DNA of 43,976 nt from Desulfomonile tiedjei (GTDB lineage Bacteria > Desulfobacterota > Desulfomonilia > Desulfomonilales > Desulfomonilaceae). Within the stretch, counting starts at the first letter, position 1, and each line of letters begins with the position of its first letter. A program made the position numbers and the translations under genes. The stretch spans positions 1 through 43,976 of the forward strand of contig JACRDE010000435.1 in the NCBI GenBank assembly GCA_016212935.1. The letters are read 5' to 3'. Below are positions 1-43,976 of the stretch, in pieces. The notes under the pieces were generated by a model. It saw only the letters and a list, made by a program, of their open reading frames with translations, did not search any database and was not told where the DNA came from.

Positions 1-496
1 CCACGCAGGTAAAACTCTTACCTACCGCTGACCCCCAACAACTCGAGCCCCAGGAGTCTTTGCCCTTATGCATAACCCCAACGCCCAAAAAAATCCGCGT
101 GACCCGCCGCGTCATGCAATCCCGCGAAAGCCCAACCCCGAGACCCCTCGGTGTACCCGGGCAGGGGTATTTTCAGGTAAAAGCCGGGGTCCAGAACCTA
201 TTGATAATACTGGGTTCCGACTTTCCCCGGAATGACAAATCAGGGAACTGCACATCTTTAGGTTAGCCCTCATGGGGTGGAGCCTGGGAACCAGCACTTT
301 CACGACTTTAGTGGCACGCTTCTCCAGGTTTAGATGGTTTTGAGACAGTGTCTATACTGTTTGGTTCTAAAGCCAGTTATTTTCGGGCAAGCTGGACATC
401 TCCTTATCTCCGGTCGATCCAAGTCCGTCGGACCGTGGTTCAGGAGACCCCCAGTTTGCACCGTGCCCAAGTCACTCATTCGAAAGCGTCTCGTTT
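1..496. other. Intergenic left edge without a convincing gene
   Basis: No open frame here has a ribosome site, a recognisable domain or a plausible composition; the short frames are antisense or low complexity. The only structure seen is the degenerate GTCAT-type palindromic repeat at about 112-236. The region lies downstream of the minus-strand CHAT gene that ends at 497, and no clear hairpin plus T-tract terminator for that gene was found. Confidence 0.6.
112..236. repeat. Degenerate GTCAT...GCGAAAGC-type repeat with inverted ends
   Basis: The plus strand at 112 reads GTCATGCAATCCCGCGAAAG, and the minus strand from 236 reads GTCATTCCGGGGAAAGTCGG. The two ends are therefore related and point toward each other, enclosing about 125 bp. 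The same motif recurs in cleaner form at 40439. It resembles the dispersed GTCATTCCxGCGAAAGCxGGAATCCAG-type repeats seen in many proteobacterial genomes. Boundaries are approximate. Confidence 0.4.
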
Positions 497-3400
497 TTAA
501 TCGTCGTCCTCGTCTTTGTTCGTACGCTTGTACTTGCGTGACCGCTTCTTTGATTTCGGTTCATCATCATCGTCGTCCCAATCCTCCTCCCGGTCTTGAC
601 GCCGGGAAACGGAGGCACCTGCAGGACCTGCGCTCCCCTTTGAAGCAACCGATCCCAGAATAAGATGACCGGGCTTTGCGAGCGTCGGGGGCTTCTCCAT
701 TGCCGCTCTGAGAAGATTGTCTCTCGCCTCTGACGCCGCTTTCTCCGGAACCTGGGAGCCTTCCCCTACCAGCACGAAGGATGCCCAGTAGAACGGATGA
801 CTGTAGCGCTTGCTTATGCTTCTCACCTGATTTCTCGCCGACGCCAGTGCCTCCGCGGGTTTCTGCCCCTGCTTCATGCTCTTCATGAACTCCTCTACAA
901 ATACCATAGAGGCCCTTTCTGAAACGGTCCAAAGACTCATCAGAACGGTCTTTGCGCCGGCGTACTGAAAAGCGCGTCCCATGCTCATGATGCCTTCGCC
1001 GGTCTTGTATTGTCCTATTCCTGTCTCGCATGCCGCCAGCACGACCAGTTCGGCATTGAGATCGAGATCCAGGACCTCGCTCATTCTGAGATATGGGTCA
1101 GGCAACGATGTGGTAGAGCTCAAAACCAGAACTGGCTCCATGACTCCAGGGATGTCATTCCCGTAGTAACCGTGAGTGGCGAACAGGAGGCATTGATACC
1201 CTGCTAGAGATTGACGAGTGAGTCTCTCCTTGGTGGCCTCCTGCTCCACGAACAAATCGGTTTGGCCTAGATAGATCCTTTCAACTGATTTTCCGAGTTC
1301 CCCTGTCAGCTCCAGTCTAGGCCAAACGAGGCCAGGAGCACCGGAATCCTGCACAGGAGTCGCGGAGGAAGTGTTCTGCTGGATACCAACGGGATGTGAG
1401 CCGGTCTCTTGGGATTGCGCTGGCGCTGATGAAGTGGAGGTTAGATCGACCTTGGCTCGTAGATCCATAGCTGGAGCCATTGTCTGGTCTCCAGACGATA
1501 TCCTGGATATGGTTTTGGGGGCTTGCCCATGAACATCCGGATCCAGCGATCCATCCTGAACGCTTTTGGATGCGACAACTGTGTTTGGAGTGTCTAACTG
1601 TCGGGATTTGTCAGGTTCTTGACCGGCGCAATAAGGGATGGGATCCGCCATTACCAGCAGACGGTCCCCAGACAGGGCACCTTTTGGCATCGCTCGCCCC
1701 AGGGTCAGGGATGTTAGCGATTGATTGTATTGAATCCTGTATCTGTCCCCGAAATAGACCAGCCCGTCAGGATAGGCTCCTCCCTCGTCTTTCCCCCAGG
1801 AAATACGACCTCCAACGACCAGGGTTTCAAATGGCAACTTGCCGAGACATTCCTCAGGGAGAATGACGACAGAGCTCATCTCTGGAACACTACGCATCAC
1901 ATCCGCAAGAAGTCTAGAGTAAATCTTGTGTCCGAGCGCAGGATCATATTGTTCCAGCTTGCCTTTCTGCACGGTTCCCGCGTGCCTCTCAAACGGTTCT
2001 CGGAATCGGTTGATTACCGCATTTAGCTCTTGGTTATTCCAATCGACGTACGAAGTCTTTATAATCTGTTTCCCCTTAATCAAGCGGACTGCGACCCCGT
2101 TCCCAACCGCATCAAGGAGCAAGACGAACTCGTCGGGCTGTATTGCAGCGTTCTGTAGCTCAATGGGTTTTGGATAGCGAACAGCAGCATAGCGGCTGTG
2201 GTTCTTCCACAACAAGTCAACAAATTCCTTGAACTTGACCTCGGCAGCCTCGATCGCTTTAGTTTTTTCATCGTACGCGTCAGGGTGTTGCTCGCGAGTC
2301 AGGAGATCTCGCGCCTTGCTGAGGGAAGCGAGTGTAGCAACGAGCTTCTTTTCTCGATCCATCAGGTCTTGCTTGAAGCCCAGGAGGCCCAAATCGGCTT
2401 TTTGGGCTACGTGATCCGCGAACTGCCTGGCTCGAGCGAACTCGCTCCCAAATACACTCTGATTTGGGCTGCTCTTTTTCGAGTCTTCCTTCACGTGGAC
2501 CCTGCTGAGGCCTTTGGCAGCCTCAGAAGGCAAGAAGCCATTCACGGGTCGGTGGAAGAAATCCTTGCGTTCGGAGACGAGTCTTGATGCTCGAATGCGC
2601 TCTGCAGATTGTGCGGCCTCACTATAGTGCTTTACTGCACTCCCGTAATCTTCGGAACTCTCTGATATCTTGCCAAGGCCTGTTTGTGCGACGAAGTAAT
2701 CTTCCTCACGACCGTGGCGTCGAGCTGTTTCCGACAATTTCTCAAAAGTTACCTTGGCTTCCTTGAGTTCTCCCTTAATCAAGTGCAGACGAGCCAGTGA
2801 CGAATTGAAACCGGAGGTTTTGATGTAAGGCTCCGCCATTTGTGGTCGGCCCATCTCGAGATACACGTCACCCACCAGCTTGGCTGCATAGTACTTCGGA
2901 ATTCCAGCGGATTGGGCAATTTTCAGGGCCGATTCGAATTGCTCTAGCGCCTGGTTGTACTTGGCCTGATCCCCGGTGACTCGCGCCCATTCCAGATAAA
3001 GGCTTCCGACACTCTGCAACGTGAACACCTTCAGTTTCGGATTCCAGACGTTCCTGGCATCTTCCAAAGCACGTTTCGCCACCGTCTCAGCCTCAGAAAA
3101 CTTGCCCTGTTTTTGAAGTGATTCTAAAAGGTTGGCCGTGACATTGCGACGTAATTCTGGATCCTTGCCCGCTGCCTCCAGAGCTTGATTGAACTGTTGG
3201 GCCGAAGCTTGTGGCTTCCCTGAAGTCTGGTACAGGATGCCAAGATTGTTGTGGGCCTGCGCCTGAACCTCGGAATTGGTTATGTCTGCGCGTGCCGATA
3301 AAACCTCGTTATAGTACCGTTCAGCCATCTCGAAATCGCCCATGGCCCAGGACGAGGCGCCAATGCTGTTGATTACCCGCAACCGTCCAGATTCCTCCTG

Positions 3401-4252
3401 GAAGCCTGGAACTAATGACTGAGCTTTCCTGTAATAGGCAAGCGCCTTGTCCATGAGCCCCATGAGGAAGTAGACGTCCCCCAAGGACTTGGTTGCCCGA
3501 AATTCCGCTTGCCCATCCTTTCTCTTTTGCGCGTCCTGAAGCGCATTCAGGTAACTCCGCTCTTTCCCTTTGGGGTCTCGCAAAACAGCTTCGGCAATAC
3601 TGTCATCGATGCCGATTGTGACACGGAAGAAATACATTCGAGAATCAACTGACCCCAGTGTCTCAGGATGCCCTTCTTTGACCTCTACCGCCGCCGGCCG
3701 AGGGGGCTGGGGTGCCCGTTCGGTCGTGGATTGGACCTTTTTCGGCTTGGCCTTCTTCTTGGGCTTGTCTTCGTCGTCATCGTCATCGGGCTCAGGCTCT
3801 TCCTCGGGTACGTAATGGCCCTGTTCATCGCTCGGATAGACGTGAGGATGCTTGATTCCCAGAGGAATGTGGGGGAGAATTGTTCCAATCCCCACGCCTA
3901 TATTCACTCCATGGGACGTTGGAGGATGCACCCCGCTCTGTGTGCGGGGGGGAGTTGTTATCGTAGAAGTTGGGGTTGTTGTTCGTGTTCCAGGGGTCAC
4001 GGTTGTTCGGACGCCGCCCCTCGATCCGGGGAACCCTGAAGGACCGGCAAAGGCAGTCGAATCGATCATGAGCGCAAGGATACTTCCAAGTGCAATCAGC
4101 GTAACATACCTAGCGATGGAAGAAAGATGCACATTCTCTGCGGAGTTGATCCGGCCGAGAGCCGTGCGAATCCTGCAAATTGTGCTGACTTCCATCGCCA
4201 TCTCTGAACCAATATGGCAAAACTTATGACTTGAACCATTCTGCGATTCCAT
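497..4252 (-). CDS. Exported TPR-CHAT domain protein (putative caspase-like protease)
   Basis: A large exported protein of 1251 residues, probably a cysteine protease of the CHAT (separase/caspase-related) family with TPR repeats as a partner-binding platform. After a hydrophobic export segment (about residues 47-69) comes a Thr/Pro-rich linker, an Asp/Glu run then Lys run (about 150-172), a long helical TPR array, and a C-terminal CHAT domain. The catalytic pair is visible as His1027 in FATHG and Cys1075 in LAACETG. The tail is again extremely acidic/basic. The frame is open from 4414, but that start lies inside the upstream gene; ATG 4252 is preferred because AAGGGGGG lies 5 nt before it. 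It is last in the minus-strand cluster, downstream of TPR-OmpA and caspase genes. Family assignment is firm; proteolytic activity and substrate are inferred. Confidence 0.88.
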   Translation of the reverse strand: MESQNGSSHKFCHIGSEMAMEVSTICRIRTALGRINSAENVHLSSIARYVTLIALGSILALMIDSTAFAGPSGFPGSRGGVRTTVTPGTRTTTPTSTITTPPRTQSGVHPPTSHGVNIGVGIGTILPHIPLGIKHPHVYPSDEQGHYVPEEEPEPDDDDDEDKPKKKAKPKKVQSTTERAPQPPRPAAVEVKEGHPETLGSVDSRMYFFRVTIGIDDSIAEAVLRDPKGKERSYLNALQDAQKRKDGQAEFRATKSLGDVYFLMGLMDKALAYYRKAQSLVPGFQEESGRLRVINSIGASSWAMGDFEMAERYYNEVLSARADITNSEVQAQAHNNLGILYQTSGKPQASAQQFNQALEAAGKDPELRRNVTANLLESLQKQGKFSEAETVAKRALEDARNVWNPKLKVFTLQSVGSLYLEWARVTGDQAKYNQALEQFESALKIAQSAGIPKYYAAKLVGDVYLEMGRPQMAEPYIKTSGFNSSLARLHLIKGELKEAKVTFEKLSETARRHGREEDYFVAQTGLGKISESSEDYGSAVKHYSEAAQSAERIRASRLVSERKDFFHRPVNGFLPSEAAKGLSRVHVKEDSKKSSPNQSVFGSEFARARQFADHVAQKADLGLLGFKQDLMDREKKLVATLASLSKARDLLTREQHPDAYDEKTKAIEAAEVKFKEFVDLLWKNHSRYAAVRYPKPIELQNAAIQPDEFVLLLDAVGNGVAVRLIKGKQIIKTSYVDWNNQELNAVINRFREPFERHAGTVQKGKLEQYDPALGHKIYSRLLADVMRSVPEMSSVVILPEECLGKLPFETLVVGGRISWGKDEGGAYPDGLVYFGDRYRIQYNQSLTSLTLGRAMPKGALSGDRLLVMADPIPYCAGQEPDKSRQLDTPNTVVASKSVQDGSLDPDVHGQAPKTISRISSGDQTMAPAMDLRAKVDLTSTSSAPAQSQETGSHPVGIQQNTSSATPVQDSGAPGLVWPRLELTGELGKSVERIYLGQTDLFVEQEATKERLTRQSLAGYQCLLFATHGYYGNDIPGVMEPVLVLSSTTSLPDPYLRMSEVLDLDLNAELVVLAACETGIGQYKTGEGIMSMGRAFQYAGAKTVLMSLWTVSERASMVFVEEFMKSMKQGQKPAEALASARNQVRSISKRYSHPFYWASFVLVGEGSQVPEKAASEARDNLLRAAMEKPPTLAKPGHLILGSVASKGSAGPAGASVSRRQDREEDWDDDDDEPKSKKRSRKYKRTNKDEDDD

Positions 4253-4349
4253 GAGATCCCCCCTTGCAAATGGCAACATGTTTGTCATTGATGGCATTCT
4301 ATTGGAACAAAGGTCCCTGAATAGTCCCGAAAAACAGTGCCGAAGCTTT

Positions 4350-5327
4350 TTAGTTGCATGATTCGATTGCTTCAAGCGACTTGTCTCGGAACGTCGGCTT
4401 CTCTTTGCCCGCATTCCATATGGTGACTCGCCGATTCAGCGTGTCAATTCTTGCCCATTGGGCCGATTCGGTTTGGGTTCGCGATACAATCGGCCGAAAC
4501 TGACCGCAGTTTACAGTAACGAACTGGACGTGGGGATTCTGCCAATTATTGTTCAGGTATTGAACCACGGCATCAGCCCTGCTCCGACCCAAGGCGCAGT
4601 TGCGTTTCTTGTCCCCGGCTTCGTCTGTGTGTCCTTCTATAATTAGCCAGGAGCCTTTGAACGAATTGTCGCGCAAAGCTTCCAAGAGATTGTCCAGCAT
4701 CTGTTTCCCCGCTTTGTCCAGCATGCTGGAATTCCTATGAAAGAAGATGTCCGTTTTGGCGAGCTTTGACCGATATTCCAGAGGAATTTCGTCTGGTGAA
4801 CTAAGAACGTTCTTGAGTGTTCCAGGCGTGTAAATAACTGACATCGCGTTGTAATAGTTGTCGATCAAATCCTTCTGGAGTTTGCTGTCCTCGTAGGCGG
4901 CCAATGCCTCGCTCGTTCGGAAGTGCAGAGAAGCTTTTTCTGCGTCGCCGTTCATTTTGAACAACTCCCCCAGCAGGCGATTAGTTTCAGCTAAGTAGCT
5001 TTTCGATCGTTGAAGCAAGATTGCGCGAAACCGGTTGGCTTTCAGAAGCCGGTTCATGGCCTTTTCGTGGTCGCCCGCCTCCCAATAGATCTTCCCGAGG
5101 AGAAAGTAGCCCTCGGCGTGGCTGCCATGATCTGGGCAAATATCGAATGCCTCTTCAAACATCCTCGTTTTTTTTCCGAGGTCTTGCTCTTCGATGGCGA
5201 GTTTGTAGAGTTCATGGGATTTTGCGAAATCTTCATCCGAGCAGCCCGCCGATACTTGAGCACACAGAAAAAAGCAGGCTGATACCGATATGCAGATGCA
5301 GCGCAGACTTGTTCCAAATGACTTCAT
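4350..5327 (-). CDS. Exported TPR-OmpA-like peptidoglycan-binding protein
   Basis: A 325-residue secreted protein. It has an N-terminal signal peptide (hydrophobic stretch about 8-27 ending near VSAGC, possibly a lipoprotein-like site), TPR-like helical repeats in the first half, and an OmpA C-terminal domain (about 190-310). The domain keeps the GHTDEAG motif with the Asp, and the downstream Arg in GRSRAD, that bind diaminopimelate in this family, so it should attach non-covalently to peptidoglycan. Its start lies 5 nt after the stop of the caspase gene at 5333, which indicates translational coupling. The context suggests that it anchors or localises the exported protease cluster at the cell wall; that role is an inference. 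Confidence 0.85.
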   Translation of the reverse strand: MKSFGTSLRCICISVSACFFLCAQVSAGCSDEDFAKSHELYKLAIEEQDLGKKTRMFEEAFDICPDHGSHAEGYFLLGKIYWEAGDHEKAMNRLLKANRFRAILLQRSKSYLAETNRLLGELFKMNGDAEKASLHFRTSEALAAYEDSKLQKDLIDNYYNAMSVIYTPGTLKNVLSSPDEIPLEYRSKLAKTDIFFHRNSSMLDKAGKQMLDNLLEALRDNSFKGSWLIIEGHTDEAGDKKRNCALGRSRADAVVQYLNNNWQNPHVQFVTVNCGQFRPIVSRTQTESAQWARIDTLNRRVTIWNAGKEKPTFRDKSLEAIESCN

Positions 5328-5332
5328 GCGTA

Positions 5333-7159
5333 CTACTCTTTATATGATTCAACTAGAATAGTGGCCGAGCTCCAGGTACCTTTGGGTTTGGTACCGTCGA
5401 AAAGCACGCGCCGAATTGCTCCGATGAATTGCTCCTGCGGCTCTGTATTCTCCGACTGGGGCTCGCCCACGGAGTCCTTCTGCCACAACCCTTCCAGAAG
5501 ATCGTTTTTTTCGGGAAGCAGAAAGGCTATCAGCATTTCCTTACCGAAGGGTGGGCCGACAGCGAATGAGCCTTCGGCACACCCCACACTGACGGATTCG
5601 CCGGAAGCGACTTTGGTTCTCTGAGGGCCGTGCATGGGATAGAGCGGATGGATAACCCCTTCACTGTCAACGTTGGCAATGTAGAGGTAACCTCCTTGCT
5701 GCGCCTTGGCTTTGAAGCATATGCGGTCACCGTTCACGACCTGCCCTCTCTTGCGGGCGGCCGCACCTTGCGTAATCAGTTCCACGTCCACCGCAGCTGC
5801 AGAATTTCGATTCTGCAGTCTTCTAAATGCTGTCTGGTATTGCAGGGCCCTGAGGTTTCCTGCCACTTTATTGATGACTTCTTCCAGATTGCTGTTCAGC
5901 TGGGGTTCCCAATAGGTTCCGGTGGAGTCGGACAGCCTGCCCCCATAGACTCCGCTCTTCTTCTCGAACGAGACCACGCCCGCAACACCCGAAGAGTTGG
6001 TAGCTATGGAAAGCTTGGGGATTCTGCGCTTCAGCTCTGATTGGATATGTTGCTTTTCTTTCTCGCTGAGACCGCCCTCCAACTTGAGCAAGCAAGCTAA
6101 CTCAGATGGCTGTTCAGCAGTTGCAGAGGGTTGAGATCCTGTGACGAGGAACGCTCTGGAACTCAATTCTTTGTTGGAAAAATGCTTCTGAGGTATCTGA
6201 GCGTAACCTTCTCTTTCGATTTCCTTGGAGAGGTAGTCGGCCAGTTCCTGAAAAGTTGTCTTGCCGTCTCGATTAAGGTCAGCTGCTCCAGCCATAGCGT
6301 GATATAAAAACCACGTGTACACGCTATGAAAACCTTTCGGCTCCCTCGCCATTTCAACTACCTGGGCAGGCTGAGAGTCTTCCGCCGCGGAGAGCGCTAT
6401 CAGCTCGACTCCTGGGGCCGTGCTATGATCCACCAGGCCTGTCTTCACCGCCTGCTTTTGTCCTACTTGCGACCGCGAGTCCCCGCTCTCTCGCGGTTCG
6501 AACACGCTCTTGTAACCCGAGCGAGCTTGAATGGTTTTGCTTTTCCCAAAAAAACCGTCAAGCCTTTTATACATAGTGCCGGAGTGGCACGAGTCGCTGA
6601 CGAATATGAGCGTACGACCACTGAGGTCTTGGATTAATTGCTTTGCTTCATCGTCCATCAGAAGGTTCTTGCACTTTTTCGCGTCAAAGGCGAACCCAGG
6701 CCTCCCCATGAACTCGCGCCGGGTTTTCTGTCTGACCATTTCCGTGTCCCAGCAGACATACGCTTCATCGAGACCGTCTTGAAGCTCGTCTCCGTCTTCA
6801 TCCCAGACCTGAACGCCGTGTCCGCTGTAGTAGAAGAAAACCACCTCTCCGGGATTTGTGCCGTTTACGAGCCAGTCCTTAAAAGCCTGCACTATGTTGG
6901 CTTTGGTTGCCTCGCGATCCACTAGTCGCTTGATATTGGCAGGTTGGACCATACCGGACTTGACCAGGGCGCTCGACAGTAGATTGAGGTCTTCTATGAC
7001 TCCGGGAAGGTTGTCTTCAGGATCAGGATAGTTCTCGATTCCCACCAGGAGGGCGCGATTAATCGTAAGTCCTGCCTCCGCCCGAGCAAACTCTGACGAA
7101 GCCCAAGACAAAACGGCCACCAAAACTAGCATGCTTTTTGTGACGATACCGAGCCGCAT
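5333..7159 (-). CDS. Exported caspase-like (peptidase C14) protein with C-terminal DUF4384-type domain
   Basis: 608 residues. A signal peptide (about 1-27) is followed by a caspase/metacaspase-like domain (about 33-340) with the catalytic dyad His114 (YYSGHG) and Cys191 (SDSCHSG). An Asp/Glu-rich calcium-site-like stretch (WDEDGDELQDGLDEA) sits directly after the His motif, as in many metacaspases. A C-terminal beta domain (about 455-570; GGYLYIANVDSEG, HPLYP) matches the DUF4384 pattern. The start at 7159 is preceded by AGGAAGAGG. The gene is first of a coupled pair with the TPR-OmpA gene and is followed by the TPR-CHAT gene. A MITE-like repeat lies immediately upstream. Family call is strong; substrate unknown. 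Confidence 0.88.
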   Translation of the reverse strand: MRLGIVTKSMLVLVAVLSWASSEFARAEAGLTINRALLVGIENYPDPEDNLPGVIEDLNLLSSALVKSGMVQPANIKRLVDREATKANIVQAFKDWLVNGTNPGEVVFFYYSGHGVQVWDEDGDELQDGLDEAYVCWDTEMVRQKTRREFMGRPGFAFDAKKCKNLLMDDEAKQLIQDLSGRTLIFVSDSCHSGTMYKRLDGFFGKSKTIQARSGYKSVFEPRESGDSRSQVGQKQAVKTGLVDHSTAPGVELIALSAAEDSQPAQVVEMAREPKGFHSVYTWFLYHAMAGAADLNRDGKTTFQELADYLSKEIEREGYAQIPQKHFSNKELSSRAFLVTGSQPSATAEQPSELACLLKLEGGLSEKEKQHIQSELKRRIPKLSIATNSSGVAGVVSFEKKSGVYGGRLSDSTGTYWEPQLNSNLEEVINKVAGNLRALQYQTAFRRLQNRNSAAAVDVELITQGAAARKRGQVVNGDRICFKAKAQQGGYLYIANVDSEGVIHPLYPMHGPQRTKVASGESVSVGCAEGSFAVGPPFGKEMLIAFLLPEKNDLLEGLWQKDSVGEPQSENTEPQEQFIGAIRRVLFDGTKPKGTWSSATILVESYKE

Positions 7160-7170
7160 ATCCTCTTCCT

Positions 7171-7265
7171 AATACCAATGCGCCTTCAAAGCGGTAAGAT
7201 CTGGGAAACACCTCTTACAAGAAGGGTTTCTCCGATTTTGCTTCTTTGATTGCGAATTCGTATAA
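7171..7265 (+). repeat. MITE-like nested-palindrome repeat, short form (copy A)
   Basis: The left end AATACCAATGCGC and right end GCGAATTCGTATAA match the ends of the longer copies at 23078 and 43808 and are imperfect terminal inverted repeats of each other. The interior is reduced to one hairpin (GGGAAACACC...GGGTTTCTCC). It lies between two caspase genes, so it may influence their transcription. No transposase is encoded. Confidence 0.75.
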
Positions 7266-7269
7266 AGCG

Positions 7270-8886
7270 TCACTTTCTTTTCAGCAAATACCAGACCGAC
7301 TCCACTGCATCGAGACTTGATGACTCAATGATGCTGGCAAACCTCTCGAACGATGTCGGTTTAAGGGCAGGCGATACAGGGTCTGTTTGCGGCTCGCCTT
7401 CTCTCTTACGTCGAATCGACTTGGCCGGGGCCATTGTGCGTTCCATGGCCTCTTGGAAGCTCTTCTCCGCCTGCTTCAGAGAGGAGCTGTCGTCTTGTGC
7501 TCGCAGACCGTCGATATCCTTATATAAGGCTTCCAGCTGAGTGTTCCGACTCCGGCTGGCAACCACAAAGATTTTTTCTTGGCCCGCCTGGTCATCGTGG
7601 TGCAACCAGGCGTCCTTGGAAGGAATCCAGTAGATTCGGTCGGGTGAAACCGGATTTTCTATGGGATTGTTCGGGGCCAGATATTCCTTTCCGGGGAACA
7701 GCTTGTAAACACCACCGTTAGCCCCGACCTGAAACACGTAAACAAAGCTCCTTTCCAGTGGACGGAATCCGATCTGATAGTTCTGACCGGCGTACATTGT
7801 GCAACCGTTGCTTATTGTGGTGTCGCCACAATGAGCATCAGAGCACTGCGGGGCACCAGGCTTGGGATCGATGCATTCCGGAGACTTGCAGCGAGCGTCC
7901 TGGGCGACGAACCAGACTTTGAGTTCCAGAGGCTTGTCGAGCTTTGATACCATCGATACTGGGAATGTGCCTGAAAATCTGCCTTCGAACTGAGGGTTTT
8001 GACCTCCTTCGGTCTCCTTACGGGTCTGATCGTAAATATATTCATAGAGCTCACGCACACCCACAACTCCGTTGCGGTCCTGGTCGGCTTCTCCTCGCAG
8101 CCCTTTCAACAGAAAGGACGTAAACACGCTGTTTCCCCATCCCTGTTTTTCCTGAGAATACTCCTCCGAACGACTGGAAGAGAGGATAATTCTTCCCTCG
8201 GAGCTCCCGAAATCCTGAACGAACTTGTCAATCGGTGATTGAATAGATTTGGTGGTCGTTTTCGAAAAGCCCCCTGCGTGGCACGCATCGGCGATTACCA
8301 GAACCCTGCGCGACTCGAGCCTGTCAAGAAAGCTCAGGTTGTTCATTTTTATGGCTGTGGCTTCGAGGAAGTCGGGATCTGCGTCATGGGTAAGAAAGAA
8401 AAAATCGCCCGGTTTTTTCGGATCAGATGCTCCATGACCGCTGAAGAAGAGCACTACAGTGTCTTTCTTACCGGCTTTCAATAGCTCGTAATACAAGAGC
8501 TTTTCCACTTCGGTTTTGGTGGCCTGCTCATCGACCAACAGGTGAGCGAGAGTCTTGCGAAACACTTTGTCATTGGTCTTGAGGAGACCGGCAAAATCGG
8601 AAGCATCCCTTGCGGACAGCTTTAGCCCAGGGATTTTGGGGTTCTTATATTTTGATACGCCTACGGCAATTACGTATAGGTCTCCGGAGCCGGATTCCGA
8701 ACTGTTGGGGAGGTTGTCGCGCACCCTGCCAATCGCCTTGTAATCCGAGCTTGACTCCTGATTTTCCGAAGCACGCGCGGTTGAGCAAGCGAAAACAGCC
8801 ACAATGAGAAACACGGCAAGCAGAAAAACCGCCTTCAGCTGCCCTGATGTTGTCTCGGACCTATGGTAGTGAGCGCTTGATCTCAT
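7270..8886 (-). CDS. Exported caspase-like protein with C-terminal DUF4384-type domain
   Basis: 538 residues. The N-terminal hydrophobic export segment (about 18-40) is followed by a caspase domain (about 68-300) with catalytic His151 (FFSGHG) and Cys202 (ADACHAGG). A beta-rich DUF4384-like region (about 320-440) contains YAGQNYQIGF, YVFQVGANGG and KLFPG. A Cys-rich insert around residues 330-365 (several CxxxxC pairs) could form disulfides in the periplasm. The caspase part is clearly paralogous to the plus-strand gene at 12748 (both share GDLY...VGV..YK.PKIP.L and DADP). A final coiled region ends in basic residues. No strong ribosome site precedes 8886, so the start is the most plausible rather than certain. 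Confidence 0.86.
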   Translation of the reverse strand: MRSSAHYHRSETTSGQLKAVFLLAVFLIVAVFACSTARASENQESSSDYKAIGRVRDNLPNSSESGSGDLYVIAVGVSKYKNPKIPGLKLSARDASDFAGLLKTNDKVFRKTLAHLLVDEQATKTEVEKLLYYELLKAGKKDTVVLFFSGHGASDPKKPGDFFFLTHDADPDFLEATAIKMNNLSFLDRLESRRVLVIADACHAGGFSKTTTKSIQSPIDKFVQDFGSSEGRIILSSSRSEEYSQEKQGWGNSVFTSFLLKGLRGEADQDRNGVVGVRELYEYIYDQTRKETEGGQNPQFEGRFSGTFPVSMVSKLDKPLELKVWFVAQDARCKSPECIDPKPGAPQCSDAHCGDTTISNGCTMYAGQNYQIGFRPLERSFVYVFQVGANGGVYKLFPGKEYLAPNNPIENPVSPDRIYWIPSKDAWLHHDDQAGQEKIFVVASRSRNTQLEALYKDIDGLRAQDDSSSLKQAEKSFQEAMERTMAPAKSIRRKREGEPQTDPVSPALKPTSFERFASIIESSSLDAVESVWYLLKRK

Positions 8887-9050
8887 GGCCTATTACGTCC
8901 GCCGATGGAACGAAATGACAGGCGTCCGCCTATGTCAGGTCGCGGAGATCCAAAACCGAGGTGCCTCTCATAAAATGTTCCTCGGAGATCGACTTTGACT
9001 TGGTATCTTGCTTTGTAGTCCTGCGCTGAGTCTAACTGCCGTACGAAAAC

Positions 9051-9941
9051 CTACTTCACAGGACGCAGCCCCTTTGGTGGCTCTGTTTTCGTTTTCGAAG
9101 ACTGGGACTCGGTTACTGGTTTCAGGCCGCCACCCTTTCCGGTCTTTTTCGACCGATCGCTGACCTCCGTAGCGCTTTCCTCACTATCAGAGGAGGTTGG
9201 GGCCTCACTCGACTCCTCTACGCTCGACGGCACTGCGCCGGATTGCTCTTTACAGACCATGTGGGCCTTGTCCGGAACCCCTTCGCCCTCGACGCTGAAG
9301 ATTACCACACGCCTGTTGAGTCGACGTTTGTCCTCGCTATCGTTGGGGTTTTGTGGGTCCTTTTCCCCGAATCCTCGCGCCACAAGCATTTTCCGGTCCA
9401 CGCCTCGAGAGGCAAGTTCTTCAATTATTTTGTTGGCGCGCATCCAGGACAGTCTGCAGTTGTTTTCATCGCTTCCAATATCGCATGTGTGGCCGTCTAC
9501 ATTGAACCTGGAATAATTGCATTCTCCTTTTCTCGCTCCAATGCTTTTGTCTTTGGCCTTGCCGGACGGCCTCATTTCGCGCAGGACGGCCGCCCTGCGG
9601 CTCTTTGCTGCTGGATCGTTGGAAAGATATTTGGTCATGGCCTCTGCGATCATATTTAGATTTGAAGCGTTGTTCGGGTCGGAAGTGAGAGTTGCCTTCC
9701 CGTATTCAAATAGCAGTGATTCGGATGTCAGAGCTATTTTGCATGTCTCATCCATTTCAACTACTATTTGCTTCACCCCCTTGAGGCCTTTCACCTTGGC
9801 TCCCTTCCCTTTAGTTACCGACTTTGGGGCCTCCCCTTGTTCTTTCAGTTTCTGGTATTCTTCCCATGTCTCCGCGTACCCCACACCGCCCAGAGTCAAG
9901 ATGAAAATGCTTACCACTGTTATTACAGCTGCTTTTACCAT
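9051..9941 (-). CDS. Exported OmpA-family protein with an altered peptidoglycan motif
   Basis: 296 residues from ATG 9941, chosen because GAGGAGGGAATC lies just before it; the frame is open to 9992. A signal peptide (about 2-23, ending GYA) is followed by a short charged linker and an OmpA-like domain (about 60-210). The usual GHTD is GHTC here, followed by DIGSDENN, so the diaminopimelate-binding Asp is replaced by Cys while the Arg of the MRAN helix remains. A long basic insert (RRAAVLREMRPSGKAKDKS) sits between the first strand and the GHT motif. The Ser/Glu/Lys/Pro-rich tail looks disordered. It lies between two caspase genes and probably serves the same envelope system. A sigma70-like promoter is visible upstream. 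Confidence 0.8.
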   Translation of the reverse strand: MVKAAVITVVSIFILTLGGVGYAETWEEYQKLKEQGEAPKSVTKGKGAKVKGLKGVKQIVVEMDETCKIALTSESLLFEYGKATLTSDPNNASNLNMIAEAMTKYLSNDPAAKSRRAAVLREMRPSGKAKDKSIGARKGECNYSRFNVDGHTCDIGSDENNCRLSWMRANKIIEELASRGVDRKMLVARGFGEKDPQNPNDSEDKRRLNRRVVIFSVEGEGVPDKAHMVCKEQSGAVPSSVEESSEAPTSSDSEESATEVSDRSKKTGKGGGLKPVTESQSSKTKTEPPKGLRPVK

Positions 9942-10104
9942 GATTCCCTCCTCGACAACACTGCATTGACTGGATAGAAAACTCTTGCTCAACGATTGCA
10001 GAACTGAACCGATGTGATCGAATCCAAAGCGACGTTTCTTGCCCCCCGAAACTTTTGGCCGCTCTCATTTTCCAAGGAGTGTCTGTTTTGTTTCGGTATG
10101 GTAG

Positions 10105-10134
10105 ATTTTATGACCAAGCTAGTGATCTTGTCAA
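10105..10134 (-). promoter_or_regulatory. Candidate sigma70-type promoter for the OmpA gene at 9941
   Basis: On the minus strand TTGACA (10134-10129) and TAAAAT (10110-10105) are separated by 18 nt. This is a perfect -35 box and a five-of-six -10 box, oriented toward the OmpA-family gene whose start lies about 160 nt downstream. Transcription has not been shown. Confidence 0.5.
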
Positions 10135-10183
10135 TATAGTTCAATGCCCTTGTGGGCTTCAGTGCAGTTTGGCCAAGCGAATC

Positions 10184-11695
10184 CTAGCGATTGAATTTCA
10201 TAGTCTTGGCTATCCCTAGAGGATCGGTGATCCTGGGATTCTGTTTCTCCACCCCCTGATTCCGTCGGCTCGCGATATACTGATCCAGGGCTTTTTTGGA
10301 AACCTTGAAGGCTTCGTCCAGATCGGAAACGCCTCCGTTAATGGCCTTTATCAAGAAGTGGGTAAAAAGGCCGTTTTCCAGTTCCGGGTTCTCCTGGGAG
10401 TTTTCCGAGTCCAAACAGGCCGCCAGGATCGCCTCATTATCGCTTCCTTGGTTGGGCGGCTTGGCCTTGGATTTGGGCTGACCTTGTGCGTGCATTGGAT
10501 GAACGTCTGTGAACGGAAAGAATCTCGCCCTAGTGCCGTGGTCTTCCTGGCCGATTACTTTGTGGATAGTCCCGCTGTGGCAGGAATCCACCACAACAAT
10601 TTTCTTTCTCGACGGGATGGCCTTAAGTAACACGTTGAATTCGTCATCGACCATCAACACCTTGTTCTGTATCGCCTGCTGAGATGTCATGGACCCGCCC
10701 GCAGGGTAGAGGACGTAGCACTCGTCTTTTCCGTCATCTTCATCCAGGGGCGGCTGATCCTTGATGCTGGACCCGTGACCGCTATAATAGATTATCACTG
10801 AGTCTTGAGGACGAGTGACGCTCTCCAGCCATTTCATGCCTCCGACGAATCCCTGGTACGTAGCCGCTTTTCCCATGACCGTCTTTATTTGCGAATTCGG
10901 AATGCGAAGTTTGGTCTTCGTAGCTTTGACAAAATCTTCTGCATCTTTAAAGGTCCATCGCAGATCCGGGTAGTACACACCGATTGCAAGAATGTAGGTC
11001 TTTTCTGCCGGTTCCGATGGGGCCTCCCCTTGATTCGCAGCAGGCGTTGCGGGGACTTGAACAGAACTGGGAGCTGCGATCTGAACCTGCTGCCGATCTT
11101 GAATGCACAAATTGAGCTGCGCTGTACCCCATTTCGTATCCGCGGGAAGGGAGCTGATTTGCTTTCTGAATGCATCATCCAGTCCGAAATCCGTGCCCTT
11201 GAACTCCTTGAAGACATCTTTCGTGAGCCGCTTGAAGTCGTCTTCTTTTAACACCCCATCTTTTTGCGAGACTGCGTAGGCCACAATTCTCTCCACCCCG
11301 CCAGGACCATTCACGACATAATCGAATTGATCCGTGGGCGCAGGGAAGCTTCTCTCTGTATCAGCGCGCACGAAGTTATCCATTCCGGAATACTCGTTAG
11401 GCCACAGCCGAATGATTTTTCCTGATGTCCCCTGGTTAATGAGCGTTACGTAACCGTCTTTGTCCGCCTTGAAGCGAACGGTGACCGTATCGCCGGGGTA
11501 CACTAGGGTTTTGTCAACAAATAGCTGGATCTTAATGTTGGTTTCGTAATTGCCATTGCTGGGCAACAGGCCGATGTTTCTCCAATCGGTTTCATTTTCG
11601 CACGGGCCTGCGGCGCAGACCACCACGAAAGCCAATATCAGGAACCCAGCCCCCAAAACGGTCCATGCCGAAGCAGTTCTCCAGGGATCATTCAT
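10184..11695 (-). CDS. Exported caspase-like protein with N-terminal DUF4384-type domain
   Basis: 503 residues with an N-terminal hydrophobic export segment (about 10-30). The domain order is the reverse of its neighbours: a DUF4384-like beta domain comes first (about 52-145; PGDTVTVRFKADKDGYVTL, IIRLWPNEYSG), then an Ala/Pro linker (about 205-230), then the caspase domain (about 232-500). The dyad is His307 (IYYSGHG) and Cys372 (VDSCHSG), with an acidic loop PPLDEDDGKDE between them that resembles a metacaspase calcium site. The start is supported by CAGGAGAATTGTC before ATG 11695. The caspase part is closer to the gene at 5333 (SCHSGT) than to those at 7270 and 12748 (ACHAGGF). Confidence 0.86.
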   Translation of the reverse strand: MNDPWRTASAWTVLGAGFLILAFVVVCAAGPCENETDWRNIGLLPSNGNYETNIKIQLFVDKTLVYPGDTVTVRFKADKDGYVTLINQGTSGKIIRLWPNEYSGMDNFVRADTERSFPAPTDQFDYVVNGPGGVERIVAYAVSQKDGVLKEDDFKRLTKDVFKEFKGTDFGLDDAFRKQISSLPADTKWGTAQLNLCIQDRQQVQIAAPSSVQVPATPAANQGEAPSEPAEKTYILAIGVYYPDLRWTFKDAEDFVKATKTKLRIPNSQIKTVMGKAATYQGFVGGMKWLESVTRPQDSVIIYYSGHGSSIKDQPPLDEDDGKDECYVLYPAGGSMTSQQAIQNKVLMVDDEFNVLLKAIPSRKKIVVVDSCHSGTIHKVIGQEDHGTRARFFPFTDVHPMHAQGQPKSKAKPPNQGSDNEAILAACLDSENSQENPELENGLFTHFLIKAINGGVSDLDEAFKVSKKALDQYIASRRNQGVEKQNPRITDPLGIAKTMKFNR

Positions 11696-11799
11696 GACAA
11701 TTCTCCTGGGGCGATGCGCAGTTCGAGCACCCCGTTCCCAAGATGAAGAGGACGATTGCCTACTTTGGTGAATTTCCTGCGAGGTCGATTAATAATGCA

Positions 11800-12026
11800 T
11801 TATGCCATTTCACTTTCAAATATGTAAAATCGGGGAGGCACTTCTTGTAAGAAGTTCCTCCCCGAACCCCACCTCAAGAACTTTTAGCACTCGCCGGAAT
11901 CCACATTTCCTGAAAGGAAATTTGGGGTTCCGGCAAATGATAGAAGTTTCTGGAAGGAGGGTTGGGGGGAAACTCTTTACAAAGAGGTCCCCCCAATCTT
12001 ACTTCTTTGAATGCGCATCGGTATTA
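11800..12026 (-). repeat. MITE-like nested-palindrome repeat, long form (copy B, inverted)
   Basis: Three hairpins are visible: CGGGGAGG...CCTCCCCG on the left, GCCGGAA...TTCCGGC in the middle with inner ATTTCC/GGAAAT, and TTGGGGGG...CCCCCCAA on the right. The outer ends correspond to those of copies A, D and E read in the opposite direction (right end ...CTTCTTTGAATGCGCATCGGTATTA). It lies upstream of the caspase gene at 10184. No coding content. Confidence 0.72.
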
Positions 12027-12159
12027 TATATCATTTGCTGATCGTGAGGGCAGCACCATTTTGCTCGACGAGCAAAAATTCTGTGCCGCGAGGTTTCTCA
12101 ATTGATTCTGAAGCTCTCGCGTCCGCAAAGGCGTGACGAGACGATAAGCATCCGATTTG

Positions 12160-12370
12160 TTACGAATTAGCAATCAAAGAAGCAAAATCGGAGAAACCCT
12201 TCTTATTAATAACGTTCGATTTCTTGTTTTCTCGAGAAGAAGTTGGATTGCGATCGATGTAACTTACTGCTTCTATGAGAGAAATCTGACAAAGTTTGGT
12301 TGCGGCCGCAGGCCGCGTCCTGTAAGAAGTGTTTCCCAGATCTTACTGCTTTGAAAGCCCATTGGTATTA
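12160..12370 (-). repeat. MITE-like repeat, short form interrupted in its loop (copy C, inverted)
   Basis: The flanks of this element align with the reverse complement of the short copy at 7171: AGAAGCAAAATCGGAGAAAC on the left and TTTCCCAGATCTTACTGCTT on the right, ending in ATTGGTATTA. The match is broken exactly in the hairpin loop by extra sequence at about 12205-12321. Only about 130 bp separates it from copy B. Confidence 0.72.
12205..12321. other. 117-bp insertion in the loop of repeat copy C
   Basis: Relative to copy A, the hairpin sequence CTTCTT | GTAAGAAG is split here by about 117 bp. The insert contains a GC-rich palindrome near its right end (GCGGCCGCAGGCCGC) and no long frame. 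Neither clear terminal repeats nor a target duplication could be recognised by eye. Confidence 0.55.
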
Positions 12371-12747
12371 GTCATGGTAGTCGTGAAACTCCGTGGCAGG
12401 ATCTTGAATTTTGGATAGGAACGACACCATTACGGCCAGAGCATTGCTCTTTTCGGTAGCGGAGTCGGAGGAGGCAAACGCGGACGAGGTACCAAAAAGA
12501 CAATGGTCATTACTGAAGCCTCGACCGATGGGGCTGCTTTAGGTTTTGCTCGAATGCATGTGGTGGAGCATGTTGACGCATCCTCTGCGTCACGGGCGGC
12601 GTAGTCTGGTTCCGCTCTTTGGTGACCCGTCGCAAACGGCAATCCTGTCAGTTTTTTTGGGCTTGAGGAACTCTGTTTGATCGTGTAGATTGTAGATCTC
12701 AGCACAGGTTCCAAACACAATTCGGTTGCTCAAGGGGGGCAAGGACG
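12371..12747. other. Intergenic leader region upstream of the caspase-Sel1 gene
   Basis: It probably carries the promoter of the gene at 12748, though no convincing -35/-10 pair was found. A plus-strand frame at 12419-12604 has a Gly-rich then mixed composition (GSGVGGGKRGRG..., ending SRAA) but lacks a good start and ribosome site. The overlapping minus-strand frame is equally unsupported. It may be a gene remnant; nothing is called. Confidence 0.4.
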
Positions 12748-15171
12748 ATGCGTGCCTCAGCCACTGTGATTTGCTTTGCTGTTCAGATCATCTTGCTGTC
12801 TCTGTTGCCCATTGTAGGAGACGCACAGCAGCAAGAACAAGACAAAACGGCGACCAAACCTTCTCCTGCACTCTCGCTCGCAGGGTCAGAAGTCGGAATC
12901 GGTGACCTGTATGCCGTTGTCGTTGGGGTAGGGGTTTACAAACATCCCAAAATTCCCAAGCTGAATGTGTCGGATAAGGATGCAAAGGATTTTGCAGCAT
13001 TCCTTGAGTCCCAAAGAAGCCTATTCAGGAATGTGCATCTGACTCTTCTGATCAACGAGCAGGCATCCAAACCAGAGATTGAGAAAGAGCTTTACTACCG
13101 ATTAAGAAGGGCCGGCAAAGATGACACGGTCATCGTGTTTCTGAGCGGACACGGCGCGGATGATCCCAACACGCCTGGGGAGTTCTTTTTCCTGTCCCAC
13201 GATGCCGATCCCCAATTCTTGATGGCCACAGCGGTGCATATGAACCGCCAGTGGTTTCTCAACAAGCTGGATTCCAAACGTGTGGTCGTAATAGCCGACG
13301 CGTGCCATGCTGGCGGCTTCGGTGGGGCCGGTTCAAAGTCGCTGCCCCCTTCTCTCCAGAACTTCGTGAGCCATTTTCGGGAATCCGAAGGCAAGGTGTT
13401 TGTCACGTCATCCAGGTCAGACGAGTATTCCCAGGAAATGTCCGGGATGGACAACAGCATTTTCACACACTTCCTGCTTTCCGGACTAGCCGGTGCGTCG
13501 GACAGGGACTCGGACGGCATTGTGACGCTCAAAGAGCTTTACGACTATGTTTACACCAGGACCAAAGACGCAACAAACGGCTTTCAGCACCCGCAGATGG
13601 AGGGACGCCTGGTGGGCCAGTTCCCGTTGTCGCTGGCCCATGGCGAGACTGAGGCTGCCGCACAAAAATTGCAGCAACCCCAATCGGTTTCCGAACCGGT
13701 TCAGGCCCCTGTGGACGACATGGTCAAGATCAGAGAGCTGGCCGAGAGAGGAGATCCAGAGGCACAGCTCAGGCTCGGGGGCATGTACGAAGCTGGATTG
13801 GGAGTTCCCAGAGACCAGGAACAGGCCGCCTTATGGTACTCCAGGGCTGCGAAAAAAGGCCACGAAAAGGCGAGTAAAGCAATTACCAGGCTACAGAGTC
13901 AAGGAACGTCGACACCTGCAGGCTCTCAGACAGGAGGAAAAACCGAGCCTGTGAAGATTGCCAGCCTTCCACCTGGAGACCAATATCTTCAGCGAGCCAC
14001 GGACCTGACGAATCGTATTGCTGCAGGTGATGAATCTGCAAGGAAGGCCAGGACCGAACTGTACGGGGATTCCACTGCAAGAGAATCCTTACGACGATCT
14101 GCAGAAGCAGGCGATCCGCGAGCACAGTTCCATCTCGGCAACATCCTTGTCTCGGGAACAGGGGTGACTAAGGATTATGTCGAGGCAGTGAAATGGTATC
14201 GTAAGGGTGCAGAGCAAGGATATGCGCCTGCTCAAGTGAACTTGGGGACAATGTATTCATCAGGTCAGGGGGTGGCCAAGGATCACGACGAAGCGGTCAA
14301 ATTGTATCGTAAGGCCGCAGACGAAGGTTACGCTTTTGCTCAAAACAACCTGGGGAGTGCGTACGAGCATGGTCAGGGAGTGGCCAAGGATCACGACGAA
14401 GCGGTCAAACTGTATCGCAAGGCCGCAGAGCAAGGGTTGGCACTTGCTCAAAATAATCTGGGGAGCATGTACGCAAGAGGCCACGGAGTTGGTAAGGACT
14501 ACAACGAGGCACTGAGATGGTATCGCAAGGCTGCAGAGCAGGGCAACTCTACTGCTCAGCTGAGCCTAGGCATCGCGTACGAACACGGTCAGGGCGTTCC
14601 AAAGGATTACAGCGAGGCGGTGAGGTGGTATCGGAAGGCGGCAGAACAAGGACATGCCAGAGCCCAGGCTTTCCTTGCATTCATGTATCGGCAGGGATAT
14701 GGAGTGCAAAAAGACTACAAGGAGGCCCTTGAATGGGCGCGAAAGAGCGTTGAGCAAAATGACGGATACGGGTCTAATGTATTAGGTCAAATGTACGAAG
14801 CTGGTCAGGGAGTTCCAAGAGATCCACAAGAGGGGTTCAAGTTTTTTCGTAAGAGCGCAGAGCTGGGGGAGGCAAGAGGGATGTGCCACGTCGGCTGGTG
14901 CTACGATGCCGGCAAGGGGGTTCGTCAGGACTCGAACGAGGCTTTCAAGTGGTATCGGAAAGCAGCCGAACAGGGCGACGACCAAGGCATGGCGAACCTC
15001 GGTAACGCGTACAGACAGGGCCGCGGAGTCGCACAAGACAGGGAAGAGGCCATCAAGTGGCTCACCAAGGCTGCTGAGCTAGGCAACGAGGACGGAAAGA
15101 AAAGGCTTGCTGAGATGAAAGGTTCCGGGAGCAAACGCCGTCCACGTGCCGAAGCAGAGGATGATGAGTGA
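12748..15171 (+). CDS. Exported caspase-Sel1 repeat protein
   Basis: 807 residues. A signal peptide (about 1-26, ending GDA) precedes a caspase domain (about 50-295) with catalytic His135 (FLSGHG) and Cys186 (ADACHAGG). Next comes one Sel1-type repeat (about 330-370), a linker, and nine consecutive 36-residue Sel1 repeats (about 450-790; pattern A..YL/LG..Y..G.GV..D..EA..WYRKAAEQG). The tail is basic then acidic (KRRPRAEAEDDE), echoing the charged tail of the TPR-CHAT protein at 497. Sel1 arrays are protein-interaction solenoids, so this looks like a protease with its own adaptor. It is transcribed opposite to the other cluster members. Its caspase domain is paralogous to that at 7270. Two neighbouring repeats are nearly identical at DNA level, which indicates recent internal duplication. 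Confidence 0.9.
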   Translation: MRASATVICFAVQIILLSLLPIVGDAQQQEQDKTATKPSPALSLAGSEVGIGDLYAVVVGVGVYKHPKIPKLNVSDKDAKDFAAFLESQRSLFRNVHLTLLINEQASKPEIEKELYYRLRRAGKDDTVIVFLSGHGADDPNTPGEFFFLSHDADPQFLMATAVHMNRQWFLNKLDSKRVVVIADACHAGGFGGAGSKSLPPSLQNFVSHFRESEGKVFVTSSRSDEYSQEMSGMDNSIFTHFLLSGLAGASDRDSDGIVTLKELYDYVYTRTKDATNGFQHPQMEGRLVGQFPLSLAHGETEAAAQKLQQPQSVSEPVQAPVDDMVKIRELAERGDPEAQLRLGGMYEAGLGVPRDQEQAALWYSRAAKKGHEKASKAITRLQSQGTSTPAGSQTGGKTEPVKIASLPPGDQYLQRATDLTNRIAAGDESARKARTELYGDSTARESLRRSAEAGDPRAQFHLGNILVSGTGVTKDYVEAVKWYRKGAEQGYAPAQVNLGTMYSSGQGVAKDHDEAVKLYRKAADEGYAFAQNNLGSAYEHGQGVAKDHDEAVKLYRKAAEQGLALAQNNLGSMYARGHGVGKDYNEALRWYRKAAEQGNSTAQLSLGIAYEHGQGVPKDYSEAVRWYRKAAEQGHARAQAFLAFMYRQGYGVQKDYKEALEWARKSVEQNDGYGSNVLGQMYEAGQGVPRDPQEGFKFFRKSAELGEARGMCHVGWCYDAGKGVRQDSNEAFKWYRKAAEQGDDQGMANLGNAYRQGRGVAQDREEAIKWLTKAAELGNEDGKKRLAEMKGSGSKRRPRAEAEDDE
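14263..14478 (+). repeat. Near-identical 108-bp tandem duplication inside the Sel1 array
   Basis: The stretch starting GGTCAGGGGGTGGCCAAGGA at 14263 recurs at 14371 with only a few synonymous or conservative changes over about 65 bp. The period is 108 bp, exactly one 36-residue Sel1 repeat. Other repeats in the array are more diverged. Confidence 0.8.
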
Positions 15172-15208
15172 GAGGCGAATACTTTCGTTGTAATAGTTGG
15201 GACCTGAT

Positions 15209-15233
15209 TCAGCCCCATCCGTCGGGCTGATTT
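15209..15233 (+). terminator. Candidate weak intrinsic terminator
   Basis: TCAGCCC (15209-15215) pairs perfectly with GGGCTGA (15224-15230) across an 8-nt loop, followed by only three T residues. It lies 37 nt after the stop of the caspase-Sel1 gene, in the gap before the convergent UspA gene. Confidence 0.5.
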
Positions 15234-15273
15234 CATCCCACCCATAACTAAAAGGCTAGAAAGACTCCTGACG

Positions 15274-15711
15274 TTAACACTTAACAGTGAGCACTGGGCA
15301 ATTAGCCATTCTAACCACATACTCCGCAGTGCTCCCCAGAAGCAAATGGCTCAGGCCGGTCCTGCCGTGAGTGCCCATTATGACCAGGTCAACGGATTGT
15401 TCTTCTGCCAGTTTCACGATTTCTTCACCAGGGATGCCTTTTCTTGAAAACGTTTGAACCGAAGGCATCTGACGTTTAAATCTTTCGCCTATTTCCTGCA
15501 ACTCTTCGTGAGCTCTCTTTTCAACTGAATCAACTGCTTCGCCGTATACAGGGAGACCAATCAGCGCCGGATGTTGGAGGAATCTGATGTTGATGACATT
15601 GACGACCAGCAAGTCTGCTCCAAAGGTCGTAGCGTAGCTCAATGCAATTCGCCCGGCCCGTCTGCAATTATCGGAGAAATCTGAGCAATATAGAATTTTG
15701 TTTGGGGTCAT
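15274..15711 (-). CDS. Universal stress protein, UspA family
   Basis: 145 residues covering the whole single Usp domain. The nucleotide-binding signature G-x2-G-x9-G-S/T is present near the C-terminus (GTHGRTGLSHLLLGS), so it belongs to the ATP-binding Usp subgroup. The N-terminal strand ILYCSDFS fits the family. It is a cytoplasmic stress-response protein of unknown specific partner. It is a single gene, convergent with the caspase-Sel1 gene and separated from it by about 100 bp. The start has a modest AGGATTC upstream. Confidence 0.92.
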   Translation of the reverse strand: MTPNKILYCSDFSDNCRRAGRIALSYATTFGADLLVVNVINIRFLQHPALIGLPVYGEAVDSVEKRAHEELQEIGERFKRQMPSVQTFSRKGIPGEEIVKLAEEQSVDLVIMGTHGRTGLSHLLLGSTAEYVVRMANCPVLTVKC

Positions 15712-16613
15712 GATTCGAATCCTGAATCGTCGATCTATGATGAATAAAGTGTGCAGAACGCAATGGAAGTACCAAAATGCTTTTCGCGGAAGCTCCCCAT
15801 TCTGTTACCTTCGAAGATCCAGAAGGGTAGTGTGATGCGGACCCTTCTGTCAAGATAAAAATGGTCCTTTCGTAGGCCTTAAGGTCGATCCTTTCGGGGG
15901 GCAAGGCAAGGCTTGGAGTTGCCCCATGCTTATAGACAGTGGTCCTTTTTGCGTGTAGTAGCGTCTTATGGATGAGGTGGATGATGAGGATAAACGACTC
16001 AGAGTAAACTTAAGCAATCACCTTCGCAAGAGGGCCGGTGCAGTTTTCAGCGGAGTTCGCGAGAACTTTTGGGTTGACTCGGGAGTTGATAGTGAGTTAC
16101 GCTTGAGGAGCGCGACCCCATTGGCTTATTCAGAAACGTAACCACAGTCTTTTCTTCGTAAGGTCTTGTGGAAGAAAAACGGGAGCCTTTTTCCGAACCG
16201 AGAATATTCTTTTCTACCAATAGTTCCCACAGGAAGTCGTGCGTTGGCCCATCGATCCATAGCAGCAAGATAGAGATGTTGGGATGTCGAATAACCGTTG
16301 CCAGAGATGGGAACCAAGCGGATGTTCACTATCCTCCCTCCTGCAAGTCGAATTGAGAGTCATTGTCTGCGTTCGTTCTGGTTCGGGAAGACAGACGATC
16401 CCCGGATAGAAGAAAAACAGGCCACCACGGAACCTTACAGATGGAAAGCCGGGGAAGTAACGACGCCAAGTTTCTTCATTTGGTGTGGCTGTATCGAAAT
16501 TCGACCAAGGAGGAACGGTCCTGTTGATACGTGGTGCGACTCATTGTTGCAGGAGGATGCATAGCATCGTTATTGCGAGTCACCAAAGAAAAACAAGAGA
16601 AAGGAGAGTCCGC
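15712..16613. other. Intergenic region of about 900 bp with no supported gene
   Basis: It must contain the promoters of the UspA gene (leftward) and the binding-protein gene (rightward). The only short frame of any interest is 15968-16141 on the plus strand (57 residues, starting MDEVDDEDKR, soluble and charged), but it lacks a ribosome site. Other frames are antisense to one another. Nothing else was recognised. Confidence 0.5.
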
Positions 16614-17834
16614 GTGAGAAGATCATGCTTTTTCGCCGTGGTCTTGTTGTTAATGCCACTCCTTGCGTCAGGTGATACTGTGAAGATCGGTCTGGCACAC
16701 GTCTTTTCCGGCCCCATGGCAACATTCGGAGAAGTGGCCGAACAAGGGGTGCGGCTTGCAGTTAAGCGAATCAATGAACAAGGAGGGCTGCTCGGCCGTA
16801 ACGTGGAAGTGTTGAAGGCCGACACACAAGCGAAGCCTGAAGAAGGCCTGAAAGCAGTCGAGAAACTGGTTGCGGAAGACCGAGTCGACGCAATAGTGGG
16901 AATAGTCTCAAGCGCCGTAGCGCTTAAGGTGGCCTCTGAGATGGATCGGCTTGCAACGCCGCTGATCATTACTCATGCCATGGCTGACCCAGTTTGCGGC
17001 TCCAAATGCAGTCCATGGCTCTTTCGAATGACATGGTCGACGAGGGAGGCGTTGAAAGGCGCAGCCCTGCTAGCGAAATCGGAACTTACATCAAAAACGT
17101 GGACCACACTCGGCCCGGATTACGGGTTCGGTCAGGAATCATGGGATCTTTTTCAGAAGTACGTTAGCGAGCTTGGTCCGTACAAGTTTGTCGCCCCCAA
17201 CTTTTCTCCTGTCGCAACGAAGGATTGGAAGCCGTATATCGAGAAGATTAATGCCTCGAATGCCAAAGGCATCCTGGTCTCCTTGTGGGGAAACAACTTG
17301 CGGGACTTTGTCAAGCAAGCCAAGGCCGAGAACTTCTTCGATGGTAAGGAAGTGATCTGTCTAGTAGGTGGAGGAGTCGAAATCTTCTGGGCGTTGGGAT
17401 TTCTTGACACGCCTGTTGGCGTGTGGTTCGGCACACCCTATTGGGCGGAAGCCAGCGAAACGCCAGTCAATGTTGAATTCGTCCGCGAGTATACCAAACT
17501 CTCGGCATCGCAGATTCCTCCGTCATATTCGGCTTATACAGCCTACGCTTCGGTGATTATGTACGCCGAGGCCGTTAAGAAGGCTGGCACAGTGGACAAG
17601 AAATCTGTTGCCAAGGCCCTGGAGGAATTGCGAGTAGATCTGCCTGGGGGGGTTACCTCGTTCAGAGCGGCTGACCACCAAGCTGTGTTCCCAGTGGTGT
17701 TCGGCAAATCCTCCGAGCAACCCTCGAGCCTTGGAAAGCGATTCCGAAGCCTGGCGCCCTTGAAGATTTTCCGTGGGGAAGAACTCTTGCCTAAGCCAGA
17801 GGACACCGGTTGCGTCATGAGATCGTTGAACTAA
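16614..17834 (+). CDS. Periplasmic amino-acid-type ABC substrate-binding protein (LivK-like)
   Basis: 406 residues, a type I periplasmic binding protein of the branched-chain amino acid/amide family (Peripla_BP_6). A signal peptide (about 1-20) is followed by the typical opening VKIGLAHVFSGPMATFGE, the GV.LAV..IN..GG..GR core motif, and KPEEG and VDAIVGIVSS motifs. The longer open frame begins at 16485, but GTG 16614 is chosen because AAGGAGAG sits 5 nt upstream and the signal peptide starts right there. Permease and ATPase genes of the Liv type are absent nearby, so it is an orphan binding protein, either sharing a distant transporter or acting as a sensor. The ligand cannot be read from the sequence. 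Confidence 0.88.
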   Translation: MRRSCFFAVVLLLMPLLASGDTVKIGLAHVFSGPMATFGEVAEQGVRLAVKRINEQGGLLGRNVEVLKADTQAKPEEGLKAVEKLVAEDRVDAIVGIVSSAVALKVASEMDRLATPLIITHAMADPVCGSKCSPWLFRMTWSTREALKGAALLAKSELTSKTWTTLGPDYGFGQESWDLFQKYVSELGPYKFVAPNFSPVATKDWKPYIEKINASNAKGILVSLWGNNLRDFVKQAKAENFFDGKEVICLVGGGVEIFWALGFLDTPVGVWFGTPYWAEASETPVNVEFVREYTKLSASQIPPSYSAYTAYASVIMYAEAVKKAGTVDKKSVAKALEELRVDLPGGVTSFRAADHQAVFPVVFGKSSEQPSSLGKRFRSLAPLKIFRGEELLPKPEDTGCVMRSLN

Positions 17835-17908
17835 GAGGCTGGTGGAAATCCCGCGTCCCGCAGGACTTTTCCAAACTCGTGGCACGGTGAGTTATATAAT
17901 TCTCGTGG

Positions 17909-18919
17909 TCAATGCGCGGATGGGTGTTGATAGACAATGCCGGTGATCTTGTCTTTCGTGAAGTCAAAGAGGGTTTCCACGTCCGACCCTTGCATAATCT
18001 TGATTTGGGGTTCCTCAACAACCTTCCCGATAACCGACGCGTCTATTTTCCTTTCATGAAAGAGCCCTATTACTTGATCCGAGTTACCGGGAGGAACAGA
18101 CAAGACGAAGCCGAAGCTCTGAAAAGAAAATAGCCAGTCCGAGAAAGCTATTTCGGAGGGAGTCGGAATAGAATCGAGATGGATCTCAGCGCCTTTCCCT
18201 GAGTTCTCCATCATGATCGCAGCAGTACCCACAAGACCTGCATTGCTCACGTCTTTTGCTGCATTCGCCAAGTTTCTTTCTGAAATCAAGGGGAGGGTCT
18301 CCAGTCGGTGAATTAGCTCTTGGGGGCTCTTTCCGGAATTAGCATCCCAACTGGTCACTGAATGGCAGCCAGCCTTGCCGTTGAGGTCAACCGCAAGGAT
18401 CAGATTATCGCCTGCTTGAGCTGTGTAACCATGCAGCACTTTTTGCGCCCAGCCCAAAATGGCGACAGCCAATGCAGGAGCCTCGAGCGCCGCGTCCGGG
18501 TGCAGATGTCCGCCTAGCATAGGAACCTGCAGTTTTTCACAGCCTCTTCGGATGCCCTGGACTACCTTGCGACGATGATCGTCATCTCCGCTTGCCAGTA
18601 CGTTGACCATACCCAAAGGGCGGCCACCCATAGAATATATGTCGTTTACCGTTACCATTACTGAGGCCTTGCCGGCCGCGTAAGGTTCATTGATAAGAAG
18701 CTTGGGCATGATTCCATCAGCCGCAAGCAACAAGAAACCGTCTTTCCACGGAATCACCGCAGCGTCATCACCGAAATTAGGGGGCGCAAGCCCAGGCTGG
18801 CCTTTCAAGACCAATTCGGTGAAGACATCCTCGATTGGTTGTTTACGAAGAAGTCCGCTGTAATTGCGTATTTTTTCAGCAAGTAGGGTTATCGACGTTT
18901 TCATTGTCATGTGTTCCAT
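17909..18919 (-). CDS. AIR synthase-related protein (sll0787-like, PurM/SelD/HypE fold)
   Basis: 336 residues with the two-domain PurM-type fold. The N-terminal ATP-binding part contains NFGDDAAVIPW (about 48-58) and VTVNDIYSMGGRPLG (about 89-103), equivalent to the GDDAA and ND.. motifs of AIR synthases, HypE and ThiL. The C-terminal part carries the DVSNAGLVGTAA motif (about 224-235). It probably phosphorylates or activates a small substrate with ATP. The closest described context is the sll0787/MSMEG nitrilase-linked family, which co-occurs with the MSMEG_0568-type radical SAM and MSMEG_0567-type GNAT proteins, both present in the gene immediately upstream (21 nt away). It is last in a five-gene operon. 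The exact reaction is not known. Confidence 0.85.
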   Translation of the reverse strand: MEHMTMKTSITLLAEKIRNYSGLLRKQPIEDVFTELVLKGQPGLAPPNFGDDAAVIPWKDGFLLLAADGIMPKLLINEPYAAGKASVMVTVNDIYSMGGRPLGMVNVLASGDDDHRRKVVQGIRRGCEKLQVPMLGGHLHPDAALEAPALAVAILGWAQKVLHGYTAQAGDNLILAVDLNGKAGCHSVTSWDANSGKSPQELIHRLETLPLISERNLANAAKDVSNAGLVGTAAIMMENSGKGAEIHLDSIPTPSEIAFSDWLFSFQSFGFVLSVPPGNSDQVIGLFHERKIDASVIGKVVEEPQIKIMQGSDVETLFDFTKDKITGIVYQHPSAH

Positions 18920-18940
18920 ATTCCATTCGAGGTCAGTCGA

Positions 18941-20461
18941 TCAGATCTTGTTGAGATCCGCTTCCATCAGCCTATGAGCCTTACCATGGTACATCTCGAC
19001 GGGTCCTACGGCTTTCCAGCCGAGGAGTGAGAAATAACGCACATTCTGTTCCTGGATATGCGCGGTGAATCGTGTGCAACCGCGATTCTTTACATAGCGC
19101 ATCGCTTCCCGGACCAGCAACGTGCCTACATGATTGTCCCTGTGCTTCTTTCGGACTGCAAGCCTGCCCCCAACCCAGTGATTGAGGCCGTCATTTTCAG
19201 GAAAGACTCGTACAGTCCCAACAACCTGATTATCACATTTTACGATGATATGGGTGCTCAATGAATCATTCTCATCCAGGTCCGATGTATCAAAGAGACC
19301 CTGTTCCCTGACAAAAACATCTTTGCGGATTTCCAACGCGACGCTAAGTTCGTCCTCAGTTGTAGTCCGTCGGCAGATGAATTCTTTTCCCGCCTCCCGC
19401 TCATAAGCCTGCAAGGCTGAACATGCCCCACACTTGACACAACCCGCCAGAGATCTCGCTGCGGAAAGATCCCTTTTGCTCAAAATTCCGGCTATGGTGC
19501 TGTACAGACGCTTCATGGTCTCGTGGCTCGGGGTCCCGCAATCTTGCATCAATGAACCGGGTATTGGGCGGAATGGCACAACGAATGGATAAACGCCTCT
19601 ATCTGCAAGAAACTCGCTTCCCTTGACAACAGAGTCTTCCTGTTCCCCTAGCCCCACAAGCACAAAACTACTCACCTGATTAAAACCGAAAACGTCCACT
19701 GCCCAGTTCCAGGCTTTCTCATACCTTTCAATACCAGTAGCGCATTTTGCCGGAGCAAGTCTGGCCAGTACTCCCATGTCAAAACTTTCTATATGAATGC
19801 CTACTGTATCTACCCCAGCCTTTTTTAGCTCATAGAGCTTTCTTGCATCGTCAGGTGGAAGAAACTGAGCATGGATTGTAAGATCGCAGACTCGCTTGAT
19901 GGCCTTAGCGCAACTTCCAAGATAATCAATTTCTTTTCCTGACTGTAGAACCGCTCCAGTGGTTAGTACAACATGAGAGACCGAATCCAGTTCCATCGCT
20001 TTTCGGACCACTTCCGCTAATTGTGAAGGAGTCTTTAATCTTGTGGTCTGGGCAGTGGACAAGGACAACTCTATGCCGCAGAATTGACATCTCTTTTCAG
20101 AATTCCAATAGACACAAGTCTGACGGACCGTCGAGGCGACGCAATCCTTTCCGTGAAACAGGGCTATACTGGAATAAGGTACCTGATCTTTTGTGGAATA
20201 GTCATAGAACTTGGGCCTTGGCTTCATGGTTGCGGGCCAGATAAAATCTCCATCCTTGACGAGCCAGGATTCACCGTCAAGTGAACGCAGGGCATATGGG
20301 GATCTTGACACAAAGTTACCGCTGAAAGGCACGTGAGCAGGTATGCCATCGAGTATTATCGTGCCGCCTTCTGCCGGCCCTGCTCCGACCTTTCTATTTG
20401 GCGAGTCTATGGCGACCTGCACGCCGAGGCTTTGAATCTCGGTTATTGTATGCGCGAGCAT
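18941..20461 (-). CDS. Radical SAM protein fused to a GNAT acetyltransferase (MSMEG_0568/MSMEG_0567-like)
   Basis: 506 residues joining two activities usually encoded separately. Residues about 100-350 are a radical SAM domain. The cluster ligands are Cys116, Cys125 and Cys128, giving CX8CX2C rather than the common CX3CX2C. A second cysteine motif CVKCGAC (Cys341, 344, 347) lies at the domain end and could hold another cluster. Residues about 363-506 are a GNAT N-acetyltransferase domain (EIRKDVFVREQG, VGTVRVFP, GRLAVRKKHRDNHVGTLLV as acetyl-CoA loop). Both halves resemble families from the nitrilase-associated cluster described in cyanobacteria and mycobacteria. It lies 46 nt downstream of the transporter ATPase and upstream of the AIR-synthase-like gene, in one operon. 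The fused order suggests substrate channelling. Product unknown. Confidence 0.85.
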   Translation of the reverse strand: MLAHTITEIQSLGVQVAIDSPNRKVGAGPAEGGTIILDGIPAHVPFSGNFVSRSPYALRSLDGESWLVKDGDFIWPATMKPRPKFYDYSTKDQVPYSSIALFHGKDCVASTVRQTCVYWNSEKRCQFCGIELSLSTAQTTRLKTPSQLAEVVRKAMELDSVSHVVLTTGAVLQSGKEIDYLGSCAKAIKRVCDLTIHAQFLPPDDARKLYELKKAGVDTVGIHIESFDMGVLARLAPAKCATGIERYEKAWNWAVDVFGFNQVSSFVLVGLGEQEDSVVKGSEFLADRGVYPFVVPFRPIPGSLMQDCGTPSHETMKRLYSTIAGILSKRDLSAARSLAGCVKCGACSALQAYEREAGKEFICRRTTTEDELSVALEIRKDVFVREQGLFDTSDLDENDSLSTHIIVKCDNQVVGTVRVFPENDGLNHWVGGRLAVRKKHRDNHVGTLLVREAMRYVKNRGCTRFTAHIQEQNVRYFSLLGWKAVGPVEMYHGKAHRLMEADLNKI

Positions 20462-20507
20462 CCGTCCTTACCTCCGACTTCCGGAGAATCATCAAAGCGT
20501 AGGTTAC

Positions 20508-21293
20508 TCAGTTGGCCGCGGGAGAGGGACTAATCCTCTCCTGTCTGAGGATTCCAATCACTTCTCGTCTGATATCGTTGGACTCTTTGCTGGTGCGATC
20601 CCGCGGATGCGGAGCAATGAGTTCGAATATTCGCAATGATTTCGCCGGCCTCTTGGACAGAACAACAATCCGGTCACTCAAAAAGACCGCCTCGTCAACG
20701 TTGTGAGTAACGAACAGGATGGTGTCATTTCTTTCCCGACGGAGATCCATGAGAAATTCCTGCATGTCATTGCGGGTCTGGCTGTCCAAAGAGCCAAACG
20801 GCTCATCCATCAGAACCAATTTAGGATTCATAATGAGCGTGCGCGCTATCGCCACACGCTGCTGCATTCCTCCAGACAACTGACATGGATACCGATCTTC
20901 GAACCCTTGCATGCCAAACAAATGTATATACTTCTCTGCGATTGCTCGTCTTTCTTCCTTGCACATTCCCATGATCTCGAGTCCGAACTCGATATTCTCG
21001 CACATGGTTCTCCAAGGGAATAAAGCGTACTGCTGGAAGACTAATCCTACGTCATTCGTAGGCTTTACTATCTCTTGCCCGTCCAACAAGACTTTACCTT
21101 CGAACGACTTTTCCAATCCCGAAATGATCCTTAAAAGAGTGGATTTTCCACATCCACTGGGTCCGACTATGGAGACCAACTGACCTTGCTCTACCCGTAG
21201 ATTAACAGAAGAAATGGCAGGGATTTCCCTGCTCTGTTTTCCATCGGCGAAAGTCTTTCCGAGTCCAATTAATTCAAGATGCACTGTCCTCAA
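20508..21293 (-). CDS. ABC transporter ATPase, SsuB/TauB/NrtD type
   Basis: 261 residues with all ATPase motifs: Walker A GPSGCGKST (44-52), Q-loop FQQYALFPW (about 86-94), signature LSGGMQQR (139-146), Walker B LVLMDEPFGSLD (159-170) and H-loop His197. The sequence type is that of nitrate/sulfonate/taurine importers. The TTG start at 21293 lies 6 nt after the permease stop; an alternative GTG at 21284 is possible. It energises uptake together with the permease (21300) and binding protein (22058). Its placement before the radical SAM-GNAT gene suggests that the imported compound feeds that enzyme. Confidence 0.93.
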   Translation of the reverse strand: MRTVHLELIGLGKTFADGKQSREIPAISSVNLRVEQGQLVSIVGPSGCGKSTLLRIISGLEKSFEGKVLLDGQEIVKPTNDVGLVFQQYALFPWRTMCENIEFGLEIMGMCKEERRAIAEKYIHLFGMQGFEDRYPCQLSGGMQQRVAIARTLIMNPKLVLMDEPFGSLDSQTRNDMQEFLMDLRRERNDTILFVTHNVDEAVFLSDRIVVLSKRPAKSLRIFELIAPHPRDRTSKESNDIRREVIGILRQERISPSPAAN

Positions 21294-21299
21294 CTGCCT

Positions 21300-22049
21300 C
21301 TATACAGATGGTCTGATTTTGGATTCCCATGCTCTGAATAGCCAATCGATAATAAAACCAATCATGCCGATGATCAACATTCCCGCCAAAATCTGGTCAG
21401 GCTTTTGTATGTCACGAGCGGTCATAATCATGAAACCTAATCCGTACCCATCCTTGACACCGGAAAACTCTGCTGCGACCAAAGTCATCCAGGCGACCCC
21501 CATTCCGACTCGCATCCCTACAAAAATAGACGGCAACGAGCCTGGCAGCAGCACTTTGAAGAAAATGTCCTTTTGGGTAGCATTGAGTGTCCTGGCTGCA
21601 TCTATTAGGATCGGATTGACGGACAAAACGCCGGATGCGGTATTCAGGAGGAGAGGAAAAAATGCTCCAAGAAAAATAATGAATGCCGCTGATCTAATCC
21701 CTATTCCCAGCCACACTATGGCGATTGGAATCCATGCCAGGGGAGGAATTGGGCGGATGAGTTCGACAAATGGACTAAGCACTCTATGAAACAAGGGAAA
21801 CCATCCCATAAGTAGCCCTAAGGGGATGCCCAGAGCACATGCTATTGAGAAGCCCCAGCCTACGCGGTAGAGACTATACAGAATATGATTATGAAGCAGA
21901 TGACCTGGCGGCATTCCTGTAGTCAGGAGCGTCCCAAGGCCTTCCATGATCTCTATGGGTGACGGAAGAACGTAATTCGGGACCGTTCCAAGGAAACACA
22001 GAATTTGCCAAAAGCATAGCACAAGCAGAACCGGAAGGTATCGCCACAT
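21300..22049 (-). CDS. ABC transporter permease, SsuC/TauC type
   Basis: About 249 residues from ATG 22049, or 253 if the TTG at 22061, which overlaps the stop of the binding-protein gene, is used. About six membrane segments are visible. The cytoplasmic EAA-type loop DAARTLNATQKDIFFKVLLPGSLPSI (read as two short pieces, about 165-190) is the site that contacts the ATPase. Motifs such as RPIPPLAWIPIAIVWLG are typical of the sulfonate/taurine/nitrate family. It is the inner-membrane channel of the importer encoded by 20508-23026, and translation is coupled to the upstream gene. Confidence 0.92.
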   Translation of the reverse strand: MWRYLPVLLVLCFWQILCFLGTVPNYVLPSPIEIMEGLGTLLTTGMPPGHLLHNHILYSLYRVGWGFSIACALGIPLGLLMGWFPLFHRVLSPFVELIRPIPPLAWIPIAIVWLGIGIRSAAFIIFLGAFFPLLLNTASGVLSVNPILIDAARTLNATQKDIFFKVLLPGSLPSIFVGMRVGMGVAWMTLVAAEFSGVKDGYGLGFMIMTARDIQKPDQILAGMLIIGMIGFIIDWLFRAWESKIRPSV

Positions 22050-22057
22050 TACACATC

Positions 22058-23026
22058 TCAATTTCTCTTGGCGTCTCCAATGCCCGGGTACACGATCTTT
22101 TCCATGAAGGACTCGAGATCATTCACCTTGATGTAGCCAAGTCCATTGAGAAATTTAGCATATTCTCTGAGACCTTCAAGGTTAAGGCTTGAAATATATG
22201 TTACATTCTTCATTGCGTTTCTGATGGTTCCTTCATCCAGCCCCGTATACTTGATGGCGATCCGGACAGCTTCATCTTGTTTTTCATGGATGAAATCGAT
22301 CGATTTCTGATGGGCCTGAATTGCCTTCTTTACCATTGCGCCGTTTGTTTCCGCAAATCGCTTGTCTACAACCAACACGCAGCAGGGATGATTCCTCCAA
22401 ATATCACCTGAATAGACGAGCACTTTGCCGACCCCCATTCCTACCGCCTGTGCAGGATAAGGTTCCCACGCGACAAAGGCCTCTATCTGGTTTGTTCTCA
22501 AGGCGCCTGCCATTTCGGGTGGTTTGATCACTGTCACATTTGCTCGATTTCCGTCTGATCCAGGATCACCTAAAGCCTTTCGCAATAGAAAATCCTGAAC
22601 GGTAGAGTACCCTGGAACACCGATCTGTCTTCCTTTCAAGCCTGATATGTCCGTAATCTGGGAATTCTTTCCAACCACAATGGCTGAGCCTTCGGTGTTG
22701 ACTTGAGCCAGAATGGCCACTTTCACCGTGCCGTTGGCCACTGCGGTAACCGTGGGCGCTTCCCCGACATAGGCCATATCAATGGCCCCGGCGGAAAAAG
22801 CGCTCATGACCTCGGGTCCGGACCGGAAAATCCCTTCTATCTGAACCTTGAGGCCCTCTTCGTTGAAAAATCCCCTATCCATTGCGACCCAGAGAGGAAG
22901 ATGATGAATGTCATTTTGCAGGTACGCCATTCGTATAGGCTGAACTAACGTATCTTGTGAGTTAGCCGTTCCAACCAGGAGTAGACCGAAGCAGAAAGAA
23001 AAAACAGCAAGTGCAACTCTCTTCAT
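22058..23026 (-). CDS. ABC transporter substrate-binding protein, NMT1/SsuA type
   Basis: 322 residues. A signal peptide (about 1-23, ending TANSQ) is followed by an NMT1/OpuAC-like binding domain with the typical LPLWVAMDRGFFNEEGL motif (about 43-59), MAYVGEAPTV, and GLKGRQIGVPGYSTVQDF. This family binds sulfonates, taurine, nitrate, thiamine precursors or other small organics, and the ligand is not readable. The start is supported by GAGAAGGAATACC before ATG 23026. It is the first gene of the five-gene operon, directly downstream of repeat copy D, so its promoter must lie in or next to that repeat. Confidence 0.92.
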   Translation of the reverse strand: MKRVALAVFSFCFGLLLVGTANSQDTLVQPIRMAYLQNDIHHLPLWVAMDRGFFNEEGLKVQIEGIFRSGPEVMSAFSAGAIDMAYVGEAPTVTAVANGTVKVAILAQVNTEGSAIVVGKNSQITDISGLKGRQIGVPGYSTVQDFLLRKALGDPGSDGNRANVTVIKPPEMAGALRTNQIEAFVAWEPYPAQAVGMGVGKVLVYSGDIWRNHPCCVLVVDKRFAETNGAMVKKAIQAHQKSIDFIHEKQDEAVRIAIKYTGLDEGTIRNAMKNVTYISSLNLEGLREYAKFLNGLGYIKVNDLESFMEKIVYPGIGDAKRN

Positions 23027-23077
23027 GGTATTCCTTCTCTAGTCCATCGCTTTCATCGAATGTGCCGTGGCATGGCG

Positions 23078-23305
23078 TAAGACCAATGCGCTTTCAAAGC
23101 AGTAAGATCTGGGGAACCTTTTTTGTAAAAAAGGTTCCCCAGACCCTTCCAAAAAACTTTTGACACTTGCCTGAATCCTATTTTTTCCGACGGAAAAATG
23201 AGGATTCAGGCAAATTACTAAAAGTTCTTGGGATGGGATTCGGGGAAACACTTTTTGCAAGAAGTGTTTCCCCGATTTTCCTTCCTTGATTGCGAATTCG
23301 TATAA
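23078..23305 (+). repeat. MITE-like nested-palindrome repeat, complete long form (copy D)
   Basis: This is the best preserved copy. The left end ACCAATGCGCTTTCAAAGC and right end GATTGCGAATTCGTATAA are imperfect terminal inverted repeats of each other. Hairpin 1 (23108-23143) is a perfect 17-bp stem with a 2-nt loop. Hairpin 2 (23167-23213) pairs TTGCCTGAATCCT with AGGATTCAGGCAA. Hairpin 3 (23241-23274) pairs CGGGGAAACACTT with AAGTGTTTCCCCG. The arms between hairpins also pair, so the whole element can fold as one nested palindrome. It sits between the end of the redox operon and the start of the transporter operon, where it could terminate the first and lie within the promoter of the second. 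Confidence 0.85.
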
Positions 23306-23310
23306 TGCCA

Positions 23311-24036
23311 TCAATTAGAGGCGTATCGTGTGACCTCATAATAGCGGTTTGTTATGAGCCCTGCGAACAACACTGCCCCAGGACAAGGCACAACGAGTTT
23401 TTTGCTGAATGAGCTCCCGATGATGTTGTACCATTCCATGCAGGCAGAGCAGACATGGGACGTCTTACAAATCGAGTAAGGGATGCGCTCTTCTCCCTCA
23501 AGAGTAAAATAAGCAGGTTCTATGAAGTTCGCATGATTTGCGCAGTGTGACACGAACAACTCTTCGAATTTCACCCCTCTCAACCCCATTACATTTAGCC
23601 AGCGCTCTTTCTCTCGTGCTTCCTGCGAATCTATGTTGTTCCACTCATCGGGCCTCGCGTTCCTGTAACTAAGTCTTTCAATCAGTCGAGCCTTTTCCTC
23701 TGTCGATGGAAACGATGACGGTTTGAATGCACTTTGGCGTATGACGACCTCAAAGCGCATTTCATAGTCCTTGAGATCAAAGGAACTCACCAGCAGTATT
23801 TTGCCGAAGTGAGCGGATGTACGGTACCATGAGAACTGTCTTTTGCAGAGCTCGAAGCGCCCCCATGTTTCCGGTAATATATAACCCGCTTCCACGCGTT
23901 TTGACAATGGAGCGCAAACCGCCTTCCTGGTTTCATTCACAGGGACTCCGTGAGCTTCGATCTTGGCCTTCACATCATCAAATAAGGACTCTTCAAGCCA
24001 GTAGACAAATTTCTGATAGTCATGGCCGCCAGTCAT
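23311..24036 (-). CDS. Conserved-looking soluble protein of unknown function, last gene of the redox operon
   Basis: 241 residues, not recognised. No signal peptide or membrane segment is visible. It has scattered cysteines, including a CSACMEWY motif (about 197-204) with CKTSHVC just before it, CPGA, and SHCANHANF, which could bind a metal or cluster or take part in thiol chemistry. Many Tyr/Trp/Phe residues suggest a compact fold. The start has GAGGAAAG upstream. It lies 34 nt after the HdrD-like gene and ends at the edge of repeat copy D. The context suggests a role in assembly or as a soluble partner of the redox complex, but that is guesswork. Confidence 0.75.
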   Translation of the reverse strand: MTGGHDYQKFVYWLEESLFDDVKAKIEAHGVPVNETRKAVCAPLSKRVEAGYILPETWGRFELCKRQFSWYRTSAHFGKILLVSSFDLKDYEMRFEVVIRQSAFKPSSFPSTEEKARLIERLSYRNARPDEWNNIDSQEAREKERWLNVMGLRGVKFEELFVSHCANHANFIEPAYFTLEGEERIPYSICKTSHVCSACMEWYNIIGSSFSKKLVVPCPGAVLFAGLITNRYYEVTRYASN

Positions 24037-24070
24037 TACGGTCTTTCCTCAGGACGACACTTTCGGTGAA

Positions 24071-25405
24071 TCATTCCTCTTTTTTCAAAGCGCTTCTCAC
24101 CAGATGAGTCATATCTCTCATTACCAAGGGTGAACTCAAAGCGCCGATGCCGACTTGAAGACCCGCATAGCAGAAAGGACACGCGCTGACCAATTCACTC
24201 GCCCCTGTCTGTTCTGCCTCTCTGATCCGTGCCTGCGCCATTTTGTTCTGCAGGTCGGGGAACCCGGCCTTGACACCTCCACCCGCACCGCAGCATCTGG
24301 AATACGGGCCATGTCGGGGCATTTCGACGAGTTCCAGGCCTGGAATCGCCTGAATGACGGCCCTGGGCTCATCAAATATTCCCGAGGCTCTACCCAGGTG
24401 ACACGGGTCATGATAGGTTATCACTTTTTCAACGGGAACCTCGAATTTAAGTTTCTTTTGCTCGATCAGCCTGTGCAGAAATTCAACCGTGTGTAACACT
24501 TCAAAATTTAACTTGCCGACTTTTGGATAGTCTTCTTTTATGGTCTTGAAACATCCCGAGCACGAGGTAACAAGAGTATCAATGGAGAGGCCGTTGAGAA
24601 GCTTGATATTGTCAGAAGCAATTCGCTCATATTCTGGATCTCCCATCCTAAGAAGAACACTTCCGCAGCATTTCTCGCTCTCTCCCAGGCAGGCGTAGTC
24701 GATGCCCAGGACGTTCAAAACGTTAACGGTATCGATCGCGATCTGACGGATATTTAGATCATAAACGGCTGTACAGCCGAAAAAAAGAAGAAGCTTGCTC
24801 TTTGTTTTCTTTATGTCAGGCGGCAATTCGGGTATGAGATTGTCTTTTTTCGCGCGCCGCGCCCATTTCACTCTTCCTTGGCGGGGTTGCTGCCACGGGT
24901 TATCGTAAGATTTCACACTCTTGGCCAGCGTCTTTTGTGGCTCAAGGGGGCCATATCCTGCCGAAACCATCAGTTCACGGATGTTCTCCCAAAGATTGAC
25001 TGTATCTATATTTGCGGGACAGACAACCTGGCACTGCCCGCACGTCGAGCATTCGTACAGATTAAGAACGAAGCGACGGACATCATCCTCATTAATCTCA
25101 TGGAGCCTGAATATCTTTCTTATAAGCCACTTGGCCGGTTCAGGCATTTTCCCGTTTTTGACTATGGCATTGAGTAGACTTTGCTGGTTTTTTACAATGT
25201 GGAGAAAATCGAGAATCTTCTGACGCGGGAGAATATCTTCTCGGCCATCTTGGTCAAATACCGGACACCATCTCAAGCACTCTCCGCAACGGGTACAGGC
25301 GTCCAATTGAACCAGTCGCCTCATCTCCAGTCTGTCCAACGGGATGATGCGAGCCGGTACGACAGTATTTTCAGAAGTCATCTCGGTGGAATTCGTTTCT
25401 TCCAT
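24071..25405 (-). CDS. HdrD/DsrK-like iron-sulfur protein
   Basis: 444 residues. Two N-terminal 4Fe-4S motifs are complete: CTRCGECLRWCP (about 35-46) and CSTCGQCQVVCP (about 114-125). Two C-terminal CCG (cysteine-rich) domains follow, the first with FFGCTA...CCGSVLLRMGD and the second with YHDPCHLGR...CCGAGGG...SACPFC. This layout is that of heterodisulfide reductase HdrD, DsrK, TmcB/HmcF and GlcF, where CCG domains bind a catalytic or electron-exit 4Fe-4S cluster. It lies 22 nt after the NarI-like cytochrome gene, exactly the DsrMK/HdrED pairing, so it probably sits at the cytoplasmic face of that membrane complex. The partner thiol substrate is unknown. Confidence 0.9.
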   Translation of the reverse strand: MEETNSTEMTSENTVVPARIIPLDRLEMRRLVQLDACTRCGECLRWCPVFDQDGREDILPRQKILDFLHIVKNQQSLLNAIVKNGKMPEPAKWLIRKIFRLHEINEDDVRRFVLNLYECSTCGQCQVVCPANIDTVNLWENIRELMVSAGYGPLEPQKTLAKSVKSYDNPWQQPRQGRVKWARRAKKDNLIPELPPDIKKTKSKLLLFFGCTAVYDLNIRQIAIDTVNVLNVLGIDYACLGESEKCCGSVLLRMGDPEYERIASDNIKLLNGLSIDTLVTSCSGCFKTIKEDYPKVGKLNFEVLHTVEFLHRLIEQKKLKFEVPVEKVITYHDPCHLGRASGIFDEPRAVIQAIPGLELVEMPRHGPYSRCCGAGGGVKAGFPDLQNKMAQARIREAEQTGASELVSACPFCYAGLQVGIGALSSPLVMRDMTHLVRSALKKEE

Positions 25406-25427
25406 GGTACGTGCTCTTTCTTTCCGC

Positions 25428-26861
25428 CTACCCTTTTTTGTAATTAAGCAGAAGGCTCAATGGAGTGGTGAAGATGTGCTTAAGTTTCCCAAAAGGCAGG
25501 TAAGCGATGAACAGGGCCCATAGCAGAGCATGGGTGTACCACACATATCCGTAAATCGACTGCCAGCCCAAGTTCACGAGTGAAAACAGCTTTGAGACAA
25601 CATAACCAGCGAAGGCCGACAAGGCGACCTGCGCCGGAATTTGCCCGACAAGCAACCTCATCCCTTCCAGGATGAAACCCGACAAGGTCACAAGTCCTAT
25701 GATCACAAGCGCAAGAGTGTCCTGCTCCTCTGTAGACACATATTCAGGTTTCGTAATGAAGCGCCGGATCATTGCCCAGATAACACCTGCGAGGATAAAG
25801 ACTCCAGTCAGATCATTGAACGTGGCGACGAAGGGGCTGTCCTTGTTCACGAGCGCCAGTGTCAATTCACCTTCCGGAGAAAACTTTTGAAGAAAAAGAG
25901 TAAGGAAGCTGAGGGCAAAACGGGCGAAAAAAGAATAAAAGATCAGCGAGTGTATGAGCCATCGGCTTACACTGTTGGCAAGGATCCTGCGTTGCAAGAG
26001 TATATCGAAAAATACGGTCTTGAGTATCGAGAAAATTTCCCTCGAGAATATCTTGGACCAAACAACCTCTGAGCCCAGTTGAAACTTTCTATGCACAGAA
26101 GTCGCTTCACCCTGAACACTAGCCCTGAACCAAAAGACTACAGTCCCAACAATACCCATAAGCGCTACCATCATAGCTAGTATAAAAACAGGGCTACCCA
26201 TCCGCATTGGAGAGTAATGGCAGGCGATGCAAACAAAACTCTTGGAGGGTAAGACCATTGTCGGAGCGCCGACTTGATTGTTGGACGCATGACACTTTAC
26301 GCAGAACTCCTCCCGAGAGACATCGGTCACTTTGTGCTCTGCGAGGCTTATCGTAGCTTGTTTGGCGTTTGTGTGTGAAAGTTTCACCTCATTGTTTGCT
26401 GCGTCGAGCCTAACAAATGGTGAATCTGTATGGCACGCTTCACATCGTACACGCTGGTGTTCAGCATGAGTACCCGGAGATCCGTTAATTTTGGGATGGC
26501 AACTGGAACACTGGACGCCGGATAAGGAACGATGCGGGGATTGGGCCACAGTGGTGTGGCATTGGATACATGCCACGAATCTATGTGGGGACTTGAGAAA
26601 ATACTCAGGTTTCACCTGGAATGAGACTTTGGAGGCGCGGAAGTCTGCATGAGCGGCCGGTTCTTCTTTGTGGCAATTGTAGCAAAATTGCTGAGACGAC
26701 AGAATGCCCTCGTTAGAATTGAGATTCCTATAACGATGGCAGTCTAAGCACTCAGATGGCTGCTGCTCTTGAGCTATCGAAAACCCGACCATCCAAACAG
26801 CCATGAACCAAAACGCCAGAGCGCACACTGCCACCGCTGAAGTTTGCAACCTTGGTTTCAT
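25428..26861 (-). CDS. Heptahaem cytochrome c fused to a NarI/DsrM-like membrane cytochrome b domain
   Basis: 477 residues. After a signal/anchor segment (about 9-30) there are seven CXXCH haem c motifs in the first half (CLDCH, CYNCH, CIQCH, CSSCH, CEACH, CVKCH, CIACH). Then come about six membrane segments in the second half, with histidines positioned as in NarI/DsrM/HdrE di-haem b subunits (WLIHSLIFYSFFARF, YVWYTHALLWALF). A periplasmic multihaem domain joined to a quinone-interacting b-type domain in one chain is unusual, since DsrM and TmcC have no haem c. It should pass electrons between periplasmic haems, menaquinone and the HdrD-like protein encoded next. It lies 34 nt downstream of the cytochrome b gene. 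Confidence 0.87.
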   Translation of the reverse strand: MKPRLQTSAVAVCALAFWFMAVWMVGFSIAQEQQPSECLDCHRYRNLNSNEGILSSQQFCYNCHKEEPAAHADFRASKVSFQVKPEYFLKSPHRFVACIQCHTTVAQSPHRSLSGVQCSSCHPKINGSPGTHAEHQRVRCEACHTDSPFVRLDAANNEVKLSHTNAKQATISLAEHKVTDVSREEFCVKCHASNNQVGAPTMVLPSKSFVCIACHYSPMRMGSPVFILAMMVALMGIVGTVVFWFRASVQGEATSVHRKFQLGSEVVWSKIFSREIFSILKTVFFDILLQRRILANSVSRWLIHSLIFYSFFARFALSFLTLFLQKFSPEGELTLALVNKDSPFVATFNDLTGVFILAGVIWAMIRRFITKPEYVSTEEQDTLALVIIGLVTLSGFILEGMRLLVGQIPAQVALSAFAGYVVSKLFSLVNLGWQSIYGYVWYTHALLWALFIAYLPFGKLKHIFTTPLSLLLNYKKG

Positions 26862-26895
26862 AAGACTCTTAGCTCGCGTTTCTCTTTCAAGTCGT

Positions 26896-27621
26896 TTATT
26901 GATCTCTTGTAGCGGAACCTTGCTGATGAGCGTTCAATAACGCCCACTCGCCGGGATGAGCCCTCATCATAGTTTCTTTGGTTACTTTCCCAGTAAAAAT
27001 CACCCAGTCGCCCGGATAGACCTCCGGCCTCAAATGACGAACCGCCGTGTGAATGAAGAATTTGTAGAGCACTGCAAGAATAGCCTCATCAAAATGGAGC
27101 ACTTGGGCTATGTTGACGAAATATCCTGGGAAAAAACGGGAGAAGAATTCCGGGAACCACAAGAAAACACCTGTGAGGGCCATGCTATGCATTCCCAAGA
27201 AAAGCGTCCAGTAATCCAGTTTTTCCCACCATGTGAAACGTTCAAATCGGGGAGGCCCTTCGCTCTGCCCCAATAAATATCCCATATGCTCACGAAAAAA
27301 TCTGAGATCTCTAATACGGAAACAGATGGAATTAGGGCCTAAGAGATTTCCACGCAAAACAAACCTATAGTACAGACCCCAGAGAATCTCTGTAACCACG
27401 CACAAATAGAGAATCACGGCACAGAAACGGTGGAAGTATCGCACGCTGTCAATTCCCCCAAGCAACCACACGAATGTCTGAGCCAACCCCACAGAGCTGA
27501 ATGCCATGGAAAACCCGGTCAACCCCACACCTATGAACGCAAACATCACAACAAGATGGACTACCCTGTGAAGTACGTTAAACCGCCAGTAAATTACCTG
27601 TTCGACAGTTTGGTCACGCAT
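26896..27621 (-). CDS. Membrane cytochrome b, formate dehydrogenase gamma-subunit/FdnI-like
   Basis: 241 residues with about four membrane segments. Histidines in HRVVHLVVMF (about 18-27), HRFCAV, HSMALTG and a late HTAVRHL pair suit bis-histidine haem b coordination as in FDH gamma and Ni/Fe-hydrogenase b subunits. The start has AGGGG upstream, and only 1 nt separates it from the preceding cytochrome c gene, so the two are coupled. No dehydrogenase large subunit lies nearby, so it probably connects the hexahaem cytochrome c to the quinone pool rather than serving formate dehydrogenase. Confidence 0.85.
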   Translation of the reverse strand: MRDQTVEQVIYWRFNVLHRVVHLVVMFAFIGVGLTGFSMAFSSVGLAQTFVWLLGGIDSVRYFHRFCAVILYLCVVTEILWGLYYRFVLRGNLLGPNSICFRIRDLRFFREHMGYLLGQSEGPPRFERFTWWEKLDYWTLFLGMHSMALTGVFLWFPEFFSRFFPGYFVNIAQVLHFDEAILAVLYKFFIHTAVRHLRPEVYPGDWVIFTGKVTKETMMRAHPGEWALLNAHQQGSATRDQ

Positions 27622-27622
27622 G

Positions 27623-28531
27623 TCAGCGTCCCCTCAATCTTCTGTGAAGCTCTCGAAGTATCCATATAAAAGTTTGCAGGGCAAAAAATAACAGCAGAAT
27701 AATAGTCCCTGTCTGGGCAAACCCTTTGATTGTCCCGATAATCGCCGCATGCGCCTGCTTCTCAGGATCCTTTTTAGAAATATCCTGTTGACCTGCGTGA
27801 ATTAATATGCCGGCAAACTGAATGGTAGCGTCTTTGTGACATCTACGGCATGCTTCCAAAGCCTTATTTTTATCTTTGAGAGACTCGCAAGTGTGTGCTC
27901 CGTGGCAATCCGTACAGTACGCCGAGGCTTTCTTCTCAAGAAAGACTCCCATCCTGCCATGAATGTCTTTCAGGTAGCTGGCTTCTTGAGCTTTGTGACA
28001 TTTCCCGCAGGTTTCTATCATTTGCGTCCCTAGTTCGACCCTCGAACGCTTGGACTGAGCGTAGTGAGAAGAATGGCAATCGCCGCATGTAGGAGCCAAC
28101 TTTTCCGGCGGCGGCTCTTTTCCTTCTGGTGGTGGGGCCTGCTTTTCCTTTGCCAGCTCTTTGGCGTGCTCTCCCTGAAGAAAACGCTTATACGCTTCAG
28201 GATGACAAGAAGCGCAACGCTTGTAATCGTAAGACCGAACAACGACCTTCTTCATAGCTGTGGGATCTTCGCGATTGGGATGGACCTTATCCCGCGCTGT
28301 CATTTCGACGTGGCAGCGCTCGCATGTCAAAGATCCGTGGGCTGATTTCAAGAACCGGTTCATGTCTACAAACCAAGAGGAGGAAGGGGTCGGGTCCCCG
28401 GACCATGCGGCTTGAACGTGTATCGGCAGAATCAGCCAGGCGGCGATTATCAAGCCTCTGCTGGAGCGCAAAAGCCTGGTCCTCTCTGCTGTGTTCAGCC
28501 GCCGAAGAAACAATCGTAGTCGGGCCAACAT
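27623..28531 (-). CDS. Hexahaem c-type cytochrome with C-terminal membrane anchor
   Basis: 302 residues. A hydrophobic export segment (about 24-42) is followed by six CXXCH motifs (CERCH, CASCH, CGDCH, CGKCH, CTDCH, CRRCH) with additional histidines for distal ligation, and a C-terminal membrane helix (about 270-290) ending in a basic cytoplasmic tail. A Lys/Pro-rich insert lies between haems two and three. The organisation resembles the periplasmic cytochrome subunits of Hmc/Tmc-like or NrfH/DHC-like complexes. AGGAGTAA lies directly before ATG 28531. It is co-transcribed with the cytochrome b gene 1 nt downstream and is likely its electron donor or acceptor. Confidence 0.87.
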   Translation of the reverse strand: MLARLRLFLRRLNTAERTRLLRSSRGLIIAAWLILPIHVQAAWSGDPTPSSSWFVDMNRFLKSAHGSLTCERCHVEMTARDKVHPNREDPTAMKKVVVRSYDYKRCASCHPEAYKRFLQGEHAKELAKEKQAPPPEGKEPPPEKLAPTCGDCHSSHYAQSKRSRVELGTQMIETCGKCHKAQEASYLKDIHGRMGVFLEKKASAYCTDCHGAHTCESLKDKNKALEACRRCHKDATIQFAGILIHAGQQDISKKDPEKQAHAAIIGTIKGFAQTGTIILLLFFALQTFIWILRELHRRLRGR

Positions 28532-28593
28532 TTACTCCTGTTGATGACTTCGGAAGAAAATCCGTAAAAAAGATGACAGTTCCATAGCGGAAT

Positions 28594-29964
28594 CTAAGAA
28601 TCTAAACTGCGCCCGAAAGAGTCAAAATAAATCTGCAAAAAAATCATCGCCAACCTGCGCAAGGAATCGAAAAGATCCCATGCCAGATCCTGTGTGTCCG
28701 AATGATCGTCCATCCTGGACTTCATCTGCCTTAAAAGCCGAGTTACTCGAGAAGCAGTGACCACAACTTCCTCGCAGGTTTCGGATTGAGCGCAAACGCT
28801 GCGTGAACGTTCCAGTGTGTTGATTCGCTTCCATATTGCCTCGAGGAACACTCTGATCTTTTCCGGTTCATAAGTTTTGCAGCCGATGATCCACTGGACA
28901 GGTATCGCTTCAAGCCCTACTGCCACAATGCGTGAATTGCTGATTTCCCGTTTGATGTCGCGAACCAGTTTTTCCTTGGCCGGGCCCTCAAGAATTGACT
29001 CGGAGTCCAAGGATTTCCAATTCTTTCTCCCTTTTTTCATATCCCAGAATATGGCTGCAGCCACTAGGTGGTTGGCTATCGGAAAAAGCGGATGCTCGAA
29101 ATGAGGGCCGAAGAGGTAAAGGTGTCCATCTCCCATCGCCGTCCTGGCTGCGGCCACTTTGCCCAACAGCGTTTCCTCCGCTAAAGACTCTTCCACCAGA
29201 AACAGGGTCTTTTCGGTGAAGCCGTCGTAGTAGGCTAAGACATCAGAATCTCTGGACGTAACCATTGACGGGCCGCCATACAAAGGAGCTCGGAAATACT
29301 CGAATCCAGTGAAAGGTTCCTTCCCTGTCGTCCGCAGGCAAACATCTTCTCGAACGGGATGGTACACGAAATCGCATCCGTAGTTGGTAGAGGCCTTTCT
29401 GCCCATTCGCTTGGCTTCGGGCCTTGTTTTGGAAAGGTTGGCGATCTTTATATCGACGAAGTTGAAACGATCGAGGTGCTGCTTGGATGATTTGAGTGGG
29501 AGATAGGCTCCTGCGCAGGATCCTATGTAAAGCCCTCCTTCTCGAATGAACGATTCGATCGCCCGACCCCCTTCTTGGCCGAGCCACTCGGCGATCCTTA
29601 TAGTATCTCCGCCCGACATCGCGAAGACATCCAGACTCTCCAGGAAGCCATCTCTCACCATATCCTCGGTCATGAAAAGGATTTCGTGAAATGACATTCG
29701 ATCGAAGAGTTCAGCGAACCAGAGCCACGAGTGGGAAGTCCCTGTTCCGGCGTAAACTCCGATCCGAGGAATACGCAAAGGCCGCGGGTCGCGAGGCAAT
29801 ACGCTCGCCTCTTCCTCTCCATAATGGAGCTCGACTCCCTGCGCCAGTTTTTGGTTGATGGTCGCATACGAGTGGTAAAGGTTCATTTGTGCGTTCCTAA
29901 GCGCAGCGACTACAGTCTCGTCCTGGTTCAATCCGTGCTCTGCGCTCTGGCCCGTTAACTGCAA
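28594..29964 (-). CDS. BPL_N-type class I glutamine amidotransferase-like protein with C-terminal helical domain
   Basis: 456 residues from TTG 29964, which overlaps the end of the AOR-like gene by 10 nt. ATG 29886 with AGGA upstream is a real alternative (430 residues). The middle part (about 65-310) matches the biotin-protein-ligase N-terminal (BPL_N) amidotransferase-like fold, with a nucleophile elbow GSCAGAY (Cys150) and a GPHFEHP motif (His288, Glu290) completing a Cys-His-Glu triad. Residues about 330-456 are a separate, mainly helical region. BPL_N proteins are poorly characterised and several are linked to cofactor or modification pathways. Here it is tied to an AOR-like protein and a ferredoxin, suggesting a maturation role; this is inference. 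Confidence 0.78.
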   Translation of the reverse strand: MQLTGQSAEHGLNQDETVVAALRNAQMNLYHSYATINQKLAQGVELHYGEEEASVLPRDPRPLRIPRIGVYAGTGTSHSWLWFAELFDRMSFHEILFMTEDMVRDGFLESLDVFAMSGGDTIRIAEWLGQEGGRAIESFIREGGLYIGSCAGAYLPLKSSKQHLDRFNFVDIKIANLSKTRPEAKRMGRKASTNYGCDFVYHPVREDVCLRTTGKEPFTGFEYFRAPLYGGPSMVTSRDSDVLAYYDGFTEKTLFLVEESLAEETLLGKVAAARTAMGDGHLYLFGPHFEHPLFPIANHLVAAAIFWDMKKGRKNWKSLDSESILEGPAKEKLVRDIKREISNSRIVAVGLEAIPVQWIIGCKTYEPEKIRVFLEAIWKRINTLERSRSVCAQSETCEEVVVTASRVTRLLRQMKSRMDDHSDTQDLAWDLFDSLRRLAMIFLQIYFDSFGRSLDS

Positions 29965-31274
29965 ATATCTTCAATGACTTGATCCAAAGTCTCCTGTGAG
30001 AGATCAAGTCCAGTGCCTTTGTTGACCATTTCCAGAATGACTTCTTCCGACAGTTCCGGCGACATGTTTGCAAAGATAGGGTGAATACCGAAAAGGTAGG
30101 CGACCGCTTGTCTTCTAACCCACCAGTCTCTGAGCGAGCTTTCTCCTGATAGGCCAAAATCGCCAAAAATAGGGTTCTGCGGAACCCATGAGCTGAACTT
30201 GGCGCCTTGCGGAACCGCAACAGTACCCTGTAATCCTTCGAGAGATTGCTCGATAGCCTTGGGATCCTTTTGGCCTGTTTTTCCGATTATCTCAGCGACA
30301 GCGGCCGGATCAACGCCACGTCGAGCGCAGGCTCTCAGAACATGTCCAGCATCCGCTGCCGAGAGTCCCGATTTCTTCAAGGCCAACAGCGCCCCTATAT
30401 CGGTGATCATGAAACCCGGTTCAGGCTCAGCGGGTTCTGTGAGTGTTGTTGGGTCTTCATTCAGGTATATGAAAGTATTGGTCGGATAGGGGGTGTTGTA
30501 GCAGGCGCTATGCCGATGCACGACAGGAGCGAGCCATTCCCTGGCGTCACTTTCCCCCAATGCTATCAGAATGTCTTCAACGCCGCGCTTTCCCTCAAGC
30601 GCACTTCCTTTGATTGCCTCAAAGATTTCGAAACATTGGTCGACAAAATCTTCAGCATCGGAAATCTCCAGCAAGCCCATGCCTCGCAGAGCCACAGCCT
30701 TCAGATTCTTTTCTCCAAGAACTTTGCCAAAGCCCCAACAATCTCCGTTTGCCCAATAGTTTACACAGACTTGGGCCAGGTCAGACCCTTCTTCGCCGGC
30801 CGGACCGATAACCAGTGTCTGGATGAGATCGTCTCCCATGCTTTTTCTTAATAGATCAGTGGTATTCCAAACATCCTTCCCCCAGAGTTCGGCAGCGTCG
30901 AGAATATCAGCGACTCCGTCATGAAGCCAAAGGAAGACTGGATTCTCCGATCTTCCAAGTATGACGACATAATCAAAGCCCGTGTACTTCAACTCCATGC
31001 CGGCCTTTAGCGTAAAAGGGGAATGAGTGAGATAACCGGTCCTTGGGCTTTTGGCTGAGATCACGGATAGAGCTGAAGCTGGGAACAGGGTTCCCGTGAG
31101 CAGGCCGGTGCCCAGTATGACAGGATCTCTATCTTTATAGGTTTCGTATAGTGAACTGGTGATGCCGACACCGCCAATCTTTTGGCTCACAAGATCATCA
31201 TCAAGTGCATCTTCAGAGGTTTCGCCTGTATTCAAATCAACGATCAAAATTTTGTTCGATGATAAGTAGTCCAT
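29955..31274 (-). CDS. Short AOR-family protein lacking the 4Fe-4S ligands
   Basis: 439 residues from ATG 31274, with AAGGAGAGT upstream; the frame is open to 31340. The N-terminal half matches the aldehyde:ferredoxin oxidoreductase (AOR) tungstopterin domain (KILIVDLNTGE, GTGLLTGTLFPAS, TGFDYVVILGRS, VIGPAGEEG, KVLGEKNLKAVA). In the family a CX2CX3C motif plus a later Cys bind the 4Fe-4S cluster. Here the motif reads C258-x2-T261-x3-T265, and the usual FGICP is FGIHP (His398). The protein also ends about 150 residues before normal AORs. It may bind the pterin without a cluster, have another role, or rely on the adjacent ferredoxin, whose stop lies 1 nt before this start. Confidence 0.82.
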   Translation of the reverse strand: MDYLSSNKILIVDLNTGETSEDALDDDLVSQKIGGVGITSSLYETYKDRDPVILGTGLLTGTLFPASALSVISAKSPRTGYLTHSPFTLKAGMELKYTGFDYVVILGRSENPVFLWLHDGVADILDAAELWGKDVWNTTDLLRKSMGDDLIQTLVIGPAGEEGSDLAQVCVNYWANGDCWGFGKVLGEKNLKAVALRGMGLLEISDAEDFVDQCFEIFEAIKGSALEGKRGVEDILIALGESDAREWLAPVVHRHSACYNTPYPTNTFIYLNEDPTTLTEPAEPEPGFMITDIGALLALKKSGLSAADAGHVLRACARRGVDPAAVAEIIGKTGQKDPKAIEQSLEGLQGTVAVPQGAKFSSWVPQNPIFGDFGLSGESSLRDWWVRRQAVAYLFGIHPIFANMSPELSEEVILEMVNKGTGLDLSQETLDQVIEDICS

Positions 31275-31275
31275 T

Positions 31276-31656
31276 CTACTCTCCTTCATCCTGCAACGAA
31301 ATAGCATTGACCGGACAAATCTTGACGCACATGGGGCCATATTTCATATCACTGCAGAGGTCACAGGGCTCGCGCAACAGCATGGGTTTCGCAGAGGCGT
31401 CAGCTTCCTTTTTTTGTCCGGAATCGCCTGCCTCTTCTGCCACACCGATTCTTTTGATCTCAACGCCCTCGGGGCGCGCTATCGTCAAGCTCTCTTCTTC
31501 TTTTACGACTACCCCGAAGTAGTCTTTCTTTTCTCGAGCTCGATAAACAACTATACAGGACGCAAGCAGAGCGAAGGCATCATCCCTGTGATAGCCGCAT
31601 GCCATCTCGCAAGCCATACACCCAATACATTTGAGGGCGTCCACATCAATTCTCAT
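31276..31656 (-). CDS. Di-cluster 4Fe-4S ferredoxin-like protein, partner of the AOR-like protein
   Basis: 126 residues. The N-terminal cluster motif CIGCMACEMACGYHRD (about 10-25) and a C-terminal group CDLCSDMKYGPMCVKICP (about 99-116) together give eight cysteines in the arrangement of HycB/AOR-type iron-sulfur subunits. The middle is a charged linker. The start has GGAAGGAGACGTGCA upstream, a very good ribosome site. It is the first gene of the eight-gene redox run and 1 nt upstream of the AOR-like gene, so the two products are almost certainly partners. It probably shuttles electrons in the cytoplasm. Confidence 0.88.
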   Translation of the reverse strand: MRIDVDALKCIGCMACEMACGYHRDDAFALLASCIVVYRAREKKDYFGVVVKEEESLTIARPEGVEIKRIGVAEEAGDSGQKKEADASAKPMLLREPCDLCSDMKYGPMCVKICPVNAISLQDEGE

Positions 31657-32526
31657 TGCACGTCTCCTTCCAGGCCGAGTTGTGCCGAACCAACTTAACC
31701 GATTGAATGGCTTTTCTACACACTAAGGATACCAACCACTTTGATGGATGAGAGGAGTCGAATGTACCTGATTTCCTTCAGCGGCGCCCTCAACGCGCAG
31801 ATCCCAGCTCTTTAGCCGATATGTGCACGATGTTTCTAATTGGCTCCACCGGAGCGCATTACCAGCTTCCAGCCAAAATCCGATTGCGACGCGACCTCTA
31901 ATCTCTGCTGAATTTTGATGGAGCTAGATTACGGAAGCTTCATTCTCTACCGGGGGCAACGTACATCCAGAGGGCGACCTCTGTCAAGCAAAATATCATA
32001 AAGGTATAATATCATAATCGTTGGCCATATCTTCCGCGAGGCATGGATGTTTCGCCTGCCCCGACCCTTTGCAAATAGCACAATATTAGCTTTTGCTCCA
32101 TATTGCAGGGTATTAGAAAGGGTTTTTTGGTTCTTGCTTTGCCAGAGCAGCAATGTCCGGAGGTAGTTATCAAGGCGATACTGGAGTGGAATTGGCATGG
32201 GCAGCGAGCCGAAGAAGAGATTGTTTCGGAAGGACTTCTTCCTTCCTTAAAAGCGGTCATTTAAAGGGCTCTGTCAAGTAAAGAACTCGCCCCCCCCACG
32301 AAGCCCGCAGCAGCCCAAACGCAGAGCGCGACCTGATTACAAAAAGCGAGCCACAGACACGCTTACGAGGGAAATAATGTTATCAATCCAGATACTTCTG
32401 CCCATTTTCCCGTGTTCGATTATATGAGGAATGTGCAAGTTGAATAACGAGCCCTCGGCTGTGCGTTGTTGATGAAAGTCCTTGATTCAACAAGTGCATA
32501 TATTCAGGTTATTCATTGTGTACTCT

Positions 32527-32553
32527 GAATACGGCGAGAACCATGCCGTATTC
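32527..32553. promoter_or_regulatory. Perfect 9-bp inverted repeat, candidate operator
   Basis: GAATACGGC (32527-32535) and GCCGTATTC (32545-32553) are perfect inverted copies with a 9-nt spacer. They lie about 50 bp upstream of the -35 box that precedes the GntR-family gene. This could be the binding site of that regulator or of another dimeric activator. Confidence 0.5.
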
Positions 32554-32605
32554 ATAAGGAATACCCAGCAGACAGCATATTATTATAATATTGGCCGATT
32601 TTCTC

Positions 32606-32635
32606 TTGACAGTCGTCACGCTCGTATTCTATAAA
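32606..32635 (+). promoter_or_regulatory. Candidate sigma70-type promoter of the GntR regulator gene
   Basis: TTGACA (32606-32611) and TATAAA (32630-32635) are separated by 18 nt and point toward the regulator start at 32838, leaving a leader of about 200 nt. It is inferred from consensus only. Confidence 0.55.
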
Positions 32636-32837
32636 ATGGATGCCTCAAGAAGGCAGACTGAAATTCATCCGCTCACGATGTGTTTGACTGTCTGCTCGCT
32701 TGCTGGGCGCCAGAAAAGTTGGTTTCATTTTGACGAATCGCCCTAACGGCCGCGGAGATCATTAGGCTCCTGGTTGTTGCTTGTCTGTTGGAGGGGTGTA
32801 CGTTCGTCCCGGCTATTTCCCGGAGGTGGACCGGAGC

Positions 32838-33737
32838 ATGTTTACGCCTACACAGAAGGGTCGCAAAGTATCGCACTATGTTGTTGAGCAGATCCGTGAT
32901 GCCATTCTTAGGGGCGAATTCAAGCCCGGTGACAGGCTGGCGTCCGAAAGAGAGTTGATCAGTCAGTTTCAGGTCAGTAAGGCCAGTATGCGTGAAGCCC
33001 TGAGAGTATTGGAAGGGATGGGCCTTATTGAAACCAGAAAAGGCACAGGCGGAGGGATTTTTGCTGCTGAAGTGAACATGAACACTACTATTCACAGCCT
33101 CACGAATTTCCTCTCTTTCAAGAACGTGTCAATCGGAGACATCACAGCCCTTCGCTATTTTCTTGAACCTCGCCTTGCGCAGATCGCGCTGTCCAAAATC
33201 ACTGAGCATGATATTCGTGTATTAGAGACAATGACAAATGAGGAAGTAAGCGCCCCCCCCACGAAAGACCAACGAGGTATTGGGTTCCATTATTATATTG
33301 CCAGATTCTCAGAAAACCCGCTTCTTATTCTTATTATGGACTTCATAGAGAGCCTTCTCGCTGACTTGAAAGTCAAGCTTGATCCAGGGGCAGAATTCTA
33401 CGAAGAAGTGGGGCATGACCACTTCAAAATCATAGAATGTTTCAGACGAAAAGACGTCAACGGCGTCAAAAACGACATGGCGTCCCATGTCCTTCGCGTG
33501 GGCCAGTATCTTGCGAATCTTGCTGGCACCACCCCTTTTGTTCCGTTGGAATTTCAGCAAATAGGGCCGGTCGGTCAAACGGTGGATACTGAAGGTCAAC
33601 TGATTGGATCGAACCATGAACCACTCTTGCCCTTGCCTGCGCAAAAATCTCTTGAGGATCTGGGGCTTCTTCTCAGGCATGTGGGTAACGGGGATTTGTA
33701 CCTCATTCGAGTCAAAAGTGAGCTGGAAGCTGAATAG
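32838..33737 (+). CDS. GntR-family transcriptional regulator, FadR subfamily
   Basis: 299 residues. The N-terminal winged helix (about 8-78) is of GntR type (VVEQIRDAILRGEFKPGDRLASERELISQF as the hallmark start, then SKASMREALRVLEGMGLIETRKGTGGGIF). The C-terminal part is an FCD-like all-helical effector domain (about 95-250). The longer frame starts at TTG 32781, but ATG 32838 is preferred because GGAGGT lies 10 nt upstream and the protein then begins just before the DNA-binding domain. FadR-type regulators usually respond to organic acids or acyl-CoAs. The oxidation genes immediately downstream are the probable targets. Confidence 0.9.
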   Translation: MFTPTQKGRKVSHYVVEQIRDAILRGEFKPGDRLASERELISQFQVSKASMREALRVLEGMGLIETRKGTGGGIFAAEVNMNTTIHSLTNFLSFKNVSIGDITALRYFLEPRLAQIALSKITEHDIRVLETMTNEEVSAPPTKDQRGIGFHYYIARFSENPLLILIMDFIESLLADLKVKLDPGAEFYEEVGHDHFKIIECFRRKDVNGVKNDMASHVLRVGQYLANLAGTTPFVPLEFQQIGPVGQTVDTEGQLIGSNHEPLLPLPAQKSLEDLGLLLRHVGNGDLYLIRVKSELEAE

Positions 33738-33885
33738 TGGAAACGCTCAGAGGGTTTGGGACTTAACAAACTCAATTTGAATTGCGAGTTCGCTTCTTTT
33801 CGAGGAGAGAAACCGCATATCCTGTACCGTTTAAGTAATTCAAAAAAGTAGCAAGATTTAATGGTTTGTCTAGCCTCATGAAGCA

Positions 33886-33911
33886 TAGACATCAGTGTCG
33901 AGTTATGTCTA
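33886..33911. promoter_or_regulatory. 7-bp inverted repeat upstream of the dehydrogenase gene, candidate operator
   Basis: TAGACAT (33886-33892) and ATGTCTA (33905-33911) are perfect inverted copies with a 12-nt spacer; the half-site centres are 19 bp apart. They lie about 70 bp before the dehydrogenase start at 33980. A position between the regulator and its likely target operon suits a GntR-family site. Confidence 0.4.
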
Positions 33912-33979
33912 GGGGGCCTCATATGGGCCAACAATTCTACTTATTGGACATGACGATGGAAAGAGCAAAGGAGACGGAA

Positions 33980-35575
33980 ATGCATCCTATGGAATCAGCC
34001 CTTAAAGACGTCAAGTACCGGGTGGACTCTGGTAACAACCCTTCCAGACTAAAATACTGTGTGAATGGTGAGTGGCTGGAATCAACGACAACAAAATACA
34101 TGGACTGCTACAATCCTTCGACCGGCAAAGTGATTGCTCACGCCCCTCAGTGCACGGTGAATGAAGTAGAATCCGCCATTGCCGCCGCAAAAGCGGCTTT
34201 TCCAGCTTGGTCCAAGACTCCGCCAAACAAGCGGGTGCAGGTACTTTTTCGCATGAAAGCCCTCCTGGATGAGCACCTCGAAGAGCTGACCTATCTGCTC
34301 TGCAAGGAAGAGGGCAAATCCTGGACTGAGTCTATGGGCGATATCCTGAAGGTAAATGAGGTTGTGGAATTCGCTTGCGGAATACCGGACCTCATGAAGG
34401 GTGAGTCCATAATGAACATCTCATCCGGATACGATACGGTTCTGTATCATCATCCGCTGGGGGTGTTCGCGGGCATTCCGCCGTGGAATTTTCCCGCAAT
34501 GATACCTCATGGTTGGATGGCGCCTCTTTGTATAGCCACAGGAAACACGCTGGTTCTGAAAGCCGCAAGTTTTGTCCCTCAGTCGGCAATGCGCATTCTG
34601 GAACTCTGGTATGAAGCCGGACTGCCCAGGGGCGTTATCAATATCGTGACTGCTGGAAGAAACGAAGCAGAGATTCTCTTGAGACATCCCGACATAGTGG
34701 GAGTATCTTTTGTAGGCTCCACAAAAGTAGGTCGTCATATATATGCTACTGCCGCTGCTAATGGAAAACGCGTTCAGGCATTGACCGAAGCGAAGAATCA
34801 CGCTCTTATTCTGCGAGACTGCAAACTCGACAGAACCGCCAACGGGATTATCAATGCATTCTGCGGCTGCGCCGGGGAACGTTGCATGGCTTTGCCGGTT
34901 ATCTGCGTGGAAGATGCGATCGCTGACGAGTTGACTGCAAAACTAAAGACTTTTGCTGCACAGAGAAAGATAGGCGTAGCGTATGACAAATCTACGGAAT
35001 TGGGACCCGTTGTGAATGGAGGTCATCTGAAGTTTGTCACCGAATGGATAGAGAAAGGAATTCAAGAGGGAGCTGAACTCTCGCTTGACGGACGAAATCC
35101 GAGTGTTCCGCCGGAATGCAAGGATGGATTTTTCGTTGGACCCACGATTCTCGACCATGTCAAAACAGGTATGACATGCGGTGACCAGGAAATCTTCGGA
35201 CCGGTGCTCTGTGTCAAGCGTGTGAAGGATTACGAAGAAGGTTTGGCCATGATGAACGCGAGCGAATTTGCCAACGGCTCCGTAATCTACACGCAGAATG
35301 GATATTATGCGAGAGATTTTGCCTATCGAACACATGCCGGAATGGTGGGAATCAACGTAGGCATTCCGGTGCCGGTGGGAATCTTCGGTTTTACCGGACA
35401 CAAGAACTCTTTTTTCGGAGACCTTCACGTCATGGGAAAAGACGGCGTACGTTTCTACACAGAAGTAAAGAACGTCACTTCCACGTGGTTCAAAGAGGGC
35501 TCACAGATTTCCCAAAAGGTTGACACGTGGGACGGCACTATCACCTCTTTGCCCTCGGAAGACGAGAAGAAATAG
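33980..35575 (+). CDS. Methylmalonate-semialdehyde dehydrogenase-like CoA-acylating aldehyde dehydrogenase
   Basis: 531 residues, an aldehyde dehydrogenase of the MmsA subgroup. The cofactor-binding region reads VFAGIPPWNFPAMIPHGW, the catalytic nucleophile is Cys302 in GCAGERCMALP, and the C-terminal FGFTGHKNSFFGD stretch is characteristic of MMSDH, which forms acyl-CoA from semialdehydes with NAD. The TEAKNH motif matches the family's AKNH. The frame opens at 33866, but ATG 33980 has AAAGGAGACGGAA upstream. It is somewhat longer than usual because of an N-terminal extension. With the GlcD/GlcF-like genes downstream it suggests oxidation of a hydroxy acid, then of a semialdehyde. Exact substrate unknown. 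Confidence 0.87.
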   Translation: MHPMESALKDVKYRVDSGNNPSRLKYCVNGEWLESTTTKYMDCYNPSTGKVIAHAPQCTVNEVESAIAAAKAAFPAWSKTPPNKRVQVLFRMKALLDEHLEELTYLLCKEEGKSWTESMGDILKVNEVVEFACGIPDLMKGESIMNISSGYDTVLYHHPLGVFAGIPPWNFPAMIPHGWMAPLCIATGNTLVLKAASFVPQSAMRILELWYEAGLPRGVINIVTAGRNEAEILLRHPDIVGVSFVGSTKVGRHIYATAAANGKRVQALTEAKNHALILRDCKLDRTANGIINAFCGCAGERCMALPVICVEDAIADELTAKLKTFAAQRKIGVAYDKSTELGPVVNGGHLKFVTEWIEKGIQEGAELSLDGRNPSVPPECKDGFFVGPTILDHVKTGMTCGDQEIFGPVLCVKRVKDYEEGLAMMNASEFANGSVIYTQNGYYARDFAYRTHAGMVGINVGIPVPVGIFGFTGHKNSFFGDLHVMGKDGVRFYTEVKNVTSTWFKEGSQISQKVDTWDGTITSLPSEDEKK

Positions 35576-35652
35576 CTCGGCATGGAGTCGAGTGTCCACA
35601 CATTTGTGACAGCCTCCGCCGAGAATCAAAAATCGGTGGTCAGTCTTCATAC

Positions 35653-35683
35653 TGCAGGAAGGGAAACGTTCTCCTTTCCTGCA
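35653..35683 (+). other. Intercistronic hairpin
   Basis: TGCAGGAA (35653-35660) pairs with TTCCTGCA (35676-35683), with a further GGA/TCC pairing after one mismatch and a 7-nt loop. It lies between the dehydrogenase and flavoprotein genes and has no T-run, so it is more likely an RNA-processing or stabilising stem than a terminator. Confidence 0.45.
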
Positions 35684-35763
35684 AGACAATGAGCGGCGAG
35701 ATTAGTATCCCGCACGTAGGCTTGGCTGTTCCCCTTTTTCAAGAACTCAGGAAGGAGGTCCAG

Positions 35764-37239
35764 ATGTCTGAGTTGAGCAGTCCACAGAAAGAACCTGTTT
35801 TCGCCGCAACGGATGTCGGAAAGGTAGACTCCGTGCTCAGGGAACTTAGCAAGATTGTTGGCGAGTCAAACTGTACCGCTGCGAGACACATTCGTTATGC
35901 CTACTCGTATGATCTTAGTTTTGTAAAACCCAAGCTGCCCGACTATGTGGTCATGGCTGAGACGGTTGAGCAGATCCAGGGACTTCTCCGGTTTGCCAAT
36001 AAGGAGAAAATCCCTGTGGTGCCTTACACTGCCGGCACAAATATCGGCGGTCTCACTATTCCCGAACGCGGGGGCATTCTTCTGGATCTAAAGAAGATGA
36101 ACAAGATTGTCGACATAGATCCCGAAGCTCACGTCGCCGTCATCGAGCCTGGGGTTTCCCACGCCAAACTGGCGGATGCTCTGTACAAGCACAAATTAAG
36201 ATTTGGTTGGCCGGTTGGGCCTCCTTCGGCCTCGGTGCTGGCTTGCGCTGTTTCTCACGGGATTGGGGGATTGAACGCAAGGTATGGGTTGAACAGCCAG
36301 GAAATCACAAGCATGGAGGTGGTCTTGCCTACCGGCGAGCTAGTGAGGGTAGGATCGTGCGCCATCAGACACGACGCCTGGCACAGCTGTCTGCCACTTC
36401 CTCAACTCGATGGCCTTTTCAAAGGATGGCTGGGATCGACCGGTGTCGTCACAAAGATAGGCATCAGCGTGCATCCGATTCCCCCCCTTCTCAAAGTCTT
36501 TACCGTATCATGCGACAATGTTGAGGACATTTACTCCTACATGTTGAATTTAAGCAATTACGAAATCTGTGACGATCTCACCGCGGTTTCCTGGTGGCTT
36601 GCCCAGGTTCCTATCCCCTATCCTTTCAAGCCCAAGCCTGATGGGGCTCCCGAGTGGTTTAGCTTTGCGACTACAACCTCGTGGACTGAGAAGGAAAGAG
36701 AGGCAAGAACGGAAATCTGGGAGACAGTCTTTGAAGAAGAGCAGAAAAAGAAGACTTCCATAAAGCGCACGGTTTATCCGGAAGAGGCCCTGAGAGGAAG
36801 AACACAACTGCCGAGCCAGGTGGTTGGTTCTACCAAGAATTACTGCAAGCAGGGCGGGGCTGGAATATCGTGGCCGGGAACCTTTACGCCCGCCAAAGTC
36901 TGGGCTCCTGTCTACAATAAGTGGAGAGAGATCCTCATCGGCCACAACCTTTCACCGTCTGTCCGTATGAGCATGTATCGGGGCGTTCACTACGGAATGC
37001 TCAGGGCTATGATTCCATTTAACAAACAGAACGCTGAAGAGACTGAAAACGCAAGACGGGCAATTGTTGAGTGCCTCAAAGTTGATTTGGAAGCAGGTGG
37101 AATTCCTTATAAACCACCTATTGATTTTGCCAATGAGATCAATCAACGAGCCAGTCCAGGATATCTGGATCTTTTGAGAAGAGTGAAAAAATTCCTGGAT
37201 CCGAACGATATCATGAATCCAGGCAAACTCGGCATATAA
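35764..37239 (+). CDS. FAD-binding oxidase/dehydrogenase, GlcD/lactate dehydrogenase-like
   Basis: 491 residues. The N-terminal part is an FAD_binding_4 (PCMH/VAO-type) domain (about 60-235), with PVVPYTAGTNIGGLTIPERGGILLDLKKMNKI and a later GLNARYGLNSQEI. The C-terminal part is an FAD-oxidase C domain ending FLDPNDIMNPGKLGI, as in GlcD and D-lactate dehydrogenases. The frame is open back to 35527 inside the previous gene, but ATG 35764 follows GGAAGGAGGTCCAG, an almost perfect ribosome site. Together with the GlcF-like protein encoded 35 nt downstream it should oxidise a 2-hydroxy acid and pass electrons through the iron-sulfur subunit. Confidence 0.9.
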   Translation: MSELSSPQKEPVFAATDVGKVDSVLRELSKIVGESNCTAARHIRYAYSYDLSFVKPKLPDYVVMAETVEQIQGLLRFANKEKIPVVPYTAGTNIGGLTIPERGGILLDLKKMNKIVDIDPEAHVAVIEPGVSHAKLADALYKHKLRFGWPVGPPSASVLACAVSHGIGGLNARYGLNSQEITSMEVVLPTGELVRVGSCAIRHDAWHSCLPLPQLDGLFKGWLGSTGVVTKIGISVHPIPPLLKVFTVSCDNVEDIYSYMLNLSNYEICDDLTAVSWWLAQVPIPYPFKPKPDGAPEWFSFATTTSWTEKEREARTEIWETVFEEEQKKKTSIKRTVYPEEALRGRTQLPSQVVGSTKNYCKQGGAGISWPGTFTPAKVWAPVYNKWREILIGHNLSPSVRMSMYRGVHYGMLRAMIPFNKQNAEETENARRAIVECLKVDLEAGGIPYKPPIDFANEINQRASPGYLDLLRRVKKFLDPNDIMNPGKLGI

Positions 37240-37274
37240 GCAATCAAAAATACAGATTTGAACTGTGAGGAACA

Positions 37275-38603
37275 ATGGACTGGAAGATTGCGGAGCTGAA
37301 AGAGCTAGAGGATAAAATCTGGAGGTGCACCGCATGCGGTACCTGTAAGATAGCGTATGACTACGGTCCACCACCAACGTTTGGCGAAATTTGCCCTGCA
37401 GGGACCGAATTTGGATTCGAAGGCTTCATGGCTTCCAAAGGGAAGATCGCTTTTGCTCGAGGCATCCTGAGTGGCGAGCTTCCGTGGGACGAAGAACTGC
37501 TGGAAGCCATTTACAAGTGTACCGTTTGCGCGGGTTGTCAAAACCAATGCCAGCTAGATCACAAGCCTTTCATCCCGGAAATCATAGAGGCGATGAGGCG
37601 CAAGGCGGTAGAGGAAGGCGTGGGGCCCATGCCCCTGCATAAAAACCTCCTGCAGTCTATGAAGAACTACAATAATCCGTACCAGGGCCCGAGGCGAGTG
37701 AGAACAGATTGGACTCGTCCGTTCAAGAAGGCCGGTAAACCCATCAAGGATTTAAACAAGGAACCTGCGCCGGTGCTTTTCTTTGTGGGATGCACTGGGG
37801 CGTTTAACACAGCGGCGAGAGCTGTCCCCACCTCAACAGCGTCTATTTTCCAAAAACTTGGGATGGATTTCGGAATCCTGGGTGAGAACGAGATATGCTG
37901 CGGCTCTACGGCAATGCGGGTGGGGGATTCAGAAGAATTCAAGAGAGTAGCCACGAAGAATCTGGAGACCTTCAAATGGTTGCGCGACGAACGCGGGGTC
38001 AAAACAATCATCAGTTCCTGCGCCGGTTGTTATCGGGCGATCAAGAAGGACTATTCGCTGTCTTCTGAATACGACAAAGTAATGGAAGGCATTGAAGTCG
38101 TACATACGGCTGATTACCTAAGTCGTCTCCATAAAGAAGGAAAGCTCAAATTCAGGGGTGAGCTTCCATGGAAAGTCACCTACCATGATCCGTGCCACAC
38201 GGGTAGGCATTTGAACAAGTTTATTATTGACCACGAAGGTAAGGAGCTCTGGAAAGGAGCCTATCTGGATGTGGATCAGAGCGAGTGTCTTTACGAACAA
38301 CCTAGAGATCTTTTGAAAGCCATTCCTGGAATTGAATTTCTGGAAATGAAACGGAATCGAGCCAACTCATTTTGCTGCGGAGGAGGAGGAGGCGTGATGA
38401 CCGGTTTTGGAGATTGGGCGAGAAAGAATGCCAGTTTGAGAGTCCAGGAAGGAATGGATACTGGAGCCGAAAGGATTGTATCGATCTGTCCCTTCTGCCA
38501 TTTCAATCTTAATGAAGGCGCAAAGAGAATCGGCTCTCAGGTCCAAGTTCACGATCTGACAGAGCTGGTTGATCAAGTTCTTGTTGGGTGTGATGGCGAC
38601 TGA
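37275..38603 (+). CDS. GlcF/HdrD-like iron-sulfur subunit with an unusual first cluster motif
   Basis: 442 residues with two N-terminal cysteine motifs and two CCG domains. The first motif is CTACGTC, but the fourth Cys lies 15 residues later in EICPAG, unlike the compact CX2CX2CX3CP. The second is CTVCAGCQNQC without the trailing Pro. The CCG domains are FFVGCTG...ICCGSTAMRVGD and YHDPCHTGRH...FCCGGGGG...SICPFCHFN. The second domain has an insertion of about 30 residues between YHDPCH and CCG relative to the homologue at 24071. It is the likely electron acceptor of the flavoprotein encoded just upstream, delivering electrons to quinone or a heterodisulfide-type partner. ATG 37275 has GAGGAACA upstream. 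Confidence 0.88.
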   Translation: MDWKIAELKELEDKIWRCTACGTCKIAYDYGPPPTFGEICPAGTEFGFEGFMASKGKIAFARGILSGELPWDEELLEAIYKCTVCAGCQNQCQLDHKPFIPEIIEAMRRKAVEEGVGPMPLHKNLLQSMKNYNNPYQGPRRVRTDWTRPFKKAGKPIKDLNKEPAPVLFFVGCTGAFNTAARAVPTSTASIFQKLGMDFGILGENEICCGSTAMRVGDSEEFKRVATKNLETFKWLRDERGVKTIISSCAGCYRAIKKDYSLSSEYDKVMEGIEVVHTADYLSRLHKEGKLKFRGELPWKVTYHDPCHTGRHLNKFIIDHEGKELWKGAYLDVDQSECLYEQPRDLLKAIPGIEFLEMKRNRANSFCCGGGGGVMTGFGDWARKNASLRVQEGMDTGAERIVSICPFCHFNLNEGAKRIGSQVQVHDLTELVDQVLVGCDGD

Positions 38604-38619
38604 GCTGCACCTTAAAGAA

Positions 38620-38659
38620 ACTGAGACTTGGCATCGGCAACTATAGGCCAGGTCTCAGT
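38620..38659 (+). terminator. Strong hairpin after the GlcF-like gene, possible terminator
   Basis: ACTGAGACTTGGC (38620-38632) pairs with GCCAGGTCTCAGT (38647-38659) with one wobble over 13 positions, beginning 17 nt after the stop. Only a TTC follows, so factor-independent termination would be weak. It may instead protect the upstream mRNA. Confidence 0.45.
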
Positions 38660-38964
38660 TCAATGTCCTAATGAATCCGGAAAGGAGGTAGTTGATTCTA
38701 GAGTACCGCGAAGAGAACTGTCAGGATGTGGTGCCGTTGCACGCAAGGCAGGTGCCGTATCAGCTTGCAGCACAGCGTTATTGCTTTTGATGATGCTGCG
38801 TCGGTGTCGACCGATTGCATCTGGCTTTTGTCAATCGATTGAGGGAATCGATTGGAGTTTCCAGAAGGAATAGTCGGCTTTGAGTGATCGTGGGCGACCA
38901 TGGCTCCGATGGGTCAAAAGGTTATCTTCAACATGTCTCGGTCTGGTAAATGAAAGGTGATACC
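38660..38964. other. Intergenic region before the MFS gene
   Basis: About 300 nt without a supported gene. An isolated ribosome-site-like GGAAAGGAGGTAG near 38679 is not followed by a start codon in useful distance. It may carry a promoter for the MFS gene, but none stands out. Confidence 0.4.
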
Positions 38965-40302
38965 ATGAGTCAATCAAACGTAGAAGCGGTTGCTGGGAGT
39001 GTTCAGTATTCAGATTCAGCAGCGCAGATGCTTAAATACAGATGGATCTGTTATGGAATGCTGTTGCTGACCTATATCTTTGTTTACTTCGATCGCGTGG
39101 CCCCTGCAGTAATAGCGCCGGAACTTATGAAAGAGTTCGGCTTGACGGCTACAAGCTTGGGCATTTTGTCGTCAATGTATTTCTATCCCTATGCTGCAAT
39201 GCAGATCCCATCGGGTATTTTATCGGATCGCTTTGGCCCCAGGATTTCAGTGACCGTTTTCTTTATCATAGCGGCCATCGGTACAGCGCTTTTCGGCCTG
39301 GCCTACACTTTCGGATGGATTATCTTTGGCCGTTTCCTTATGGGAGTCGGTGTCGCGGTCGTGTGGATACCCTGTATGAGAATCTTGGCCAACTGGTTCC
39401 GACCCAAGGAGTTCGCCACGCTTACGGGTGTGATGCTCACCGTGGGCAATGCCGGCGCAGTGCTAGCCGCTGCTCCTCTGGCTTTCCTAGTTGGTATCGT
39501 TGGTTGGAGGGCGTCCTTCTACTGGCTTGGAGCTTTCATGGCTATTGTTGCTATCTTGAATTTTATTGTTCTAAGAAACAAGCCAAGCGACAAGAATCTC
39601 CCCACAGTTTCAGAGATAGATGGAGTCGATTATTATTCTGTCCAGACTACTCAAAAAGTCAGTTTTGGCGAAAACGTAAAAAGGCTGTTCGGGATGAAGA
39701 ACTATTGGCTAATAGCCATATACGCATTTGTGATCTATGGGACCGTCATGGGCTTCCAGGGTCTATGGTGCATCCCGTTCCTGCAGCAGACCTACGGCCT
39801 TCCGAAACAAGAAGCAGCTAACATATTGATGTTATGGCCGATTGGTATGGCACTGGGTTGCTTTGCTTTTGGGTATATTTCCGACCGGATTTTGAAATCC
39901 CGAAGGAATGCTTCATTCTATGGCATCATCATTTACGCCCTCACTTGGTTACCTTTGGTGCTGTTCCCGGATAAGATTCCAGTAGGCATGTTTTATCCGC
40001 TTCTTTTCATCATGGGTTTCTTCTCTGGAGCTTACGTCCCCAACTATGCCCACATTGCAGAGGGACAACCGCACAGTTTCATTGCTACGGCGAATGGCAT
40101 GCTCAATATCTGGTATTTTGTTGGTGGGGCGCTATTCCAAGCTGTGATGGGAATGGTCTTGGATTGGTACGGCAAGGCCGGAGACAAATTTCCGGTTGCT
40201 GCCTATAAGGCGTCTTTTATAGCATGTATCATTGCTCTGGGGATTGGCGCAATAGCGATGTATTTCACGGCCGATACCAAAGTGCTGCAGAAAAAATCAT
40301 AA
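38965..40302 (+). CDS. Major facilitator superfamily transporter
   Basis: 445 residues with about twelve membrane segments. The N-terminal half contains the MFS signature GILSDRFGPR between helices 2 and 3 (about 85-94), and a related FGYISDRILKSRR appears between helices 8 and 9. The sequence type resembles anion/cation symporters and oxalate/organic-acid carriers. ATG 38965 with AAAGGTGATACC upstream is preferred over ATG 38950. It is transcribed with the catabolic genes, so it probably imports the substrate oxidised by them. Substrate unknown. Confidence 0.9.
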   Translation: MSQSNVEAVAGSVQYSDSAAQMLKYRWICYGMLLLTYIFVYFDRVAPAVIAPELMKEFGLTATSLGILSSMYFYPYAAMQIPSGILSDRFGPRISVTVFFIIAAIGTALFGLAYTFGWIIFGRFLMGVGVAVVWIPCMRILANWFRPKEFATLTGVMLTVGNAGAVLAAAPLAFLVGIVGWRASFYWLGAFMAIVAILNFIVLRNKPSDKNLPTVSEIDGVDYYSVQTTQKVSFGENVKRLFGMKNYWLIAIYAFVIYGTVMGFQGLWCIPFLQQTYGLPKQEAANILMLWPIGMALGCFAFGYISDRILKSRRNASFYGIIIYALTWLPLVLFPDKIPVGMFYPLLFIMGFFSGAYVPNYAHIAEGQPHSFIATANGMLNIWYFVGGALFQAVMGMVLDWYGKAGDKFPVAAYKASFIACIIALGIGAIAMYFTADTKVLQKKS

Positions 40303-40833
40303 CAAGAATAAAAAGCCCCAACGCTTGAGAGGTTTATAGGCATTCTTAGAGGTAATGTCGGCTATGCAGCTCCAAATTCTGGAAGATTGTCATTGCCAAG
40401 GCGTGCTAGCAGTTGCCAAAAATCATGTCTCTTTACTCGTCATTCCTGCGAAGGCAGGAATCCAGAATCTGGATCCAGGAGCGAGTCCGTGGTGACGGTA
40501 CCAATCGCATAGTTTGGACTATAGTCTTGGCAATCGGTGCAGTCTGTGGCAATCCCCCAAGTCCGAAATTTTGGGAAACTGTCCCGCGAGGCGCTGGATC
40601 GTTTCACTTCTCGCAATTACATGGTTGGACCGTGGCTGGGCGAGCAAGAATGAGTTGCTAATCCGACAGAACTTTCGAGAACTGCTATAGACCACTCCTC
40701 ACCGTTGGTTTGGGAGAAGCTCTAGGTTAACAGGGCTGGAGGATCAAGAATGGAGTAAATGACTCTGGCCCTGCTAGAAACATCGTGTCCACCTAATGCT
40801 GGTTTATTTCAAGATGATTTGGAGATTATTGAC
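40303..40833. other. Intergenic region with a dispersed palindromic repeat
   Basis: No gene is supported over these 530 nt. The one recognisable element is the GTCATTCC-type repeat at 40439. No promoter or riboswitch could be recognised before the methyltransferase gene; a cobalamin riboswitch was considered and its conserved core was not found. Confidence 0.45.
40439..40476. repeat. GTCATTCCTGCGAAGGCAGGAAT palindromic repeat
   Basis: The palindrome ATTCCTGCGAAGGCAGGAAT (40442-40461) follows GTC and is itself followed by CCAGAATCTGGATCCAGG, a second small palindrome. A degenerate version lies near 112-236. Such repeats are dispersed in many bacterial genomes and usually intergenic. Confidence 0.6.
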
Positions 40834-41850
40834 ATGACTCTTAAAAAGAAATTCATGAATCGTCTTACGGGTGCCAGTAACGACGAAACTCTTTTCGGGT
40901 GCACAACCACTTACGGAGTAGTAGATCTGATGGAGAAGTGCGGCCACCAAAGGCCACTTGCGGATACGGATCCTGTAGCGATGACTGAACTCGCCCTAGC
41001 GGGATACCGGTATGCCGGATTCGAGTGGGTCAAGGCAATGGGATGGGACATCACAGCCATCAGCGAAGCTCTCGGTTGTACTCTAGGCCCGACCGAAATC
41101 GATCGACAGTACTCTATCAAGGAACACCCATTCGCCGAAAGTCTTGAAGGGCTCGATTATCCCTCCGATTTTCTGCAAAGGGGCCGCTTCCCCATGTACA
41201 AACAACATTTCCAGATGCTTAAAGAAAAGGTCGGTGAAGAACTCGCCACCTTCGGAGAAACCGAGGGACCTTTTACCGCTGCAGCGAACCTGGTCGGAGC
41301 GGAACAGTTCATGAGGTGGACTATAAAGAATCCCGACGATGTCTTCAAGGTTCTGGAGGTCACCAAAATGGCTGCAGTTGACGCCATCAATTTTGCCTTC
41401 GATAACGGAGCCGATTACTACGTGTTAGCAGAACCGACTTCCGGACCCGCTGTCATGAGTGGAAGAGCTTGGGCAAAGTACATGCTTCCCCTCATGAAAG
41501 AGGTCGTGAGTAAATCCAAGGGACCTCTTGTACTACATATTTGCGGGAATACCGATTCCATTATACCCTTGATGTGTGATACGGGTGTTGCAGGAATCAG
41601 CATCGAGGAAAAGGCCGACATGAAAAAGGCGGTGGAAATTGCCCGGCCCAAGGGCGTTAAGGTTTTCGGAAACGTTGCGACAGCTACAACACTTTTCATG
41701 GGTAAACCAGAAGAGTGCTATCAGGAAGCAGTTGCAGCTCTCAACAATGGCACAGATTTTCTTACTCCCGGCTGTGGTATCGCTCCTCGCTCCCCTTTGG
41801 AAAACTTGCTCCAGATGAAGAAGGCAAGGGACGATTTCTATCGGAAATAA
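40834..41850 (+). CDS. Uroporphyrinogen decarboxylase-fold methyltransferase (MtaA/CmuA-like)
   Basis: 338 residues, a TIM-barrel of the UroD/MtaA family. Zinc ligands typical of methylcobalamin-dependent methyltransferases are visible: His235 and Cys237 (LHICGNTDS) and Cys314 (TPGCGIAPRSPLENL). True UroD enzymes lack this His-x-Cys...Cys set, so a methyltransferase acting with a corrinoid protein is more likely than a haem-pathway enzyme. ATG 40834 with GGAG 9 nt upstream is preferred over the frame start at 40759. No corrinoid-binding protein gene is visible in the window. It may demethylate an N- or O-methyl compound taken up by the MFS carrier. Confidence 0.86.
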   Translation: MTLKKKFMNRLTGASNDETLFGCTTTYGVVDLMEKCGHQRPLADTDPVAMTELALAGYRYAGFEWVKAMGWDITAISEALGCTLGPTEIDRQYSIKEHPFAESLEGLDYPSDFLQRGRFPMYKQHFQMLKEKVGEELATFGETEGPFTAAANLVGAEQFMRWTIKNPDDVFKVLEVTKMAAVDAINFAFDNGADYYVLAEPTSGPAVMSGRAWAKYMLPLMKEVVSKSKGPLVLHICGNTDSIIPLMCDTGVAGISIEEKADMKKAVEIARPKGVKVFGNVATATTLFMGKPEECYQEAVAALNNGTDFLTPGCGIAPRSPLENLLQMKKARDDFYRK

Positions 41851-41864
41851 ACCATACTCTCCCT

Positions 41865-41910
41865 TCCAATCCTTCCTGGCTTATTCCTCGGAGGGATTGG
41901 ATAGGACTTT
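41865..41910 (+). terminator. Candidate terminator after the methyltransferase gene
   Basis: TCCAATCCTTCC (41865-41876) pairs with GGAGGGATTGGA (41890-41901) through a 13-nt loop, followed shortly by TTTT (41907-41910). It lies 15 nt after the stop codon and partly covers the leader of the next gene. Confidence 0.45.
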
Positions 41911-41931
41911 TGTGGGCGTGCTTGGCAAATA

Positions 41932-43020
41932 ATGACAGGAAAGGTTTCAAATAGGCGTCCAATCTTCTTTGGCTGTGCGCTGGACCCTGACGAAAGGGAT
42001 GAATCGATTCAGGAAAAAATTCGTCTGAGTGGGACAGATTCTCAGAAGGATGACCCTTATTCTGAAATCATGAGACTTGTTCGTCAGGAACTCGCCCCAG
42101 ACACTTGGGAGGAAAGGGGCGTGATCGAAGTGCCACCATGGCTCCGTCCAATACCTCCAAGCATCGCGAGAAAAGATGTCACTCTGGACAACTTTGTCCA
42201 CTTCATAGATGGGAATGGGTGCCGGGATTTCGCGGAAGCAGCGGGTAAGTTCGTGGAAGAATGTATTTTTCCAGAAATCCCATGCATGATTGGTATTGAC
42301 CATTCTTTAACCGGTGGGGTGTTCGCTTCGTTGGTTTCATTCTATAGGCCCGACGATATCTCACTAATTATTGTCGACAGCCACGTGGACTCGTTGCCTA
42401 CATCGGCAATGTCAGGCGCTATCCAGTATGATGTCGCGACAAACCCCAATTCTGTGCATGATTCCAATGATCCGTTCCTACGAAATCGCTCCGATTCATA
42501 CAATGCCAGCTCGTTTCTCCATTATCTCTTGGAAGACGCCGTGATTGATCCGGAAAATCTTTATCTCATTGGCGTGAGTGATTATCCTGCCAAACGTGCT
42601 TTTCGGATCAAAGATGACAGGATAAGGCGTTATGTAGATTGTTACTCCTCCCTTAAAAAAAATGGCGCTAAGATTCTAACCAAGAAAGACTTGTCTTTTG
42701 GATCCACTGCGCTGAGTAATCTAATTCGTCGAGTAAGAACACCATACGTGTACATTTCTATAGACATGGACATCGGCGCACGGAATGCCCTTGGGGGCGT
42801 CAGGTTCCAAAACTATCAGGGAATAACAGAAAATCGGATATACAAGATAGCAAAATATCTGAGAGAACTATTAGATCGTGACGTCAATCTAGCCGGAATG
42901 GACGTGATGGAATTCAATCCGAGGCGGGCCGGTTCCGGGGAGACACAGAGTGATGATAGGACCTACCGAATAGCTTTCAACCTCATAAAGACTATTTGTT
43001 TTCAGCAGAAAAAACCCTGA
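41932..43020 (+). CDS. Arginase/agmatinase-fold (ureohydrolase) protein
   Basis: 362 residues. The six metal ligands of the ureohydrolase family are all recognisable: His124 in GIDHS, Asp149/His151/Asp153 in VDSHVD, and Asp278/Asp280 in SIDMD. The binuclear manganese site should therefore be intact. The protein is longer than usual, with a 110-residue N-terminal region before the GxDHS motif and an atypical, polar segment between the second and third motifs. The classical S-x-D-x-D-x-x-D-P ending is absent (SIDMDIGARN). It may hydrolyse a guanidino or amidino compound other than arginine. No strong ribosome site precedes ATG 41932. It follows the methyltransferase in the same direction. Confidence 0.83.
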   Translation: MTGKVSNRRPIFFGCALDPDERDESIQEKIRLSGTDSQKDDPYSEIMRLVRQELAPDTWEERGVIEVPPWLRPIPPSIARKDVTLDNFVHFIDGNGCRDFAEAAGKFVEECIFPEIPCMIGIDHSLTGGVFASLVSFYRPDDISLIIVDSHVDSLPTSAMSGAIQYDVATNPNSVHDSNDPFLRNRSDSYNASSFLHYLLEDAVIDPENLYLIGVSDYPAKRAFRIKDDRIRRYVDCYSSLKKNGAKILTKKDLSFGSTALSNLIRRVRTPYVYISIDMDIGARNALGGVRFQNYQGITENRIYKIAKYLRELLDRDVNLAGMDVMEFNPRRAGSGETQSDDRTYRIAFNLIKTICFQQKKP

Positions 43021-43142
43021 ACCACTCTCAACCGGCAACCGATGGCAAAATAGAGCACCTCCGCCTCGGCCAGTACTCGATCTCTCAGCCTGCGATTGAG
43101 GTACTTGGGATTGACGAGGTCCACCTTCCTGCCGCCCAGCAG
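43002..43142 (-). pseudogene. C-terminal remnant of an MNT-type nucleotidyltransferase (MntA/COG1708-like)
   Basis: The last 46 codons of a minus-strand frame read LLGGRKVDLVNPKYLNRRLR then DRVLAEAEVLYFA, a close match to the end of minimal nucleotidyltransferase proteins that pair with HEPN partners. The upstream part is missing, and the frame continues antisense into the recombinase remnant. The stop overlaps the 3' end of the arginase-fold gene by 19 bp. No HEPN gene remains. Confidence 0.6.
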
Positions 43143-43143
43143 T

Positions 43144-43563
43144 GCAGACGGGTGCGGTCTGCGGTGGGAGTATGAGGTCGAGGTCCCGGAGCTGAATACC
43201 AGTGTTTTCATAATTCCTGGGCAGCGAATAAAGAATCGCCAGGATAAGGTTGTGATTTTGAACAAGGTGGCCGAAGAAATGATCGAGCTGGTTCGCCCCC
43301 GACATCCAGAATGGGTGTTCACGTACAAAGGGCACCCTTTGCGAACCATGAATACCACAGCCTGGAAAGCTGCACGGACAAAAGTGAATCTGGAGCACGT
43401 GCGAATTCGTGATCTCCGGCACACCTTTGGTCGAAGGCTTCGGGCGGCGGGGGTTAGCTTTGAGGATAGGCAAGATCTTCTTGGGCACAAATCAGGGCGG
43501 GTCACCACCCATTATTCAATGCCTGAGGTGAGGAGCTTGATAGCGGCTGCCAATGCGGTCTGA
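43144..43563 (+). pseudogene. C-terminal remnant of a tyrosine recombinase/integrase
   Basis: About 140 residues carry the catalytic core of a phage-type integrase from GLRWEYEVEVPEL onward, with the HxxR box as RIRDLRHTFGRRLR, the LLGHKSGRVTTHYS segment including His and the nucleophile Tyr. The SAM-like DNA-binding N-terminal domain and the region with the first catalytic Arg are missing. The frame is open back to 43096, but the sequence before 43144 belongs to the opposite-strand nucleotidyltransferase remnant. It is almost certainly non-functional and marks a past integration event. Confidence 0.75.
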
Positions 43564-43807
43564 GTGGATCAGTCACGCAAAAGTCCCGCATGGAAAATCG
43601 CTTGAAGTTCTGCTCGATGCGCGATCCAGTGCTTGCTGAGCGCAGGGACCGCCAGTGTCACATTGCCCCCGCAGGTGCTCCCGTAAGGGAAAACACACCC
43701 CGGCTAAGGGCGTTTCAAAAAAGTTTGTGGCTTCTACTGATGCGTACCGCTGCTCCCCACGGATACTGATGAACCATAGATTTGTCCACGATTATGAAAC
43801 CGCGGCA

Positions 43808-43976
43808 TTATACCAATGCTCGTTCAAAGCAGTAAGAATTTGGGGAACCTTCTTTAGTAAAGAAGGTTCCCCAAGCCCTTCCAAGAAACTTTTAGCACTG
43901 CTCTGCATCTTCATTTTCCGGCGGAAAATGAAGATGCAGACAAATGCTAGAAATTCTTGGGATGGGGTTCGGGGAA
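43808..43976 (+). repeat. MITE-like nested-palindrome repeat, long form, cut by the window end (copy E)
   Basis: It begins TTATACCAATGC and shows hairpin 1 GGGGAACCTTCTTT...AAAGAAGGTTCCCC, then hairpin 2 CTGCATCTTCATTTTCCG...CGGAAAATGAAGATGCAG, then the paired arm TTCTTGGGATGGGGTTCGGGGAA at the edge. It follows copy D closely in order and arm sequence but has a different middle stem, and is in the same orientation. The right end lies outside the window. Confidence 0.8.

Follow-up and report, generated by a model that had tools for sequence, protein, structure and literature searches.

The question raised by the locus studied here is whether a dense group of caspase-like (C14) and CHAT-type proteases, interleaved with OmpA-domain proteins, makes up a system of the cell envelope, as was proposed in an earlier note on this DNA. 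Bacterial caspase homologues are discussed mostly as cytoplasmic enzymes of death or defence. The locus lies at positions 497-15171 of the window, which is the whole stretch of DNA analysed (43,976 nucleotides of Desulfomonile tiedjei) and makes up the entire contig C306 of a draft genome of 5.6 Mb with a completeness of 86%.

Gene content of the window

Domains were called from Pfam matches above the curated cut-offs, and the content given in the earlier note for 497-15171, four C14 proteins, one TPR-CHAT protein and two OmpA-domain proteins, was borne out. Six of the seven genes, spanning 11695 to 497, are read from the minus strand and encode a DUF4384-C14 protein (10184-11695), an OmpA-domain protein (9051-9992), two C14-DUF4384 proteins (7270-8886 and 5333-7159), a TPR-OmpA protein (4350-5327) and a TPR-CHAT protein with a separase-like CHAT domain of 161 bits (497-4414), respectively. 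The seventh gene (12748-15171), encoding a C14 domain together with ten Sel1 repeats, is divergent on the plus strand. The four C14 domains scored 47-72 bits (Pfam cut-off 21.4), and DUF4384 is present on three of the four C14 proteins. AlphaFold models DUF4384 with fair confidence (pLDDT 80) as a beta-sandwich, for which no match at E 0.001 or better was obtained in the PDB, and the fold is therefore not used to assign a function.

The TPR-CHAT gene has OmpA, C14 and periplasmic binding protein genes as its neighbours by Pfam, and the remaining scanned genes of the window are metabolic or transport ones. AIR-synthase-like and radical SAM/GNAT genes of the MSMEG_0567/0568 (sll0787) group, adjoining ABC transporter genes, are located at 17909-23026. 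Genes for multihaem cytochrome/QmoC-like, iron-sulfur, aldehyde ferredoxin oxidoreductase-like and MtaA-like methyltransferase proteins at 25428-31340 and 37275-41850 look like an anaerobic energy-metabolism region. The cluster edge is 496 bases from the contig end, and the cluster may thus be truncated there; additional C14 genes are present on other contigs of the same genome.

An intergenic dispersed repeat, CTTTGAAAGCGCATTGGTATTA, was found at 7170-7191, 12005-12026, 12349-12370 and 23078-23099. It has 60 copies in the genome (at most one mismatch), with none for the reversed control, and looks like a REP-type element; a role of such sites as a regulatory motif of the cluster was ruled out, the dispersed copies not being cluster-specific.

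Catalytic motifs and predicted specificity

All five proteases retain their catalytic motifs, as claimed before: the four C14 proteins have SGHG and D-S/A-C-H, and the CHAT protein has FATHG and AACETG. Two C14 alignments were made, one joining the 10184-11695 protein and six homologues (7 sequences, 36-42% identity) and the other joining the remaining window C14 proteins and ten homologues (13 sequences, 17-40% identity to the first sequence). No substitution was seen in either alignment at the SGHG His, at the catalytic Cys or at the Asp located two positions ahead of it; with homologues only 17-42% identical, these residues are therefore under selection. Metacaspases were the nearest solved structures, both by profile search and by the AlphaFold model of the 10184-11695 protein. 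The Asp preceding the catalytic Cys is known from metacaspases as part of an acidic S1 pocket. On the basis of this Asp and of the match to metacaspases, cleavage after Arg or Lys is predicted for the window C14 proteins. A DUF4384-C14 gene of a relative (L042 10046-11482, G008:C122) contains one in-frame TAG and retains both the His and the Cys motifs.

Wall-binding sites and export signals

The two OmpA-domain proteins had been described as wall binders. This agrees with the sequence of the 4350-5327 protein, in which both the Asp and the Arg of the peptidoglycan-binding (diaminopimelate) site are present, but not in the same way for the 9051-9992 protein, in which the key Asp is replaced by Cys. 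By alignment, the latter and the proteins of L044 15225-15995, L046 12608-13465 and L047 4025-4645 form a subfamily of OmpA domains in which GHTC replaces GHTD and another Cys (NNC/MNC) is conserved as well; the paired Cys residues would perhaps form a disulfide in the wall-binding loop.

Export of all members is likewise predicted, in one case conditionally. By hydropathy, judged by script and by eye (SignalP was not part of the check), a hydrophobic N-terminal segment followed by an A-x-A-like site was found in six of the seven proteins as called; for the 9051-9992 gene, the true start is probably 9941. The exception is the TPR-CHAT frame as called from 4414, which has about 100 leading residues without a hydrophobic segment and overlaps the neighbouring gene. 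Its signal-like stretch becomes N-terminal only with an internal start (ATG at 4201 or 4195, or GTG at 4132), and the homologues of this protein have the signal directly at the N-terminus.

Conservation of the cluster in related genomes

About ten genomes of the same family carry reshuffled versions of parts of the cluster, and the neighbourhood is conserved as a parts list, not as a fixed gene order. The proposed co-occurrence of CHAT, TPR-OmpA and C14-DUF4384 genes was observed as a triple on one strand at three loci: L053, on another contig of the window's own genome (TPR-OmpA, TPR-CHAT, C14-DUF4384); L044 (TPR-OmpA, C14-DUF4384, TPR-CHAT, DUF4384, DUF4384-C14, serpin, OmpA); and L048 (TPR-OmpA, TPR-CHAT, C14-DUF4384, DUF4384-C14, serpin, TPR-CHAT, DUF4384-C14). 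Subsets of the parts occur at L046, L047, L051, L052, L059 and L060.

At the protein level, the window TPR-CHAT protein shares 29% identity with the CHAT protein of the L044 cluster over 1015 aa, and the TPR-OmpA protein has full-length homologues (36-40% identity) in clusters of G002, G008 and G011. The 5333-7159 protein has homologues of 37-40% identity in four relatives, with SGHG and D-S/A-C-H preserved, the 10184-11695 protein has homologues in relatives at 36-42%, and the C14-Sel1 protein has its relatives at L054, L090 and L091. The block is patchy, since G001, the nearest relative of the window's genus in the genome set, gave no DUF4384 match.

Outside the family, exported OmpA, C14 and C14-DUF4384 proteins are grouped in Roseibium, Cohaesibacter, other Hyphomicrobiales, an Alcanivoracaceae bin, Desulfobacter latus and others, so that such groups recur in Alpha- and Gammaproteobacteria. 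Fusions of DUF4384 to a subtilase (S8) or trypsin domain were also seen (L043 5078-7033, L094 2709-4610 and L042 17214-18761), and DUF4384 appears to be a module common to exported proteases of unrelated classes.

With the neighbourhood conserved in related genomes and the dyads intact, the idea of a distinct exported, non-cytoplasmic group of caspase and CHAT proteins is supported.

Serpins and sigma factors in the clusters of relatives

Caspases are restrained in animals and by viruses through serpins such as SERPINB9 and CrmA. No serpin and no sigma/anti-sigma pair were found in the window, and the sole serpin of its genome (L079 11902-13776, G000:C389; a frame of 624 aa) has a degenerate hinge and no nearby caspase gene. 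An exported serpin is located inside the cluster in five Desulfomonilaceae genomes (L041, L042, L043, L044 and L048). A serpin at 5 kb or less from a C14 gene was found in five Desulfomonilaceae clusters, in 11 alphaproteobacterial clusters and at three sites of one gammaproteobacterium. This amounts to 19 of 34 serpins as against 0.55 expected, where the expectation was computed from C14 number and genome size and is not corrected for shared descent, and where the 34 serpins omit three weak matches of Gammaproteobacteria and two genomes of Alphaproteobacteria and come from genomes partly found via cluster matches; a probability computed from this count should therefore not be read literally.

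Serpins are rare in Alphaproteobacteria, found in 13 genomes out of 297 for the order to which Cohaesibacter belongs and in 9 out of 385 for the class; seven of the 13, and four of the others, lie in an OmpA/C14/DUF4384 cluster. The serpin and C14 frames often overlap, and at L263, L264 and L265 the order is OmpA, C14, C14-DUF4384 and serpin, and the frames overlap both between C14 and C14-DUF4384 and between the latter and the serpin. Among 274 genomes sampled from Gammaproteobacteria, one (G1290) has three serpins, all of which follow C14 genes. At a further 36 serpin loci of Thermodesulfobacteriota, the available flanks, some of them short, are devoid of C14, CHAT and DUF4384 genes; serpins therefore do not generally accompany caspases. 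Two of the serpin clusters encode proteins with WD40 repeats, each about 1200 aa long, in which a hydrophobic segment lies at the N-terminus and a C14-like domain at the C-terminus (L100 11989-15630 and L253 2281-5925).

The cluster serpins of relatives scored 154-414 bits for PF00079, above the cut-off, and all 19 linked serpins have the small-residue hinge of the inhibitory type (P15-P8), xxGTEAAAAT or a close variant. On the serpin tree four changes of the linked state were counted, at least three of them forced by well-supported branches; the L100 branch is long and its placement unsure. Judged from this tree, the linkage likely arose by more than one recruitment of a serpin. A report of serpin linkage to orthocaspase, CHAT or metacaspase clusters was not found in the literature covered, which consisted of open-licence papers, subscription journals being largely outside.

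All five Desulfomonilaceae serpin clusters are headed by an ECF sigma gene and a gene for a zf-HC2-type anti-sigma factor with one predicted transmembrane segment (L041 13160-14810, L042 11928-13698, L043 12632-14318, L044 2697-4411 and L048 169-1688). Such pairs also lie upstream of a C14 gene at L055 4482-6076, in the window's own genome, and at L082 10973-12627. For other phyla, ECF genes within a few kb of C14 genes were seen in loci of Marithrix, Thiotrichaceae, Bacteroidota and Bipolaricaulota. Cleavage of an ECF-sigma inhibitor by a TPR-CHAT protein, Csx29, takes place in the cytoplasm (PMC10028731) and is a precedent for a functional tie between CHAT and ECF sigma proteins.

Proposed function and alternatives

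The explanation that we favour, with guarded confidence, is a module of envelope proteases tethered to the wall, with control by an inhibitor and a sigma factor in relatives. The C14 and CHAT proteases would be exported, facing the periplasm or the outer membrane, and would be held at peptidoglycan by the OmpA-domain proteins; envelope damage or a bound ligand would activate them. The serpin, where present, would trap the active protease and so set a threshold, while the sigma pair would adjust expression or might itself be released by proteolysis, comparable with Csx29. The window would be a serpin-less version of this module, or a version cut by the contig end. The cascade suggested in the earlier note, in which the CHAT protein or one caspase would activate the others, is speculative. 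The more specific proposal of a caspase-serpin circuit, with wall-held exported caspases, a dedicated serpin in the same operon, an ECF sigma/anti-sigma switch in one family and repeated serpin recruitment, is put forward tentatively and is more doubtful than not.

A serious alternative, a little short of an even prospect, is that the serpin controls only the serine proteases of the cluster (the trypsin- and subtilase-DUF4384 proteins) and that the caspases are mere neighbours in a general secreted-protease island. Most alphaproteobacterial clusters indeed contain partner proteins in which trypsin is joined either to DUF4384 only or to both C14 and DUF4384: a trypsin-C14-DUF4384 fusion, in L255 with Gln in place of the caspase His, directly precedes the serpin at L252, L255, L262 and L263, and trypsin-DUF4384 proteins occur at L253, L256 and L259. 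The L100 cluster contains a trypsin gene, a DUF4384-trypsin (L042) and a DUF4384-subtilase (L043) adjoin the serpin in the window's family, an Arg at P1 suits trypsin, and the Gln-Cys caspase/trypsin/DUF4384 architecture of Alphaproteobacteria has already been described (PMC6426788). Against this reading, C14 or CHAT proteins are the only proteases seen near the serpin at L044, at L048 and in the gammaproteobacterial blocks, where the three serpins of G1290 stand beside C14 genes and none of ten products of two serpin blocks scanned by Pfam is a serine protease. The P1 residue, or that of a loop shorter by one, is basic in 14 of 14 linked proteobacterial serpins, in none of the five Desulfomonilaceae serpins and in 26 of 54 unlinked ones, and the non-basic P1 in Desulfomonilaceae is at odds with Arg/Lys-specific caspases. 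Naming the target protease from the loop was consequently given up, as it fits the proteobacteria and fails in the window's family; likewise, the loop Asp/Glu at L042, L043 and L048 was dropped as a sign of caspase specificity, these caspases having an acidic S1 and being expected to prefer Arg or Lys. Serine proteases and caspases may both be targets, and the targets may differ between lineages.

That the proteins are independent secreted digestive proteases, clustered through duplication without a joint function, seems unlikely. The many C14 paralogues (up to 23 per genome in Alphaproteobacteria) and the strong variation in cluster content would agree with it, but the recurrence across classes of unrelated partners (OmpA, CHAT, DUF4384-only, serpin and ECF sigma pair) is something that duplication cannot supply, and the shared order and overlapping frames of L263, L264 and L265 argue against it as well. 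Far less probable still is cytoplasmic anti-phage defence or programmed death of the Craspase or caspase-gasdermin type, although TPR-CHAT and caspase domains also occur in such systems and PADLOC gave a generic caspase match. Export-type N-termini are present on all members (on the CHAT protein only from an internal start), and Pfam revealed among the cluster genes neither Cas7-11 nor a gasdermin, a STAND ATPase or a nucleotide sensor. Beside the window TPR-CHAT gene neither Cas7-11 nor Csx30/Csx31 was seen up to the contig end, and no gasdermin is encoded in 497-17834, where every ORF of at least 250 aa is otherwise assigned. PADLOC matched no more than generic models for caspase and TPR domains, MotB-type models (OmpA-like) and, in one weak case, PtuA (to the Sel1 repeats), and the defence reading was rejected on the ground that these are generic or weak.

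Relation to known systems

The wall-held protease module that we favour shares features with several known systems. Like prokaryotic orthocaspases and metacaspases (MEROPS C14), the window proteins have a p20-type fold, SGHG, DxCHxG and an acidic S1 residue, to which the cluster proteins add export-type N-termini, DUF4384 and OmpA neighbours and, in relatives, a serpin. The Gln-Cys pseudo-orthocaspases with N-terminal trypsin and C-terminal DUF4384 (PMC6426788) correspond to the proteins before the serpin in several alphaproteobacterial clusters; in the available part of that paper they are described without OmpA or serpin neighbours, and the window C14 proteins differ from them in having no trypsin domain and in keeping the His-Cys dyad. 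Craspase/CASP (Csx29, Csx30 and ECF sigma; PMC10028731) likewise shows genetic linkage of a TPR-CHAT protein with ECF sigma and with the inhibitor of that factor, whereas here Cas7-11 and Csx30/31 were not seen, the proteins look exported, the anti-sigma factor is of the zf-HC2 type with one transmembrane segment, and the sigma linkage is found in relatives, not in the window. SERPINB9, CrmA and prokaryotic serpins (PMC8233489) have the PF00079 fold and the inhibitory hinge in common with the cluster serpins; unlike the animal and viral ones, the latter are bacterial and exported, have no conserved Asp/Glu at P1, and their pairing with caspases is suggested by gene linkage. DegS-RseA envelope stress signalling also combines an ECF sigma factor, a membrane anti-sigma factor and envelope proteases, but the proteases of the relatives are of the caspase, CHAT or S1/S8 type, and cleavage of their anti-sigma factor would be a guess.

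The new element is the repeated linkage of serpins to exported caspase clusters, located in relatives outside the window. The functions of prokaryotic serpins are "relatively enigmatic", and most have no known endogenous target (PMC8233489). The serpin-linked clusters of relatives suggest a controlled protease circuit outside the cytoplasm in some bacteria. If the caspase-serpin circuit is true, it would be an extracytoplasmic protease-inhibitor loop with a logic comparable to that of animal protease cascades. Clusters that combine serpins with exported caspases and OmpA-type proteins occur in three bacterial classes; they offer a concrete candidate pair of protease and inhibitor, and both families may have a role in the envelope.
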